Positions 1-64,000 of a stretch of 64,000 nucleotides of DNA are shown piece after piece (positions within the stretch are counted from its first letter, which is position 1; each line of letters begins with the position of its first letter). A model generated the notes under the pieces. It was not told where the DNA came from. It searched no databases and saw nothing but the letters and a program-made list of their open reading frames with translations. The DNA lies in assembly GCA_029194665.1 (NCBI GenBank), contig JARFXO010000007.1:124001-188000 (forward strand), given 5' to 3'. A program made the position numbers and the translations under genes. This stretch comes from Nitrospira sp. Its GTDB lineage: Bacteria; Nitrospirota; Nitrospiria; Nitrospirales; Nitrospiraceae.

Positions 1-2712
1 CATTACGGTCTTCAGCCGACCGATCGTGTGCTGCAATTCGCTTCGATCAGCTTCGATGTGGCGGCGGAGGAATGCTTTCCCACCTGGGCGGCCGGGGCGA
101 CGGTGGTGTTGCGACCCAACGAGTCGGTCCCGGCGTTCGCGGATTTCGAGCAGTTCATCGCGGACCACGGCCTCACCGTGTTGAACTTGCCGACGCCGTA
201 CTGGGCCGAATGGATTGAAGCGATGGAACAGACCGACACAACGCTTCCGCACGCGATCCGTTTGGTCATCGTGGGGAGTGAGAAGGCTCTGCCGGAGAGC
301 CTGGTTCGGTGGCAGCGCCTGGCCGGTGCCCGTATCGCCTGGTGCAACTCCTATGGACCGACCGAAACCACGATCACGGCGAGCTACTTCATGCCGGAGC
401 GACAGAAGGATTGGAGTGCGGCATCGACCGTGCCGATCGGCCGACCGATTGCGAACGTGCAATTGTATGTCCTCAATCCTGCCTTGCAGCCGGTTCCGAT
501 CGGGGTGGCGGGAGAGCTCTACATCGGGGGCGCGGGAGTGGCCAGGGGGTACCATCGGCAGCCGGCCCGAACGGCCGAACAGTTTATCCCGGACTGTTTT
601 AGCCGTGAACCGGGGGCTCGCTTGTATCGGACGGGAGACCGGGTTCGACGGCTGGCGGACGACAATCTGGAATTCCTCGGTCGATACGATGACCAGATAA
701 AGATTCGGGGGTTCCGGGTGGAACCGGCCGAGATTGAGTTGTGGCTGAAGCGACATCCGGCCGTCAAGGATGCGTTGGTCCTCCAGGAATTGAACGAGCA
801 GCCTGGTGGGGCACGAAGGGGAGAGTCGCGATTGATGGGCTGTGTCGTTCCTCGGATCGACAACGCCACGACGGCGCAGGATCTTCGGAGCTTCCTGGCC
901 GAACGTCTGCCCAGATATATGATTCCCGCCGCCTGGATCTTCCTCGATACCTTACCGCTGACGTCGCGTGGGAAGGTGGATCGTCAGGCGCTGAGAGCTC
1001 TCGCCGGACGGATTCAGAAAACGGAACCGGTGTCGGCTCCACTCCAGACCGATACCGAGCAGGCGATTGCAGACATTTGGAAAGAGATTCTCGGCCTCGA
1101 AGCAGTCGGTCGGCACGACAATTTTTTCGATCTCGGCGGCGATTCCATTGCAAGTCTGCAAGTGATTGCCCGGGCTAAACAGGTCGGACTGCTGTTTAGC
1201 CCTCGTCAGATCTTTCAATACCAAACAGTGGCAGAGCTTGCGGCGGTCGCCGGACGGGAAGCAGTGGTTGCGCTGGAAGCGGAGCAGGGAGCGGTCACCG
1301 GCGAGGCGCCATTGACGCCCATTCAACGCGCGTTCTTTGAATTGCCGCTGGTCAATCTTCACCACTGGAATCAATCGGTTTTGCTGGAAGCCAAAGAGCC
1401 GCTCGTGGAGTCCGCCTTGGAGGCTGCGGTGACGGCACTCATCGCTCACCATGACGCGCTACGGCTTCGATTCGTGCAGACGGATGACGGTTGGCGCCAA
1501 TCACACGCGCCGATTCCGCAGGGGCCGCTCGTCTGCCGTGTGAATCTCGCCGCGCTCTCCGACTCGGAACGCCGTGCAGCGTTCGAAGCGCAGGCCACGC
1601 AGTGGCAGGGGAGTTTACATATCTCGGAAGGGCCGCTCTTGCACGTGGTCTGGTTCGAGATGGGGGACGGTTTGTCTGATCGGTTGCTGATTGCGGTGCA
1701 TCACCTTGCGGTGGACGGTGTTTCCTGGAGAATCCTCTTGGAGGATCTGCAGACCTTCTACCGGCAGGCCGTGGAAAACCGTCCTATACAATTGCCGCCC
1801 AAGACGACTTCTTTCCGCCAGTGGGCCGAACGGTTACGGCGGTATGCCGAAACCGAAGTCACGAAAGATCTGCCTTCCATCTTCTGGCCGACGACAGCGG
1901 GAGAGAGATCGATCGTGCTACCTGTCGACGATCCAACCGGCAGTAATCGGGAGGCCGCCTCCGAGACGCTGACTGTGTCATTGGACGAACGGGATACGCA
2001 GGCGCTGTTACATGATGTCTCTGCCGCATATGGAACGCAGATCAACGATGTGTTGTTGACGGCGTTGGCCCAGACCCTCGGCTGGTGGATCGGTCTCGAT
2101 CGTGTGACGGTCGATCTTGAAGGGCATGGGCGGGAGGATTTGTTTCCAGAACTGGATATCTCGCGCACGGTCGGGTGGTTCACCAGTGTTTTCCCGGTGA
2201 CCTTGGACGTGACACGTTCGGAGTCGCCCGGAGAAGCGCTTAAGTCGGTGAAAGAACAACTGCGGAAGATCCCAGGCCATGGTATCGGTTACGGCATCGT
2301 TCGGTATCTGACGAAGAACGGCCTCGACTCAGCTAGGGCACGTCCTGCGCCGCGGGTTCCGGTGGGATTCAATTATCTCGGACAGTTCGATGCGGTCGCC
2401 ACGGAAGAGTCGGCTTTCGTTCTGTCTACAGAATCGGTCGGCAAGGAGCAGGATCCCCGCAATCCGATGGAATATGAACTGGATATCAATGCGTCGGTCG
2501 TGAACGGATGCCTGGAGGTCATGTGGACCTACAGCCGCGAACGCTATCGTTCCTGCACGATCACGTCCCTGGCAACGGCATATCTATCAGACTTGCGCAA
2601 GTTGATCGCCCATTGTCTGTCCACCGACGCAGGCGGCTACACGCCGTCTGATTTTCCGGATGTGGAATTGGAACAGGACGCGCTGGACGCGATCTTGGAG
2701 CAAATGAACTGA
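1..2712 (+). CDS. Non-ribosomal peptide synthetase, 3' part (A-T-E), truncated by window start
   Basis: The reading frame is open from base 1, so the start lies upstream. Seen: the second half of an adenylation domain (NSYGPTETT near base 346, LYRTGDRV near 622, the A10 lysine in GKVDR near 970), a carrier domain with DNFFDLGGDSI near 1117, and an epimerization domain (PLTPIQRAFFE near 1309, HHLAVDGVSWR near 1699, GWFTSVFPV near 2170, NYLGQFD near 2371). The module therefore activates an amino acid and converts it to the D form. Aligned by eye to GrsA, the pocket reads D-V-E-N-V-V-S-I-T-K. Its D-x-E-N start resembles ornithine-type codes, a weak prediction. The acidic C-terminal helix after the E domain looks like a donor docking segment for the next protein, 12 bases downstream. 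Confidence 0.95.
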   Translation, partial: HYGLQPTDRVLQFASISFDVAAEECFPTWAAGATVVLRPNESVPAFADFEQFIADHGLTVLNLPTPYWAEWIEAMEQTDTTLPHAIRLVIVGSEKALPESLVRWQRLAGARIAWCNSYGPTETTITASYFMPERQKDWSAASTVPIGRPIANVQLYVLNPALQPVPIGVAGELYIGGAGVARGYHRQPARTAEQFIPDCFSREPGARLYRTGDRVRRLADDNLEFLGRYDDQIKIRGFRVEPAEIELWLKRHPAVKDALVLQELNEQPGGARRGESRLMGCVVPRIDNATTAQDLRSFLAERLPRYMIPAAWIFLDTLPLTSRGKVDRQALRALAGRIQKTEPVSAPLQTDTEQAIADIWKEILGLEAVGRHDNFFDLGGDSIASLQVIARAKQVGLLFSPRQIFQYQTVAELAAVAGREAVVALEAEQGAVTGEAPLTPIQRAFFELPLVNLHHWNQSVLLEAKEPLVESALEAAVTALIAHHDALRLRFVQTDDGWRQSHAPIPQGPLVCRVNLAALSDSERRAAFEAQATQWQGSLHISEGPLLHVVWFEMGDGLSDRLLIAVHHLAVDGVSWRILLEDLQTFYRQAVENRPIQLPPKTTSFRQWAERLRRYAETEVTKDLPSIFWPTTAGERSIVLPVDDPTGSNREAASETLTVSLDERDTQALLHDVSAAYGTQINDVLLTALAQTLGWWIGLDRVTVDLEGHGREDLFPELDISRTVGWFTSVFPVTLDVTRSESPGEALKSVKEQLRKIPGHGIGYGIVRYLTKNGLDSARARPAPRVPVGFNYLGQFDAVATEESAFVLSTESVGKEQDPRNPMEYELDINASVVNGCLEVMWTYSRERYRSCTITSLATAYLSDLRKLIAHCLSTDAGGYTPSDFPDVELEQDALDAILEQMN

Positions 2713-2724
2713 CTTGGAGCGGAC

Positions 2725-5700
2725 ATGAGTAAGAAAAAGGATATCGAGTCGATTCATTATCTCTCTCCCCTGCAGGAAGGACTGCTCTTTCATGCCGTGT
2801 CCGACGCGGATGCGGATCCCTATTTCACGCAGACCGGCTTCGTCATCGACGGAGATCTGGATCTCGACCCGTTCGAGCAGGCCTGGCACAAGGTGATGGA
2901 ACGTCACCCAATCCTCCGCACCGGCTTCGTCTGGGACGGCGTCAAACAGCCTATGCAGGTTGCGCGGCGCGACGTGCGGGTTCCGTTGCAGCTGCTCGAC
3001 TGGCGGGACCGTCACAGCCGTCAGCGGGACGAAGCCCTGGCGCAGTTTCTGCGTGAGGATCGCCGGAAACCGTTCGATCTGCTGACGCCGCCTATGATGC
3101 GGCTCACGCTGATCCGGATCGAGGACAATCGCTGGTATTTCATCAACAGCCACCACCATATTTTATTGGATGGTTGGAGTGTGGCACTGCTGCTGCGCGA
3201 AGTTGTGATCTGTTATGAGGCGCTCGCCCATGGTCGGCAACCGGTGCTGCCACCAGTAAGGCCCTACGCAGAGTATTTAACTTGGCTGGGGAGCCGCAAT
3301 CTTGAGTCCGCCGAGATGTTCTGGCGGAACGGCCTGGCGGAATTTTCGACACCGACCGCGTTGCCGCTGGAGATGCCGCAACGCGTGGCTTCCGACGAAC
3401 TGAAATCCCTGCCGTACGCGGAGCAGGAAGTGCGACTGTCGAAGGCGGAAGTCGAAACATTGACCACTGTCGCCAAACGCCGCCGCCTTACATTGAACAC
3501 CTTGGCGCAAGGGGCATGGGCGATCCTGTTGCACCGCTGCACGGGGGATCGAGAGGTGCTGTTCGGCGCGACCGTCTCGGGCCGACCGGCGGAACTCCCC
3601 GGGTCGTACGTCATGGTCGGATTGTTCATCAACACGCTGCCGGTTCGGGTCACGCTGCCTCCTGATGCGAAACTGGAGGACTGGCTTGCTTCGCTACAGG
3701 AACAGAATAGCCTGCTGCGGCAATACGAGTGGACGCCTTTGTCACGGATTCAACGCTGGAGCGACACACCGGGCGGGCGGTCGTTGTTCGACAGTATCAT
3801 CGTGTTTGAAAACTACCCGGAAGATGAGAGTGACACGGATCAGCTCGGTTTGCGGATCACTCCTTTGGCTTCTCACCGGCAAGGTGCCGAGTATGTTCTG
3901 ACTGCCGGTCGCAACAACTATCCGTTGTCACTGATGGTGGAGCCGGCCGCGGAGGTACGGTTGATTCTCTCCTATGCGCGCGAGCGATTTGCCCATGGAG
4001 ACATCGCGCGCCTCCTTGGTTATTACCGCACGCTCTTGATGGCGATGGCGGAACGGCCGGAGGTCCGGCTGGCCGAACTGTCTCCGTTGAACGAGGCGGA
4101 GCGTGGCCGGCTGCTGATGGATTGGACCCGCACCACGGTTCCCGTGAGGAGCGAATGTATTCATGAACGGATTGCACGAGTTGCGCACGAACGATCCGAT
4201 GCCGTGGCCGTGGTCTATGAGGGCCAGTCCTTGACCTATGGAGAACTGGACGCCCGGGCGAACCGGCTTGCGCAGTACTTGCAAAAACTCGCGGTCGGTC
4301 CGGACCTGAGGGTCGGTCTCTGTGTGGAACGATCGCTCGACTTGATTGTGGGATTGCTCGGGGTGCTCAAAGCAGGTGGTGCGTATGTGGCGCTCGATCC
4401 CAAGCTTCCGAAAGAACGTCTGGCTTTTATGCTGTCAGATAGCGGTGCGCGAGTGGTCCTCACGCAGACCGCATCCCGCGACCTGTTCAGCGATTCGATG
4501 TTGCGGCAAGTTTATCTGGACCGCGATTGGCCGGAAATCGTGGCTGGGACTGATCAGCCGTTGCGGCGGGACGTGCGGCCGGGGAACTTGGCCTACGTCA
4601 TCTACACCTCCGGTTCGACCGGACGGCCAAAGGGAGTTGCCGTCGAGCATCGCCAGGTCGTTAATTACGTCTCCGGACTTCTGGATCGCCTCTCGCTTGA
4701 TCAGCAGGCCAGTTTTGCGACCCTGTCCACGGTCGCGGCCGATTTGGGCAACACCTCGATTTTCGGTTCACTCTGCTCCGGTCGCACGCTTCACCTGCTG
4801 TCGGTCGATCGGGGGTTCGATCCCGACGCCGTCGCGGACTACATGGCTGGCCACCGGATCGACGTGTTGAAAATCGTGCCGAGCCATCTGGCTGGCCTGT
4901 TGGAAGCGGGGAGGCCGGAGCAGGTGCTTCCGCGGCGCTGCCTGATCCTCGGCGGGGAAGCCGTTCATCCCAGTCTTGTCGAACGGATCCGAAGGCTCGC
5001 ACCGGGCTGCGAGGTCATCAATCACTATGGCCCCACCGAAACAACGATTGGCGTGTTGACTCATCAAATTGACTCGAACGTGGACCGGCCTGCGGCTATT
5101 CCTATCGGACGACCCTTGCCGAACAGCCAAGTCTACATTTTGAATCCGGACGGTCAGCCGACTCCGGTTGGAGTTTCGGGCGAGCTGTATATCGGCGGCT
5201 ACGGGCTGGCGAGAGGTTATCTCGATCGTCCGGACCTGACTGCGGAGCGGTTTGTGCCGAATCCCTTCAGTGGCGGAGGCGGGCGGCTGTACCGCACCGG
5301 TGACAGGGCGCGGTATCGACCGGACGGCACGGTTGAGTTCCATGGCCGTGCGGACCATCAAGTAAAAGTGCGCGGATTCCGGATCGAGTTGGGAGAAATC
5401 GAAGCGCAGTTGAGGGCCGATAGCCGATTGAAGGATGCCGTCGTGATCGTGCGCGAAGCAGCCGACGGCACGAAGCAGCTTGCAGCCTATGTGGCGGCGC
5501 CGGCCGACCTCGACGTGGACTCGTTGCGGGCTCGTCTCGTGGTCCATTTGCCGGACTATATGATTCCCTCGACCGTTACCGTGATGGAAGCGCTTCCCCT
5601 GACCGCCAACGGCAAGCTTGATCGAGCGGCGCTTCCTGACCCCGAACAGGCACAGACGCCGCAGCGTGACGCCTACGCCGCTCCACGGAACGACGTCGAA

Positions 5701-8700
5701 ACGACGCTCGTGCAAATCTGGGCCGACGTTCTCCACCTGGATCGCGTGGGAATCCACGACAACTTCTTTGCGATCGGCGGGGATTCGATCCGCAGCCTCC
5801 AGGTCGTCGCGCGCGCACACAAATCCGGCATCAAGCTGACGCCGAAACATCTATTTGAGCATCCGACGGTCGCGGCCGTGGCGGCGACTGCGCGTACTGA
5901 GGTTACCGGAGTGTCTGCGACGCAGGATTTTTCACTGAGCGGGCTTGAGCCGATCGAGATCGAGGCGCTATTTCCTGACAGGAGCGCAATCGAGGATCTC
6001 TATCCGTTGACGCCGATGCAGGAGGGCATGCTGTTCCATACGCTGTTGAATCCCGGTTCCGGGATTTATCTCATGCAGCAACACTACACGTGGAACGGGC
6101 CTTTGAACCTCGAACGGCTTGTCGAGGCCTGGGGGTGGGTCATCGACCGGCACCCTATTTTACGCACGGCCTACGTGTGGAAGGATCTGAAGCGGCCGCT
6201 GCAGGTCGTGCAGCGACGAATCAATCTCAACGAAGCCGTTCACGTGCTCGACTGGCGAGGCTCGTCCGCTGCCGACCAAAAAGATTGTCTCATCCGCACG
6301 CTCGAGATGGAATTGACCACTGGATTTGACATGAGTCGGGCGCCGCTTATGCGGATTCGATTGATCCGGACGGGCGAGGAGTCGTACCACATCGTCAGAA
6401 GCTTCCATCATATCTTGACCGACGACTGGTGTTTTTCGATTCTGATGATGGAAGTGTTGTCGTACTACGAGGCCTCGCTGAAGGACCGCTCGGTCGACTT
6501 GCCGTCGCCGCGCCCCTATCGCGACTACATCGCGTGGCTCCAGCGCCAGGATCTTGGCGCGGCGGAAACATTCTGGCGCAAGGAGCTGGAGGGATTCGGT
6601 GCTCCGACTTCTCTCGGCGTCGAGCGTCTGTCGTCGTTTCGCCAGGAAGCGGTCTCCGAAGTCGGCGACGAGTTCGGTGAACTGTCGGAACCGGTGACTG
6701 AACGGCTGACCACGCTCGCTCAACAGCAGGGGCTGACGCTGAACACGTTCTTGCAGGGCGCGTGGGCGCTGCTCCTCAGCCGCTACAGCGGTTCCGACGA
6801 TGTCGTGATGGGCGTGACCGTGGCCGGGCGTCCAACGGAGCTCGAAGGCGTGGAATCCATCGTCGGACTGTTCATCAACAGTCTGCCGTTACGGGTTCGC
6901 ATCACGCCGGACAGCTCGGTGCTCGGATGGCTCAAGAGCCTGTTGGCCGACAATTACCGCATCCGGCAATACGAATATCCACCGCTCGTCCAGATCCAGC
7001 AGTGGAGCGAGATCCCTAAAGGACAGGCGCTGTTCAAGAGCCTGGTCGTCTTCGAAAACGCCCCGAACGACCCGCGGCTTGGAGAGCAAGTCGGCGACGT
7101 GAACCTTGAGTTCGACCATGACCGTGTTCACACGAATTACCCGGTGACGGTGGTGGCATACCCAGGTCCGCGATTGGGCATGCGCCTGTCATACGACCGA
7201 TGGTTGTTTGAGCCGGACGCAGTGCGTCGGATGGTAAGGCATTTGACGCACCTGCTTGAGGCCATGGCGATGCAGCCGGAGACATGCCTTTGCGATCTGT
7301 CTCTCTTGAGTGCCGAGGAACGCAGGCAATTGCTCGTGGAATGGAACAAGACAACCGGAGCGCGACCGGAAGAGAGCGGATTCGCCGAATTGTTCGAGGC
7401 TCAGGTGAGGCGGACTCCGAATGCAGTTGCGGCGATCGACGATGAGCGGAGGATGACCTATCTGGACTTGAATCGCGGTGCGAATGGGGTCGCTCACGCA
7501 TTGCGCCGGCGCGGCGTCGGACCGGACCAGATCGTGGCGCTGCTTCATACTCGCGGCATCGACTTGTTAATTATGATCCTCGGCGTCCTGAAGGCCGGCG
7601 GCGCCTACTTGCCGCTGGATCCTCATCATCCGCCCGCCAGGATGGCGCAGATTCTGGGAACCGCCCGCGCGATGCTGTTGCTGACGGTACGAGCGCATAC
7701 AGCGTTGGCCGAAGCCGCCGTTGCCATGACTCCGGAATCCGCGACACAGCTTGTTCTGTTGGATCCCTTGATGAACGAAGCAGACGCCGACGACGATCCG
7801 CCGCGCCTGGGCACCTCCGCGAATCTGTCCTATGTCATCTTCACCTCCGGTTCGACCGGCACTCCGAAGGGTGCGATGGTGGAAGAACGAGGAATGGTCA
7901 ATCATCTGCTCAGCAAGATTCCCGCGCTGGGCCTGTCGGAATCCGATGTTATTGCGCAGACCGCGTCACAGTGTTTCGATATCTCGGTGTGGCAGTTCCT
8001 GACCGGTCTGCTTTGCGGCGCCTGCATTCGGATCCTGCCTGACGACCTTGTGCGCGACCCACAGCGGCTTCTCCGCGAGATCGAACGGTCCAAGATTACG
8101 GTGTGGGAGGCGGTGCCATCGCTCCTTGTCGCCGGACTCGATGGGCCGGTCGTACCCTTGCCTCCGCTACGGTGGCTGCTAGCGACTGGCGAAGCGGTGA
8201 CCCCGGAGTTATGCAGGCTCTGGTTCAGCCGGTATCCGTCGATTCCCTTGATGAATGCCTATGGCCCGGCGGAGTGTTCGGACGATGTCGCGGTGCATGC
8301 GGTGACCGGTGGCCTTCCCGAGGGCACGACCCACGTACCGATCGGCCGGCCGATCCCTCATCTTCGGCTCTACGGGTTGGACGGGAGCGGAGAGCCGGTT
8401 CCTTTCGACGTGGCTGGTGAACTCTATATCGGCGGGGTGGGCGTCGGGCGTGGCTATCTCAACGATCCCGCGAAGACCGCAGCCGCCTTCGTGCCGGATC
8501 CGTTCTCAACCGAACCGGGCCTGCGTCTGTACCGCAGCGGCGATCTCGTGCGGTTCCGCTCCGACGACAGGCTGGAGTTCTTGGGACGGCGTGACCATCA
8601 GGTCAAGATCCGTGGCTATCGCATTGAGTTGGGAGAGATCGAAGCGCGGATCGTGCAGCATCCACAGGTGCGGGAAGCTGTCGTGGCGATCAGGGAAGAC

Positions 8701-10632
8701 CGGCCGGGAAACAAGCGCTTGATTGCCTACGTCGTCGGCAGGAGCCCTGCGTGCGACGCCGCAACCATCCGATCGTTCGTGGCCGAAGCGCTCCCGGACT
8801 ACATGGTTCCTTCCGTCGTGATGTTCCTGGACGCGCTGCCGATGACGCCGAACGGGAAGATCGATCGGAAGGCCTTGCCGGTGCCGGGTGACGATCAACT
8901 GTCGCCGCGCGACGGGGCCCCGGGCACCGCGACCGAAGAGATTATGGCCGGGATCTGGGCCGAGATTCTCGGCCTCAAGCACATCGGCGTCCACGAGAAC
9001 TTTTTCGAGCTGGGCGGCCATTCTCTCCTCGCGACGCAGGTTGTATCACGGGTTCGCTCGGTCTTTCATATTGAATTGCCGTTGCGCGCTTTATTCGATC
9101 ATCCCACCGTTGAAGAGTTTGCTGCTGCTGTCGATGGCTCTGTGGCAGCAGCAGAAGGCAGACAGCTTCCGCCTCTTGTGCCTGCGCCGAGAATCGAATC
9201 CATGCCGTTATCATTTGCGCAGCAGCGGCTCTGGTTTCTATGGCAGCTAGCGCCGGACAGTCCTATGTATAACGTTCCCGTGGCTCTGCGAATCACCGGC
9301 GCCTTGGATGAAGCGGCGCTGGGAAACAGTTTCTATCAATTGGCGTGCCGCCATGAAGTATTGCGTACAACGTTTCCCATGAGCGGAGGTCAACCGATAC
9401 AGGTCATCGCCCCGGAACCCATACATTCGATGTCTGTATCCAACCTCAGGCATCTGTCGAAGGATGAACGCGAGGCAGTGGTTCAATCACTGACGCGGGA
9501 AGAAGCACGCAAGCTCTTTGATCTGTCGAGCGGACCGTTATTGCGCGTGCGCTTGTTGCAAATAGACGACCAGGAACAGGTCCTGCTCGTCACCATGCAC
9601 CATATTATTTCAGACGCTTGGTCAATGACCGTCCTTATCGATGAGATAACGAAGTTATACGCCGCATCTGTGACCGGACAGGCATGCTCGCTATCGCCGC
9701 TGTCGGCGCAATACGCAGATTATGCGATATGGCAGCGGACATGGCTGGAGGGAGATGTACTGGAAAGACAATTGGCGTACTGGAAACAACAGTTGAAAGA
9801 TGTTCCCGTGGTTGCCTTGCCGACAGATCGGCCGAGACCAGCTGTCCAGACGTACCGAGGTGCCATCCATTCAATGAGCATATCTCATGGTGTGGTGGAC
9901 CAGCTCAGGACCTTGGGGCGAAGGCGTGGGGCGACGTTGTTTATGACCCTCCTGACTGTCCTGAAGGTGCTGCTTCGATATGAGACCGGTCAGCGGGACA
10001 TCGTGGTGGGGACCGACGTGACCAATCGCAACCTGCTCGAAGTCGAAAACCTCATAGGCTTCTTTGTCAATCAAATCGTGCTGCGCGTGGCCGTCGATTC
10101 TACGCTCTCATTCCAAGAGCTGCTTGATCGGGTTCGTGATGTGACGCTGGCAGGGCATGCCCATCAGGATGTACCGTTTGAAATGCTGGTCGCTTCCCTC
10201 AATGTGAAGCGCGAGCTTCAGTATTCACCCTTGTTTCAAATCAAACTGATCCTGCAACACGCCACTCCACCTGCAGACGAGCCTCCTGGCTTGGCGCTCA
10301 GCGTCATCGACAATGAAAAGACAACCGCCGAATTGGATGTGTTACTCAATTTTGAAGAGAGCGCCGATGGATTGAGCGGATGGTTTGAGTACAACATCGA
10401 TCTTTTCGATGGCGCGACCATCGCTCGACTTGCGGGGAATTTCTCGGCGATTGTCGAGCAGGCTGGAACGAATCCCCATGTCACCGTTGAAGAAATCGAA
10501 CGCATGCTGGCGGGGCGTGACAATCTCCAGCGAACCAGAATGCGACAAGAGCGTCACGAAGCGACCAGTAGGAGTCTCAAGAGCATCAGGCGAAGGGCAA
10601 TGAGCCCTCCCGTAGAAACCTCCCAAGCATGA
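2725..10632 (+). CDS. Non-ribosomal peptide synthetase, C-A-T-C-A-T-C
   Basis: A 2635-residue synthetase. Domains by motif: C1 (about 10-440, HHHILLDGW near 142); A1 (475-975, YTSGSTGRPKG near 626); T1 (DNFFAIGGDSI near 1011); C2 (1090-1530, HHILTDDW near 1228, with D for the usual G); A2 (1550-2060); T2 (ENFFELGGHSL near 2090); C3 (2159-2590, HHIISDAW near 2291). The A1 pocket reads D-L-T-K-I-G-H-I-G-K, one residue from the published aspartate code. A2 reads D-I-W-E-L-T-A-D-D-K; its acidic residues suggest a basic substrate (inference). The protein ends in a C domain with no A domain after it, so the partner module must be on another polypeptide. The last residues carry LKSIRRRA, echoed at the start of the next protein. 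Start ATG has GGAG about 7 bases upstream. Confidence 0.97.
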   Translation: MSKKKDIESIHYLSPLQEGLLFHAVSDADADPYFTQTGFVIDGDLDLDPFEQAWHKVMERHPILRTGFVWDGVKQPMQVARRDVRVPLQLLDWRDRHSRQRDEALAQFLREDRRKPFDLLTPPMMRLTLIRIEDNRWYFINSHHHILLDGWSVALLLREVVICYEALAHGRQPVLPPVRPYAEYLTWLGSRNLESAEMFWRNGLAEFSTPTALPLEMPQRVASDELKSLPYAEQEVRLSKAEVETLTTVAKRRRLTLNTLAQGAWAILLHRCTGDREVLFGATVSGRPAELPGSYVMVGLFINTLPVRVTLPPDAKLEDWLASLQEQNSLLRQYEWTPLSRIQRWSDTPGGRSLFDSIIVFENYPEDESDTDQLGLRITPLASHRQGAEYVLTAGRNNYPLSLMVEPAAEVRLILSYARERFAHGDIARLLGYYRTLLMAMAERPEVRLAELSPLNEAERGRLLMDWTRTTVPVRSECIHERIARVAHERSDAVAVVYEGQSLTYGELDARANRLAQYLQKLAVGPDLRVGLCVERSLDLIVGLLGVLKAGGAYVALDPKLPKERLAFMLSDSGARVVLTQTASRDLFSDSMLRQVYLDRDWPEIVAGTDQPLRRDVRPGNLAYVIYTSGSTGRPKGVAVEHRQVVNYVSGLLDRLSLDQQASFATLSTVAADLGNTSIFGSLCSGRTLHLLSVDRGFDPDAVADYMAGHRIDVLKIVPSHLAGLLEAGRPEQVLPRRCLILGGEAVHPSLVERIRRLAPGCEVINHYGPTETTIGVLTHQIDSNVDRPAAIPIGRPLPNSQVYILNPDGQPTPVGVSGELYIGGYGLARGYLDRPDLTAERFVPNPFSGGGGRLYRTGDRARYRPDGTVEFHGRADHQVKVRGFRIELGEIEAQLRADSRLKDAVVIVREAADGTKQLAAYVAAPADLDVDSLRARLVVHLPDYMIPSTVTVMEALPLTANGKLDRAALPDPEQAQTPQRDAYAAPRNDVETTLVQIWADVLHLDRVGIHDNFFAIGGDSIRSLQVVARAHKSGIKLTPKHLFEHPTVAAVAATARTEVTGVSATQDFSLSGLEPIEIEALFPDRSAIEDLYPLTPMQEGMLFHTLLNPGSGIYLMQQHYTWNGPLNLERLVEAWGWVIDRHPILRTAYVWKDLKRPLQVVQRRINLNEAVHVLDWRGSSAADQKDCLIRTLEMELTTGFDMSRAPLMRIRLIRTGEESYHIVRSFHHILTDDWCFSILMMEVLSYYEASLKDRSVDLPSPRPYRDYIAWLQRQDLGAAETFWRKELEGFGAPTSLGVERLSSFRQEAVSEVGDEFGELSEPVTERLTTLAQQQGLTLNTFLQGAWALLLSRYSGSDDVVMGVTVAGRPTELEGVESIVGLFINSLPLRVRITPDSSVLGWLKSLLADNYRIRQYEYPPLVQIQQWSEIPKGQALFKSLVVFENAPNDPRLGEQVGDVNLEFDHDRVHTNYPVTVVAYPGPRLGMRLSYDRWLFEPDAVRRMVRHLTHLLEAMAMQPETCLCDLSLLSAEERRQLLVEWNKTTGARPEESGFAELFEAQVRRTPNAVAAIDDERRMTYLDLNRGANGVAHALRRRGVGPDQIVALLHTRGIDLLIMILGVLKAGGAYLPLDPHHPPARMAQILGTARAMLLLTVRAHTALAEAAVAMTPESATQLVLLDPLMNEADADDDPPRLGTSANLSYVIFTSGSTGTPKGAMVEERGMVNHLLSKIPALGLSESDVIAQTASQCFDISVWQFLTGLLCGACIRILPDDLVRDPQRLLREIERSKITVWEAVPSLLVAGLDGPVVPLPPLRWLLATGEAVTPELCRLWFSRYPSIPLMNAYGPAECSDDVAVHAVTGGLPEGTTHVPIGRPIPHLRLYGLDGSGEPVPFDVAGELYIGGVGVGRGYLNDPAKTAAAFVPDPFSTEPGLRLYRSGDLVRFRSDDRLEFLGRRDHQVKIRGYRIELGEIEARIVQHPQVREAVVAIREDRPGNKRLIAYVVGRSPACDAATIRSFVAEALPDYMVPSVVMFLDALPMTPNGKIDRKALPVPGDDQLSPRDGAPGTATEEIMAGIWAEILGLKHIGVHENFFELGGHSLLATQVVSRVRSVFHIELPLRALFDHPTVEEFAAAVDGSVAAAEGRQLPPLVPAPRIESMPLSFAQQRLWFLWQLAPDSPMYNVPVALRITGALDEAALGNSFYQLACRHEVLRTTFPMSGGQPIQVIAPEPIHSMSVSNLRHLSKDEREAVVQSLTREEARKLFDLSSGPLLRVRLLQIDDQEQVLLVTMHHIISDAWSMTVLIDEITKLYAASVTGQACSLSPLSAQYADYAIWQRTWLEGDVLERQLAYWKQQLKDVPVVALPTDRPRPAVQTYRGAIHSMSISHGVVDQLRTLGRRRGATLFMTLLTVLKVLLRYETGQRDIVVGTDVTNRNLLEVENLIGFFVNQIVLRVAVDSTLSFQELLDRVRDVTLAGHAHQDVPFEMLVASLNVKRELQYSPLFQIKLILQHATPPADEPPGLALSVIDNEKTTAELDVLLNFEESADGLSGWFEYNIDLFDGATIARLAGNFSAIVEQAGTNPHVTVEEIERMLAGRDNLQRTRMRQERHEATSRSLKSIRRRAMSPPVETSQA

Positions 10633-10642
10633 GGACCGATCG

Positions 10643-11713
10643 ATGAACGATTCAAGTCAGAAAACCGAGACCATGCCAAGATTGAAAGGCATACGCCGGA
10701 AGGCCATCAGCTTATCCCAGGAGCGCCTTGTGACGGCGGAACCGCTTCTCCCCGAGAAAGTGCTTCCATTGCTGGTTCAGCCAACTGTAACAGGACTCAG
10801 CCTAGTGGGCTGGGCCGAGCAACAACGGGAATGGGTACAGACGCAGCTTCTGTGTCACGGTGCCATCTTGTTTCACAACTTTCACGTCAATGGGGTCACA
10901 GACTTTGAGCAGTGTGTGACCGCCCTATCCGGAGGTGCGCTGGAGTACCGTTTTCGGGCCTCACCGCGCACGCAAGTGGGTGCGAATGTGTATACGGCTA
11001 CCGACTATCCGCCTGACCAGAGCATTTTCCCCCACAACGAGCACGCGTACTCTCCGGTCTTTCCGCTTCAGCTGTTCTTCTATTGCGCCGTTCCGGCGCA
11101 GAACGGCGGAGAAACTCCGATCGGGGATACGCGCGAGGTTCATCGGAATATCGATCCAGAAATCAAGCGACGATTCCTCAAGAAGCAAATCCTGTATGTG
11201 CGTAATTATGGCGACGGTTTCGGCCTTCCATGGCCGACGGTCTTTCAGACCGAGGATAGATCTCAAGTGGAGGCATACTGCCGAAGCGTGGGAATAGAAG
11301 TGGAATGGAAGACAGGGAATCGACTGAGGACCAGGCAAGTGGGACCGGCCGTCATGCGCCATCCACGAACCCAGGAGCCCATTTGGTTCAACCATGGAAC
11401 ATTCTTCCATGTCTCCACATTGGAACCAACCATACGAGAAGCGCTTCTGAAAGAATTCAGCGAAGAGGATTTGCCTCAAAACACATACTACGGAGATGGG
11501 CAGCCGATTGAGCCGGACGTTCTTGAACAGCTTCGGTCGATCTATCAGGAAGCCATGGTTGTGTTTCCATGGCAACAGGGGGATGTCTTGCTATTGGACA
11601 ACATGCTGACCCTTCACGGGCGCAGGCCGTATAGCGGACCGCGTAAAATCTTGGTGGCGATGGCGGAAGCCTGCCGCGGAGCCGATCTTCGCCTGGCGGC
11701 AGAGGAGGTGTGA
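10643..11713 (+). CDS. TauD/SyrP-like Fe(II)/2-oxoglutarate dioxygenase, probable amino-acid beta-hydroxylase
   Basis: A 356-residue member of the TauD/TfdA family. An iron-binding HNEHAYS segment (about residue 131) supplies H-x-E, and a distal histidine lies in LHGRRPYSGPRK near residue 330 with the 2-oxoglutarate-binding arginine after it. The closest functional analogues I recognise are SyrP-type enzymes, which hydroxylate carrier-bound aspartate or related residues in NRPS assembly lines. The gene sits between two synthetase genes (10 bases after one, overlapping the next start region), so it almost certainly acts on the growing peptide. The upstream synthetase has an aspartate-type A domain, which makes beta-hydroxyaspartate the leading product. 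The N-terminus has LKGIRRKA, matching the upstream synthetase's C-terminal tail. Substrate is inferred. Confidence 0.92.
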   Translation: MNDSSQKTETMPRLKGIRRKAISLSQERLVTAEPLLPEKVLPLLVQPTVTGLSLVGWAEQQREWVQTQLLCHGAILFHNFHVNGVTDFEQCVTALSGGALEYRFRASPRTQVGANVYTATDYPPDQSIFPHNEHAYSPVFPLQLFFYCAVPAQNGGETPIGDTREVHRNIDPEIKRRFLKKQILYVRNYGDGFGLPWPTVFQTEDRSQVEAYCRSVGIEVEWKTGNRLRTRQVGPAVMRHPRTQEPIWFNHGTFFHVSTLEPTIREALLKEFSEEDLPQNTYYGDGQPIEPDVLEQLRSIYQEAMVVFPWQQGDVLLLDNMLTLHGRRPYSGPRKILVAMAEACRGADLRLAAEEV

Positions 11714-11715
11714 TC

Positions 11716-18939
<7,224 letters not shown>

Positions 18940-19012
18940 AGGCAGGTCCGTTGCGTAACGACGAGCCGACCGCGAAGGCACGATGGCGCCGTGGGAGCAC
19001 GAAAGGAGCCAT

Positions 19013-19771
19013 ATGCAGTACGAGCCCAATACCAACGAGAAATTCAAGATTGTGATGAACACCTATCGGGTATTCGGAGTCTGGGAAACAGTCAAGGAAG
19101 TGATTCTGTACCTTCTCAGCCAAAAACCAGCCGATAACTTCGACCGGAAATACGGAGTTGCGACCGCGGGTGTGACAGAATCTTCTGAAGCCGGCATCGC
19201 CGATGAAACGGCCAGGAGCTTGGCAGTGGGATATGTGCCGACGAGAGAGGTCGTGATCCGGCATATTCTGACGAACACGACGAAGGGACTCGATCTCAAG
19301 GACTATTCCTTCGTGGATCTGGGATGTGGCAAAGGCCGCGCCTTGATCATCGCTGCTCAATTACCGTTCAAGGAAGTGATCGGCGTCGAGCTGTCCCCAT
19401 TGCACTGCGAGGTGGCGACGGCCAATGTCGAGGGGTATTTGTCGAACGGAAGACATCCCGTGTTGTGCCGGAATATCAGGGTGGACTGCATCAATGCGGT
19501 GGAGTTCGAGTTTCCGGACACCGATCTGCTCATTTACATGTACCGGCCTTTCCTCGGGCCTGTGTTTAAAGAGGTCGCCGATAACATGCGTCGGTTCCAA
19601 GCCGTGACGGGACACCGCGTCTTGATCGCCTACTCCTGTCCGGTCGAGGAGGTGATGCTTGAGGAATATTCGGGGTTTGTAAAGAGAACCGAGTATCAAG
19701 TGATCTCAATGGACTACTCATGGAGTCTGTGGGAATGCCAGGCTGAACAAGCGCAGGCGGTGCTTGTCTGA
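19013..19771 (+). CDS. Class I SAM-dependent methyltransferase
   Basis: A 252-residue protein with the glycine-rich SAM motif FVDLGCGKGRALI (about residues 102-114) and an acidic residue at the end of the second strand (VIGVELSP). Start chosen at ATG 19013 because GAAAGGAG ends about 4 bases upstream; an in-frame ATG at 18983 has no such site. The gene is 73 bases after the terminal synthetase and co-directional, so it may be a tailoring enzyme of the peptide. The fold also resembles stand-alone small-molecule or protein methyltransferases, and the substrate cannot be told from sequence. Confidence 0.85.
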   Translation: MQYEPNTNEKFKIVMNTYRVFGVWETVKEVILYLLSQKPADNFDRKYGVATAGVTESSEAGIADETARSLAVGYVPTREVVIRHILTNTTKGLDLKDYSFVDLGCGKGRALIIAAQLPFKEVIGVELSPLHCEVATANVEGYLSNGRHPVLCRNIRVDCINAVEFEFPDTDLLIYMYRPFLGPVFKEVADNMRRFQAVTGHRVLIAYSCPVEEVMLEEYSGFVKRTEYQVISMDYSWSLWECQAEQAQAVLV

Positions 19772-20044
19772 TTCGGGCATCGCTGCCTCTCATGTTACCG
19801 GTTCCCAGGTTTTCTACGCGCATATTTCCTGCCACGACGTACGAGCTCCAGCGAAAAGGGTTGTCTCCGAAGTAGCGTGCCCACGCCCAGTCTGAAAACC
19901 GTTCCTCGTATGCCGTCACGCCATTGTAACCTCGATCTTGCAGGTGAGGTTTCTCGCGGTTCATCCGTCATATATACGTCTGGGGTCAGTGTGCCAACCT
20001 GAACAGTATGGGGTCCTGTCAGGCGGCGAGAAACAACGTTGCGT
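19772..20044. other. Intergenic region between NRPS cluster and RND exporter
   Basis: About 270 bases without a convincing gene. A minus-strand frame (19964 down to about 19700) reads with protein-like composition, including RFSDWAWARYFGDNPFRW, but runs into the methyltransferase 3' end. It may be a gene remnant or chance. No clear terminator was seen. Confidence 0.4.
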
Positions 20045-21112
20045 ATGAGATTGAAAAACGTCGCGGGAGTGGTCGCAATCTGTGCCGTACTTGCCGCCAT
20101 AGGTGTCAAACTCGGAGGTTGGTCAACGAGTGAGTCCGCGACGGGAGTACCGGCATCAGAACCGAGCGTCATGGTTGAAGTCGCACCCGTCATCGTCGGT
20201 TCAGTTACGGAGTCGATCCAGGCCGTGGGGACGCTGGAGGCCATCGCCTCGATCACGGTGAGGCCCGAGATTGCCGGTGTGATTCGCCGGATCCATTTTC
20301 AAGACGGACAGGTTGTCGAACGGTCGGCCCCGCTGTTGGAATTGGAGCCGGAGGAACTCCAGTCACAGGTGAATCAGGCAACGGCGCAGGAAAAAATGGC
20401 GTTGCTGACGTACGAGCGACTGAAGCGGCTGAACGATCAGCAAGACGTCATTGTGCCGACCCAACAGATCGATGAAGCGAGAATGGCCTGGCATGCGGCG
20501 GCTGCGAACAGCCTTCTCTATACGACCCGGCTGAAGAAAACCGTCATCCGCGCGCCGTTCGGCGGAACGGTGGGGCTTCGTCGCGTCTCGGTCGGGGATT
20601 ACGTGCAGCCCGGGAAAGATATCGTGAATTTGGAGGATTTGAGTACGCTGCATGTGGATGTCAAGGTGGCGGAAGTATGGTTGAGTCGCCTCCATGTCGG
20701 CCAAAAACTGATCGTGACGACCGATGCGTTCCCTCACACGACGTTCGATGGACAGGTGACGGCGATCGATCCGAGAGTCGATGCGACCAACCGGACGGTC
20801 GCGGTACGCGCCGCGATTCCGAATCCGGCCGGCACACTGCGTCCCGGTCTCTTTGTCACCGTGCGGTTGAACCTGGGCGAGAATACGCAGGCGCTCCTGA
20901 TCCCGGAAGAGGCGGGGTTTCTTCGCCAGGACAAGGCGATGGTGTTTCGGCTGGAGGAACGAACCGCCCGACTCACTGAAGTCGCCCTAGGTCTGCGTGA
21001 GCGGGGGCTGGTCCAGGTTCGATCCGGATTGAAGGAGGGCGATCGTGTGGTCCGAACCGGCACCCACAAGTTGCATGACGGTGAACGTGTCTCGATCAAA
21101 TCATCCGAGTAG
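20045..21112 (+). CDS. RND efflux periplasmic adaptor subunit (HlyD/AcrA family)
   Basis: About 355 residues: N-terminal hydrophobic segment (signal anchor, residues 1-30), a first lipoyl half (TVRPEIAGVIRRIHFQDGQVV), an alpha-hairpin rich in Q/E/R/L (about 110-150), a second lipoyl half (VIRAPFGGTVGLRRVSVGDYV), then beta-barrel and membrane-proximal parts (VDATNRTVAVRA, LRPGLFVTV). This is the standard membrane fusion protein layout linking an inner-membrane RND pump to an outer-membrane channel, both encoded next. Start choice: ATG 20045; an in-frame TTG at 20039 has GGCGAG 8 bases upstream and is equally possible. The position behind the NRPS suggests peptide export, but a general drug or metabolite exporter cannot be excluded. 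Confidence 0.93.
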   Translation: MRLKNVAGVVAICAVLAAIGVKLGGWSTSESATGVPASEPSVMVEVAPVIVGSVTESIQAVGTLEAIASITVRPEIAGVIRRIHFQDGQVVERSAPLLELEPEELQSQVNQATAQEKMALLTYERLKRLNDQQDVIVPTQQIDEARMAWHAAAANSLLYTTRLKKTVIRAPFGGTVGLRRVSVGDYVQPGKDIVNLEDLSTLHVDVKVAEVWLSRLHVGQKLIVTTDAFPHTTFDGQVTAIDPRVDATNRTVAVRAAIPNPAGTLRPGLFVTVRLNLGENTQALLIPEEAGFLRQDKAMVFRLEERTARLTEVALGLRERGLVQVRSGLKEGDRVVRTGTHKLHDGERVSIKSSE

Positions 21113-21162
21113 CAAGGGACAGTCTTTCCCCCTATGAAGATCACCTGGCGCTCCCATCGAGT

Positions 21163-24100
21163 GTGGGCGTGAGCTTTTCCGAGACCTGTCTCCATCGGCC
21201 GGTGTTCGCTGTCGTCATGACGCTCTTGCTGATGTTATTCGGCCTCTTGAGTTTTTTTCGGTTGCCGGTTCGTGAGTACCCCGACATCAAGCCACCGATC
21301 GTCTCGGTCCAAACAGTGTATCCGGGGGCCGGCGCATCCGTTATCGAGTCGGACGTGACGACACCGCTCGAGGACTCACTCAGCGGCATTCAGGGGCTCA
21401 GGACGATCACGTCGTCCAGCCGCGAAGAAGTGTCATTGATCACGCTCGAATTTGAATTGGGGCGTGACCTGGATGGAGCGACCAACGACGTCCGCGATCG
21501 GGTTTCTCAGACCCGTCCATTGCTGCCGCTGGGCATTCTTGAGCCGTATGTCGAAAAGGCCGCGGCGGAGAATACCGAAATTCTATGGATTGCCGTATCC
21601 AGCGACCGTCATTCTGAATTGGAGCTCACCGACGTCGCCGATCGCTTTATCAGGGCACGGTTGGCGATGATTCCCGGAGTATCCGCGACCTACCTCGACG
21701 GTGAACGGCGCTATGCCATGCGGATTTGGTTGGACCCAGACCGACTCGCTGCTCGTCGCTTGACTGTTGAGGACGTGGAAGACGCTCTCCGAAATCAGAA
21801 CGCCTCGATCCCGGCCGGCCGGATCGAGAGCAATCAAATGGAATTCGGCGTCTCGTTGAAGGGCACCTTAGAGACATCGAAGCAATTCGAATCGCTCATC
21901 GTGGCCTACCGCGACGACTATCCGGTGCGCCTGGAGGATATTGCTCGCGTCGAACTCGGCGCGGAGGATACCCGAAAGCTTGGACGTTTCGACGGCAAGC
22001 CGTCCTTGGGCATTTCCGTATCCCGGCAGTCCAGAGCCAATACGTTGGCGGTGGCGCGCGCGGTAAAGGAACAGCTTCCCGTCATTGCGGCGGGGCTGCC
22101 CGACGGCATGCAGATGACGCTCGCCTGGGACAGTTCGACGCCGATCGAGCAGTCGCTACACGAAGTGTATGTGGCCTTGGGGCTTTCGTTGGTCCTCGTC
22201 GTGCTGGTGATCTTTTGTTTCTTGGGGAGCGTACGCGCGACGCTTGTGCCGGCTGTCGCCATTCCGGCATCGATCATCGGGACCTTCACGGTCATGGCGG
22301 TGACCGGGTGCTCGCTGAACGTGCTGACCTTGCTCGGGCTCGTGCTCGCCATGGGGCTTGTGGTGGATGACGCGATTATCGTGTTGGAGAACATTCATCG
22401 CCGGATCGTCGCCGGCATGCCGCCCATACAAGCGGCGATCGAGGGCACGAACGAAATCGCCTTTGCCGTCATCGCAACGACCATCTCGCTGGTGGCGGTC
22501 TTCGTCCCGATCGCCTTTCTAACCGGAATCGTGGGCCAACTGTTCGCCGAATTGGCCATCGCCGTCACGTCGGCCGTGCTGCTGTCCGGTTTCGTGGCGC
22601 TGACGTTGACACCGGTCATGTGCGGGCGATTGCTGCCCCAAGAAATCAGGTCCACCCGGTTTCGATCAGCCGTATCATTGGCTGAAGGTGTCGTTCAACG
22701 CTATCGCCATGGGCTCGTATGGGCGCTCCATGCCAGGACGGCGGTCGTCGTCGTGGCGATCGGAGCTAGCCTGGCCAGCCTCTCCATCCTGACCCGGCTC
22801 CCGTCAGAATTGGCTCCCCTCGAAGACGCTGGGTGGTTCTCCGGTTTCCTCACCGCGCCTCAGGGCGCCACTCTTCGCTATACCGATACCTACGCCAAAG
22901 AATTGGAATCGCTGTTCAAGACGGTCCCCGAAATTACGCATATCTATACGACGGTGGCGAGCGGAGAGCGTCCGACGAGAGTCAATCGTGCCGAGAGTTG
23001 GGTCACGTTGAAGGATTGGAACGATCGCGCCAGGAGTCAGCAGGAAATCGTGGCAGGCTTGAATGAAGAACTCGGCAAGCTGACCGGCGTGAAGGCCTAT
23101 TTGTTGAATCCTCCTTCTATTGGAGACTGGTCGGATAAGACACCCGTACAGTTCGTCCTCGGAGGGTTCGACTATCAGGAGTTGCAGCAGGCCGCTGAAA
23201 GGTTGAGGGCACGACTGGCCGACCATCCCGGCTTCGTCACGCCTGAAATCGATTTAGCGTTGAATACGCCGCATCTTGTCGTCGAAACACATCGCGACAA
23301 GGTCGCGGATCTCGGCCTGTCCGTCACCAGCATCGGGCGAACGCTGGAGACGTTGCTCAGCGGAAGGCCGGTCGGCACGTTCGTACAGAACGGGCGTCAA
23401 TATAAGGTGATCGTGAAAGTGGACGATCGACGTCGCGAAACACCCTCGGATATCAGTCGGCTCTATGTGCGTGGGAATGAACGCGAATTCGTGCAACTCA
23501 ACAATGTCGTGACGGTCAAAGAGGTACCGGCCCCTGAAGCGTTGAACCATTTCGATCGCATGCGCGCCGTCACTGTCAGCGCGGGGCTGGCCGACGGGTT
23601 CACGTTGGGGCAGGCCTTGACCTATTTGGACGAGACTGCAAAAGACGTGATCAAGCCTGGCATGCGGACGGCCTATGCGGGAGAAACCAAGACTTTCGCC
23701 GAAAGCAATCGAAACCTCTATATGACGTTCGGGTTGGCCTTGGCGGTGATCTTCTTGGTGCTCGCGGCCCAGTTCGAGAGTTTCCGGCATCCCTGGACGA
23801 TCCTTCTCACGGTGCCTCCGGCCCTGTCGGGATCGTTGTTGTCTTTGGCCGTGATCGACGGAACCCTCACCATCTATAGCCAAATCGGTTTGGTGATTTT
23901 GATCGGGCTGGTGACCAAGAACGCCATTCTGATCGTGGAATTCGCCAATCAGCTTCGTGAACGGGGGCTCGACCTGTCCCAGGCGGTGACTGAAGCGGCG
24001 ACGTTGCGACTTCGCCCAATTCTCATGACGACCTGTGCGACGATCCTCGGAGCCTTGCCGCTCGCGCTGGCCACCGGGGCGGGAGCAGCCGGCCGCCGTC

Positions 24101-24285
24101 AGATCGGCGTCGTGCTCATCGGAGGGCTGCTGGTTTCAACGCTCGTGACGCTCATATTGGTGCCAGCCGGCTATGCCATCTTATCGAGACGGGTGAGGAT
24201 TTCCGATCCTCATGGAGCGAAGCAGCCGCATGGCCTTCCTGGCACAGACCTCATGATGGGCTCGCCGTCCGCTGATCACAACTGA
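21163..24285 (+). CDS. RND family efflux permease (hydrophobe/amphiphile type)
   Basis: 1040 residues, the usual length for the AcrB/MdtB group. Seen: N-terminal membrane helix after the RPVFAVVM motif, the PDIKPP..V..YPGA periplasmic start, the central LGLVLAMGLVVDDAIIVLENI segment (paired aspartates of the proton relay in TM4, about residues 402-415), and a C-terminal repeat with GLVTKNAILIVEFANQ and LRPILMTTCATILGALPLA. It pumps substrates from periplasm or membrane out through a TolC channel using the proton gradient. GTG start at 21163; a nearby ATG is out of frame. It forms an operon with the adaptor upstream (50-base gap) and, after 150 bases, the TolC-like gene. Confidence 0.95.
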   Translation: MGVSFSETCLHRPVFAVVMTLLLMLFGLLSFFRLPVREYPDIKPPIVSVQTVYPGAGASVIESDVTTPLEDSLSGIQGLRTITSSSREEVSLITLEFELGRDLDGATNDVRDRVSQTRPLLPLGILEPYVEKAAAENTEILWIAVSSDRHSELELTDVADRFIRARLAMIPGVSATYLDGERRYAMRIWLDPDRLAARRLTVEDVEDALRNQNASIPAGRIESNQMEFGVSLKGTLETSKQFESLIVAYRDDYPVRLEDIARVELGAEDTRKLGRFDGKPSLGISVSRQSRANTLAVARAVKEQLPVIAAGLPDGMQMTLAWDSSTPIEQSLHEVYVALGLSLVLVVLVIFCFLGSVRATLVPAVAIPASIIGTFTVMAVTGCSLNVLTLLGLVLAMGLVVDDAIIVLENIHRRIVAGMPPIQAAIEGTNEIAFAVIATTISLVAVFVPIAFLTGIVGQLFAELAIAVTSAVLLSGFVALTLTPVMCGRLLPQEIRSTRFRSAVSLAEGVVQRYRHGLVWALHARTAVVVVAIGASLASLSILTRLPSELAPLEDAGWFSGFLTAPQGATLRYTDTYAKELESLFKTVPEITHIYTTVASGERPTRVNRAESWVTLKDWNDRARSQQEIVAGLNEELGKLTGVKAYLLNPPSIGDWSDKTPVQFVLGGFDYQELQQAAERLRARLADHPGFVTPEIDLALNTPHLVVETHRDKVADLGLSVTSIGRTLETLLSGRPVGTFVQNGRQYKVIVKVDDRRRETPSDISRLYVRGNEREFVQLNNVVTVKEVPAPEALNHFDRMRAVTVSAGLADGFTLGQALTYLDETAKDVIKPGMRTAYAGETKTFAESNRNLYMTFGLALAVIFLVLAAQFESFRHPWTILLTVPPALSGSLLSLAVIDGTLTIYSQIGLVILIGLVTKNAILIVEFANQLRERGLDLSQAVTEAATLRLRPILMTTCATILGALPLALATGAGAAGRRQIGVVLIGGLLVSTLVTLILVPAGYAILSRRVRISDPHGAKQPHGLPGTDLMMGSPSADHN

Positions 24286-24436
24286 CGATCTGCTGAAGAC
24301 GATCAGCGATCCGAATCGAGCAGGTCACAGCCGGCGCACAGCTGGATGTGAGGAACAAGTGGGGTTGCCTCGTCATAATAACTGGATGATCTCTATCTGG
24401 AGATAGCGGTCTATCTAGCCTCGTTCGGTTAACAGC

Positions 24437-26041
24437 ATGGCAGCTCTTGTCGAAAACTCTGGATATAGAAGAAATGGTATGGATTGGAGTCACTCGGCTC
24501 ACTACAGAGTCGTAGGTCTGACGCTGATCGCCTTGTGGTGCCTCTCGTCGCCGCCTGAAGTCTGGAGCTTGGATGCGACGCAACCGATTTCAGCGGAACG
24601 GCGAGAGGCCATCTCGCTGGCGGATGCGGCGATTCGCGCGCTGCAGAACAACCTCGACATCAGTATCAGCCGCTATGCCAAGGAGGGTCGGTTAGCCGAC
24701 ATCGTCGTCGAACAAGCCAAGTTCGATCCGACCGTGAGCGTGAACGGTCGATATAATCGGACCGTAGATCCGCTCAATCAACCCCTGTTCGGTGGAACGG
24801 GACCGAATCTTAATCAGATTACGATTTTCGACCAGCGACATCATTCCTTGGCGATCGACGCGACCAAAAACTTGTTGACCGGGGGCATGCTCGACGTGAG
24901 GTACAACCCTGTAAGGAACAATTACAATCAGGAAGTCGCCCAAGGATTTCTCTTCAATCCGGAGTGGGCCGGCGGCCTGACTTTCACCCTGACCCAGCCG
25001 TTGCTCAAGAACGCGGGGATCGCTCTCAACAAGACCTTCATCAAGGTGGCTCAAAACAATGCCGACGTCGAACAGCATGTCTTCCGAGACCGGGTCATGA
25101 CCGTCATCGCCACGGTCGAACAAACCTATTGGGAATTGGTATTTACGATTGAGAACCTGACGGTGGCACAAGCCGCCTTGAAGGCAGCCGAAGAGCTCTT
25201 GGCGAGCAATCGCGCCAAGGCCAAAGCCGGTGTGATGTCCACCGTCGATGTGCTCCAAGCCGAGGCCGCCGTTGCATCAAGGGTCGAGCAGATCTTGGTG
25301 GCCGAGAAGGCCATTCGCGACCAGGAAGATCAACTGCGACGTCTGTTGAATCCTGGTGAAGCGGCTCTGAGGAAGGATATGCGTCTCACACCCCTCGATG
25401 CTCCTGTCACGGCCCTTGAACCCATCAGCCTGGAGGCAGCGATCGATATCGCGATCGACTTGCGTCCTGAAATCATCCAGGCGAAAAAGCATGTCGAGTC
25501 CGGTGAGCTGAACACACAATTTGCCCGCAACCAATTGCTTCCCACCCTGTCGTTCCAAGGGACCATGGGGCTCACCGGGATAGGTAGTGATTTTGGCAGC
25601 TCGTTCAACAGAAACTTCAGCGGCGATTTCTACAATTATGGGGCGGGTCTGCTGTTCAGCTATCCGATCGGGAACCGCTCTGCCATCAGCACGTACAACA
25701 AGCGCCGACTCGAGGCCAGAAGTGCGGAAGCAGTACTCGCCAGCGTCCGCCACGAGATTATTGTCGGTGTCCGTGAAGCGGTGCGCCGGGTCCAGACAGA
25801 CTTTAAACGTATCGAGACCACGCAGTCGGCGCGCATTTTGGCGGAAAAACAGTTGAAGACGGAGCAGGAACGGTTGAAGGTGGGACTCAGCACGACTCGT
25901 TTTGTGCTCGATTTTCAGCGCGACCTCGCAACCGCGCAGGGAAACGAGTTACGGGCCATTATTGATTACAACAAGTCGCTGTCGAACTTTTCGCGTCATA
26001 AAGCCACGACGTTGGACCGTTATCATCTCGAACTGTCGTAG
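24437..26041 (+). CDS. TolC-family outer membrane efflux channel
   Basis: 534 residues with an N-terminal hydrophobic signal segment (VVGLTLIALWCLS, about 26-38) and two outer-membrane-efflux repeats: long coiled-coil stretches with ISLADAAIRALQNNLDI near 60 and ISLEAAIDIAIDLRPEI near 340. The second half starts about 280 residues after the first, as in TolC. It would form the trimeric outer-membrane and periplasmic tunnel for the RND pump just upstream. An internal start at ATG 24479 would place the signal peptide closer to the N-terminus and has a purine-rich stretch before it; the longer frame has no clear ribosome site, so the start is uncertain. Confidence 0.93.
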   Translation: MAALVENSGYRRNGMDWSHSAHYRVVGLTLIALWCLSSPPEVWSLDATQPISAERREAISLADAAIRALQNNLDISISRYAKEGRLADIVVEQAKFDPTVSVNGRYNRTVDPLNQPLFGGTGPNLNQITIFDQRHHSLAIDATKNLLTGGMLDVRYNPVRNNYNQEVAQGFLFNPEWAGGLTFTLTQPLLKNAGIALNKTFIKVAQNNADVEQHVFRDRVMTVIATVEQTYWELVFTIENLTVAQAALKAAEELLASNRAKAKAGVMSTVDVLQAEAAVASRVEQILVAEKAIRDQEDQLRRLLNPGEAALRKDMRLTPLDAPVTALEPISLEAAIDIAIDLRPEIIQAKKHVESGELNTQFARNQLLPTLSFQGTMGLTGIGSDFGSSFNRNFSGDFYNYGAGLLFSYPIGNRSAISTYNKRRLEARSAEAVLASVRHEIIVGVREAVRRVQTDFKRIETTQSARILAEKQLKTEQERLKVGLSTTRFVLDFQRDLATAQGNELRAIIDYNKSLSNFSRHKATTLDRYHLELS

Positions 26042-26265
26042 ATCTTGTCCGGTCCACGACCGCTCGCCCTTGCCGACAAACCGACAGATCCAACATTGCC
26101 TAAACCCCCAGCGTCGTCGGCCTTGTCTCGGCATGGTTGCGAGAGGGCCTATGGACAGGCGCTCATTGATCGCGCCTGCTGTTCCACCGAGGTCGATTGC
26201 TGTCACATCGTGAGGGTTCGATGGGGCGTGGCCGTGTCGCCGTCAGACGTGCCTGTTGAGATGCC

Positions 26266-26478
26266 TCAGGAGGGAAAGCGTTTCATCCAAGCTTTGAGCC
26301 GTCGCGTGTGAAGCGATCGCACCAGCCCTCTGGCCTGCCCTCGTTGACGCTGGAACTGCCGACACTTTGGGCACCAGAGCAGGGGACTCTGGTGCCCTGT
26401 AGGTCGGTTGCAGCGGCTACAGGTTGTCACACGCGTTTCGGAAGGTGCGCATGAGACCTGAGACTCTGCCTGCTGCAT
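26266..26478 (-). CDS. Possible small zinc-ribbon protein (hypothetical)
   Basis: A 70-residue frame from ATG 26478 with GAGGAA about 10 bases upstream. It contains CSRC and, about 15 residues later, CPKC (a C-x2-C...C-x2-C pattern) followed by a basic stretch. This is what a small zinc ribbon would look like. Against it, the frame overlaps a perfect hairpin (26369-26397) in a convergent gap, which could be a terminator producing the pattern by chance. The function is not recognised. Confidence 0.3.
   Translation of the reverse strand: MQQAESQVSCAPSETRVTTCSRCNRPTGHQSPLLWCPKCRQFQRQRGQARGLVRSLHTRRLKAWMKRFPS
26369..26397. terminator. Perfect 11-bp stem-loop between convergent genes
   Basis: GGGCACCAGAG (26369-26379) pairs with CTCTGGTGCCC (26387-26397) around a 7-base loop. 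There is no T-run on either side. Its place between two convergent genes suggests bidirectional transcription termination or mRNA end protection. Confidence 0.5.
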
Positions 26479-26515
26479 GGGTACCCGGTTCCTCATCTCA
26501 GTACTAGACGGTCGG

Positions 26516-28252
26516 CTATTGATAGTCCTCATTCAGCGACCTGAGGAATGCCACCAGGGAGGCGATGTCATTGGTTAGGAGGGCGATGCCCTGAAGCTGG
26601 ACGGCTCCATTGCGCAGAGTTCCAGCGCGGGATTGATCCGAGACGTCGCGGTAAAAAACGATGATGTCCTCCAACGTATCAAATTGCCCATTGTGCATGT
26701 AGGGTGCCGAATGTCCGAGGTCACGGAGGCCGGGGGTCTTGAATCGCGCGATGGCACGGTCGAGTAGGATCGAATCGGATATGGGGCATGGGACCTGGTC
26801 ATCGCACAAGATGGGTCGGATTTTTGCTTGCGGGTTCGGCATATCGAGGTTGGCGAAGACGTTCCATACGCCCAGATCGGTCAAGGTGGGGTCGGCAAGC
26901 AGAGGGATGGCTCGGAAGCGTCCTGAGGCGTTGGGATGGTTTTCCGTGGCAGGGAGGTAGGCATCGTAGTTTCCATCGCGAACGGTGAGGTTTGGGATCA
27001 CGAGAGCGCCGAATGCATTGGCACCGTGAATGCCGTCGTATGCCTTTTGTGTCGTGCCCGTATTATGCAACTTGAAATCGGTAAAGTTGGGTGCGGCATG
27101 GCAGGCAATACAATTGCCGACCTTGCCCGCGGTGAGCTCGGCGGGTGAAGCGACAGGCGTGGCAGGTTCCGCCAGGAACATCTTCAATCCGGCCAGCTCC
27201 GTTGCGCCGAACGCGAACGGTTGAGCGTGGAACTGAAACTGGCCATTTGATCGGTTGGGGTTGGAGGTCACAAATTGCGGGGAGAAGCTCGGCGCGTTGA
27301 TCAGGGCCCGAAGCCGCTGACTATAGGAGAGCGGAGGCTCGTTCGGATTTGGCTGCTGAGGTAGACCGTTGATCGCCAGGAACACGTCAAACGGCGAGCG
27401 AATCGGTACCCCATTGTCGTCGGTCTTAGAAAACCGGAGGCCGTTCACGTACGCCGCGACGACCTTCACGACTGCGTCGAAGACCTCTTGGTCGGTGCCC
27501 GAGCCGATCAGGGCGCGAAATTGAGGAGGCAGGCGCAGCTCGTCAGGAATATTCGGGTTGGTGCCGGTAAATAAAACTCTATAAGACAAGCCGGTGTCGG
27601 TCAGATCAAAGGAACCATCGTCTTCTCGAACCACTTTTGCGATATGTGAAATCGCCTGAGCCTTTTCGCCGGGAAGCCAGCCAAAGTTTCGACCGGTAAA
27701 GGTCCCAACGACCAGGTCTTCCATGGAATTGAACTCGGCATCGAAGTGGAGCAAGACGCCGCCTGGCCGGTTCAGGGAGGAATTGACCAGCGGAGGAGAA
27801 TTTCTTGGTGTGTTGGTATCGCCGTCGGCCCTTGCTGGAACAGGACTGCGGCGCGCGAAGTCGGCATAGGACCTCATGCCGCCGCCGGGAGCTGAGAGGG
27901 CATCATCGACCAAGTGACAGGTCCGACAGTTCATCGACATGCCTTTGAATGGCCCTGGGTTGATCGGGGCTCCCAAGGTTTCGAGGGTAGCGACAACCGC
28001 ATCGCCGGAGTTGGGATCGTTGACCTTGCCGCCGTTGTCCATGAACACCTTGAACGACTGGGAAAATCTGGTGTCAAGGAACAGCCGTTCGCCGACGTCC
28101 TCTTCGGCGCCTGGCGTACCTGTCGAAACGGGAGATGGGGGAGGAGGCGAGCTCTCACCGCCAGAACAGGCAAGGAGGCCAACGAGGAAAAGGATGGAAC
28201 CTAGAAGGGCTAGGTACGTCGGTGTTTGATGGGGCACATAGGCATGACTCAT
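26516..28252 (-). CDS. Di-heme cytochrome c peroxidase/MauG-like lipoprotein
   Basis: 578 residues. N-terminal signal peptide with lipobox LLAC-S (about residue 29), so the mature protein is probably a lipid-anchored periplasmic or outer-membrane protein. Two c-type heme sites: CRTCH (about 129) and CIACH (about 383). Downstream are conserved peroxidase-family stretches such as FKTPGLRDLGHSAPYMHNGQFDTLEDIIVFY near 520-550, typical of the CcpA/MauG/MbnH superfamily. Bacterial CcpA is around 320 residues, so this is a long variant with extra segments around the hemes. Likely role: peroxide reduction or heme-mediated oxidation of a protein partner; the exact substrate is unknown. It appears monocistronic, separated from the next upstream gene by a 14-bp stem-loop. 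Confidence 0.88.
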   Translation of the reverse strand: MSHAYVPHQTPTYLALLGSILFLVGLLACSGGESSPPPPSPVSTGTPGAEEDVGERLFLDTRFSQSFKVFMDNGGKVNDPNSGDAVVATLETLGAPINPGPFKGMSMNCRTCHLVDDALSAPGGGMRSYADFARRSPVPARADGDTNTPRNSPPLVNSSLNRPGGVLLHFDAEFNSMEDLVVGTFTGRNFGWLPGEKAQAISHIAKVVREDDGSFDLTDTGLSYRVLFTGTNPNIPDELRLPPQFRALIGSGTDQEVFDAVVKVVAAYVNGLRFSKTDDNGVPIRSPFDVFLAINGLPQQPNPNEPPLSYSQRLRALINAPSFSPQFVTSNPNRSNGQFQFHAQPFAFGATELAGLKMFLAEPATPVASPAELTAGKVGNCIACHAAPNFTDFKLHNTGTTQKAYDGIHGANAFGALVIPNLTVRDGNYDAYLPATENHPNASGRFRAIPLLADPTLTDLGVWNVFANLDMPNPQAKIRPILCDDQVPCPISDSILLDRAIARFKTPGLRDLGHSAPYMHNGQFDTLEDIIVFYRDVSDQSRAGTLRNGAVQLQGIALLTNDIASLVAFLRSLNEDYQ

Positions 28253-28289
28253 GACACATCATTCCTTCCGTTAATCGAACATCGAGGGG

Positions 28290-28324
28290 AGGCGAGGGTC
28301 CTCGGGAGGTGAGGACCCTCGCCT
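28290..28324. terminator. Perfect 14-bp stem-loop
   Basis: AGGCGAGGGTCCTC (28290-28303) pairs with GAGGACCCTCGCCT (28311-28324), 7-base loop. It lies just after the 3' end of the HD-GYP gene and before the peroxidase start, so it is probably a terminator for the minus-strand transcript, although no T-run follows. Confidence 0.6.
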
Positions 28325-28384
28325 GCAAAGTGGGAGAGGTGGGTTCCCACTCCACGGGCCGACGTAGGCCCTACACCGGCTGTG

Positions 28385-29077
28385 TTACCGATGAGGTGTT
28401 CCTTCTAAATAGGTTGTTTCCGTTTCTCCCATCAGTTCGACCAAGAGATCGACGACAAAGGGATCGAATTGGGTTCCGGAGGCCACCCGCAGGATTCGGA
28501 GCGCGATACGATCACGCAAAGACCGGTCGTGGACATGGGGAACCCGAATAGCCTCGAACGCGTCCGCGACGGCGAGAATCCTCGCGCCCAGTGGGATGAA
28601 TTGTCCCCTCAGGCCGTAGGGATAGCCTGATCCATCCCACCGTTCATGATGATGGGCGATCAGGATGGTTGCGTCACGAAGGAATGAAAAAGGCTCGAGC
28701 AAGGTCGCTCCGAGTCGTGGATGATTTTGAATGGCCACGTACGAGGCCGGATCTATGGCCTCTCGCCCGGTTTGGAGGTGAGACGGAAGCATCAGGAGAC
28801 CGATGTCGTGAAGCAAGGCGGCCTGTTTCAATTGATGTAAGAGCTCGTCGCAGAGGTTCGCAGCAAGCCCCATACGAACAGCAACAGCCGCCGTTTCTTG
28901 ACCATGCCCTGCTTGCCACGGCAGAAGTCGATCCAGTTCCTTCGTCACTTGCCGAACCAGAATACTCTCCAGATCGCGTCGAGATGTTGCCGGAAGATGA
29001 AGGCGGTCGATCTTCTGCAACATGCCTTGAATCTTCAGCACGGCCGGTTCAACCTGATCTGCTATGTGGACTTGCAT
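28385..29077 (-). CDS. HD-GYP domain protein (cyclic-di-GMP phosphodiesterase family)
   Basis: About 230 residues. HD motif in AALLHDIGLLMLP (about residue 90), NHPRLG, then IAHHHERWDGSGYP (about 145-158, the HHE..GYP signature) and LGARILAVADAFEAI, the standard order of HD-GYP domains. The family hydrolyses cyclic-di-GMP at a two- or three-metal centre. No receiver or transmembrane part is present, so it would be a cytosolic stand-alone enzyme. Start set at ATG 29077, which has GGAGGTG about 6 bases upstream; the longer frame has no comparable site. Partner unknown; the neighbouring genes are membrane and envelope proteins. Confidence 0.85.
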   Translation of the reverse strand: MQVHIADQVEPAVLKIQGMLQKIDRLHLPATSRRDLESILVRQVTKELDRLLPWQAGHGQETAAVAVRMGLAANLCDELLHQLKQAALLHDIGLLMLPSHLQTGREAIDPASYVAIQNHPRLGATLLEPFSFLRDATILIAHHHERWDGSGYPYGLRGQFIPLGARILAVADAFEAIRVPHVHDRSLRDRIALRILRVASGTQFDPFVVDLLVELMGETETTYLEGTPHR

Positions 29078-29181
29078 CGCATCACCTCCGCAAATATCAA
29101 GAGCCCAAGACACTGTCGTGACCCTGGGCTCTGGGTGAATAACCGCTGGCCGCTTGAAAAGTTGTGTGGACGATCTGAATC

Positions 29182-29700
29182 TTATGATTCTTGCGGTCGT
29201 TTCCCCTCCATCAGCGGTTGCTCGAGCACCCACATCTCATACAACGGGACGACAAACATCACCAGAAAACTGACGGTCATCAGCGTATCGCCGGTCAACA
29301 TCGAGACGGCGAAAATAGGGGAGACATAGTTGATCAACCATGGCGACAGAAGGTCGAGAATCACACCGCCGAACCCGGCCCAGGTCACGACCGTTTTCAG
29401 CATATGACTTGCGCTGGTCAGATACATCACATGGATGAGAATCATGAACACGACTGGCATCGTAAAAAGATGGAAGTGAGTAATTTCTGCCAATTCTCGA
29501 AAGGACATGGGCTCCCCAAACGTCGTATCTGACCCTCGATAGTGATCGGCGATGCCTTGCGGTGAAAGACTCGTCATGCTATGCGCCCAAAAGAAAGAGA
29601 AAGCAAAGCCGGCCAACATCAAGAGCAGGAACAAGGTATAGAGCAACCGAATATGTCGATCAGCGTCGCGCAGCCTGAATTTCTGGTTAAAGTTTCGCAT
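29182..29700 (-). CDS. Four-helix inner membrane protein with clustered histidines (unknown function)
   Basis: 172 residues with four predicted membrane helices (about 19-40, 75-95, 100-118 and 130-155). The second helix begins THFHLFTMP and ends ILIHVMYL, so at least three histidines lie at or in the membrane and could ligate b-type heme. I do not recognise a named family. The gene follows the FMN-binding protein by 25 bases on the same strand, so the two may form a membrane electron-transfer pair. This is inference from layout and histidines only. Confidence 0.7.
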   Translation of the reverse strand: MRNFNQKFRLRDADRHIRLLYTLFLLLMLAGFAFSFFWAHSMTSLSPQGIADHYRGSDTTFGEPMSFRELAEITHFHLFTMPVVFMILIHVMYLTSASHMLKTVVTWAGFGGVILDLLSPWLINYVSPIFAVSMLTGDTLMTVSFLVMFVVPLYEMWVLEQPLMEGKRPQES

Positions 29701-29725
29701 GCAGGGACGCTGGGTCCGCTGGAAG

Positions 29726-30394
29726 TTAGTTCCCGAATATGGACGAGAAGAATCCTTTATTCCGTTTCGCCATTGTGTCGCTGCCGATTCCGGCCGGTTT
29801 CAAGTAAAACTCGTCGATCAATACCAAGACTCGTTTGACACCGGCGCTCATCGAGCGAACGGACATCGTGGCGCCGGTAATGTTGGTGATGTCGCTTTTG
29901 ATCCGGATCGGGTCGAGAACGGTCTTGCCTTCGTACTGGGCGTTAAACCGCTTTTTCCCGACATCGCTCCCGCGCGATTCCCGGAACACCAGGAGTTCAA
30001 CGTCCGATACGGACCCTTCGTTATCGATGCCGACCAGGTAGGTCATCGGCTTGTGCTTGCCGATCGTGTTTTGGACGACCGCATAGCCGTCAACCTGACC
30101 GCCGGACTCCCCGATATACACCTCGAACGATTCTTCCGGGAATTTCCAGCCGATTCGTTCCTCGATGTGGACCTTCTTTTCCTGGGTGAGCTTGATCACC
30201 TCCTTGCGAACTTGTTGGGATTTCGGGAGCATGATCTTGACCCCCTCTTCCTCGCTCATGAACTCTTCGGCGGCGGTCATTTCCTGCTGCGTCAGATAAC
30301 GCTTGAGGTCGCTATCCCAAATTCGCTCAGCGCTTGCCTGGGTGACTGGCATCAGGAGAATGGCGATGACCATGACACACAGACGCGTTATCAT
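29726..30394 (-). CDS. Exported FMN-binding domain protein
   Basis: 222 residues with a cleavable signal peptide (cut near ASA-E, residue 22). The C-terminal half has the FMN-binding fold with DITNITGATMSVRSM (about 165-180). The TGAT threonine is the residue to which ApbE attaches FMN through a phosphoester in NqrC/RnfG-like proteins. The flavin transferase apbE is 3 kb away at 33502. The start codon overlaps the stop of the upstream lipoprotein gene by four bases (ATGA), showing translational coupling. Likely a periplasmic one-electron flavin carrier working with the histidine-rich membrane protein downstream. Confidence 0.87.
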   Translation of the reverse strand: MITRLCVMVIAILLMPVTQASAERIWDSDLKRYLTQQEMTAAEEFMSEEEGVKIMLPKSQQVRKEVIKLTQEKKVHIEERIGWKFPEESFEVYIGESGGQVDGYAVVQNTIGKHKPMTYLVGIDNEGSVSDVELLVFRESRGSDVGKKRFNAQYEGKTVLDPIRIKSDITNITGATMSVRSMSAGVKRVLVLIDEFYLKPAGIGSDTMAKRNKGFFSSIFGN

Positions 30395-30864
30395 GACGAG
30401 GCCTCACAACCTTTCTCCTTGAGTCGAAGATGGAGTTTCTCCGTCACCGCGTTCGTCACTTCCTCTGATGGTTCGACAGCCCACCATTTCATGGCCTGCT
30501 GGGACGCACCGCCCCGAGCATGCCAACGTTGACGCGTTTCCAACACGTTGACGGACGTGACGTCGTCGATTTTCTTGACGGCCACCGTCAAGCGGGCCCG
30601 CTCGATGTTGCCGAACCCCTCACGCCGGAACACCCCATAGGGCTGCTTCCGACCTTCCATTTCAATCCATGCGGTTTCAATGGTCCCATCGGTCTTGTTG
30701 AGCCCGGTGATGGAGTAACCCTTCGTCGATTCCACCGCTGCCTCCCAGACGGTATCGTAGGAGCAGACGAAGTAGGAATTTTGTCCGCCGGTGAGGCCGG
30801 CACAGGCAGTCAACGCCAACAGCGGCACAACGAGCAGAAGGCCCATAGGTCGTGTTCCGTACAT
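30391..30864 (-). CDS. Lipoprotein of unknown function
   Basis: About 157 residues. Signal peptide with lipobox LTAC-A near residue 21, then a compact alpha/beta domain starting YFVCSYDTVWEAAVESTKGY, a pattern common in small periplasmic lipoproteins. No catalytic motif was seen. Start ATG 30864 has AGAGGA about 7 bases upstream, better than the longer frame. It overlaps the FMN-binding gene by 4 bases and follows the porin gene after a strong stem-loop, so it belongs to the porin-lipoprotein-FMN-membrane protein operon. Confidence 0.75.
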   Translation of the reverse strand: MYGTRPMGLLLVVPLLALTACAGLTGGQNSYFVCSYDTVWEAAVESTKGYSITGLNKTDGTIETAWIEMEGRKQPYGVFRREGFGNIERARLTVAVKKIDDVTSVNVLETRQRWHARGGASQQAMKWWAVEPSEEVTNAVTEKLHLRLKEKGCEASS

Positions 30865-30878
30865 CAAGTCATCCTCTT

Positions 30879-30912
30879 GCGGGGAGGCTTTCTCGAGAGA
30901 AAGCCTCCCCGC
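30879..30912. terminator. Near-perfect 16-bp intercistronic stem-loop
   Basis: Bases 30879-30894 (GCGGGGAGGCTTTCTC) are complementary to 30897-30912. It lies between the porin stop and the start of the next lipoprotein on the minus strand. There is no T-run after it, so it may act as a partial terminator or mRNA stabiliser, letting the porin be made in larger amount than the genes after it. Confidence 0.6.
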
Positions 30913-30919
30913 CAACTCC

Positions 30920-32407
30920 CTAGAAATAGGTGGCTGCCGATATCACGAAGGCACTATCGTGAATCCGTTGTTCCGTATTGGGATTAAATGCCATCGGCTG
31001 ATATTGATAGCTCATCTTGAAGACTGTGTCCTGGATGGGTCGATAGTTCAAACCGAAGGAAAACTGCTGCAGATTACCCCAGCCCCCTGTGCCATTGAAG
31101 TTATCCAGATCGGTGTTCACCCTGTCGTACCGGAATACAGCTGTGAAGGTGGAACCCTCACCAAACCGCTTCGGGGAAAGTTTTGTCAAGAACGCCGGCA
31201 TGAAGTGATAGTTGCCCTGGATATAAAAGCCGCTTCCGCGCTGCGGCGGGATTCCAGGGCCGCTATTGCCGGGTATCCCCGTCAGGAGTGAGCCTGGGGC
31301 AAATCCAATCGTGTTGCCGTTAATAGCTCGTGCGTTTCCCCTTGCATAGGACCAGGCTGCTTCGCCGATCAGTTCAAATGGTCCCCGCTGAAGCGTCCAG
31401 TCGAGGGCGAAAATACTGAGAGGGTTGTAACTTGAGTTGGGTGCTCCATTGCCATAATAACCAGACCCCGCCACTTCGACTCCGAGCATAGGACTGAACG
31501 CCATGCGTCCGACAACTGCCTTACCGTTGTTGAGATCCAGTCCATCGTCAGCCGGGCACTTCCGCTGCCGTGCCCCTCGTGTGCCACTTGCCTCGTTGAT
31601 TCTAGGAGTTCCGTCGTTGTCGTATGAGCATGGTCCCGTCGTGAAATAGAACTCGTAGTCCAGCTTGCCGGTTCTTCCTGGATAAAAGGTTCCGTAGAAT
31701 CCCGCTCCGGTTTCAGACATGGTGCTAGGAATAACCAGCCGACTGACCAAGGGACGATCGGTGAGGTCATTGAGCGGGGAATCATGCAGCAGGTTAAACT
31801 TGCCGATCGGAAGCAGCAAAATTCCGGCGCGAACGTTGATAGGTTCCGCGACGAGGTAATCGATAGTGGCAAATTCTATCCCGACTTCTATTCCTTGCGT
31901 GGAATCCTCACGAATGCCGTGCTCAAACTCAATTTCAGACGCGAACTTCACGTGCTCTGTGATGTCCGCATAGATAAAGGGGACGAACCTCTGCTGATCG
32001 AAACTGTTCGTTGTGCCGCCATAGCCGTTCTCGATGCTTGCTTGGCGTTGGGCGCGGAATTGAATATCCGCGTAGCCGCCCACAATCGCCTTCGGTGACG
32101 ACACGAAGGGCTTGGCATACACCAACCGGCCAGACCCGGTTGACCCGAAGGAAAGAGGCGCTTGCTGCTCCCTCCGGCGCTCCTTCGCGACCTCCGGCAG
32201 AGAGCCGATCCCTGGCTGGGTCTCTTCACCCGGGGGACCCTCCTTCTGTTCGCCAAGTCCCTCGTGGCGGTCGCGTTCTTGCAGGCGTTTTTCCACTGCT
32301 TCATCGACCATCTTCTTGATCTCCTCCGGGGTCATCTCTGCAGCCCACACTGGCATGACTGTCAGGCCGGCGATGACGAGAGCCCCGAGGATTGACCGCA
32401 TTTTCAT
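30920..32407 (-). CDS. Outer membrane porin, OprO/OprP-like (phosphate-selective porin family)
   Basis: 495 residues: signal peptide (cut after VWA, about residue 23), a charged coiled-coil segment (EEIKKMVDEAVEKRLQERD, about 27-45), a linker, then alternating beta strands to the end, finishing SAATYF with the C-terminal aromatic typical of beta-barrels. The N-terminal coiled coil plus barrel is the layout of trimeric OprP/OprO-like porins. Substrate preference is not readable. It heads a minus-strand operon with a lipoprotein and the FMN-binding and membrane proteins. Confidence 0.82.
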   Translation of the reverse strand: MKMRSILGALVIAGLTVMPVWAAEMTPEEIKKMVDEAVEKRLQERDRHEGLGEQKEGPPGEETQPGIGSLPEVAKERRREQQAPLSFGSTGSGRLVYAKPFVSSPKAIVGGYADIQFRAQRQASIENGYGGTTNSFDQQRFVPFIYADITEHVKFASEIEFEHGIREDSTQGIEVGIEFATIDYLVAEPINVRAGILLLPIGKFNLLHDSPLNDLTDRPLVSRLVIPSTMSETGAGFYGTFYPGRTGKLDYEFYFTTGPCSYDNDGTPRINEASGTRGARQRKCPADDGLDLNNGKAVVGRMAFSPMLGVEVAGSGYYGNGAPNSSYNPLSIFALDWTLQRGPFELIGEAAWSYARGNARAINGNTIGFAPGSLLTGIPGNSGPGIPPQRGSGFYIQGNYHFMPAFLTKLSPKRFGEGSTFTAVFRYDRVNTDLDNFNGTGGWGNLQQFSFGLNYRPIQDTVFKMSYQYQPMAFNPNTEQRIHDSAFVISAATYF

Positions 32408-32539
32408 CGGTATCCTCCCTTGTGAGTAAGGTTGTGGTCTGACTCGGGACTCGATGGTCTCTGGCCTTTAAGCAAACAAAAGAGATGTAGTCGTGTAATG
32501 GAAGTGCGGTCGCTGCGCCTCCTTTCGCACAATGAATCA

Positions 32540-32710
32540 TCATGTTCCGGTCCCCCAGCCTTCAATCGAGGAAAAGGGAATCACGACGATGCGCTTGCAG
32601 CGTTTGCACTTCAGCTCCAGCCCTTGCTCGCACACCTTGGCGATCAATTGTCCGCATTCACAGCGAGTTTCCTGGCCCTTGGCCCGATGGCGCTCGGGCA
32701 CGTGCGTCAT
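32540..32710 (-). CDS. Com-like small zinc-finger protein
   Basis: A 56-residue frame with C-E-C-G at residues 17-20 and C-K-R-C at 35-38, separated by a hydrophobic/charged stretch (LIAKVCEQGLELK). This matches the layout of the Com family (phage Mu Com, a zinc-finger RNA-binding translational regulator), where two cysteine pairs bind one zinc. ATG at 32710; no clear ribosome site. It stands alone between the porin and a divergent lipoprotein gene. Com-like proteins occur outside phages and their targets are usually unknown. Composition and cysteine spacing argue for a real gene despite its size. Confidence 0.6.
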   Translation of the reverse strand: MTHVPERHRAKGQETRCECGQLIAKVCEQGLELKCKRCKRIVVIPFSSIEGWGTGT

Positions 32711-32871
32711 AATCATTGTGATAGTTGATCGGCTTTGGAATTGAGAACAGTTATTAATATCGCCGGCGAATCTATACCTACTCAGTGTTTGGTGTCAAGG
32801 GGAGGGCCATCGATCACATGAACGCCGAATGAGCGGAGAGCGCTGCTCTGCGGATAGCGTATAATGACGGC

Positions 32872-33486
32872 ATGTCGGTGGGATGGAATTCATTGCTCAG
32901 AGGACTTGCAACGACGACGTTGCTCCTCCCGGGTTGTGCCTCGTATCTACCGGCCATTCCCGATCCCGAACTTGTTCACGGGACGGTGGTTGTTGGTCGA
33001 GCATCAGTGGTCATTACAGGAGAACGCGCTCGTTTGTACATGCCTGAAATCCGTTTCTTCGAGATTCAGAACCGCCGGACGCACGAACGGTTTATCGTGG
33101 AGATGAATTCGGCAAACGAGCGATTTGTCCTGCCGCTTCACCCAGGAGAGTATGAGTTGGACCGTGTTCAGATCAGCGAAGGACCGTTCCTGTCGATGGC
33201 TCAGTTGACTGTGACCTTTCTCGTGAAGAATGACCTCATCACCTACGTCGGGTTTTGGCGGTTTGGAGCGGATTCCCCCAAATATGGGCGCATGCTCAGC
33301 CTGTCAATGGAAGATGTAGAGGATGACCGCACCCGTGCGGCCGAATTCTTGATGCAGACCTACCCATCGTTGGACACACAAACAGTCGTGAGTGTCCTGC
33401 CAAATCCTCCCAGTTTTCAGGCGCGTCTGTTCGAAGTCATGCCGTACCCGCGCTATCCCACCTATTTTCGCCGGCAGTGGTGGTAA
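32872..33486 (+). CDS. Lipoprotein of unknown function
   Basis: 204 residues. Signal peptide ending in lipobox LLPGC-A (about residue 21). The mature part has a beta-rich stretch (FVLPLHPGEYELDRVQI, about 83-99), like carbohydrate-binding or transthyretin-like folds, and an aromatic, basic C-terminus. No catalytic residues recognised. The gene is 15 bases before apbE on the same strand and probably co-transcribed, so it may serve the same envelope flavoprotein system. Confidence 0.7.
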   Translation: MSVGWNSLLRGLATTTLLLPGCASYLPAIPDPELVHGTVVVGRASVVITGERARLYMPEIRFFEIQNRRTHERFIVEMNSANERFVLPLHPGEYELDRVQISEGPFLSMAQLTVTFLVKNDLITYVGFWRFGADSPKYGRMLSLSMEDVEDDRTRAAEFLMQTYPSLDTQTVVSVLPNPPSFQARLFEVMPYPRYPTYFRRQWW

Positions 33487-33501
33487 GGACATTCTGCCGC
33501 T

Positions 33502-34527
33502 ATGAGGTTGCCAGGCGGAGATGATCTCAGAAAAGCGATGGTCAGCCTTGTACTTACCGGTTTGGTCGGCTGCGTGGAGGTGTCACCCGTTCCCGAGTCT
33601 GTCGTTGTCAAGCGGACGCAGATGCACATGGGGACGCTGGTTTCGATTACCGCAGTGGCGTCCGATAAGAAGGTGGCGCAAGGGGCGATTCAGGCTGGGT
33701 TCGATGAAATCAAACGTCTCGAACGGTTGTTGAGTACCTGGAGTTCCGCAAGCGAACTATCCCACGTCAATGATGCAGCTGGTCGTCATCCTGTCGAAGT
33801 CAGCCGGGAGACCTTCGACATCGTGGCGCGATCCATCGAGATAGCTCGCCTGACGCAAGGGGGGTTCAATATCGCCGTCGGTCCTGCCGTCGACTTGTGG
33901 AGTGTTACCGAGCGACAGTACATTCCGAGCGATGCCGAGTTGGATCAGCTCAAGGCTCTGGTCGATTGGACGAACATTCAGCTCGATCGGGATGCCCGGA
34001 CGATCTTCCTACCTTGCGGGGGAATGCGGATCGATGTGGGCGGAATTGGAAAGGGCTATGCCGCAGACCATGCGGTCGATGAAATGAAACAGGCCGGCGC
34101 ACAGGGAGGAGTTGTTGCCTTGTCTGGCGATATCAAAACGTTCGGCGCGCTCCCAGACGCAGGAGGATTCCCGGTAGGTATCAATCATCCTCGTGAAGAA
34201 GGGGCGCTGATTGCCGTTATCGACCTGAAGGATGAGGCCATTTCAACGGCCGGAGATTACGAACGGTTCTTTGAACGGGACGGTGTTCGCTACCATCATA
34301 TCCTGGACCCCCAAACCTTGCAGCCGGCACGTGATTGTCAGAGCGTCACAGTCATCGCCAAGGATGGTACGATGGCTGATGGTTTGGACACAGGGATTTT
34401 TGTGTTGGGGCCTGAGCGCGGGATGGCCTTGGTGGAACGCTTGCCGCATGTTGAGGCGATCATCATCGACCATGAAGGAAAGATGACCGTTTCATCCGGG
34501 CTCCGTGATCGGCTGCGTGCGCCATAG
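33502..34527 (+). CDS. apbE: ApbE, FAD:protein FMN transferase
   Basis: 341 residues. Lipoprotein signal (LVGC, about residue 25), then the ApbE domain: MGTLVSITA, LLSTWSSASELSHVN, GGFNIAVGPAVDLW, DVGGIGKGYAADHAVD, VALSGDIKTFG, AISTAGDYERFF, HILDPQTL and TMADGLDTGIFVLG. The last aspartate pair and the DxGGIGKG loop are the Mg and FAD sites. The enzyme attaches FMN covalently to threonine in the S/T-GAT motif of exported flavoproteins. A candidate substrate is encoded 3 kb away (29726-30394). Confidence 0.94.
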   Translation: MRLPGGDDLRKAMVSLVLTGLVGCVEVSPVPESVVVKRTQMHMGTLVSITAVASDKKVAQGAIQAGFDEIKRLERLLSTWSSASELSHVNDAAGRHPVEVSRETFDIVARSIEIARLTQGGFNIAVGPAVDLWSVTERQYIPSDAELDQLKALVDWTNIQLDRDARTIFLPCGGMRIDVGGIGKGYAADHAVDEMKQAGAQGGVVALSGDIKTFGALPDAGGFPVGINHPREEGALIAVIDLKDEAISTAGDYERFFERDGVRYHHILDPQTLQPARDCQSVTVIAKDGTMADGLDTGIFVLGPERGMALVERLPHVEAIIIDHEGKMTVSSGLRDRLRAP

Positions 34528-34613
34528 CGGGTTGCAACTTCCTCTGGTAGCGTGTGAACGCGGAGACGAGATATGCCGCAATGATGGCGACCCTACGACG
34601 CTCGCGATACTTG

Positions 34614-34642
34614 CTGCGGATCGGATCAGGACGGTTCCGCAG
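34614..34642. terminator. Weak stem-loop between convergent apbE and exbD
   Basis: CTGCGGA (34614-34620) pairs with TCCGCAG (34636-34642). It lies in the 132-base gap between two convergent genes. The stem is short and there is no T-run, so the call rests mainly on position. Confidence 0.3.
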
Positions 34643-34659
34643 TAGCCTCGAATCGTTTA

Positions 34660-35034
34660 TCACAGCCGAACGACCTCCAAGCTGACCTGCTGAAAGCCTA
34701 GGCCACGAATCTCATCGACCAGCGCGACGAATTTTTCGAGCAATGTGACCTTGTCCGCTCGCACGACCACGGCCGATTCGCGAGCTCTGGCGGCCAAGAC
34801 CGATGGGAGGCCCCCGGATGGAACCGGAGCATCATTTAGAAACAAGTTTCCATCCGCAGTCAATGAAATCACGATGGGAACATCCTTGTGGTCGCTGACC
34901 TCTTTGGCCTTAGCCAAGTTGACGGGAATCTGTCCCGTGCTGATGAAGGTGGCGGTGGTCAGCACGATGACGAGAAGGACCAACATGACATCCACGAGCG
35001 GGATGACGTTGATTTGATCAATGTTCCGTTCCAT
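34660..35034 (-). CDS. exbD: ExbD/TolR family biopolymer transport protein
   Basis: 124 residues. Short cytoplasmic N-terminus (INVIPLVDVMLVLLVI), with the conserved membrane aspartate of ExbD/TolR about residue 13, one helix, then a periplasmic domain with PIVISLTADGNLFLND and SAVVVRADK. With ExbB it forms the proton-driven motor that energises TonB (iron/siderophore receptors) or Tol. Start ATG 35034 has GGAG 6 bases upstream. It overlaps exbB by 17 bases. The siderophore-type neighbours favour a TonB role, but no tonB or receptor gene is in the window. Confidence 0.9.
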   Translation of the reverse strand: MERNIDQINVIPLVDVMLVLLVIVLTTATFISTGQIPVNLAKAKEVSDHKDVPIVISLTADGNLFLNDAPVPSGGLPSVLAARARESAVVVRADKVTLLEKFVALVDEIRGLGFQQVSLEVVRL

Positions 35035-35452
35035 GTTGCACTCCATACTCAGTCAGAAGTTCGGTGACGCGACGCCGAAGCACATTGTTCATCACGACGC
35101 AGGGAATGGCGACTAATAGACCGATGGCAGTCGCCTTCAATGCCAGACTCAAGCCGATCATGATGGTGTTGACCGCCATCGTTCCCGACGTTCCCATCGT
35201 GTGGAACGTCAACATGATTCCCAGGACAGTTCCGAGCAGGCCGATATACGGAGCATTGGCGGCCACTGTGCCGATAATCACGAGGCGCTTGGTCAACGTG
35301 ATTTCCAGCAGCCGGGCATTTGAAAACTGTGAGAAATTGACCCGTCGGTAGAAGAGCCAGCGTTCGACGGCAACCGCGACAGACCAGAGGCTCAGGGCCA
35401 GCAAGAGCCCGATGATCCCATAATCAATGGTATTCTTCAGCGCATCCATCAT
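35018..35452 (-). CDS. exbB: ExbB/TolQ/MotA family proton channel protein
   Basis: 144 residues, shorter than classical ExbB (about 240): three membrane helices and the conserved APYIGLLGTVLGIM (about 68-81) and ALKATAIGLLVAIPCVVMNN (about 104-123) segments of the MotA/TolQ/ExbB channel. AAGGAG is placed just before the ATG. It pairs with exbD downstream in a two-gene operon. The compact size matches minimal ExbB homologues found in TonB-linked loci. Confidence 0.9.
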   Translation of the reverse strand: MMDALKNTIDYGIIGLLLALSLWSVAVAVERWLFYRRVNFSQFSNARLLEITLTKRLVIIGTVAANAPYIGLLGTVLGIMLTFHTMGTSGTMAVNTIMIGLSLALKATAIGLLVAIPCVVMNNVLRRRVTELLTEYGVQHGTEH

Positions 35453-35575
35453 AACTCCTTACTAATGTGAAAATATGGTTCGATCCGGTAGGCTGGGAGC
35501 CAGCACATCGTTTTATTCATGGCAGACCGGAAGGGAAACTGTCAATCCACAACACGGATCGCTTCGATCCGGTTT

Positions 35576-36703
35576 CTACGAACGAGAAGACTGTTCGGCA
35601 GGAAACACCACAGTGTGCGTGGCAGAGACGCGGAGTTCCACGGCGGTCCCTTCCTCGTAGAGGCTGGTTGAGCTTTCGCTGCTGTGGACCATCTGTCCGG
35701 AGGGCAGACGGATCGTATAGAGGTTCTCCGAACCTCGGAACAGGCGAGCCGCAATACGCGGCTTCGCCGATTTGTTGGGCACCAGCTGGATGTCGTCGGG
35801 GCGAATCATCACGACGACTTCGCTTTCCTCGGGGCGATTGAGGGTATTGGGGAACTCTCCGAGTTCAGTATGGACCAGGCCCTCGCGGACCTGTCCGGTG
35901 ATAAAGTCGGCTTGGTCCACAAAATCGGCCACGAACCTTGTAGCCGGAAGATGGTAAATGAGCTCCGGCGAATCCAACTGTTCGAGCATTCCCTGATTGA
36001 GTACGGCGATGCGGTCGGCCATGGCAAAGGCTTCGTGGTGATCGTGCGTCACGAGAATCGTCGTGGTTTTCATCCGATGCAACAGGGCATGGAGCTCTTG
36101 CCGCATGCGGCCGGCCATATCGGGATCCAGGTTGCTGAACGGCTCATCCAGGAGGAGCAAGACGGGATGCTGCACGAGAGCGCGTGAAAGGGCCACTCGT
36201 TGCTGTTGTCCTCCCGATAACTCATGCGGGTAACGTCGGTCGAGTCCTTCGAGGCCGGTCAGCCGCAGCATGTCTTGGACACGACATCTCCGCTCCGCCC
36301 GCGACAGGTGGCGGAGCCCGAAGGCGATGTTGTCGGCGACGCGCAAATGTGGAAAGAGCGCGTACTCTTGAAAGACCATGCCTACTCGGCGGTCCTCCGT
36401 CGGAATCGTTTCCGAGGAGGATGAGACTAACCGGCCTGACAAAAAAATCTGTCCGACCTGCACCGGTTCGAGACCCGCGATCGCCCGCAAAATGGTCGTC
36501 TTGCCGCAGCCTGATGGACCGAGCAGACAGAGAATTTCACCTTCCTGCGCGGAAAATGAAATATCGTGGATCGCAGGCCTGCTTGGATCATAGGCACAGG
36601 ACACGGCACGAAGCTCCAAGATGGAAGAGGCCGGCTGGTAGAGATTCACTTGGCCGTCGAGCTGTTCGGCATCCACCTGTGCGATGTGCGATGGTTCGTT
36701 CAT
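35576..36703 (-). CDS. Fe(III)-type ABC transporter ATP-binding protein
   Basis: About 375 residues. Walker A GPSGCGKTT (about 62-70), Q-loop FQEYALFP, signature LSGGQQQR, Walker B LLLLDEPF, switch histidine LVTHDH, and a C-terminal TOBE-like beta domain (after about 270) with VVVMIRPDDIQLV. This is the FbpC/CysA/PotA group; the genes before it in the operon (permease, periplasmic iron-binding protein) identify it as an Fe(III) importer ATPase. ATG 36703 lies 8 bases after the permease stop; a GTG at 36730 in frame would overlap it. Confidence 0.9.
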   Translation of the reverse strand: MNEPSHIAQVDAEQLDGQVNLYQPASSILELRAVSCAYDPSRPAIHDISFSAQEGEILCLLGPSGCGKTTILRAIAGLEPVQVGQIFLSGRLVSSSSETIPTEDRRVGMVFQEYALFPHLRVADNIAFGLRHLSRAERRCRVQDMLRLTGLEGLDRRYPHELSGGQQQRVALSRALVQHPVLLLLDEPFSNLDPDMAGRMRQELHALLHRMKTTTILVTHDHHEAFAMADRIAVLNQGMLEQLDSPELIYHLPATRFVADFVDQADFITGQVREGLVHTELGEFPNTLNRPEESEVVVMIRPDDIQLVPNKSAKPRIAARLFRGSENLYTIRLPSGQMVHSSESSTSLYEEGTAVELRVSATHTVVFPAEQSSRS

Positions 36704-36710
36704 GGTAGTT

Positions 36711-38294
36711 CTACGCTGCCCGCCAATCACGGGAGAGCAATAAGACCAGCGCCGGTAAGCCGACGAGCACGATCAATAACGCGGATGGAGCCGCCAGCTG
36801 ATAGTACTCTTCGCTTGCCTCCAGCCAGACACGAATTGCCAGGGTGTCGAATCCCACCGGTCGCAGCAGCAACGTTGCCGGGAGTTCTTTCATCGTCTGC
36901 AAAAAGATCAAGACCCACGCCACGATGACTCCGTTGCGGATGAGGGGTAACGTCACGCGACGCCAGGTTTCTCGGACGGTAAGCCCCAGGGTGCGGGCGA
37001 CTTCCTCCAAATTAGGCGTGATTTGTTGAATCGATGGTTCGAGCGACTGGAGGCCGACTGGGAGAAAATGTAGGACATAGGCGACGATCAATACGATCAC
37101 TGTACCATACAAGAACGGGAGGACTTTGAGAAAGAGGACCAACACCGCGAGCGCAGCGACTGGTCCTGGTAGGACGTACCCGGCGTAAGCAGCCTGCAAA
37201 CAGCCGACATTGAGCCAGGTCGGTTTGCGGCTAGCCAGGTAGGCAAGGGGTAGTCCGACGAACACTCCTGCCGTGGCTGCCAGGGTCGACAGCAAGGCGC
37301 TGTTCCACACAAACCCGAAGAAGCGGGCGTCGAGGATTGCCTGGGCTTCCGGGGACAGGCTCCATATCACCAGTAGATAGGCCGGGATTCCAAAGGCCAA
37401 GCCGATGACGGTGGCCAAGCATGCCGTCAGAGCGGCAGCGTGCAACCATCGGCACCGGATTCGTTGCGGTGTCCGAAAGCGTCCGGAGGTCTGGTAAAAC
37501 CGGCTCTTTCGACGAAACCATCGTTCGGTCAATAAGAACAGGAGCGCCAGGATGACCAATAAGATGCTTAGGATGCTCGCTGCCTGATTGTCGGACCGGC
37601 CGGTCATTTGCTGAAACACGGCGTAGGTCAGTGTTTGGTAGCGCAGTAGGGAGACGGCACCGAAATCTGAGACGACGTACAGGATGACCAGGGCGAGACC
37701 GGCGACGATGGACGGGCGTAGCAATGGGAGGGTGACGAACAGCGTTCTGTGAAGTGGTGAGGCGCCACAGGTACGGGCCACTTCCTCAAACGACACGTTA
37801 AAACTCAGCAGCGCACTACGTGTGAGCAGATAGACGAAAGGAAACGTGTCGAGCGCCATTACGATGGTGACGCCCCAAAAACTTTGCGGTGAGATGATTC
37901 TGGCCTGAGGTCCTGCGAGCATCTGCCAGAGCTGTTCGACTGGGCCGCCGAATCCCAAGAGATAGTTGTAGATATAGGCCAAGACGTACGTCGGCATGGC
38001 CAGCGGCAACACGAGACCAACTTCCCACAGGCGGCGGCCAGGGAATTCGAATCGCGTGACCATCCAGGCGGTTGATACGCCGAGCACGAAGGTGAGCAAG
38101 GCCACGGCACCGGCCAGTGAAACCGTATTCAACAGCAGCTCAGGGACACGGGTGGTCCAGAGACGATGCCAAATCGCAACATCGGCCGACAAGGCAAGGA
38201 CAGTGACATAGCCCAATGGCAGGAGGATCAGTGTCGCGCCGGCGAGGACTGCGAGTTGTAGAGGAGAGACAGATGGTCGGTGTATGGCAATCAC
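36711..38294 (-). CDS. Fe(III) ABC transporter permease
   Basis: 527 residues with about 12 membrane helices in two homologous halves, each with an ABC permease EAA-like loop (EEVARTCGASPLHRTLFVTLPLL near 175-200 and EEVARTLGLTVRETWRRVTLPLI near 437-460). The fused two-half FbpB/FutB/ThiP design is typical of Fe(III) importers. GTG start. It is located between its binding protein (15 bases upstream) and its ATPase. Confidence 0.92.
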   Translation of the reverse strand: MIAIHRPSVSPLQLAVLAGATLILLPLGYVTVLALSADVAIWHRLWTTRVPELLLNTVSLAGAVALLTFVLGVSTAWMVTRFEFPGRRLWEVGLVLPLAMPTYVLAYIYNYLLGFGGPVEQLWQMLAGPQARIISPQSFWGVTIVMALDTFPFVYLLTRSALLSFNVSFEEVARTCGASPLHRTLFVTLPLLRPSIVAGLALVILYVVSDFGAVSLLRYQTLTYAVFQQMTGRSDNQAASILSILLVILALLFLLTERWFRRKSRFYQTSGRFRTPQRIRCRWLHAAALTACLATVIGLAFGIPAYLLVIWSLSPEAQAILDARFFGFVWNSALLSTLAATAGVFVGLPLAYLASRKPTWLNVGCLQAAYAGYVLPGPVAALAVLVLFLKVLPFLYGTVIVLIVAYVLHFLPVGLQSLEPSIQQITPNLEEVARTLGLTVRETWRRVTLPLIRNGVIVAWVLIFLQTMKELPATLLLRPVGFDTLAIRVWLEASEEYYQLAAPSALLIVLVGLPALVLLLSRDWRAA

Positions 38295-38309
38295 TGGGAG
38301 CTTGGGGAG

Positions 38310-39377
38310 TTACCGCATCCCCACCTGCTCGATGAGAAGCAATGTGGGTTCCCGCAGTTCGGCCAGCTTGCTCAAAGGCACCAGGGCCGCTCGAAAGCTC
38401 TTGCGTTCGATCAGAGCTGGGTCGGCCTTGACCTCAGGATGGAGTGGGTACTCCTTGTCGAGGTCGGCGAACAGCTTCTGACCGGCTTGTGCCACGAGAA
38501 ACTCCACGAGCAATTTGGCGTTCTCCAAGCGGGGAGTGTGTTTTAGAATGCCGATGCCCGCCACATTCATGATGGCGCCCATGCCTCCTTCCTGTTGATC
38601 GGGCATCAATACCGCCAGCGGAGCAGTGGGTTGTGTCGCGAGATGTCGGTACACGTAATAGTGATTGACGATACCCATGGCGACCTGACCCTTCGCGACG
38701 GCCTCGACGATCTGCGAGCTCTTTTGATAAACCCTGGTGCCGGCATTGTCCCGAAGGCCTTCAAGAAATTTCCTGGTTTGATCGTCACCGACGCTCGCGC
38801 GGATGACCGACACACCCGCTTGCAAATATTCGCTGCCGGCGTTCGGAATGGCGATCTTGTCCTTCCATTTCGGGTTGGCCAAGTCCAGCAACGACGTGAT
38901 CTGATCGGGTTTCACCATCGTCGTGTTGTACACAACGATCCAAAACCGTCCTGACAAACCGACCCAACTGCTGTCCGATGCGCGAAACTGGGGAGGGATG
39001 GCCCGTTCGACCTCCCGCATGTTCAATGGGCGAAGGAGTCCCGCAGCGCGAGCCATTTCCAGACTGCCGGCATCGTTGGTAATAAAGACATCGGCAGGGC
39101 TGCGCTTCCCTTCTGCCTTCATTCGATTCACCAACTCCATGGTGCCGGAGGAGAGCAACTCTATTTGAATACCGGTCTTCGCGGTAAACTCATCGAGTAC
39201 CGGTTTGATCAGCCGTTCAGCTCGACCGGAATAGACGGTCAATTTCTCGGCAGCCGATGCGAAGGGCGGCATGATCAACCAAAAGAGCGCGAGGATGCAG
39301 GCAACTGAAACACCGAGGAGCTTGAGTTGAGAGGCAATAGCCGTGGCGCGAGGTGAACGTCGGTAAAATAAACGCAT
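38310..39377 (-). CDS. Periplasmic Fe(III)-binding protein (FbpA/FutA family)
   Basis: 355 residues: signal peptide (cut near ASA-A, about 43), mature start KLTVYSGRAERLIKPVLDEF, and the paired tyrosines in NHYYVYR (about 238-244), the Fe(III) ligands of the FbpA/FutA family. ATG 39377 with AGAAGG about 8 bases upstream; the longer frame starts at a TTG. First gene of the importer operon; fur lies immediately upstream on the same strand, so iron control is likely, although I found no convincing Fur box in the 84-base gap. Confidence 0.92.
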   Translation of the reverse strand: MRLFYRRSPRATAIASQLKLLGVSVACILALFWLIMPPFASAAEKLTVYSGRAERLIKPVLDEFTAKTGIQIELLSSGTMELVNRMKAEGKRSPADVFITNDAGSLEMARAAGLLRPLNMREVERAIPPQFRASDSSWVGLSGRFWIVVYNTTMVKPDQITSLLDLANPKWKDKIAIPNAGSEYLQAGVSVIRASVGDDQTRKFLEGLRDNAGTRVYQKSSQIVEAVAKGQVAMGIVNHYYVYRHLATQPTAPLAVLMPDQQEGGMGAIMNVAGIGILKHTPRLENAKLLVEFLVAQAGQKLFADLDKEYPLHPEVKADPALIERKSFRAALVPLSKLAELREPTLLLIEQVGMR

Positions 39378-39460
39378 GACCAACCCTTCTGTCTAGGTGG
39401 AGGGGAGTTGAAACCGGCAAGCCGCCTTAAAAAAACGAATACCAGAAACGGCAACAGGGG

Positions 39461-39895
39461 TCAATGACGGCAGCGAGAGCAGAGTCCGTAGAGCTCGAGG
39501 CGGTGAGTTTGGATGGTAAAACCGTTCCGCGATGCCACTTCTTCCTGAAGCCGCTCAATGTCGCAGTTCTCGAACTCCACTATTTTCCCACAGCCTGTGC
39601 AAATAAGATGGTCATGATGGCCCTTATGCGACACATTGTCGAACTGGGTTTGCGTACCGAAGTGCCTGGCCTGGGCCAGGCCTGCGTCGCAGAAGAGATT
39701 GAGTGTACGGTAGATGGTCGCGAGGCCCAGGTGAGGATCTTTGCGCGCCAGCTGATGGTACATCGCTTCGGCCGTGATGTGTTCCTGCTTCAGAAAGGCA
39801 TCGAGGATCAATTCACGCTGCCGCGTAAATTTGAGCTGGTGCTTCCCAAGATGCTCCTTCAGGACCTCCATTTCTTTGACATGTTTCGCCATCAT
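39461..39895 (-). CDS. fur: Ferric uptake regulator family protein
   Basis: 145 residues. Winged helix with FTRQRELILDAFLKQEHITAEAMYHQL and the recognition part GLATIYRTLNLF, metal-site segment SHKGHHDHLICTGCGKIVEF, and a C-terminal CSRC zinc pair. The HHDHLIC motif matches Fur rather than Zur or PerR, though Fur subfamilies are hard to separate by eye. Start taken at ATG 39895 with AGGAGG about 12 bases upstream (slightly long spacing). A longer frame reaches 40030, but its extra N-terminus is not Fur-like. It probably senses Fe(II) and represses the iron importer next to it. Confidence 0.9.
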   Translation of the reverse strand: MMAKHVKEMEVLKEHLGKHQLKFTRQRELILDAFLKQEHITAEAMYHQLARKDPHLGLATIYRTLNLFCDAGLAQARHFGTQTQFDNVSHKGHHDHLICTGCGKIVEFENCDIERLQEEVASRNGFTIQTHRLELYGLCSRCRH

Positions 39896-40072
39896 GATCA
39901 GACCGAGCCTCCTAGACGGAGAATTAAAGACGAAACTGAGCAGCCGGTCAAGAGTGTCTTTGTCGGATGGATAGCCATCGCCAATTCCCTTTGACGGCTG
40001 CTTCCCCGGCTGTCTATAGTGAAGCCCCACGGATTTACGGCCGTGATTCCTGATGGTACTTTGGCGACACCT

Positions 40073-40108
40073 CGCCGAAGCCTGTTCCCCTTCGCCAAGG
40101 CTTCGGCG
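40073..40108. repeat. Perfect 11-bp inverted repeat in divergent promoter region
   Basis: CGCCGAAGCCT (40073-40083) pairs with AGGCTTCGGCG (40098-40108). It lies in the gap between fur (minus) and the Panacea-like gene (plus). In the same gap CCGTGATTCCTG and CCGTGGTTCCTG recur about 90 bases apart (40041 and 40133), suggesting a palindromic repeat unit rather than a terminator. Confidence 0.5.
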
Positions 40109-40185
40109 GACACTCGCTGCGCTTAGCTAACAGCCGTGGTTCCTGCTCAGGCGGGTGAAGCGCTCACGCACATCGCAAGGAGACC

Positions 40186-40782
40186 TTGAGAACACCCAGC
40201 CAAATCACGGTTGATCGTGCGCTGCTTCTCTATGTTCTGCAGCTCGCAGAGCCCTACGATGGGATGAGCGATGTGAAGTTGCAGCAGCTCTGTTTTCTGT
40301 GCGAACTCCAAACCTTTGCCAAGGGCTTGAAAGCCTTCCATTTCGAATTCTTTCGCTTCGCATACGGAGCCTTCAGCAAAGATCTCGATAACGACCTGAC
40401 CTCCCTCCGTCGGAAAGGGCGGATCGAGAATTTCACGGTATCGGATCAGGTGAAGGAGGAGGCGATACCGTTACTCCTGAACGCAATCGAAGGGGTGGAG
40501 GCCAACGAGAAGGCCAAAGACATTGTCGATGCCGTCGTCGCAGCCTATGGACATCAAGACAGCGGTACCATCACGAATTCCGTCGAATCGGTTCAGCTGA
40601 GCACACCCCAGGACCCTGAGCTCAAGATTCCCATTCGAGATATTGTGTTCCACACCACGCTGCTCGTCCCGCACCGGATCGAGGTGCAGGCTGAAGTTGC
40701 ATTGTCTCCGGCCATCCTCGGAAAGCTCAACGCCGCCATGGGCTATGACAGCCGACCAGTCATAGATGCTCAGAGTTGGTAG
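40186..40782 (+). CDS. Panacea/DUF4065-like protein (SocA-type), tentative
   Basis: 198 residues. The N-terminal 90 residues (KLQQLCFLCELQTFAKGL, then FRFAYGAFSKDLDNDLTSLRRKGRI) have the pattern of the Panacea domain: a helix that recognises a partner, an aromatic strand, a tyrosine-glycine turn and a helix ending in a G-R/I. Panacea proteins are antitoxins of many unrelated toxins or proteolysis adaptors such as SocA. No toxin gene is adjacent, so it may be an orphan. The start is a TTG with AAGGAG only about 3 bases before it. The C-terminal half is unrecognised. The 3' end overlaps the convergent M32 gene by 13 bases. Confidence 0.6.
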   Translation: MRTPSQITVDRALLLYVLQLAEPYDGMSDVKLQQLCFLCELQTFAKGLKAFHFEFFRFAYGAFSKDLDNDLTSLRRKGRIENFTVSDQVKEEAIPLLLNAIEGVEANEKAKDIVDAVVAAYGHQDSGTITNSVESVQLSTPQDPELKIPIRDIVFHTTLLVPHRIEVQAEVALSPAILGKLNAAMGYDSRPVIDAQSW

Positions 40783-42302
40783 AGCTCGCCGTATTTCTTT
40801 TCAACATAGTTGAGAAAAGGCTCGGGACTTATGGTCGAACCGGTCACACGTTGCGCGAGGTGGGCTGGCGTGAACATGCGGCCCCAGCGGTGAATTTTCT
40901 GTTCCAGCCACCGGCGCAAGATCAGTAACCGACCGGCTGCAATCTCATCCTCCAAATGTGAAATCTCTAGCTTGGCCTGCTCGAAGAATTGCACGGAATA
41001 GAGGTTGCCCAAGGTGTACGTGGGGAAATACCCGAAGGCGCCGAACGACCAGTGCACGTCCTGCAGCACCCCTTCCGCGTCGGAAGTCGGAACGATGCCC
41101 AAATAGTCCTTCATCTTCTGATTCCAGATCGCCGGCAAGTCGTCGGGCTGAGTCTTGTTTTCCACGAGCGCTTGCTCGATCTCGAACCGCAGCATGATAT
41201 GGAGATTGTAGGTCAGCTCGTCGGCTTCCACACGGATCAACGACGGCTTCACGCGATTGATGGCGGCATAGAACCGGTCTATATCTACGCCGCCCAGTTG
41301 ATGGTGAAACGTCTGCTGTAAAATCGGGTAGAAAAAGCGCCAAAAGGCTCGCGAACGTCCGACGCAATTTTCCCAGAGGCGAGACTGGCTTTCATGGATG
41401 CCCAGGGAGACCGAATCGCCCAATGGCGTGCCGAAATACCGTTGATCCAGGCCTTGGTCATACAGCCCATGCCCTCCTTCATGGATGCAGCTGAAGAGGC
41501 AGGATTGTAATTCATGTTCGTGGACGCGGGTCGTCACGCGCACGTCGGTCGGGTGAAACGAGGTTGTGAAGGGATGGGCCGAGAGATCCAGTCTGCCGCG
41601 CTCGAAGTCATAGCCCATCGCGATCAAGACCAATCGGCCGAACTCCAGCTGTCGAGTTTGGTCATAAGAATGGCGCAATACTTCGTCATCGATGTGAACG
41701 GGGCTCTGAGTGATTCGCTTCAGCAAGGGCACGAGACGCGCTTTGACTGCGGCAAACACCGGCTGGAGGCCGGCTATGGTCGCGCCTGGTTCATAGACAT
41801 CCAACAGGGCGTTGTAGGGCGAATCCTGATATCCGAGATACTCGGCTTCCTCCCGCTTGAGCTGCAGCACCGTCCGGAGGTTCGGTAGAAACATCGCGAA
41901 TCTATTTTGGTCTTTTGCCTCCGCCCACACTTGCTGGGCCAGCGAACATTCGCGGCTCAGCTTCACGACGAAATCGGATGGTAGCTTCTTCGCGCGGCTG
42001 AAATCCCGCCACACTTCGCGCAAGAGCGAGCGTGACGGCTCATCCCACGTCTCACCAGATTGGTCGGCTGTCTGGCCGGTAGCAGGATCGACCCATTGAG
42101 CCAAGAGCTGCTGAACGTCCGGCGAGACCAATTTCTGATGGGCCAGGCCCTGAAGCACGGCGATCTGTTCAGCTCGCGCTTCCCCCCCGCCGACCGGCAT
42201 ATAAGTTTCTTGATCCCAAGACAAGACCGAGGCGGCGCTATTGATGCGTTGAATTTCAAGCAGTCTGGTCGTAAGGGGTTCCAACGTCGCGAGCGTCTTC
42301 AA
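40770..42302 (-). CDS. Carboxypeptidase Taq (M32) metallopeptidase
   Basis: 510 residues, normal for the M32 family. Zinc motif HEGGH (CIHEGGHGLYDQGL, about 263-275) with a downstream ESQSRLWENCVGRS (about 293-306) that supplies the third zinc ligand glutamate. Substrate-site segments SFHPTDVRVTTR and RVEADELTYNLH are also typical of M32. It removes C-terminal residues from peptides in the cytosol. TTG start, with AAGGAG about 7 bases before it. Divergently transcribed from the OMT. Confidence 0.93.
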   Translation of the reverse strand: MKTLATLEPLTTRLLEIQRINSAASVLSWDQETYMPVGGGEARAEQIAVLQGLAHQKLVSPDVQQLLAQWVDPATGQTADQSGETWDEPSRSLLREVWRDFSRAKKLPSDFVVKLSRECSLAQQVWAEAKDQNRFAMFLPNLRTVLQLKREEAEYLGYQDSPYNALLDVYEPGATIAGLQPVFAAVKARLVPLLKRITQSPVHIDDEVLRHSYDQTRQLEFGRLVLIAMGYDFERGRLDLSAHPFTTSFHPTDVRVTTRVHEHELQSCLFSCIHEGGHGLYDQGLDQRYFGTPLGDSVSLGIHESQSRLWENCVGRSRAFWRFFYPILQQTFHHQLGGVDIDRFYAAINRVKPSLIRVEADELTYNLHIMLRFEIEQALVENKTQPDDLPAIWNQKMKDYLGIVPTSDAEGVLQDVHWSFGAFGYFPTYTLGNLYSVQFFEQAKLEISHLEDEIAAGRLLILRRWLEQKIHRWGRMFTPAHLAQRVTGSTISPEPFLNYVEKKYGELYQL

Positions 42303-42403
42303 TCCGGTCTCCTTCCCACTATGTTAAGATCCGCTCATGATTCGGCTGTTGTGCGCAGTGTACGCAACCACATCGGTCTTTTCAAATTGCTGAAGGGAAT
42401 ACG

Positions 42404-43063
42404 ATGAAACAATTGATTCCGTCCGACATCGAAACGTACGCCGAAGCCCATTCCATCCCGGAGTCCTCGGTCTGTCGTGCGCTGCGTGAAGAGACCCATC
42501 GGACCATGGAGCACTCCCAGATGCTGGTCGGTCCTTTGGAAGGGGCCTTCCTCAAAATGATGACGCAGTTGGTGGGCGCGAAGCGCGTGCTCGAGATCGG
42601 GATGTTTACCGGCTACAGCGCGTTGTGCTTTGCTGAAGCCCTGCCGGAAGATGGGACTGTGATCACCTGCGAAATCGATGAGAAGTCGGCGACGCTGGCG
42701 AGGCGCTTTATCGCGCAATCGCCTTTTGGAGGCAAGATCAGCATCCGAATGGGACCGGCTCTTGATACCATGAAAACACTGAACGGCCCCTTTGACCTGA
42801 TCTTCATCGATGCCGATAAAACTAATTATCTCAATTATTACCGACGGTCGCTCGACCTGCTTGCCCCAAAGGGCGTGATCTTGATCGACAACGTGCTCTG
42901 GAGCGGCGAAGTCTTGAAACAGCCGCCGCATGACGAATCCACCGCCGCCATTCAGGAACTCAATCGGACCGTAGCAGCTGATCTCCGCGTCACCGCCGTC
43001 CTGGTCACGATTCGCGATGGGATTTTTGTGATAAGAAGGGCAGAAAGTTCCAAATCGCGGTGA
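42404..43063 (+). CDS. O-methyltransferase (class I, COMT/family 3 type)
   Basis: 219 residues. SAM-binding VLEIGMFTGYSAL (about 64-76), ITCEIDEKSATLARRF, then LIFIDADKTNYLNYYRRSLDLLAPKGVILIDNVLWSGEVL (about 128-170; the D-x-D-K and DN metal ligands of Mg-dependent O-methyltransferases). Close in style to caffeoyl-CoA and catechol O-methyltransferases. The last 55 codons are repeated downstream at 47165-47361, and its last 14 codons again at 48175-48222, so this 3' end is a recombination point. Confidence 0.92.
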   Translation: MKQLIPSDIETYAEAHSIPESSVCRALREETHRTMEHSQMLVGPLEGAFLKMMTQLVGAKRVLEIGMFTGYSALCFAEALPEDGTVITCEIDEKSATLARRFIAQSPFGGKISIRMGPALDTMKTLNGPFDLIFIDADKTNYLNYYRRSLDLLAPKGVILIDNVLWSGEVLKQPPHDESTAAIQELNRTVAADLRVTAVLVTIRDGIFVIRRAESSKSR

Positions 43064-43080
43064 CGAGAGCGCTACGCAGA

Positions 43081-43509
43081 TCAACCTCGGGGCAAGATGT
43101 TAAAACCTTCTCGACGCCCAGCCTCTCGCAGTCGTTGGTCGAGGCACACAAACTCTCGTTGAGATGGATTGCCTTGACACCATACCAGGGCCGCCGCTAA
43201 TTGCAGGGAATCGGCGGCTCGTAAGGGATGCAGTCGCAAGACGCGAGCGGCCTGCTCCCGCACAGCTTCACCCGGTTCTACCTCTGTCCAAGCGGCCACC
43301 AAGGCTCGTAGGATAACTTGTGCCTGCTTATCTTCTTCGATACCAAGAGCCTCCTCTCGTCTCAGTCTTGCGAGAGCCGACAGGCACTCAATCGGCGAGG
43401 CCCACCACGCGACGATGGATTGGTCTGTCTGAAGCAGTTTTCTGAGAGAGGGACTTTCGCGTTCCTGAAGACACAGCGGGAGCAGAGCGGAAGCGTCCCA
43501 AAACTTCAT
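43081..43509 (-). CDS. PIN-domain toxin (VapC-like RNase)
   Basis: 142 residues. PIN acidic residues: D5 in FWDASALLPL, E in SPIECLSAL (about 40) and D in LRAADSLQLAAAL (about 100), with CLDQRL near the end. VapC-type toxins are Mg-dependent endoribonucleases. It shares the ATGA overlap (43506-43509) with the antitoxin gene just upstream, the usual antitoxin-first arrangement. The gene is convergent with the OMT, 18 bases from its stop. Confidence 0.87.
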   Translation of the reverse strand: MKFWDASALLPLCLQERESPSLRKLLQTDQSIVAWWASPIECLSALARLRREEALGIEEDKQAQVILRALVAAWTEVEPGEAVREQAARVLRLHPLRAADSLQLAAALVWCQGNPSQREFVCLDQRLREAGRREGFNILPRG

Positions 43510-43796
43510 CGCCCCTCTGACCGATCCGTCAGGAGTGCTTTGAGCCCTCGACCCTGTCGATCTTTGGGCCGGGGCAGTTTCCAGAAGCCGGCCGGTAATT
43601 TGCCGGTTCCCAAGCGAACCAGCCCGGCACGAGCGAGATCGCGCAGGGTGTCACTCTCATGACTGTCTTTCGACAGGGGCACGAGCTTCGCGATAGGCTT
43701 CCCTCGCTCGACCACCAGTACCTCGTCACCGGCTTTGACCTTGGCAAGACAGGCACTCAGGGTGGCTTTCAGCGTCGAAACTGCCGCACGTTTCAT
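43506..43796 (-). CDS. Phd/YefM-type antitoxin of the PIN toxin
   Basis: 96 residues. N-terminal Phd/YefM pattern VSTLKATLSACLAKVKAGDEVLVVERGKPIAKLVPL: a strand-helix-strand with the GKPIAKLVP signature of the DNA-binding dimer. The C-terminal part is longer and more ordered than usual. It would bind the toxin and its own promoter. Start has a purine-rich stretch; overlaps the toxin start by four bases. Confidence 0.85.
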   Translation of the reverse strand: MKRAAVSTLKATLSACLAKVKAGDEVLVVERGKPIAKLVPLSKDSHESDTLRDLARAGLVRLGTGKLPAGFWKLPRPKDRQGRGLKALLTDRSEGR

Positions 43797-44115
43797 GACG
43801 ACTCCTTAGTGCATGTGCATGTGACCAATATAGTCCATTCAGGTGATTCCGTGCAAGGAAAGGCAGGGTTGAGCTAATCGTTCGGGCCAGCGTGTTCAGG
43901 CTGTTCTCAAAGGGCCGAGTCGAGAACGCGACGACAAGAAAGGCAGGCTTGAGTGTCTCATGCCTCCCGAGTCGATCAAGCCCTGGTTCCCTAACCCTTC
44001 CTACTTATGGTATCTGTACAGGTCTCTACGGTATCTACTTTGATACGTCGTTATGGCGATACACATTCATCGCCGGTGCCGTCACACCATAAAGAGCGGT
44101 TCCTTGCACTGTGTG

Positions 44116-44144
44116 TTCACGAGTTTTCATAACACTCGTGAACG
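44116..44144. promoter_or_regulatory. 10-bp perfect inverted repeat, possible operator
   Basis: Stem GTTCACGAGT (44116-44125) and ACTCGTGAAC (44135-44144), 9-base spacer. There is no T-run, so it does not look like a terminator. It lies about 200 bases before the TIR-FGE gene; a dimeric regulator could bind it, but that is a guess. Confidence 0.35.
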
Positions 44145-44245
44145 TCTCGTGAAATTGCGTTTGTAGACGAGAAACAAGGCAGTGGGATGCGTTTGAAGGG
44201 GTTGGCATGGTGGGCATGTTGCGAACTTTTAATTCCTGTGACACT

Positions 44246-44278
44246 CCGCTCGCCCTGAGCTGGTCGAAGGGCGGTCGG
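44246..44278. repeat. REP-like palindromic element, copy 1
   Basis: CGCCCT (44251-44256) pairs with AGGGCG (44268-44273), and the spacer reads GAGCTGGTCGA. This is the widespread genome-repeat type seen again at 47092-47128. It lies 70 bases before the TIR-FGE start. Confidence 0.5.
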
Positions 44279-44346
44279 ACACGTGTCGTTCAGTTCATGA
44301 TTCGACGTGCTCACCATGACCGGACTTGTAGGACCGAGCACAGAGT

Positions 44347-45552
44347 ATGAGCAGGATACTGATCTCCTATCGCCGCGAGGATAGTGCCGATGTCACGGGG
44401 CGGATCTACGACCGGCTCGTCCAACAGTTCGGCGCAGGGTCAATCTTCAAGGATGTCGATTCCATTCCATTCGGGGTCGATTTTCGGAAGTATTTGGATG
44501 AGCAGGTCGCCAAGTGCGATGTCTTCCTCGCGGTGATTGGGCGGGATTGGGTGAAAAAACGGGGCAGTAAGGGCAAGTCCAGACTCGATGACCCGGGAGA
44601 TTTCGTCCGCATTGAGGTCGAGTCGGCGCTCAAGCGCCAGATTCCTGTGATTCCAGTACTGGTCAGTAGGGCTGCCATCCCACCCGCTGATCGGCTCCCG
44701 GAGAGCATTCGAGATTTGTCCTACCGTCACGGCATCGAGGTACGTCCTGATCCCGATTTTCACCGGGACATGGATCGATTGATCGAGTATCTCAAGCAAC
44801 AGGTTCGTGCCCAAAGCGAACCTCAGCCGAAACCGGATGAGCAATCTAAACATGATTTCAAAGAGAGGAAGCTAGGCCACTCTGCCGCGCCAGTGGAGAT
44901 GGTGATCGTGCCGAAAGGGCCATTCTTGTACGGTGAACAGAAAACTCGTGAATCGATCGACTATGACTATTGGATAGACAAGTATCCCGTAACCAACCAG
45001 CAGTATGGAGCATTCATCACGGCTCGCGGCTATGAAAATCAGCACTACTGGTCATCTGAAGGGTGGGAGTGGAAAACCAAGAATAACATCACAGATCCTC
45101 GATATTGGAATGACGTGAAATGGAACAAAGCAGATCATCCTGTGGTGGGTGTGACTTACTATGAGGCAGAAGCCTTTGCCAAGTGGACTGGCAAGCGGCT
45201 CCCGACCGAGCAGGAATGGGAAAAGGCTGCACGGGGCAAAGATGGATGGGAGTACCCCTGGGGGGACCAGTTCAACAAGGAGAAATGCAACAGCGTGAAG
45301 ACAGGTCTTAGCCTCACGACGCCGGTGACTCAGTATCCCAAGGGAGTCAGTCCCCATGGGTGCTGTGACATGGCAGGGAATGTTTGGGAATGGTGTACGA
45401 GTTGGTACGAACAAGCAGCCGGCCGGCGCGTGGTCCGCGGTGGTTCCTGGGGTAACAAACCGGAGTTCTTGCGTGCATCGCTCCGGTACGGGAGCAGCGT
45501 CGGCGGCCGGGACTCCGGCATCGGCTTCCGCCTTGCCCAGGACATTCCATAA
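44347..45552 (+). CDS. TIR-FGE/C-type-lectin fusion, candidate DGR target protein
   Basis: 401 residues. TIR domain (1-160): ILISYRREDSAD, VFKDVDSIPFG-like BB loop (IFKDVDSIPFG) and a glutamate in DFVRIEVESAL matching the catalytic site of NAD-cleaving TIRs. After a linker comes an FGE-sulfatase/C-type-lectin domain (about 180-400): VPKGPFLYG, YWIDKYPVTNQQYG, RLPTEQEWEKAARG, GCCDMAGNVWEW, RGGSWGNK, IGFRL. The catalytic cysteine region of true FGE enzymes is absent (RYGSSVGG), so this is probably a ligand-binding fold. Codons near the C-terminus (45454-45519) are mostly NNC at positions where related proteins are asparagine-rich, as expected for a diversity-generating retroelement variable region. 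No reverse transcriptase was found in the window. N-terminal TIR plus sensor suggests a receptor-effector. Confidence 0.9.
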   Translation: MSRILISYRREDSADVTGRIYDRLVQQFGAGSIFKDVDSIPFGVDFRKYLDEQVAKCDVFLAVIGRDWVKKRGSKGKSRLDDPGDFVRIEVESALKRQIPVIPVLVSRAAIPPADRLPESIRDLSYRHGIEVRPDPDFHRDMDRLIEYLKQQVRAQSEPQPKPDEQSKHDFKERKLGHSAAPVEMVIVPKGPFLYGEQKTRESIDYDYWIDKYPVTNQQYGAFITARGYENQHYWSSEGWEWKTKNNITDPRYWNDVKWNKADHPVVGVTYYEAEAFAKWTGKRLPTEQEWEKAARGKDGWEYPWGDQFNKEKCNSVKTGLSLTTPVTQYPKGVSPHGCCDMAGNVWEWCTSWYEQAAGRRVVRGGSWGNKPEFLRASLRYGSSVGGRDSGIGFRLAQDIP

Positions 45553-45613
45553 CCCTTTGCCCTTTGTTCTTTGACCCTTTGCTCCGACTCTGAATTTTTC
45601 CTGCGAGGTGACC

Positions 45614-45805
45614 ATGCTGAAGAAACCGAAAGCTCCTGAGCAGATGCGGTCGGAAATGGGCAGGCTCATTGAGGCGTTGGAGCTGCCGGAGCTGAACAAG
45701 CAGTTCCTGCGCGCGCGGTGGTTGGAGCAGGTCATTTGGATGGACGAGAAGGCGTGGGAGTCTGTGTGGTGGTATCACGTGCTGCGACCGATGACGCCAG
45801 CGTAA
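45614..45805 (+). pseudogene. Truncated SLATT/DUF4231 gene copy
   Basis: 63 residues matching the first third of the intact DUF4231 protein at 48502 (shared LPELNK, RARWLE and VIWMD stretches). It loses homology after VWWY and stops at 45805, before the membrane helices. It is probably a fragment, disrupted by the insertion sequence that begins just downstream. ATG 45614 has GAGGTG 5 bases upstream, so it could still be translated, but the domain is incomplete. Confidence 0.75.
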
Positions 45806-45816
45806 CCCTCGCTTAG

Positions 45817-45831
45817 CAGGCTGCGGAAAAA
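45817..45831. repeat. Left 15-bp inverted sequence flanking IS110 element
   Basis: CAGGCTGCGGAAAAA, the exact reverse complement of 47131-47145. The flanking TTAG at the left and TTA at the right extend the match by two or three bases. Confidence 0.7.
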
Positions 45832-46085
45832 TTTGATCTGTGTGCTTCGACAGGCTTGTATGGTGTTTTACCGTTCATTCTTGAGAAGCTACGAGGAGCT
45901 GGGGTGGAGGGACATCGACTAGCATCTGCCGCACAGCGGACAGACTGTCTGAGAACTCTCCCACCCACACCACAAACGTCGATGAAGAATCTCGCGGCAG
46001 GACCCCTGACCGCCGATTTGTCTGCAAGCTCACGTTGGTGTGTGCCACCCCAGCGTCATTCATTTCTGCTTTCAAGGAGGCGACG
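45832..46085 (+). ncRNA. Candidate bridge RNA region of the IS110 element (predicted)
   Basis: A 254-base non-coding stretch precedes the recombinase. In IS110-group elements this left end encodes a structured bridge RNA (about 180 nt) that binds the recombinase and pairs with both donor and target DNA. Assignment is by position and family knowledge only; I did not fold it. Confidence 0.4.
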
Positions 46086-47041
46086 ATGATGCAACCCGTT
46101 CTGAATGTCGGCGTGGATGTGGCCAAAGACGCCGTTGTGGTCGCATGTGCCGAGCACAGTTTTCCGGTCCAGCGTATTCCCAATCAGCGGGCCCCCTTGC
46201 GGACATGGCTGAAATCTCTCCCAGCCGGCAGCCGCATCGGCTTGGAATCCACCAGCACCTATCATGAATTGCTGGCGGCCCTGGCGCAGGCCCACGGGTA
46301 TACCGTCTTCCTGCTGAACCCGTTGGATACTCGGCACTACGCCAAGGCCATGGGCAACCGGGCCAAAACCGACCGGGTGGATGCGGAATTGATTGCCCGA
46401 CTCATCGCGCAAGAGCACACGCCCTTGCGTGCCTAGACGCCTCCCACGGCGAATCAACGCAAGCTGGATCAGCTGATTCGACGGCGTGCCACGATTGTCC
46501 GTCTCCAAGGCACGCTCAAGCTGACGATGCGCAATCTGGGCGGCTTTGCCGCCGAACTCAAGGCCGTGATGAGCAAATTGGAGGCGTTGATTGCCAAGAT
46601 TGATACGGCCATGGCTGCGATTGCGGCTGGTTCGCCCCAACACCAGGAGGCCCAACATCGGTTGCAAACCATTGTGGGCGTCGGTCCCCTGGTAGGCCTC
46701 AGCTTGACCAATACGTTGGAGCGCGTACCGTTTCGCAAGGCGGATGCCTTCGTCGCTTTCACCGGGTTGGATCCGCGGGCGAATGACTCGGGACAGAAAG
46801 CCGGTCGCCGCCGCTTGTCCAAACGCGGCCCGGCCGAGTTGCGCCGCTTGCTGTTTAACGCTGCGATGTCGGCCGTCAAAACTACCGTCTGGAAACCGAT
46901 CTACGAATCGTACCGCACGCAAGGCTGGAGTACGACCGCCTCGTTGGTGATCATCGCTCGCAAAATCGCCCGGACCGCGTGGTCTATTCATCATTACCGG
47001 ACAACATTTAATCCAGAGCGAATAACAAAATGCTTGACATG
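46086..47041 (+). pseudogene. IS110-family recombinase, interrupted by one amber codon
   Basis: Frame from ATG 46086 (AAGGAGG just upstream) through a TAG at 46434-46436 to TGA at 47039-47041, otherwise uninterrupted in the same frame. N-terminal RuvC-like DEDD domain: VGVDVAKD, LESTSTYHELL, RAKTDRVDAEL. C-terminal Tnp20 domain: VGVGPLVGL, FVAFTGLDPR and NDSGQKAGRRRLSKRG, the serine-containing segment. The stop falls where homologues usually have tryptophan (TPLRA-stop-TPPTANQ), so TGG to TAG is the simplest explanation. Without suppression no full recombinase is made. Confidence 0.85.
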
Positions 47042-47091
47042 AACCATAGAATCTCAGCACGAACGGAAAACCTCAGCATATTCAACGACCA

Positions 47092-47135
47092 CTCCGTTCG
47101 TCCTGAGGCTCTCGAAGGATGAACGGAGGGTTTTT
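47092..47135. terminator. REP-like hairpin with T-run at right end of IS110
   Basis: CTCCGTTCGTCCT (47092-47104) pairs with AGGATGAACGGAG (47116-47128), one G-A/G-T wobble position, followed by GG and TTTTT. The sequence belongs to the same repeat type as 44246-44278. It could terminate the recombinase transcript and also overlaps the right inverted sequence of the element. Confidence 0.55.
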
Positions 47136-47145
47136 CCGCAGCCTG
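47131..47145. repeat. Right 15-bp inverted sequence flanking IS110 element
   Basis: TTTTTCCGCAGCCTG, reverse complement of 45817-45831. Confidence 0.7.
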
Positions 47146-47164
47146 TTAGACCTACACAACGTTC

Positions 47165-47361
47165 GCTCGAACCACCTGCCTCGAACGGCGTGATCCTGAT
47201 CGACAACGTGCTCTGGAGCGGCGAAGTCTTGAAACAGCCACCGCCTGATGAATCCACCGCCGCCATTCAGGAACTCAATCAGACCGTAGCAGCTGATCCC
47301 CGCGTCACCGCCGTCCTGGTCACGATCCGTGACGGGATTTTGCTGGTGAGAAAAACGTAGA
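47165..47361 (+). pseudogene. O-methyltransferase 3'-end fragment (copy 2)
   Basis: From about 47187 the DNA aligns with 42872-43046 of the intact OMT gene with roughly nine mismatches over about 155 bases by eye, and the encoded stretch (ILIDNVLWSGEVLK, then TAVLVTIRDGILLVRK) ends at TAG 47361. There is weaker similarity back to about 47165. The rest of the gene is missing. It is no simple decayed copy: its C-terminus is closer to the usual family end than the intact gene's. Confidence 0.85.
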
Positions 47362-47487
47362 ATTCTGCCTCACTTCGGCCACCCTTGGCTTTCCCTGCTT
47401 TTCCAATCTTCCTCTCGTGCTTTCCGCCAGCGCTCTTTCCGGGCTGCATAGCTTGACGAGCCCCTAGCTTATGGTGTCCAATGCCCT

Positions 47488-47766
47488 ATGCCGAATGGCA
47501 GATTGGTTCTCCATACCAAGTACATTGACGAGGTTGGAGTCATCACCGAAATGAAGGTCTATCAGGTCCCAAGAACGGTGAACACGCCACGAGGTTACAA
47601 GTATTCTCTGGTGTATGTCTTCAATGGTCAGCGACTGGTTGGCTACGACAATCATGAACGGAAAGGAGATCACCGGCACCATCGGGATGAGACGGTCCCA
47701 TATGTATTTACGTCTATCGAGACGTTGGTGAAAGATTTTCTCGCGGACGCGGCGGCCATGAGATAA
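47488..47766 (+). CDS. tumE: TumE-family toxin (DUF6516)
   Basis: 92 residues. The pattern YSLVYVFNGQRLVGYDNHERKGDHRHH is the TumE/DUF6516 signature: two strands and the GYDN-E-KGDH-H segment. In known pairs the toxin gene precedes an HVO_A0114-like antitoxin, as here (12-base gap). Biochemical activity of the toxin is not established to my knowledge. ATG 47488 has no strong ribosome site. The C-terminus is alanine-rich. Confidence 0.8.
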   Translation: MPNGRLVLHTKYIDEVGVITEMKVYQVPRTVNTPRGYKYSLVYVFNGQRLVGYDNHERKGDHRHHRDETVPYVFTSIETLVKDFLADAAAMR

Positions 47767-47778
47767 GGAGCTACGGAA

Positions 47779-48153
47779 ATGAAGGTCAAAAGGCTCAAAG
47801 TCGGAGTACGCTCCCTTGAAGAGGGGCTGTCGGAATTCAAAGAGACACTCAAGGCCATTAAAGCCGGACGGAGGGTCACGAAGCGAACCGGTGTGTATTT
47901 TATCAGCGTAGAAGCCATGCGTCAGGTACTCACGGAGCCTCGATTAGCCCTTCTCCATGCAATCCGTACACGGCGACCACAATCGCTCGCAGAACTCGCC
48001 AAACTGGTACATCGGGATTTCAAGAACGTACGTGCCGATGTCAACGTGCTGAGGGAGCTTGGGCTCGTGGAAGCCAAATCGGGACCTCGGCTGCGAGATG
48101 CGGTCATCCTATCGGTCCCCTATCAGCGCATTCAATTCGAGATCGCCGTCTAG
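47779..48153 (+). CDS. tumA: TumA-family antitoxin, HTH DNA-binding protein
   Basis: 124 residues. Helical N-terminus (ELIR-type EGLSEFKETLKAIKAG), then the ARTR/HVO_A0114 helix-turn-helix: VYFISVEAMRQVLT, PQSLAELAKLVHRDFKNVRADVNVLRELGLVEA. This winged-helix family is the usual partner of TumE toxins. GGAG lies 8 bases before the ATG. It would neutralise TumE and bind the shared promoter. Confidence 0.82.
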   Translation: MKVKRLKVGVRSLEEGLSEFKETLKAIKAGRRVTKRTGVYFISVEAMRQVLTEPRLALLHAIRTRRPQSLAELAKLVHRDFKNVRADVNVLRELGLVEAKSGPRLRDAVILSVPYQRIQFEIAV

Positions 48154-48174
48154 CCGTCAACCACATGAGCACTG

Positions 48175-48222
48175 GTACGATTCGGGATGGGATTTCGGTG
48201 ATGAGAAGAGTTCAAAAGTAAG
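48175..48222 (+). pseudogene. O-methyltransferase C-terminal fragment (copy 3)
   Basis: About 45 bases (48177-48222) match the last codons of the intact OMT gene (TIRDGI.V.RR, then a different end and TAA). Short, but the same point as copy 2 and in phase with the other two copies. Confidence 0.65.
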
Positions 48223-48376
48223 TTTTCTCTGCGGTTGGTACCACGTTGACCCCCCATCTCATTAAGTATAGGTTTGCGTCGAGCGAACGCGGGAAAACAT
48301 CTGGATTCTTGAGTGCCAAGCAGTTGAAGGGGAAAGGCACTTCACGAAGTCCAATGTCTTTTGTGATGGCTGGATC

Positions 48377-48481
48377 ATGAGCAAGATCCTGATTTCCTAT
48401 CGCCGCGAGGATAGCGCCGACGTCACTGGGAGGATCGACGACAAGGGCCATGAGAGACGATCAACCTTTCTGTTGGAGTGA
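48377..48481 (+). pseudogene. Truncated TIR gene copy
   Basis: The first 66 bases align with the start of the TIR-FGE gene at 44347 (same ILISYRREDSADVTGRI protein start, about 85% identity by eye), then diverge into an unrelated 12-codon end with TGA at 48481. It lies just before the intact DUF4231 gene, repeating the TIR-DUF4231 order of 44347-45805. Confidence 0.85.
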
Positions 48482-48501
48482 ACGACTCGATGGAGGAGCC
48501 T

Positions 48502-49053
48502 ATGAATAATCTAAGCAAGACGACAGACCATGAGTCCATGCGGGCCGAGATGGACAAGCTCATCGCATCCCTGGATTTGCCGGAACTGAACAAGGAGTTT
48601 ATGCGGGCGCGGTGGTTGGAGCTGGTCATTTGGATGGATGGGAAGGCGCAGGAGTCCGTCTGGTGGTATCGCAGGCTGCGTCTGGCGACGATCATCGGCG
48701 GCGTGATCGTACCGTCGCTGGTCAGCCTGAACTTCAGCAGCGAGATGCAAGGGCTGGTTCAAGCGATCACGTTCATCGTCAGCCTTGTGGTGGCGATGAG
48801 TGCGGCCGTGGAGGAGTTCTTTCGCTATGGCGAGCGGTGGCGGCACTATCGCCGGATGACCGAGTCGCTCAAGAGCGAAGGCTGGCAGTTTCTCCAGCTG
48901 AGCGGAAGCTACGCCAACCAGACCCATATTCAAGCCTATCCAGCCTTCGCGACGCGGGTTGAGGCGCTGAGCCGCGAAGAGGTTGAGTCCTACATCACAC
49001 AGGTGTTCAAGGACAAAAAGGAGGCGGACGAGAAGACATCTTCCGTGACATGA
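48502..49053 (+). CDS. SLATT/DUF4231 membrane protein
   Basis: 183 residues. Helical N-terminus (LPELNKEFMRARWLELVIWMD, about 34-54), two membrane helices (about 70-90 and 97-120), then a cytosolic helical part (WRHYRRMTESLKSEGWQFLQL). This fits the DUF4231/SLATT group of two-helix membrane proteins found with nucleotide-signal sensors and TIR or CHAT proteins in bacterial conflict loci, where they are predicted pore or membrane effectors. Start ATG 48502 has GGAGG 5 bases upstream. Effector role is inference from family context. Confidence 0.75.
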   Translation: MNNLSKTTDHESMRAEMDKLIASLDLPELNKEFMRARWLELVIWMDGKAQESVWWYRRLRLATIIGGVIVPSLVSLNFSSEMQGLVQAITFIVSLVVAMSAAVEEFFRYGERWRHYRRMTESLKSEGWQFLQLSGSYANQTHIQAYPAFATRVEALSREEVESYITQVFKDKKEADEKTSSVT

Positions 49054-49143
49054 GGAGCAACGAATTGACTTCGTTGTCCTGATCCTTCTCGATACCTGGT
49101 TCCGCAATTGTCTTGATGGCGTGATTCGAGTAGACTGATTCAC

Positions 49144-49578
49144 ATGGATAGTCCAGTTAGGAAAGTGTTTCTGAGTTATGCACGGGCTGATCGAGAGCAT
49201 GCCCAAAAACTTGGTGACCGTTTGCGGCAAGCCGGTTTGGAGGTTTGGGATCCCGAGCAGGAACTGCTTCCCGGCTCGGATTTCGCCGCGGATCTGGAGA
49301 AAGCGTTGAATAGGGCTGAGGCGATCGTCCTGTTCGTTTCGCCTGATGCCATGGAATCCCGGTGGGTATCTCATGAAATCGAATATGCATTAGGAGCCAA
49401 ACATTTACGCGGACGGCTGATTCCGGTTGTCGTCCGCCCAACCGAGCAAATGCCCTGGATTCTGAAAACCCTCCAGATGATCCGTTACGAGGAGCCCGGC
49501 AAGACCAGCCGACGCATTGTTGAATTGCTGACCCACCCCCAAGATACCCGTGAAACGAAGCGTCGCCAAGCCAACTGA
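49144..49578 (+). CDS. TIR domain protein
   Basis: 144 residues, one TIR domain: VFLSYARADREHAQ (strand A and first helix), VWDPEQELLPGSDF (BB loop), IVLFVSPDAMESRWVSHEIEYAL with the glutamate that matches the catalytic residue of NAD-hydrolysing TIRs, then LIPVVVRP. No sensor or other domain, so it may act with the next gene or be activated by a partner. The downstream TIR gene overlaps by 29 bases. Confidence 0.88.
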   Translation: MDSPVRKVFLSYARADREHAQKLGDRLRQAGLEVWDPEQELLPGSDFAADLEKALNRAEAIVLFVSPDAMESRWVSHEIEYALGAKHLRGRLIPVVVRPTEQMPWILKTLQMIRYEEPGKTSRRIVELLTHPQDTRETKRRQAN

Positions 49579-49975
49579 AGTCTTCCTGTCACATTCCAGC
49601 AAGAATCTCGCCTTTGCGAGTCGGTTGGCGAAGACGCTCAGCGCCCATCGCGTGGGGACCTTCTTCAGCAAGAAGAATATCCAAGGCGCTCAACAATGGC
49701 ATGATGAAATCGGAGCCGCGTTGAAACGATGCGACTGGTTTGTGGTCGTGCTCTCGCCGCATTCGGTCTCCTCCAAGTGGGTCAAGCATGAATTGATCTA
49801 TGCTTTGCAAGCACACCGCTTCAAGGAGCGGATCGTTCCGATCCTGTACAAGACCTGCGATGCGGACAAACTCTCATGGACTCTTTCCAGCTTTCAATGG
49901 ATTGACTTTCGAAAAGATTTTGATCAAGGTTGTTACGAACTCTTACGTATCTGGAACATCAAATATGGTCGTTAG
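49550..49975 (+). CDS. TIR domain protein (second of overlapping pair)
   Basis: 141 residues. TIR features VFLSHSSKNLAFASRL, TFFSKKNIQGAQQW, WFVVVLSPHSVSSKWVKHELIYAL with a matching catalytic-type glutamate, and RIVPILYK. GTG start inside the preceding TIR gene (29-base overlap), so translation is likely coupled and the two may form a heteromer. The two TIRs differ too much to be a recent tandem duplication. Confidence 0.87.
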   Translation: MKRSVAKPTEVFLSHSSKNLAFASRLAKTLSAHRVGTFFSKKNIQGAQQWHDEIGAALKRCDWFVVVLSPHSVSSKWVKHELIYALQAHRFKERIVPILYKTCDADKLSWTLSSFQWIDFRKDFDQGCYELLRIWNIKYGR

Positions 49976-50077
49976 CCCGGTGACTCAATGGCGCTTTGAT
50001 CTTGTCCGAGAAATGCGACCATTTCTATCACTTCCTGAAATCCGAATGATCTTGATGACCATAAAGGGGAATCTTCC

Positions 50078-52063
50078 ATGAAACCCCATGCCTTTGTCGC
50101 GATGCCGTTTGGCGTGAAAAAAGACAACCAAGGCACTGAGATTGACTTCAATCGCGTCTATTCGGAGCTGATTAAACCGGCACTGGAAGCCGCAGGGCTC
50201 GAGGTGTTCCGAGCGGACGAAGAGGAGCGAGCCGGCGACATTCGCACGGACATGTTTCAAGAGTTGCTCATCGCGGACCTGGTGGTCGCGGATCTCACGA
50301 TCGACAACCCCAATGTCTGGTATGAACTCGGTGTGCGCCACGCGTTGCGTGCAAGGGGCGTCGTTTTAATCAGTGGTGGGCGAGTGACCACCGCCTTTGA
50401 TCTCTATACCGATCGCAAACTCCGGTACTCCATCAAAGGTCTCGGCCCGGATCCCGCAACGTTGGAACAGGATCGGGTAGTCCTTACCAAGATGGTACAG
50501 GCGACCATGGAATCCTGGCACGGTCGCAAGGTGAGCCCGGTCTATAATCTCCTGCCGTATCTTCAAGAGCCTGATTGGAAGTCACTCCGGCTCGGCGACG
50601 CGCGGGAATTTTGGGAACGGCATAAGGACTGGGAACGACGTATCGGTTTAGCCAGAAAAGCAGGTCAGATCGGAGATGTGCTCGTGCTCGCCGACGAGGC
50701 GCCGATCGCCGCTTTTCGTGCCGAAGCTTGGCTCACTGCGGGCGAAGCGTTGCGTAAGGCCGAACGATTCACGTTTGGACTGGAACAACTGGAACGAGGC
50801 CTCGCCATCGAGCCCCACAATTTGCGAGGGCTCCGGGAGAAGGGGATCTGTTTGCAACGGCTGGCATTAGAGGGCAAGCCCGGTCATTCGCTGGATCGCG
50901 CACGGACCCATTATCGAGAAGTGCTGGACGCGTTTCCAACCGATCCCGAAACCTGGGCGCTGCTCGGACGTGTGGACAAAGATGCCTGGGTGACGGCCTG
51001 GCAGCAATCGGGAAAGACACCGCAACAGTTGCGGGATGACGCGGCCTATGAAGATGCGTTGCTGCGGGCGGCGATCGAAAGCTATGCCACCGCCTACCGC
51101 CGCTATCCAGGTCATTACTACTCCGGCATCAACGCCCAGACCCTCATGCAGCTGTATCGGTACCTCACCCAGGAGGCACGGTACGACAAAGAGATGGCGA
51201 CAATGGCCGGAGCCGTGCGGTTTGCGGCTGAGATGGAAACTGATCCTAACCAAGCCTTCTGGGCCAAGGCGACGCTCGGCGATCTCGAAGTCCTGGTCGG
51301 GACCGCGGACAGTACCAAAGTTGCCTTCAAGGAGGCTCTCGCCAAGAACGACAAGGATTGGTTTGCGCTCAAATCAAGTCGTGCACAGTTGCAACTTCTC
51401 AAAGATCTAGGATTCCGGCTGGACAATGTGGAGGCCGGCATCACCGTTTTTGATCGAGCGTTACAGAAGCTCCAAAAACCGGAAGATAAGTGGCAGCCGA
51501 GACAGGTGTTCCTCTTCAGCGGGCATATGATCGACTCGCCGACCAGGCCAACTCCGCGCTTTCCCGCATCCAAGGAACCGATTGTGGTGCAGAAAATTGC
51601 CGAAGCCTTACAGAAACTCGGAGCCGGTCCCGAGGATTTGGCCCTCACCCAGGGTGCCTGTGGCGGTGATTTGTTATTCACCGAGGCCTGTCAGCAGCGA
51701 GGGGTGAGGGTGCAGTGGCTGCAACCGTTCGACGAGCCGGACTTTATCCAGAGATCCGTGGTCTGTCGGGGCGAAACCTGGCGCGATCGGTACTTGGCTG
51801 CCAAAGCAAAGCTTACAACAACCCTGATCGGCATTCGCTCAGCACCAGGCGAACTCGGTCCTCCACCGAAGGGCGTCGATCCCTATGAGCGCTGTAATCT
51901 CTGGCTACTCTATACGGCATTGTCGTATGGCATCAGCAGGGTGCAGTTCATCTGCCTCTGGGACGGCGGGGGAGGGGACGGTCCCGGCGGCACCGCCCAC
52001 ATGTACCGCGAAGTGAATCGCCGGACTGGTCAAGTCACCTGGATTGATAGCCGCGCTCTTTAA
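50078..52063 (+). CDS. TIR/NDT-like - DUF4071 (TRAFs-binding) - SLOG-like protein
   Basis: 661 residues. N-terminal domain (1-130) starts FVAMPFG and contains LIADLVVADLTIDNPNVWYELGVRHAL, the glutamate-bearing core of the TIR/nucleoside deoxyribosyltransferase superfamily. Middle (about 180-450): helical, TPR-like DUF4071 (TRAFs-binding) region with AWLTAGEALRKAERFTFGLEQLERGL. C-terminus (about 475-661): VFLFSGHMIDSP, LALTQGACGGDLLFTEACQQRGVRVQWL, consistent with a SLOG nucleotide-sensing Rossmann fold. It could sense a nucleotide signal and cleave NAD-like substrates. A sister protein lies at 58939. Confidence 0.83.
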   Translation: MKPHAFVAMPFGVKKDNQGTEIDFNRVYSELIKPALEAAGLEVFRADEEERAGDIRTDMFQELLIADLVVADLTIDNPNVWYELGVRHALRARGVVLISGGRVTTAFDLYTDRKLRYSIKGLGPDPATLEQDRVVLTKMVQATMESWHGRKVSPVYNLLPYLQEPDWKSLRLGDAREFWERHKDWERRIGLARKAGQIGDVLVLADEAPIAAFRAEAWLTAGEALRKAERFTFGLEQLERGLAIEPHNLRGLREKGICLQRLALEGKPGHSLDRARTHYREVLDAFPTDPETWALLGRVDKDAWVTAWQQSGKTPQQLRDDAAYEDALLRAAIESYATAYRRYPGHYYSGINAQTLMQLYRYLTQEARYDKEMATMAGAVRFAAEMETDPNQAFWAKATLGDLEVLVGTADSTKVAFKEALAKNDKDWFALKSSRAQLQLLKDLGFRLDNVEAGITVFDRALQKLQKPEDKWQPRQVFLFSGHMIDSPTRPTPRFPASKEPIVVQKIAEALQKLGAGPEDLALTQGACGGDLLFTEACQQRGVRVQWLQPFDEPDFIQRSVVCRGETWRDRYLAAKAKLTTTLIGIRSAPGELGPPPKGVDPYERCNLWLLYTALSYGISRVQFICLWDGGGGDGPGGTAHMYREVNRRTGQVTWIDSRAL

Positions 52064-52335
52064 CGCGCCGTATCCATTTCGATACAGGGCTGTATCAATT
52101 TAGATCCTCCCCCCGACCGCTTCCAGCCGGTCTAGCAGCGGTTCCACACCTTCCTCGCTGCCGTAGAAAAACCATAGTGAAAATTATCCTTAGAAAGAGT
52201 ACATAGCGATGCGATCCGGCTATGTCCTTCTGCTGTTCATACTGGCAAGATGCTTGCTCAGTCCACAAATCGAAGCGCATCTCGAGTTTTGTCCCGATCT
52301 GTCTTGTATCTATTCGATCACAGAAAGGAGTGCAT

Positions 52336-53172
52336 ATGGCCAAACGAGCGGTGCTCATCGGGATCAACAAGTATCGGGTTCCTGGGTCGGATCTGAACGG
52401 CTGTGTCAATGACGTGAAGAACCTGAGTGGGGTGCTGAAGTCATACTATGGTTTTGCGGATAAAGACATCGCGACCCTTACCGATCTGAAGGCAACGAAG
52501 AAGGCGATGCAATCGGCGATCCAGAAACTGATTGCGAGCGGAAAGAAGGGCGATGTCCTGCTCCTCCATTATTCTGGGCATGGGTCGAATGTGCCGGATG
52601 ACAACGGCGACGAAGCGGACCATCGGGATGAGATCTTGTGCCCGACCGATCTGGATTGGAAAGACACGCTGCGCGATGATTGGCTTCGAAAGACGTTCGA
52701 TAAACTTCGATCGGGGGTGAGCCTCACGGTGATCATGGACTGTTGCCATTCCGGCAGCATCACTCGTGCTATCACGCCGCCGGATGCACCAAGAAGAGAG
52801 CGGTTCCTTCCTTGCCCACTCGACCTCATGGCAACCGAGTCCGGCAGAAAGCTGCGTGGGGTCCTTCGAAGCCAGCTGGGAAAGGCGCCACGCGGACGCC
52901 AGCGAAGGAGCGATATCGTCCATGCGGATATTCAAGAGTTGTTGATCACCGGCTGTCGGGATGCCCAAACGTCAGCCGATGCCGATATCGGAGGGACCTA
53001 TAACGGGGCCTTGACCTATTACTTAGTTGAGGCGATCAAAGAAGCTGAGGGCAAATTGACCTATCGGGAGCTCCATCAGCAGACAGTCACGAAACTGAAG
53101 AAGAACGATTTCGATCAGGTTCCACAACTGGAAGGGCGGAAGACTTCATTCGATCGCCAATTTCTCAGTTAA
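52336..53172 (+). CDS. Metacaspase/caspase-family (peptidase C14) protein
   Basis: 278 residues. Catalytic histidine in LLLHYSGHGSNVPD (about 75-88) and cysteine in VIMDCCHSGSI (about 133-143), the caspase-fold dyad, plus the N-terminal RAVLIGINKY and LNGC segments common to metacaspases. Start ATG 52336 has AAAGGAG 5 bases upstream; the longer frame (52222) has none. Sits 73 bases before the large CHAT gene; the two together would supply two caspase-like proteases of the island. Substrate unknown. Confidence 0.9.
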   Translation: MAKRAVLIGINKYRVPGSDLNGCVNDVKNLSGVLKSYYGFADKDIATLTDLKATKKAMQSAIQKLIASGKKGDVLLLHYSGHGSNVPDDNGDEADHRDEILCPTDLDWKDTLRDDWLRKTFDKLRSGVSLTVIMDCCHSGSITRAITPPDAPRRERFLPCPLDLMATESGRKLRGVLRSQLGKAPRGRQRRSDIVHADIQELLITGCRDAQTSADADIGGTYNGALTYYLVEAIKEAEGKLTYRELHQQTVTKLKKNDFDQVPQLEGRKTSFDRQFLS

Positions 53173-53245
53173 AGGGATAAACGCCACGACGGCCTCCAGG
53201 CCGCCGCGGTCTTTACGGAACCCATAATATCGCACAGGAGTTCCC

Positions 53246-56200
53246 ATGAGTACCAAGCTCCGGATTTTCGGCCTACCTACCTCAACGGAGAACGCTAAAA
53301 CTGCGGTTCGAGGGGAGTTGCTTCCCGAGCGCGCTGATCAATCCGAGGGTCACTTGCTTGATGCTGTAGAGGTTCTTGGTGCCTTTGATGTGGGTGCAAC
53401 GGCTCGCGCCGCAGGTGAGGGGCCCATCGCGATTGATGCCGAAGATGACGATCTCATCGAGTTCGTCCTCGAAGACGGCGTATCGATTTGGACATCGGTC
53501 GCAGCCTATCGAGATCGACGATATCGGTTGAAGCCAGAATTGCGAAAAACGAAGGAACTGGACATCGAATCGGTTCTTGGACCTGGCACTCCGAGCAGAG
53601 GAGTGAGGTCGGATATCGCGACAGGTGCGTTGCGAATCCTACGGCTGAAACGGGATGAGATCTGGGAGCAGGCGGAAGATCCAGCTAAATGGCCGGACTG
53701 GCTCAAACAGTACGGGTTTACCAAATTTGATGCACTCGGAAGCTGGCTCACGACGAAGCTCATCATCTGGCTGATCGAGAAACAACTTGATCCTCAAGAA
53801 GGACTCTATCGTTGGGCGAAGCCACAGTCAGAACATGCTCCCGCGCTGACATCTCCTGGCACGATCCATTCAGGTAAACCTCTTCTGCTTTTCATCCATG
53901 GAACGGCGTCCAGTACGAAAGGCAGTTTTGGAGGGCTGCACACGGACGATGCCTCCTCCGAATGGGAGGCGCTCACACAAACCTTCAAGGATGACATTTA
54001 CGCCTTTGAACACCGCACCATGAGTCAGAGCCCGATCGATAATGCGTTGACTCTGGCGAACGCACTTCCGGACGGAGCGCAACTGTCTCTGGTTTCACAT
54101 TCGCGCGGGGGGCAGGTTGCCGACTTACTGTGTCTTCAGGAGCTGTCGTCCGAACATATCGGTCAGTTCAGGCGGAAAGGCGGCCCATCGATCCAGGCAG
54201 ACCAACATGATCGCAAGCAGTTGGCAGAGCTCGCGAAAGTTCTTCAACGGAAAAAGTTTCAAATCACTCGGCTCATCCGTGTGGCGTGCCCCACGCAAGG
54301 GACGTTGCTGGCCTCGGAGAATTTGGATCGCTTTCTCTCAGTCTTGACCAGCCTGATCGGTCTGATTCCCGGCGTCGGCCAGTCTCCGCTGCACCATGTT
54401 GCCAAGCGCATCACGCTCGAAGTGGTCAAGGGCCGCTGGAATCCATCCCAGCTTCCGGGCCTTGAGTCGATGGTTCCCCGATCCCCTCTCGTTGCGTTGC
54501 TCAATCACCCGGAGATTGCGGCTGCCGGTGACCTCGGCGTCGTGGCAGGAGACATTGAAGGTGAAAACTGGTTCAAACGGTTGGGGGTCTTCATGACCGA
54601 CGCCTTCTTGTATGAGAATCAAGACAATGACCTGGTTGTCAACACTCAATCCATGTTCCATGGGGTGCGCCGCGTCAGGGCGTCCCGCTATGTTTTCGAC
54701 CAGGGGTCCGATGTCTCGCATTTCCGCTATTTCAGGAATGCCCGCACTCGCCATTTACTGGTTCAGTCGATTACGAACTCCGGGGAGCAATGGCCTCCTG
54801 AATTTCGCTCGCTCGAAGAAGCCAAGGTGGAACCGGTTCCCATGTTGCGTTCCATTCAAACGAGATCCGGGGCCAGCCAGCCGGTGGTGTTCGTGCTTCC
54901 GGGAATCATGGGTTCGGAGTTGCAGGCAGATGGTGAGGATGTGTGGTTGAGTTATTGGAGCCTCCTCCGGGGCCATATCGGCAAAATCGCCATGGGTGCA
55001 CCGAACGTCACCGTCCCTCGACTTGTCAGCTCCTACTACCGCGCCCTGTGCGACTATCTGGCGGATTCCCATGAAGTCATCCCCTTCGGCTACGATTGGC
55101 GTCACTCCATTACACTGGCCGCCTCTCAGCTGGCAGGCGAAGTGAAAAAGGTAGCGGAACGGACTCGTGAGCCGATCCGATTCATCGCCCACAGTATGGG
55201 CGGCCTGGTGGTTCGTCGGTTCATCCATGACCACCCGGAACTCTGGACGGCGTTGTGTGAGCGGAAGGGGTCCCGGTTTATCATGCTCGGAACGCCCAAC
55301 CGAGGATCCTACGATATGGTCGAGTCACTGTCCGGAATGGCAAAGACAGTGAAGCAACTTGCCTTACTCGATCTTGATCACACCACGAGCGAAATCGTGG
55401 ACATTGTAGCAGCCTATCAGGGTGCGCTCGAACTCTTGCCCCATGAAAAGGACGAGAAGAACAATTGGAAATACTTTTCAGCCGACACCTGGGCAGGGCT
55501 ACGGCCGGTCATGGAGTCGAAAGTCCGGCTCAACGCACAGCTACTTTCGGCCGCAAAGACCGCCGTCCAGGACCTTCCCGAAAAGATCCCCCACGCCGAT
55601 TGTATTCGCTATGTGGCGGGATGGGCCCCCAAGACCGTATGCGGAATACAGGTCGCGGACGGTCGCCTGCTCTTTCAAGCCACGGCAGAAGGCGACGGAC
55701 GCGTGACCTACAAAGCGGGCCTTCTTCCGGACATTCCCGTTTGGTATGTCGATGCCGAGCACGGCGACTTAGCGGACCACCAGCCCGCGTTCGCTGCCTA
55801 TCGAGAATTACTCGATGAAGGCGTGACCACTCGCCTCTCCACATCGCCGCTGAGCGCCGATCGAGGCGGCGCCTCGATCTTCGAGTATGAATCCGAGCCC
55901 GTCCTCTATCCCACCGCAGCCGACTTGGAGGCCGGTCTTCTCGGCAAAAAACAGAAATCCCTCCAAGTACGGACCTCTGACAAGCTCCGTGTATCCGTGT
56001 TGCACGGAGATCTCAAGCACACCAATCATCCCATCCTGATGAGCCACTACGAAGGCGACACCATTGCCGGAGCGGAGCGGATCGTAGACGGCCTTGTCGG
56101 GAAGGCCTTGTCGCAACGCTACCACTTGGGCCGTTATCCGGGACGATCGGGGACGGTGGCCGTCGTGCTGGCCCCGCCCAATGCTATTCAGAAATCCTTG

Positions 56201-58882
56201 GGTGTGCAACATGGCGCGATTGTCATCGGACTCGGCAAGTGGAGCGTATTGAGGCCTTCGGCACTCACCCAAGCCGTCCAGCAGGGTGTGATGGAGTATG
56301 GCCTGCACATCAACCAGTCCAACGGCTTGGCGGACCCATCGATGGGGGCATCGGGACTCACGATCAACAGTTTGCTGATCGGATCAAATACCTCCGCCAA
56401 CATTGCCGTGGAGGATTCGGTCAATGCCATTGTGCGCGGCGTCGTTTTGGCCAATCGTGCCCTCGCAAATCCTTCCGTCAAGAAAGAGAACCATGCATTG
56501 CCTCGCGTGACACACATCCAGTTCGTCGAACTCTATCTCGATGTAGCGGTCGATGCGGCAAAGTCCATACAGCGCGTGGCCAAGCGTATCGAACGCGAAC
56601 TCGAAACGGAGCTTGAGGTGGATCCTCGATTAAATAAGGGCAAAGACGGTCAGACCCGGCTGGTTCCGACGAGCAGCGAAGGGTACTGGCGCCGGTGGAC
56701 CATCACTGCGGTCCCCAACGTTCCTGCTCCCGAAGCCGTGAGCCTGCCGCCAGCCCTGAAGCATCGCCTCCGCACCATATTGCAAGCGGATCCGGAAAGA
56801 GATCCTCAGATTTGGAATGCCCTCCTTGAGTTAGGCTTCAGAGAGGAGAAACACGCACCTCGCCGGCCTTTCAAACTCCGGTATCTTGCCCTCTCAGACA
56901 GAGCGAGAGCTGAAGTCACCGTGCAAGAGAACCAGCCTGAACTGATCGCTCAACTGATTCAACGATCCATCAGGCAACCGACGTTCAAGCAAGATATGGC
57001 CAAAACGCTCTTCCAATTATTGATTCCTCCCGACCTCAAGGACAGCCTCCTCAACCAGGATCGTGTGGTCTTCATTCTCGACGACGTGACGGCCAACTAT
57101 CCCTGGGAGCTGATGATTGATACGGACAAGCCCCTCTGCGTTCGGATGGGCATGATCAGGCAACTTGAAACCGTCGACTACGATAAGCGCCCGCGAGACA
57201 CCACTTCAACCAGCGCGTATGTGGTCGGAGATCCCCTCACTCCCTCCAACTATCCGGAGCTTCCTGGTGCTAGGAAGGAAGCGGAGCTCGTAGCTTCCTT
57301 GCTAAGCAAGGGTAAATATGAAGTGACCCACTCTAATCAACGGCTTGGAGCCCTCGAAGTCTTGAACCAACTCTTTGCTCGACCCTATCGCATCATCCAC
57401 ATTGCCGGACATGGCTATTACAGCGAGGCGGACATTGAAACGGCTGGGGCGAAGGCCGGCGTCGTGCTCGACGACGGCCTCTTTCTCACCGCCGCAGAGA
57501 TAGCGATGCTGGATCCGATTCCGGAACTCGTGTTCCTCAACTGTTGCTACCTCGGTCAGATCGGCGGTACCGCCTACAATAAGATGGCCGCCAGCATCTC
57601 TCGCGAATTGATCAGGAAAGGCGTGCGAGCAGTCGTGGCAGCTGGGTGGCCTGTTCGAGACGACGCGGCCCTCTGTTTTGCGCAAGCGTTCTATACGAAA
57701 CTCCTCGAGAACCGTTCCTTCGGTCGAGCGCTGGAAGAAGCCAGACGGCAAACGTGGACGAGATTTCCGGAATCCAACACATGGGGGGCATATCAGGCCT
57801 ATGGAGATCCGGATTTCTGCCTCGATCCAGCTTCGCGAGCGTATGCCCTCGATCTTGACGATGTTCCCGTTGCCGTCGAGGAAGCCCTCGTCAAGCTCGA
57901 ACGACTTTCTCGCAACGAAAACCCCGTCAAAATTCAGCAGAGCTGTGCGTCAGACTGGTTGAAACAGGGACCTCTTCAGGAGCGACTCGGAGCGGTCTAC
58001 GGCGAGCGCGGCTTCTTCAAAGAAGCCACCCAACATTACAAACAGGCGGCCGAAAGCGAAGATTCTTCAAATCCTGCGACATTACGTGCGATTGAACAAT
58101 GGATCAACCTCACCGTACGGCTCGGAGAGACAGACGGTGACACGACAATAATCGATACGGCTATCGAGAGAGGCAAGCATCTTCTCGCCATTGCGGAGAC
58201 GGCAGAACGGCTGAACATCATGGGCAGCGCCTATAAGAGACTGGCACGACTGGAAAGCGATCCCTCCAAGATGAACACTCACCTGGAACAGTCGGCTGGT
58301 TATTACCGCCGAGCGGCCAAGCGGCTCCAGGACGAAGGAACACCGGATCCCTATCCGATCATCAATGAACTGGTAGTCCAGGCTCTGTTAGGGAAGAAGG
58401 GGTTCGATATCGAATCGTTGCTCGCGAAATGCGAGTCTCTGGCGCAACAGCGGTTTTACGCGACACGCAGTGCATGGGATGCGGTCACCATCGCCGATGT
58501 GGCACTCATCCGAGCGTTTCTTCGGCGGACACTCTTACAGGAAGGGGATACTCTTGTCGCGCAGTATCGATCGGCCTTTGCCGAATCGGCTGCATCTCAG
58601 CGAGAACAGGATTCAGCTCTGACTCAGATGACATTCGTAAGAGATATCCTCAAGAAACTTCCTTTTTCTAGGGAACAGGCCATCAAAACGACCATTGAAT
58701 CTTTGGAGTATATCCGAGAGCAGTTGCAGCCACAGAAGAAGGCTGAGGATCCTGCACGAATCACAACAAAACAGTCTGCCGCCTCATCATCGAGTTCAAA
58801 GACCTCGACCAAACGGAAACCGGCGAAGAATCCCGGTCGGGAGAAGGCGGCGCGTCGGTTCAAGCCGGCAAGAAAACGCTAG
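53246..58882 (+). CDS. 1878-residue multidomain protein: alpha/beta hydrolase - LCAT-like - CHAT - TPR
   Basis: Domain order by motifs: alpha/beta hydrolase (about 205-500; LLFIHGTASS near 212, SHSRGG near 284); second, LCAT-like hydrolase (540-760; VFVLPGIMGSEL near 545, AHSMGGLVVRRF near 648, FIMLGTPNRGS); a region (about 905-1110) reminiscent of a macro-like/M17 N-terminal fold; CHAT protease (about 1265-1520; histidine in IIHIAGHGYYS near 1382, cysteine in FLNCCYLGQI near 1429); TPR-like helices (1540-1830); and a Lys/Arg-rich tail (about 1840-1878). CHAT is a caspase-fold peptidase; LCAT proteins are acyltransferases or phospholipases. AGGAG 5 bases before the ATG. Linking two esterase-type and one protease domain in one chain suggests a self-processing lethal lipase. 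That mechanism is inferred. Confidence 0.88.
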   Translation: MSTKLRIFGLPTSTENAKTAVRGELLPERADQSEGHLLDAVEVLGAFDVGATARAAGEGPIAIDAEDDDLIEFVLEDGVSIWTSVAAYRDRRYRLKPELRKTKELDIESVLGPGTPSRGVRSDIATGALRILRLKRDEIWEQAEDPAKWPDWLKQYGFTKFDALGSWLTTKLIIWLIEKQLDPQEGLYRWAKPQSEHAPALTSPGTIHSGKPLLLFIHGTASSTKGSFGGLHTDDASSEWEALTQTFKDDIYAFEHRTMSQSPIDNALTLANALPDGAQLSLVSHSRGGQVADLLCLQELSSEHIGQFRRKGGPSIQADQHDRKQLAELAKVLQRKKFQITRLIRVACPTQGTLLASENLDRFLSVLTSLIGLIPGVGQSPLHHVAKRITLEVVKGRWNPSQLPGLESMVPRSPLVALLNHPEIAAAGDLGVVAGDIEGENWFKRLGVFMTDAFLYENQDNDLVVNTQSMFHGVRRVRASRYVFDQGSDVSHFRYFRNARTRHLLVQSITNSGEQWPPEFRSLEEAKVEPVPMLRSIQTRSGASQPVVFVLPGIMGSELQADGEDVWLSYWSLLRGHIGKIAMGAPNVTVPRLVSSYYRALCDYLADSHEVIPFGYDWRHSITLAASQLAGEVKKVAERTREPIRFIAHSMGGLVVRRFIHDHPELWTALCERKGSRFIMLGTPNRGSYDMVESLSGMAKTVKQLALLDLDHTTSEIVDIVAAYQGALELLPHEKDEKNNWKYFSADTWAGLRPVMESKVRLNAQLLSAAKTAVQDLPEKIPHADCIRYVAGWAPKTVCGIQVADGRLLFQATAEGDGRVTYKAGLLPDIPVWYVDAEHGDLADHQPAFAAYRELLDEGVTTRLSTSPLSADRGGASIFEYESEPVLYPTAADLEAGLLGKKQKSLQVRTSDKLRVSVLHGDLKHTNHPILMSHYEGDTIAGAERIVDGLVGKALSQRYHLGRYPGRSGTVAVVLAPPNAIQKSLGVQHGAIVIGLGKWSVLRPSALTQAVQQGVMEYGLHINQSNGLADPSMGASGLTINSLLIGSNTSANIAVEDSVNAIVRGVVLANRALANPSVKKENHALPRVTHIQFVELYLDVAVDAAKSIQRVAKRIERELETELEVDPRLNKGKDGQTRLVPTSSEGYWRRWTITAVPNVPAPEAVSLPPALKHRLRTILQADPERDPQIWNALLELGFREEKHAPRRPFKLRYLALSDRARAEVTVQENQPELIAQLIQRSIRQPTFKQDMAKTLFQLLIPPDLKDSLLNQDRVVFILDDVTANYPWELMIDTDKPLCVRMGMIRQLETVDYDKRPRDTTSTSAYVVGDPLTPSNYPELPGARKEAELVASLLSKGKYEVTHSNQRLGALEVLNQLFARPYRIIHIAGHGYYSEADIETAGAKAGVVLDDGLFLTAAEIAMLDPIPELVFLNCCYLGQIGGTAYNKMAASISRELIRKGVRAVVAAGWPVRDDAALCFAQAFYTKLLENRSFGRALEEARRQTWTRFPESNTWGAYQAYGDPDFCLDPASRAYALDLDDVPVAVEEALVKLERLSRNENPVKIQQSCASDWLKQGPLQERLGAVYGERGFFKEATQHYKQAAESEDSSNPATLRAIEQWINLTVRLGETDGDTTIIDTAIERGKHLLAIAETAERLNIMGSAYKRLARLESDPSKMNTHLEQSAGYYRRAAKRLQDEGTPDPYPIINELVVQALLGKKGFDIESLLAKCESLAQQRFYATRSAWDAVTIADVALIRAFLRRTLLQEGDTLVAQYRSAFAESAASQREQDSALTQMTFVRDILKKLPFSREQAIKTTIESLEYIREQLQPQKKAEDPARITTKQSAASSSSSKTSTKRKPAKNPGREKAARRFKPARKR

Positions 58883-58938
58883 ATGGAGAAGCGGGCAATC
58901 GTTGATTTCGGTTTTGATCAGAGGGGAGGGATGCTCCG

Positions 58939-60243
58939 ATGACTACCTGTTTTGTCGTCCAAGGTTTCGGGAAGAAGACGGACTTCACTGACGGTCGTGT
59001 ACTCGATTTGGATGCCTCCTACGCCATTATTAAGGAAGCGGTTGAGGTGGCTGGACTCAAGTGTATCCGTGCCGACGAGATTCAGCATTCCGGCACCATC
59101 GATCTGCCGATGTACCAGCAACTGTTACAGGCGGATTTGGTGATAGCGGATCTTTCGACGTACAACGTCAATGCCGCCTTCGAACTGGGCGTGCGTTATG
59201 GACTCAGGCCCCATGCCACCATCATCGTCGCCGAGGAGGGCTTCAAGAATCCGTTTGATGTCGGTCATATCGTCATCCGGCGTTATAAGCACCTGGGAGA
59301 GGATATCGGTACAAAGGAGGCGAAGCGGTTCCGTGACGATCTCAAGCAGGCCATCGCGGAGATCCTTGCCGAGCCCAAGACCGACAGTCCGGTCTATACC
59401 TTCTTGCCTCGGCTAAGCCCGCCGCGGGAGGAGCAAGCGGCGGCTTCGGTTGAGCTGAAGGCAGCTGCGGCTGCGACAGGCGGAACGCGAGGATCGGTTG
59501 GCTTCAACCAGAATGGGACCGATGCCGGCCCGGCTGCGCAAAGCGCCAAGTCCTCATTGGATGCCGCCTTGGAGAGGATTGCGGCAAGTGACTTCGTCGC
59601 CGCCTGTCCGCTGATGGAGGAGGTTCATAAGCAACGGCCCAACGACAGCTTCATCGTCCAGCAGCTCGCGCTGGCAACCTATAAGGCCAAGCAGCCGACC
59701 CCCGAAGCGGCTCTGCTCAAGGCCAAAAAGATTCTTGAGGAACTGTCGCCGGCTACGACCAACGATCCGGAGACGTTGGGGCTGTGGGGCGCGATTCACA
59801 AACGGCTGTGGGATCTCAATGGTCAGAAGTCAGACCTGAACGAGAGCATCGTGGCCTATGAGCGTGGGTTCTATCTCAAGCAGGACTACTACAACGGCAT
59901 CAACCTCGCGCTCTTGCTTGACCTTCGAGGATTGATTGCCCTCAAGGCTGGCCAACGCGATGAAGGCGTCGCGGACGTCGTGCAAGCCAGGCGAATCCGA
60001 CGTGATGTGATTCGCTATGCTGAGCAGGCGCTTGCGAACGATATGACGGACGACAAACGCTACTGGGTTGTCGCGACGCTTTGGGAAGCAACGATGGGAT
60101 TGCGCGACGAAGCGGAGGCGCAAAAGTGGCGGGCCCGGGCGCGAGCGCTAAGGGTGCCGGCCTGGATGCTCGAAACCACTGAGAGCCAGATCCGCTCCAG
60201 CCAGGCGAGGTTGCTGGAGATTGCGCAGCTGAGCGCCCAATGA
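58939..60243 (+). CDS. TIR/NDT-like - DUF4071 (TRAFs-binding) protein
   Basis: 434 residues. N-terminal domain (1-130): CFVVQGFGKKTDF, LLQADLVIADLSTYNVNAAFELGVRYGLR with the superfamily glutamate in FELG, and FDVGHIVIRRYKH. After a low-complexity linker (about 170-200, A/E/G-rich) comes an alpha-solenoid DUF4071-like region (about 205-420). It is the sister of the protein at 50078 but lacks the C-terminal SLOG part. It directly follows the CHAT gene (56-base gap). Ribosome site GGGAGG about 10 bases before the ATG. Confidence 0.83.
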   Translation: MTTCFVVQGFGKKTDFTDGRVLDLDASYAIIKEAVEVAGLKCIRADEIQHSGTIDLPMYQQLLQADLVIADLSTYNVNAAFELGVRYGLRPHATIIVAEEGFKNPFDVGHIVIRRYKHLGEDIGTKEAKRFRDDLKQAIAEILAEPKTDSPVYTFLPRLSPPREEQAAASVELKAAAAATGGTRGSVGFNQNGTDAGPAAQSAKSSLDAALERIAASDFVAACPLMEEVHKQRPNDSFIVQQLALATYKAKQPTPEAALLKAKKILEELSPATTNDPETLGLWGAIHKRLWDLNGQKSDLNESIVAYERGFYLKQDYYNGINLALLLDLRGLIALKAGQRDEGVADVVQARRIRRDVIRYAEQALANDMTDDKRYWVVATLWEATMGLRDEAEAQKWRARARALRVPAWMLETTESQIRSSQARLLEIAQLSAQ

Positions 60244-60304
60244 CCGCTCACGAGTAGAAGCCCAATGTATCAACGATCACGTACGATCTGAGGAAGGAGG
60301 CACC

Positions 60305-61441
60305 ATGAGCGAGCATCTGAACGCCCGCATCACGGCCAAAGGACCAAAGAAAATTCTTGCCCTCGACGGCGGCGGGATTCGCGGCATGATGACCATCGAG
60401 GTGCTGGCGCAAATCGAGAACCTTCTGCGGAAAAACCTGAACAAGGGAGAGGGTTTTCGACTGGCCCACTTCTTTGATTTCGTCGCGGGCACGAGTACGG
60501 GAGCGATCATCGCGGCCTGCATTTCCTATGGCATGAAGGTGTCCGAGATCCGTGATTTCTATATCAGTAGCGGCGAGAAGATGTTCGATAAAGCCTTTGT
60601 GCTCAAACGCTTTCGCCATAAGTATGAGGATGAGAAGCTTGCGGAAAAGTTACAAGAGGTATTCGGCAAGGACACCACGCTGGGGAGTGACAAGCTGCAG
60701 ACGGTCCTCATGATGGTTATGCGCAACGCCACGACGGATTCCCCGTGGCCTATGTCGAATAATCCCTTTGCGAAGTACAACCAGCGGGACCGAAAGGACG
60801 GCAATCTCAATATTCCGCTGTGGCAACTGATCCGTGCGAGTACAGCGGCGCCGGTGTATTTCCCCCCTGAAGTAGTGACGTTCGCTCCGGGAACGCCGAA
60901 GGAGTATCAATTTATCTTCGTCGATGGTGGGATTACTATGTACAACAATCCCTCCTTCCAAGCCTTTCTGATGGCGACTGTGGAGCCGTATAAGATGGGG
61001 TGGGCGACCGGGGAGGAGCAGTTGCTGGTGGTGTCAATCGGCACTGGGACTAGTCCTCAGGCGAATTTCAATTTGGCACCTGAAGAGTTGAATGTGATGT
61101 ACAACGCCACATCGCTGCCTTCTGCGTTGATGTATGCTGCGCTCAATGAACAGGATTTGCTGTGCCGGGTCTTTGGGAACTGTTTGGCCGGGGATCTGCT
61201 CGATCGAGAGGTGGGGGATCTCATCGGGAAGAAGGGGCCGGTTTCACCCAAACTCTTCACCTATATGCGCTATAACGCAGAGCTCAGCAAACAAGGCCTC
61301 GCCGATCTGGGGTTGAGTGAGATCAAACCAGAAGATGTGCAACAACTGGATTCCGTCGAGCACATCGACAAGCTGCTGCGCGTGGGCCAAGCCGTCGCGA
61401 CGCGCAAAGTGTCGCCGGAGCACTTCAAGGGATTTGTTTGA
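60305..61441 (+). CDS. Patatin-like phospholipase
   Basis: 378 residues. Patatin features in order: oxyanion loop DGGGIRG (about 19-25), nucleophile GTSTG (about 64-68), PVYFPPEV, and the DGG aspartate in FVDGGITMYNNP (about 206-208). The Ser-Asp dyad looks intact, so it is probably an active phospholipase A. Cytosolic, no signal peptide. Patatins are common effectors in anti-phage defence (CBASS and related systems), where they degrade membranes after a signal. AGGAGG precedes the ATG. Follows the DUF4071 gene by 61 bases; its activating partner may be encoded nearby. Confidence 0.92.
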   Translation: MSEHLNARITAKGPKKILALDGGGIRGMMTIEVLAQIENLLRKNLNKGEGFRLAHFFDFVAGTSTGAIIAACISYGMKVSEIRDFYISSGEKMFDKAFVLKRFRHKYEDEKLAEKLQEVFGKDTTLGSDKLQTVLMMVMRNATTDSPWPMSNNPFAKYNQRDRKDGNLNIPLWQLIRASTAAPVYFPPEVVTFAPGTPKEYQFIFVDGGITMYNNPSFQAFLMATVEPYKMGWATGEEQLLVVSIGTGTSPQANFNLAPEELNVMYNATSLPSALMYAALNEQDLLCRVFGNCLAGDLLDREVGDLIGKKGPVSPKLFTYMRYNAELSKQGLADLGLSEIKPEDVQQLDSVEHIDKLLRVGQAVATRKVSPEHFKGFV

Positions 61442-61481
61442 AGCAGCCGTACGGCCGAGATCGTTGGTCAGGACTGGTGAG

Positions 61482-62930
61482 ATGACGCAGCCTATGAATG
61501 GCCGGACTCGAATCTTCATCAGCTATCGTCGGGATGATGCTCGCGGCGCCAGTGGTCGGCTCTACGACTGGCTGCGCATCGCCTTCGGGCGGGATCAGGT
61601 GTTTCGTGATGTCGCCAGTATAGGAGCAGGTAAGTGGCGTCTCAAAATCGATCAGGCGTTGGCCGCCTCAGCCGTCTGCTTGTCAGTGATCGGCCTTCGT
61701 TGGTGCGATGCGACCAACGGCCCTCGTCTCGCTGACGAACATGACATGGTTCGTCACGAACTCGTGACCGCCCTGGCCCATTCCGCTCAGGGGCTTACCA
61801 TCATTCTGACATTGGTAGAAGGAGCCAAGGTTCCCAAGAAGGCCGACCTACCCACAGAACTCCACGAGCTTGTTGAGTGGAATGCCTATCCTCTCAGTGA
61901 GGAAGGTTGGGAAGACGATGTTCGCCGTTTGATCGGTGCGGCCGCCGAGTGTACTGGTCAGGCGCCGGCGGCGGATGTCGATACGTTAATCACCCGAGTG
62001 GGCGAAGCCGAGGCGCGCATGCGGGCGATGGAGCAGGAAAAACACCTCCAAACCGATCAGATCCGTGCCCTGACAGGGACCGTTGTCGCATTGACCGGGC
62101 AGTTGGCGGAACGTCCGGCATCGCAGAGGGCTGAGCTCATCACTGCCGCGCTGGAAGCACTGGGCCGTGGAGACACAGCCGGTGCCGAAGCGGAATTCGA
62201 GCGGGTGCTGCGAGAGCGGAGCGTGGCAGCTCAAGTCGCAGCGCACGAGGCCGCAGAGGCGGCACGTCACATCGCCAACCTGGCGTTGCTGAGCGACATC
62301 GGCAAGGCGGTGCGCTACTATCGCCGCGCATGCGAACTGGAACCCAGTCATGCCAATAGCTGGCGTCTTCTCGGGCAGGCTCAGATGCTCGTGGGGAATA
62401 CCAATGAGGCGAACCATGCCCTCACCCGTGCGCTGGAGGAAGCTGAAAGGAGCAGCGATAGCTGGGATCGGATGGTGGCTTTGACCATTCTAGGCGATCT
62501 CGCTTTACGCACTGAACACCTCGGCGAAGCGTTGGAGCGGTATACCGCGGCGCGGAATATTGTAGTGGAGGAGGCGGCACGCGATCCTGCCAACACCGAG
62601 TGGCAGCGGGACCTTTCCGTCAGTCACAACAAGATCGGTGATGTGTTGGTGGCGCAGGGGGACGGGCCGGGCGCCCTCACGGCGTACCGCAAAGGGCTCG
62701 CGATTGGTGAAGCGCTGGCGGCACGCGATCCCGCCAACACCCAGTGGCAGAATGATGTTGCTGTTTCCTGCGCCAAACTCGGTACGCACGCGGGCATCAC
62801 GGCCGATGAGCGGCGGAGTTATCTGCAGCGCGGTCTCAAGATTCAGCAGAATTTGAAAACGAGTGGTCGTTTAGCGCCTAACCAGGACTGGATTGGCTGG
62901 TTCACTGAGCGGCTGAACGAAATCAAGTAG
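61482..62930 (+). CDS. TIR - coiled coil - TPR protein
   Basis: About 482 residues. TIR domain (1-145): IFISYRRDDARGASGRLYDWL, VFRDVASIGAG, DEHDMVRHELVTAL with the catalytic-type glutamate, LTIILTLVEGAK. Then a coiled coil (about 165-210; VGEAEARMRAMEQEKHLQTD) and TPR-like repeats (215-480), the last of the YTAARNIVVEEAARDPANTEWQRDLSVSHNKIGDVL type. Start set at ATG 61482 by homology; its ribosome site is weak, and an ATG at 61494 is an alternative. It is the last gene of the co-directional run. Confidence 0.85.
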   Translation: MTQPMNGRTRIFISYRRDDARGASGRLYDWLRIAFGRDQVFRDVASIGAGKWRLKIDQALAASAVCLSVIGLRWCDATNGPRLADEHDMVRHELVTALAHSAQGLTIILTLVEGAKVPKKADLPTELHELVEWNAYPLSEEGWEDDVRRLIGAAAECTGQAPAADVDTLITRVGEAEARMRAMEQEKHLQTDQIRALTGTVVALTGQLAERPASQRAELITAALEALGRGDTAGAEAEFERVLRERSVAAQVAAHEAAEAARHIANLALLSDIGKAVRYYRRACELEPSHANSWRLLGQAQMLVGNTNEANHALTRALEEAERSSDSWDRMVALTILGDLALRTEHLGEALERYTAARNIVVEEAARDPANTEWQRDLSVSHNKIGDVLVAQGDGPGALTAYRKGLAIGEALAARDPANTQWQNDVAVSCAKLGTHAGITADERRSYLQRGLKIQQNLKTSGRLAPNQDWIGWFTERLNEIK

Positions 62931-62985
62931 AGGCAGTAGCCTTCCGACATTTCACGGCGCTGGCCTACAGTGAGCGACTGATCTT

Positions 62986-63010
62986 GTGCGGGGCGATTAC
63001 CGCCCCGCAC
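62986..63010. terminator. Perfect 10-bp stem-loop between convergent genes
   Basis: GTGCGGGGCG (62986-62995) pairs with CGCCCCGCAC (63001-63010), 5-base loop. It lies 55 bases after the TIR-TPR stop and 14 bases after the FKBP gene's stop on the other strand, so it is a likely two-way terminator. No T-run. Confidence 0.65.
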
Positions 63011-63023
63011 CAACAGGATGAAA

Positions 63024-63566
63024 TTACTTCGATGATGCTTGCGCGACGTCCAGGACTTTGACATCGAAATGGAGTGTTTTGCCGGCCAGCGGATGGTTGA
63101 AATCCAGGACGACCGTATCGTTTTTCACTTCGGAAACACGCGGAAAAACCTTTTTCCCCTCAGCGGTTTTTCCCTCCAACTGTGCTCCAACCTTCTGAGC
63201 ATCCGCCGGTATTTTGTTTTTGTCGATCTCCTGAAATGCTTTCGGATCGACGGTGCCGTAGCCGTCGGTTGGGGCTACCGAGAACTTCTTTTTCTCGCCG
63301 ACCGCCATCCCCTCGATCTGTTTCTCGACCCCAGGAATAATTTGATGACTGCCCTGAGTGACTCTTAACGGTTCCTTACCGACGTTGGTATCGACGACTG
63401 ATTGATCGTCCAGTTTCAGGGTGTACTCCAGGCTCACTTGTTTTCCGTTCGAGACCGTCGTCGCTGAGGCTCCTTTCTTCTGGTCTCCGGCGCATGCAGC
63501 CACCGTCGATAACAAGAGAACTGCGCTCCAAGTAGACAGCGCAAAGAATAGGTATGGGCGTCTCAT
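63024..63566 (-). CDS. FKBP-type peptidyl-prolyl isomerase, lipoprotein
   Basis: 180 residues. Lipobox VAAC-A near residue 25; mature FKBP domain with VSLEYTLKLDDQSVVDTN, GSHQIIPGVEKQIEGMAVGEKKKFSV, GYGTVDPKAFQEIDKNKIP and VVLDFNHPLAGKTLHFDV. The NHPLAG-type end and inserted flap are SlyD/FkpB-like. It would assist proline isomerisation in periplasmic proteins. AGGAGG lies 5 bases before the ATG. Confidence 0.9.
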   Translation of the reverse strand: MRRPYLFFALSTWSAVLLLSTVAACAGDQKKGASATTVSNGKQVSLEYTLKLDDQSVVDTNVGKEPLRVTQGSHQIIPGVEKQIEGMAVGEKKKFSVAPTDGYGTVDPKAFQEIDKNKIPADAQKVGAQLEGKTAEGKKVFPRVSEVKNDTVVLDFNHPLAGKTLHFDVKVLDVAQASSK

Positions 63567-63792
63567 TGGGACCTCCTGTGAGAAGTGATTCGTGTGTAGA
63601 CTGGAAGGGTCGCGGGACCGGATGCGCGACAGGACGGGCGATCGGTTCCAGACTATGTTGCTGGGTTACTCGTCACGCTACCACATGAGTGCGCGTGATG
63701 CTACCCACAATTTCCTGAGCATCCTACCGTGATACAGCGCGAGGAAGGCGATGTCGCCACTGAGCCATGGCAATAGGCCCGGCCACGATGCT
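63567..63792. other. Intergenic region without recognised feature
   Basis: About 225 bases between the FKBP start and the stop of the VOC gene, both on the minus strand. No gene, hairpin or promoter was identified with confidence. Confidence 0.5.
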
Positions 63793-64000
63793 TCACGTGC
63801 CGTCGTAAGCCTGTTGGATCTTTTGAAGGTCCGGTTTCGTCATTTGCAGGATGGCCTCCATCACTCGTTCGGATCGCTTGGGATCTTTGTCTCGCAGCAT
63901 CTTGTCCCATTCCGGAGAGACGATTTGCCATGAGAGCCCATACTTATCCTTCAGCCAGCCACATGGCCCAGGTTCCCCGCCTTGGGAGAGTTTGTCCCAC
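63793..64000 (-). CDS. VOC/PhnB-like (glyoxalase-fold) protein, 3' part only
   Basis: The open frame enters from beyond the window end and stops at 63793. It encodes WDKLSQGGEPGPCGWLKDKY, then GLSWQIVSPEWDKMLRDKDP and a C-terminal VMEAILQMTKPDLQKIQQAY. This is the C-terminal region of PhnB-like/3-demethylubiquinone-9 methyltransferase-type VOC proteins. The 5' part and start are not visible. Confidence 0.85.
   Translation of the reverse strand, partial: WDKLSQGGEPGPCGWLKDKYGLSWQIVSPEWDKMLRDKDPKRSERVMEAILQMTKPDLQKIQQAYDGT

What the first reader, a model, noticed from the sequence alone, without database searches (positions are those of the whole stretch)
2725..18939. NRPS line likely builds a beta-hydroxyaspartate peptide, possibly a siderophore
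The first A domain of the 2725-10632 synthetase has a pocket (D-L-T-K-I-G-H-I-G-K by eye) one residue from the published aspartate code, and a SyrP-like dioxygenase is encoded inside the cluster. Such enzymes make beta-hydroxyaspartate, an Fe(III) ligand in siderophores. A Fur gene, ExbBD and Fe(III) ABC importer are within 25 kb. The chain starts upstream of the window, so the full peptide is unknown.
Basis: partly seen in the sequence, partly recalled or inferred. Interest (0 to 1): 0.7.

Follow-up and report, generated by a model that had tools for sequence, protein, structure and literature searches.

The report
Nitrifier iron-scavenging peptide assembly line
These genes in a complete-ammonia-oxidising bacterium very probably build a fatty-acyl iron-scavenging peptide with two iron-gripping residues, hydroxy-aspartate and (unexpectedly) hydroxy-histidine, and the dioxygenase singled out here appears to make the histidine one, inside a cassette that some sister species carry in an aspartate version.

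Summary
In detail: the first A domain of 2725-10632 reads DLTKIGHIGK, and a TauD/SyrP-like dioxygenase lies at 10643-11713. The full line (about 48 kb, C7:94555-142939, mostly upstream of the window) is FAAL-X-PKS-Dab-Ser-Dab-X(E)-Asp-Dab-His-Dab-TE, with TonB receptor, ECF sigma/FecR, PvdE-like exporter, Dab aminotransferase, acylase and MbtH: a lipopeptide siderophore line. It has two dioxygenases. The one in the window (TauD2) is probably not the aspartate enzyme: it falls in a 21-row clade whose members are all followed by a condensation-like 'interface' domain (motif unread in one) and an A domain with the published histidine code DSALIAEVW (one DSALVAEVW). It most likely makes beta-hydroxyhistidine. 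Beta-hydroxyaspartate is best assigned to TauD1, 12 kb upstream of the window. The host is a comammox Nitrospira (own AmoA; Nitrospira 16S probe site). Against sister genome G027 the line is about 85% identical DNA, but window ~9.0-14.75 kb (C-TauD2-interface-A[His]) is there C-TauD-interface-A[Asp]: a natural one-cassette chelator swap. New variant of a known kind. Function is inferred; substrate X and any third iron ligand are unknown.

The parts
1..2712 (+). 3' end of NRPS3 (starts at window -5177): rest of A5 (code DVENIGSIT), T, epimerisation domain
   Evidence: gene is C7:118823-126712
2725..10632 (+). NRPS4: C-A6(Asp-type, DLTKIGHIG, 4153-5694)-T-C-A7(Dab-like, DIWELTADD, 7375-8928)-T-C9
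10643..11713 (+). TauD2, Fe(II)/2-oxoglutarate dioxygenase family, predicted histidine beta-hydroxylase (IBH_His type); H131-N-E133 and H325 probable metal ligands
   Evidence: Pfam TauD 4.3e-47; invariant in 9 aligned relatives; clade; PHNEH motif
11710..18939 (+). NRPS5: interface domain (LPGYCVDG in place of HHxxxDG)-A8(His-type, DSALIAEVW, 13120-14658)-T-C-A9(Dab-like, 16306-17874)-T-thioesterase
11743..13080 (+). interface domain: condensation-superfamily domain without the HHxxxDG motif, lowest PF00668 score of the 13 matches in the genome (183 bits)
   Evidence: end coordinate as
9000..14750 (+). exchangeable cassette C9-TauD2-interface-A8(His): not alignable to sister line G027 (C-TauD-interface-A[Asp] there), while both flanks are about 85% identical DNA
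1..1149 (+). end of A5 region that matches relatives' A1 rather than their A5 (A1 copy pasted into module 5; region starts at window -722)
18983..19771 (+). putative SAM methyltransferase, conserved after the NRPS in relatives G027 and G006; role unknown
20039..21112 (+). RND efflux adaptor, possible siderophore export (inference)
21163..24285 (+). RND efflux permease
24437..26041 (+). TolC-type outer-membrane channel
34660..35452 (-). ExbD and ExbB (energy for TonB-dependent uptake; genes 34660-35046 and 35018-35452)
35576..39383 (-). ABC importer, ATPase/permease/binding protein, iron(III)-type by layout
39461..40030 (-). Fur-family regulator

Best explanation
The region is the 3' part of a hybrid NRPS-PKS line in a comammox Nitrospira that makes a fatty-acylated (perhaps later deacylated) peptide siderophore, predicted as acyl-X-(malonate-derived hydroxy unit)-Dab-Ser-Dab-X(E)-OHAsp-Dab-OHHis-Dab. 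TauD1 (upstream of the window) hydroxylates Asp held on module 6 without an interface domain. TauD2 (10643-11713) docks on the interface domain at the start of NRPS5 and hydroxylates His held on the module-8 carrier. The chain is released by the terminal TE, leaves through a PvdE-like ABC exporter and/or the RND pump, and returns as the ferric complex through the TonB receptor under ECF-sigma/FecR control. Shown by computation: genes, domain order, codes, clades, cassette exchange. Inferred: substrates, hydroxylation products, iron binding, export and uptake.
For: Whole line and accessory genes. [quoted passage not shown] TauD2 sits in a 21-row clade (SH-aLRT 99): 19 rows labelled interface+His, one of them (L051) with the motif in an alignment gap; the two unread rows were later read as interface+His. 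Domain before a His-code A domain: 29 of 31 interface-like, the other 2 HN-type; before an Asp-code A domain: 48 of 56 without HHxxxD (one of them an alignment gap), 8 canonical including this Asp module. TauD1 sits in a 24-row clade (97), no row with an interface domain next to it. Metal motif: HNEH in 21 of 21 rows of the His clade, 0 of 24 of the TauD1 clade, 0 of 42 interface-Asp rows. Dab aminotransferase above the NCBIfam cut-off (788.8 vs 671 bits). TonB receptor with STN domain, FecR, ECF sigma.
Against: No enzyme with a proven reaction is in the tree; labels rest on neighbouring A-domain codes and one published code survey. His-linked rows are not one clade: 10 of 29 lie outside it, 5 with the same HNEH motif and 5 with HNEG, so the motif is not required for His pairing; HNEH also occurs in 5 rows whose partner code was not read as His by the script (1 of 18 fused, 2 of 11 I-other, 2 of 11 other no-interface rows). 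Asp-type codes can also serve Asn: DLTKVGHVGK is reported for both (PMC12283262, passages). Only two hydroxy-acid chelators are predicted, so a third iron ligand is missing or unrecognised; no convincing ornithine monooxygenase (two partial hits of 22-24 bits). No Fur-box match within 3 mismatches in 20 kb around the receptor. The loci were collected by TauD similarity, which enriches for TauD-linked modules. TauD2 is 49% identical to TauD1 over 312 aligned residues, so cross-activity is possible.
Confidence: 0.8

Rival explanations
1. One reading: TauD2 is a SyrP-like aspartate beta-hydroxylase acting on module 6 (A6, Asp).
For: A6 is one residue from the Asp code; TauD2 lies right after the synthetase that carries A6; stand-alone hydroxylases can act in trans.
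Against: Clade, interface domain and His-code neighbour; HNEH motif absent from all 24 TauD1-clade and 42 interface-Asp rows; a second, TauD1-type enzyme is present in all six Nitrospirales lines compared over their length, each with an Asp module 6 and a canonical C domain.
Confidence: 0.08
2. Both dioxygenases work, but one residue stays unhydroxylated, or TauD1 acts elsewhere (for example on Dab or X), so the product has a single hydroxy-acid chelator.
For: Stand-alone enzymes carry no positional signal; the number of chelators predicted is odd for iron (two).
Against: Of 16 lines or fragments with a TauD1-type gene that were read for modules, 14 show an Asp-code module after a canonical C domain; the other 2 (G003, G058) were too short to tell. 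Two of the 14 (Eleftheria, Methylosinus) were typed by best tblastn hit only, not by the tree.
Confidence: 0.1
3. The product is not a siderophore but another bioactive lipopeptide that happens to contain hydroxy acids.
For: Related hydroxylases also serve syringomycin-family clusters, and the OHAsp lipopeptide turnercyclamycin is named as a false positive (PMC12971057, passages); RND pump next door.
Against: TonB receptor with signalling domain, ECF sigma and FecR inside the cluster, cyclic-peptide exporter family member, iron genes 16-21 kb downstream.
Confidence: 0.07

Closest known systems
IBH_His histidine beta-hydroxylases and interface domains of siderophore NRPSs (Reitz et al. 2019, recalled; subtypes named in PMC12971057, passages)
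   Same: Stand-alone TauD gene directly before a condensation-like domain without HHxxxDG and a DSALIAEVW A domain; same clade as Pseudomonas, Massilia, Variovorax and Methylocystis examples
   Different: Host is a comammox Nitrospira; His module is next to last, whereas in the Pseudomonas line read here (G061) it is first
Variochelins (Variovorax; PMC10999976, passages)
   Same: Acyl-loading, A domain, then PKS start, and a hydroxyaspartate residue; there Arg plus methylmalonate give 4-amino-7-guanidino-3-hydroxy-2-methylheptanoate
   Different: Variochelins use two hydroxamates; here no convincing ornithine monooxygenase, OHHis instead, AT motif HAFH (malonyl type, recalled), first A code DVENIGSIT rather than DAEDLGAIT read in a Variovorax line, Dab-rich body
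Corrugatin / ornicorrugatin / histicorrugatin (Pseudomonas lipopeptide siderophores)
   Same: Line G061 (Pseudomonas; naming it corrugatin-type is recalled) has an acyl-loading start, eight modules with Dab and Ser codes, and TauD1-type, His-type and fused Asp-type hydroxylases
   Different: No PKS module in G061; different order; terminal interface-Asp module
Pyoverdine (PvdE, PvdQ, PvdH counterparts, recalled)
   Same: Cyclic-peptide exporter and Dab aminotransferase families; penicillin-amidase-family acylase
   Different: No chromophore gene among the cluster genes read (the genome was not searched for them); acylase scores 55 bits against the PvdQ model cut-off of 950

Membership tests
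IBH_His hydroxylase (for TauD2) | TauD-superfamily dioxygenase with HxE...H metal site | tested here: met
   PF02668 4.3e-47; H131, E133, H325 invariant in the alignment of 9
IBH_His hydroxylase (for TauD2) | Interface domain (C-like, no HHxxxDG) directly downstream | tested here: met
   LPGYCVDG, domain at 11743-13080
IBH_His hydroxylase (for TauD2) | Paired A domain with His code | tested here: met
   DSALIAEVW, His code in PMC12283262
IBH_His hydroxylase (for TauD2) | Groups with characterised IBH_His enzymes | tested here: inconclusive
   Groups with 20 other His-linked rows, but no row has a proven reaction; the antiSMASH IBH_His profile was not available
IBH_His hydroxylase (for TauD2) | Hydroxylates carrier-bound His | not testable with these tools
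   needs enzyme assay
SyrP / aspartate beta-hydroxylase (for TauD2) | Clusters with aspartate-linked hydroxylases | tested here: not met
   21-row clade contains no Asp-linked row; SyrP itself was not in the tree
TBH_Asp (for TauD1, C7:111205-112245) | Stand-alone, no interface domain next to it, Asp module with canonical C domain in the line | tested here: met
   24 of 24 clade rows without a neighbouring interface domain; own Asp module HHILLDGW
TBH_Asp (for TauD1, C7:111205-112245) | Groups with characterised DelD-type enzymes | not tested
   no characterised sequence was at hand
NRP metallophore cluster | C and AMP-binding gene plus chelator gene (IBH_His or TBH_Asp by profile) | tested here: inconclusive
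   genes present; the profiles themselves could not be run
NRP metallophore cluster | Dedicated ferric-siderophore receptor | tested here: met
   TonB receptor with plug and STN domain, FecR and ECF sigma adjacent; its ligand is untested
Variochelin-type start unit | FAAL-T-C-A-T followed by KS-AT-KR-ACP | tested here: met
   (FAAL named by position and by its Pfam C-terminal match, an inference)
Variochelin-type start unit | A domain loads arginine | tested here: inconclusive
   DVENIGSIT not found in print and only partly like DAEDLGAIT

The most novel reading that the evidence does not exclude
In Nitrospira a single natural recombination cassette (condensation domain, beta-hydroxylase, interface domain, A domain) is exchanged between an OHAsp and an OHHis version in an otherwise collinear siderophore line, so the iron-binding group of a nitrifier's siderophore is swapped as one unit; the interface domain travels with its own hydroxylase and A domain, which defines an evolved fusion boundary for engineering chelators.
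Probability: 0.6. Interest if true: 0.65.

Novelty: new variant of a known kind. Interest (0 to 1): 0.55.

Why it matters
Comammox bacteria are thought to have a high iron demand, and a 2022 review marks siderophore synthesis in Nitrospira inopinata as still in controversy (PMC9693385, passages). This gives a concrete, testable structure for one comammox siderophore, corrects which enzyme probably makes which ligand, and adds a rare chelator (OHHis is in under 2% of detected metallophore regions, PMC12971057, passages) to a phylum where that survey counted 16 regions in 15 of 307 genomes. The cassette boundaries are a natural experiment in chelator exchange.

Tried and rejected
Rejected: TauD2 as the Asp enzyme. 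Rejected: hydroxamate chelators (only partial 22-24-bit hits). Tried without result: Fur-box scan; code strings in print (0 papers; only DSALIAEVW(K) found, 1 paper); naming the host by 16S against plasmid records (531 records matched, the five listed at about 79% and none of them Nitrospira). Script faults: one search stopped on a wrong marker string and was mended; one search prints residue numbers 5 too high (corrected here). Rows dropped: TauD hits under 200 aa and repeated identical sequences, and for the tree those under 280 aa; A and C hits under 200 aa, 120 aa or 150 aa. Structure prediction, fold search, Rfam search and strand folding were not used. antiSMASH and structure-based A-domain predictors were not available. 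Supplementary files could not be read.

Full report
WHAT IS THERE. The window is G000:C7:124001-188000 of a 4.80 Mb genome in 17 contigs, and the upstream part was fetched and read.

THE WHOLE LINE. In C7 coordinates: ECF sigma 89777-90457, FecR 90558, TonB receptor with STN domain 91621, NRPS1 FAAL-T-C-A1-T 94555 (FAAL is an inference from position and Pfam), PKS KS-AT-KR-ACP 99962, cyclic-peptide ABC exporter 104403, Dab aminotransferase 106315, penicillin-amidase-family acylase 107718, MbtH 110159, stand-alone TE 110296, TauD1 111205, NRPS2 112242, NRPS3 118823, NRPS4 126725 (window 2725), TauD2 134643 (window 10643), NRPS5 135710 (window 11710). Codes: A1 and A5 DVENIGSIT; A2 DIWEVTADD; A4, A7, A9 DIWELTADD; A3 DVWHVSLID; A6 DLTKIGHIG; A8 DSALIAEVW. 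Reading DIWELTADD as Dab and DVWHxSLID as Ser is from recall; the Dab aminotransferase, above its NCBIfam cut-off, agrees. DLTKVGHVGK, two residues from A6, is reported for Asp and also for Asn (PMC12283262, passages). An epimerisation-type domain follows A5. The AT motif is HAFH, which I recall as malonyl type. Thirteen PF00668 matches are in the genome, eleven here and two in one 3100-aa ORF on C1.

WHICH DIOXYGENASE DOES WHAT. TauD1 and TauD2 are 49% identical over 312 aligned residues. In these and in plasmid loci, the domain immediately before a DSALxAEVW A domain lacks HHxxxD in 31 of 31 cases: 29 interface-like, this one included, and 2 (L085, L102) of the form HNSILDG. Before Asp-code A domains it lacks HHxxxD in 48 of 56 (one an alignment gap), and 8 are canonical, among them the Asp module of this line. 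For all other codes 124 of 146 are canonical; of the 22 not canonical, 8 are alignment gaps. The loci were found through TauD genes, so these shares are not population frequencies; the contrast between the two modules of this one line is what counts. A tree of 137 TauD rows (quick method, SH-aLRT only) puts TauD2 in a 21-row clade at 99: 19 rows labelled interface+His (L051 with its motif in an alignment gap; L044 with DSALVAEVW) and 2 (L014, L015) whose DNA ended too soon. Longer DNA of their genomes G012 and G058 shows interface+DSALIAEVW in both. TauD1 is in a 24-row clade at 97; none of the 24 has an interface domain as its next domain. Against a simple picture: 10 of the 29 His-labelled rows lie outside the 21-row clade, and the label needs at least 4 changes on starred branches. 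Around the metal motif, all 21 rows of the clade read HNEH (20 PHNEH, 1 AHNEH); of the 10 His-labelled rows outside, 5 read PHNEH and 5 LHNEG. HNEH is in 0 of 24 rows of the TauD1 clade and 0 of 42 interface-Asp rows, and in 5 of the 40 remaining rows (1 of 18 fused, 2 of 11 I-other, 2 of 11 other no-interface) (numbers printed are 5 too high). [quoted passage not shown] The interface-domain concept is from recall of Reitz et al. 2019, which was not held. Of 12 genomes with a TauD2-type locus searched for TauD1, 9 have a match at 50-62% identity and 3 (G067, G068, G069) only weaker ones of 40-45%.

HOST. The 16S gene holds a Nitrospira probe site without mismatch (probe recalled), and the AmoA protein scores 353-362 bits against ammonia monooxygenase structures and 243 or less against particulate methane monooxygenase chains. 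So the host is very probably a comammox Nitrospira; nitrite oxidoreductase was not looked for.

NATURAL CASSETTE SWAP. Six Nitrospirales lines were read over their length: this one, G012, G010, G027, G006 (same genus) and G055 (same order, other family code). All start FAAL-X-PKS-Dab-Ser-Dab by code and have an Asp-code module 6 after a canonical C domain. This line and G027 are collinear at 84.6-85.6% DNA identity over the synthetase genes except in two places. First, C7:123278-125149 matches A1 of G027 (83.5%), not its A5: a copy of A1 sits in module 5, where G010, G027, G006 and G012 have a Dab-like and G055 a Ser-like code. Second, window 9052-14640 has no collinear match; the drop is near 9000 and the return between about 14650 and 14800. 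The best same-type matches in G027 to C9, TauD2, interface and A8 are 47, 50, 30 and 45%, while the following C, A and TE are 90, 85 and 80%. G027 has C-TauD(fused)-interface-A[DLTKVGHIG] instead. G012 shares the His cassette (92-96% by protein) but has a Gly-like module 7 (DILQLGLVW; substrate recalled), as has G006. In the genus, 12 of 79 genomes have a hit at 1e-60; 9 show two hydroxylases, 2 of the His type (G000, G012) and 7 with a fused-type second one. Of those 7, three (G006, G010, G027) were read as Asp and four were not read. AMO was found in G000, G012, G073, G074, G110 and not found in G006, G010, G027, G084, so the second hydroxylase type does not simply follow lifestyle. Direction is inferred only: the Asp form is commoner and is present in G055, so His is probably the newcomer.

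KNOWN AND NOT KNOWN. The acyl-X-PKS start resembles variochelins, where X is Arg (PMC10999976, passages); here X is unproven, because DVENIGSIT matched no paper. Module and A-domain exchange is known in pyoverdines (PMC11366639, passages). PMC12971057 counts 16 metallophore regions in 15 of 307 Nitrospirota genomes; the passages seen do not name their chelators. PMC9765116 (passages) reports NRPS and NRPS-PKS clusters in Nitrospira and has no occurrence of 'siderophore' in its main text. Searches on comammox with siderophore (36 papers, 15 listed) and with nonribosomal peptide (5 listed), and on OHAsp with OHHis hydroxylases (1), listed no paper whose title or abstract start is on an OHHis siderophore of Nitrospira; supplements and unheld papers were not seen. 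Open: a third iron ligand, the fate of the acyl chain (acylase scores 55 bits against a cut-off of 950 for PvdQ), and the role of the methyltransferase at 18983-19771.

Noticed in passing
window -722 to 1149 (C7:123278-125149): A5 is a pasted copy of A1 (86% DNA over the first 1145 window bases); the five sister lines read keep a Dab-like or Ser-like A domain there.
   Followed up: yes
G012 and G006, module 7: Module 7 is Gly-like (DILQLGLVW) instead of Dab-like: a second exchangeable module in the same line.
   Followed up: partly
window 44347-45552 and 50078-62930: Genes for a TIR-FGE-sulfatase fusion, TPR-S proteins, a caspase-like peptidase, a 1878-aa CHAT/alpha-beta-hydrolase protein, a patatin and a weak TIR-TPR protein: looks like a conflict or cell-death island.
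   Followed up: no
G000:C1:1075507-1080018: A second NRPS ORF (3100 aa, two condensation domains) elsewhere in the genome.
   Followed up: no
L062, L067, L069, L086, L108: TauD-interface pairs followed by A domains whose pocket reads SSRDxAxGI, neither Asp nor His; may be misaligned or a further substrate.
   Followed up: no
L050 (Acidobacteria MAG): TauD-interface pairs before A domains DAWQFGLIE and DAKDVGVVD: possible hydroxylation of other residues.
   Followed up: no
L058, L063, L073, L078, L098 (cyanobacterial contigs): His-linked TauD rows outside the main His clade with LHNEG instead of PHNEH: His pairing seems to have arisen or moved more than once.
   Followed up: no
window 26516-28252 (-): 578-aa protein with a partial di-haem cytochrome c peroxidase/MauG match next to the efflux genes.
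   Followed up: no

Follow-up and report, generated by a model that had tools for sequence, protein, structure and literature searches.

Most known bacterial immune effectors kill by one activity. The tetratricopeptide repeats-sensor (TPR-S) family was reportedly predicted by Burroughs & Aravind 2020 (J Bacteriol) to sense NAD+-derived signals, and the conflict systems built on it resemble the locus described here in placing TPR-S beside TIR- or DRHyd-type NAD+-processing enzymes and in fusing the effector to the sensor. In Type IV Thoeris, as outlined in PMC12847820 after Rousset et al. 2025, a TIR-made NAD+ product activates a caspase-like protease encoded nearby. The same pairing of TIR and caspase-like genes in a one-strand operon occurs in the window (the whole 64,000-nucleotide stretch of Nitrospira DNA analyzed here), with TIR genes starting at 49144 and 49550, a caspase gene at 52336, and a CHAT protease gene at 53246; the Type IV Thoeris effector, however, is a protease, and lipase domains do not appear in that outline.

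The TPR-CHAT of Craspase and the SAVED-CHAT of type III CRISPR combine a CHAT protease with a regulatory sensor and are activated by infection (PMC9729208, PMC11417357), whereas the protein encoded at 53246 (hereafter, the giant) carries a C-terminal TPR-S and fused lipases. These systems were rejected because there were no gRAMP/Cas, SAVED, or other CRISPR parts among the scanned neighbors; the match of the giant to the PADLOC SAVED_CHAT model was partial and covered the CHAT region only. Kaur et al. 2020 (PMC7159879) noted that caspase-superfamily domains of VMAP systems always have an adjacent alpha/beta-hydrolase gene and considered joint action of the two probable. The predicted joint work of a caspase-superfamily protease and an alpha/beta hydrolase is shared with our locus, but VMAP ternary systems use separate genes together with MoxR, vWA, and VMAP, in contrast to one chain holding CHAT, two hydrolases, and TPR-S, and this assignment was rejected because none of the MoxR, vWA, or VMAP genes was found among the scanned neighbors. 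In nuclease-protease pairs and Canu, a partner protease turns on an effector made as a proenzyme (PMC12799240); there, the nuclease has a separate gene and the protease is of the trypsin or caspase type, whereas in the giant the lipases are fused to CHAT. The elements of the giant, including the caspase/hydrolase pairing, are already known from predicted conflict systems; the single-chain combination of two hydrolases, CHAT, and TPR-S was not found in the literature searched, and Burroughs & Aravind 2020 could list it.

Domain layout of the giant protein

The giant (1878 aa) is encoded by an unbroken open reading frame with an ATG start (53246–58882, + strand) in a 4.8 Mbp genome and, based on the ORF call, Pfam, and homologues, has the layout ABH1-ABH2-M17_N-CHAT-TPR-S (form A). 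An earlier note on this DNA had read two alpha/beta hydrolases, a CHAT protease, and tetratricopeptide repeats from the letters and had suggested a domain search. Pfam returned DUF7379, LCAT, CHAT, and TPR-S in this order, confirming that list except for a macro-like Peptidase_M17_N between ABH2 and CHAT that had been overlooked, and assigning the repeats specifically to TPR-S, a family predicted to sense signals. No NCBIfam model matched the giant. The protein is probably cytoplasmic, because mean hydropathy does not exceed 1.5 in any 19-residue window and the N-terminus is unlike a signal peptide. Its C-terminal tail (~aa 1822–1878; window 58709–58879) is Lys/Arg-rich, a feature also present in L007 and L044 and absent from more distant homologues.

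The first hydrolase, ABH1 (53858–54775, +), is of the DUF7379 type (Pfam 1.1e-35, aa 214–304), and the second, ABH2 (54863–55855, +), of the LCAT/group XV phospholipase A2 type (Pfam LCAT 1.8e-9, aa 610–741), with a PDB profile match to LPLA2 (1.8e-6). Phospholipid would be the likeliest substrate of ABH2, since its nearest solved relatives in the profile search include group XV phospholipase A2 and LCAT. The serine elbows noticed earlier are real (SHSRGG, aa 284–289; AHSMGG, aa 648–653), and the triads S286 (54101)-D462 (54629)-H492 (54719) and S650 (55193)-D817 (55694)-H839 (55760) are invariant in all 13 A-forms of a 24-row alignment. The hydrolases may instead deacylate a protein, a signal lipid, or a phage product, with CHAT/TPR-S regulating them in a stress or developmental response. 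Such a role would agree with the weak matches, and no others, of ABH1 to the PDB and with the LCAT/PGAP1/palmitoyl-thioesterase-like families that match the hydrolase region and include non-lytic deacylases, but we consider it very unlikely given the cell-killing type of neighbors (SLATT, patatin, TIR, and caspase), the patchy spread of the lipase half (19 of 236 genomes of the order), and plasmid carriage. Judged from sequence, neither incomplete triads nor housekeeping relatives, which the note had named as refutation, came to light.

The CHAT domain (56990–57808, +; Pfam 4e-36, aa 1249–1521) matches the profile of this clan CD cysteine peptidase family and has the His-Cys dyad, H1389 (57410) and C1434 (57545), that the note had called intact; it is invariant in the 13 homologues and across the shorter forms B and C described below. 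C1434 is the likely nucleophile because form C has NAC at the position of NCC in form A. Pfam and the alignment together place two lipase-type triads and a protease dyad on one conserved chain. TPR-S (aa 1591–1709; 58016–58372, +; Pfam 1.5e-13) scored 51.7 bits against a curated cut-off of 27.6, and the linkage of this family to NAD+-processing enzymes is seen here in the TIR and DRHyd-like neighbors.

Peptidase_M17_N is the macro-like N-domain of leucine aminopeptidases. The corresponding region of the giant (~aa 909–1100; 55970–56545, +) was assigned from relatives whose Pfam scores pass the threshold (L055, L057, L066, and the L079 stretch) and from an hhalign match of 94.8% between the A-form alignment and PepA N-domains. 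Neither the M17_N nor the CHAT region had a significant match when searched by profile against the PDB. M17_N and CHAT are the sole core common to all forms of the family, so M17_N may be a further sensor besides TPR-S, much as His-ADPR is the signal to which the macro domain of ThsA responds in type II Thoeris (PMC12847820).

Structure prediction was uninformative because the alignments were shallow. The AlphaFold model of aa 1–905 (3 sequences) reached a pLDDT of 35.6 with no usable ABH fold, and that of aa 900–1878 (9 sequences) 47.9 with no usable CHAT fold (pLDDT ~28 in the CHAT region); a Foldseek search with the latter model retrieved generic helical repeats.

Conservation and forms of the family

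Homologues with the same domain order, which the note had proposed to look for, were found in two phyla at 1767–1879 aa. Full-length identity is 64–67% over the whole chain in other Nitrospira-family genomes, ~33% in other Nitrospirota families, and ~32% on plasmids of Azotobacter, Ensifer, and Paracoccus. Pfam confirmed the order DUF7379-LCAT-CHAT in L045, L086, L087, L060, and L062, with TPR-S above the cut-off in L045, slightly under it in L086 and L087, and undetected in L060 and L062; the Azotobacter and Paracoccus members are without a Pfam match to TPR-S. Values of dN/dS were about 0.07–0.28 in each domain with measurable dS, some dS values being near saturation, and were highest in TPR-S. 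Together with the invariant residues, these values indicate purifying selection that maintains the active sites of both lipases and of the protease. The fusion is an old, selected architecture, because triads and dyad are invariant in 13 homologues from Nitrospirota and proteobacterial plasmids. A chance fusion or an assembly artifact has next to no probability: full-length conservation among close and distant orthologues excludes the former, and order and length are kept across many genomes of two phyla with invariant catalytic residues and low dN/dS. Searches of phage records and IMG/VR found no relatives.

Two shorter forms accompany form A. Form B (M17N-CHAT-TPR-S, ~940–1016 aa) is without lipases, and form C (ABH2-M17N-CHAT, ~1030–1057 aa) has one lipase and is without TPR-S. 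In the window, a caspase-like (C14) protease gene (52336–53172, +; 278 aa; Pfam 1.4e-34) lies directly upstream of the giant, and neighbor conservation extends this arrangement to all forms in Nitrospira, where a gene 81–90% identical to it directly precedes form A (window, L007, and L008), form B (L011–L014 and L017–L022), and form C (L030, L031, L033–L036, and L039), some of these loci being copies of one record. The caspase is better conserved than the CHAT protein; it has no counterpart at L044 or next to A-forms from outside the Nitrospira clade.

This constancy bears on a rival explanation, modelled on the protease cascades of CRISPR type III-B, in which the caspase is chiefly what CHAT cuts or what switches CHAT on and the lipases are an add-on, carried on the same chain and not released by cleavage. 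A caspase that is more constant than the CHAT protein upstream of two-, one-, or no-lipase forms speaks for such a cascade, and form B presumably works without lipases; the missing caspase beside L044 and the A-forms of other clades, and the strict conservation of both lipase sites, speak against it, and we regard this explanation as unlikely.

The flanks of the locus in the window on both sides, a gene for a carboxypeptidase-like protein of 510 aa and one for an FKBP-like protein of 180 aa (named by eye), were found again at L053 (form B) and L057 (form C), while the right flank alone is common to L052 and L011 and the left flank to L013 and L058. Because flanks are shared between the window and form B and C loci, the forms are interchangeable at a single chromosomal position. 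The M17N-CHAT tree groups form C into a single clade and intermingles forms A and B; it requires at least two changes for form B (in Nitrospira and in Rhizobium), so the two-lipase head was gained or lost more than once.

Related arrangements were also found. On contig C5 of the same genome (L056:7588–11568), a CHAT-TPR gene is followed after ~20 nt by a separate LCAT-type hydrolase gene, which by its predicted domains is the same lipase/CHAT pair in an unfused state. On a Qingshengfaniella plasmid (L068:4839–7361), an ABH2-like region lies inside a gene annotated as a trypsin-like peptidase, which may thus be a further fusion of lipase and protease. Downstream in the B-form operons of both Nitrospira and Rhizobium is a similar-looking (by eye) ~258-aa protein that belongs to no clear Pfam family (L051:7530–8309, −; L011:3840–4616, +; L064:11479–12255, +).

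Genomic neighborhood of the giant

The giant lies in an island (48.5–62.9 kbp) whose genes are all on the + strand. Upstream are a SLATT/DUF4231 membrane protein, a possible pore-forming effector (48478–49053; Pfam DUF4231 9.6e-29, SLATT_3 8.4e-10), two TIR domain proteins (49144–49578, TIR_2 5.9e-28; 49550–49975, TIR_2 6.6e-27), and a protein (50078–52063) that combines a DRHyd-like domain (AMPFG; class by eye) with TPR-S (3.4e-13) and a further C-terminal domain, matches a PADLOC TIR effector, and is conserved in L052, L053, and L057. Downstream are a second DRHyd-like/TPR-S protein (58939–60243; TPR-S 1.6e-25, MAP3K_TRAF_bd 1.7e-9, and a weak Nuc_deoxyrib_tr match), a patatin-like phospholipase (60305–61441; Pfam 1.1e-25 and PADLOC), and a TIR-TPR protein (61482–62930, a likely start within ORF 61317–62930; TPR_2 6.1e-11, with TIR_2 at 1e-5 just below the cut-off). 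The three TPR-S domains of the genome all fall within 9.2 kbp at this island. The patatin is related to CBASS lipase effectors and scored 124.8 bits against the 200-bit family cut-off of the NCBIfam CBASS lipase model; CBASS was rejected because of this score and because no CD-NTase was found among the scanned neighbors.

Several other features of the region were recorded. The C-terminal domain of the 50078–52063 protein carries LFSGHMIDxPxRxxPRFP; fused here to DRHyd-like/TPR-S, it is encoded alone at L058:5984–6610 and L064:16967–17551, these stand-alone copies including one beside a Rhizobium TIR gene (47% identity). A fusion of TIR with a formylglycine-generating-enzyme-like domain is found at window 44347–45552, and a similar protein adjoins the L044 A-form, which has no neighboring caspase gene. 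A nonribosomal peptide synthetase cluster (window 28–26041, +) has three NRPS ORFs, of which one ends in a thioesterase, together with a TauD dioxygenase and a methyltransferase; genes for efflux (HlyD, AcrB-type, and OEP) come after it.

A TIR gene lies within 10 kbp of the giant in 7/7 Nitrospirota A-form genomes, where 0.01–0.13 would be expected (single-genome P 0.03 to 3e-11; three of the genomes represent one genus and are not independent). TIR and nSTAND1-WD40 genes adjoin both L086 and the Rhizobium form B, SIR2, nSTAND1, and a periplasmic-binding-type protein adjoin the Ensifer A-form, and SIR2 adjoins the Rhizobium form C. The Azotobacter A-form is next to a type I restriction cluster. 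The Paracoccus A-forms are partnered by a large gene, in one case with an SBP_bac_3 match, and no TIR was found among their listed neighbors.

Proposed mechanism

The domains with their invariant active sites, purifying selection, the likeness of ABH2 to LPLA2/LCAT phospholipases, nearby TIR and SIR2 genes, the grouping of all TPR-S domains of the genome, the unfused lipase/CHAT pair, plasmid carriage, restriction-gene neighbors, modular swapping at one site, and the constant upstream caspase support the view that the giant is an effector, and we consider it probable that it serves an NAD+-signal conflict system. That it is a cytoplasmic effector of an anti-phage or abortive-infection type of system, killing through lipases gated by the NAD+ signal, is our favored, somewhat less secure reading; the narrower claim that the lipases are the killing activity and are gated by the CHAT/TPR-S half is held with confidence slightly above even. 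Upon infection, the TIR/DRHyd enzymes would turn NAD+ into a small signal that may be bound by TPR-S, perhaps with M17_N, and would thereby activate CHAT. Active CHAT could then cut its own chain and/or the neighboring caspase, and the two lipases would attack membrane phospholipids, such that the cell is killed or arrested.

Signal-gated killing fits the TIR, DRHyd-like/TPR-S, caspase, patatin, and SLATT neighbors; for the release of the lipases by cleavage, proposed in the earlier note, no motif shared by the family was found. The candidate region is a poorly conserved linker (aa 871–908; 55856–55969, +) that marks the boundary of the lipase and protease halves in the alignment, with form B beginning directly after it. 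A basic cluster precedes M17_N in Nitrospirota and is absent from the Azotobacter, Ensifer, and Paracoccus members; it was therefore dropped as an autocleavage site, and no family-wide cleavage motif is left. The neighboring caspase would be just as good a candidate CHAT substrate as the linker, and form B has no lipases for CHAT to release. Activation of the giant by self-cleavage is accordingly doubtful. A more specific version, in which the giant is a single-chain pro-lipase gated by an NAD+ signal, with TPR-S and/or the macro-like M17_N binding the messenger and CHAT cutting the linker before M17_N to free a membrane-destroying tandem phospholipase, is in our estimate quite unlikely; if true, the giant would parallel protease-activated gasdermins and pro-nucleases, with lipases as the activated part, and M17_N would add a new type to the sensor domains of CHAT proteases.

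Within the giant family, a single polypeptide brings together a sensor, a protease, and two lipase sites, an arrangement conserved between Nitrospirota and plasmids of proteobacteria; the caspase gene stays the same while the lipase part behind it comes and goes. Comparing forms A, B, and C offers a natural experiment on the wiring between NAD+ signals, caspase-like proteases, and lipases in the death of bacterial cells.
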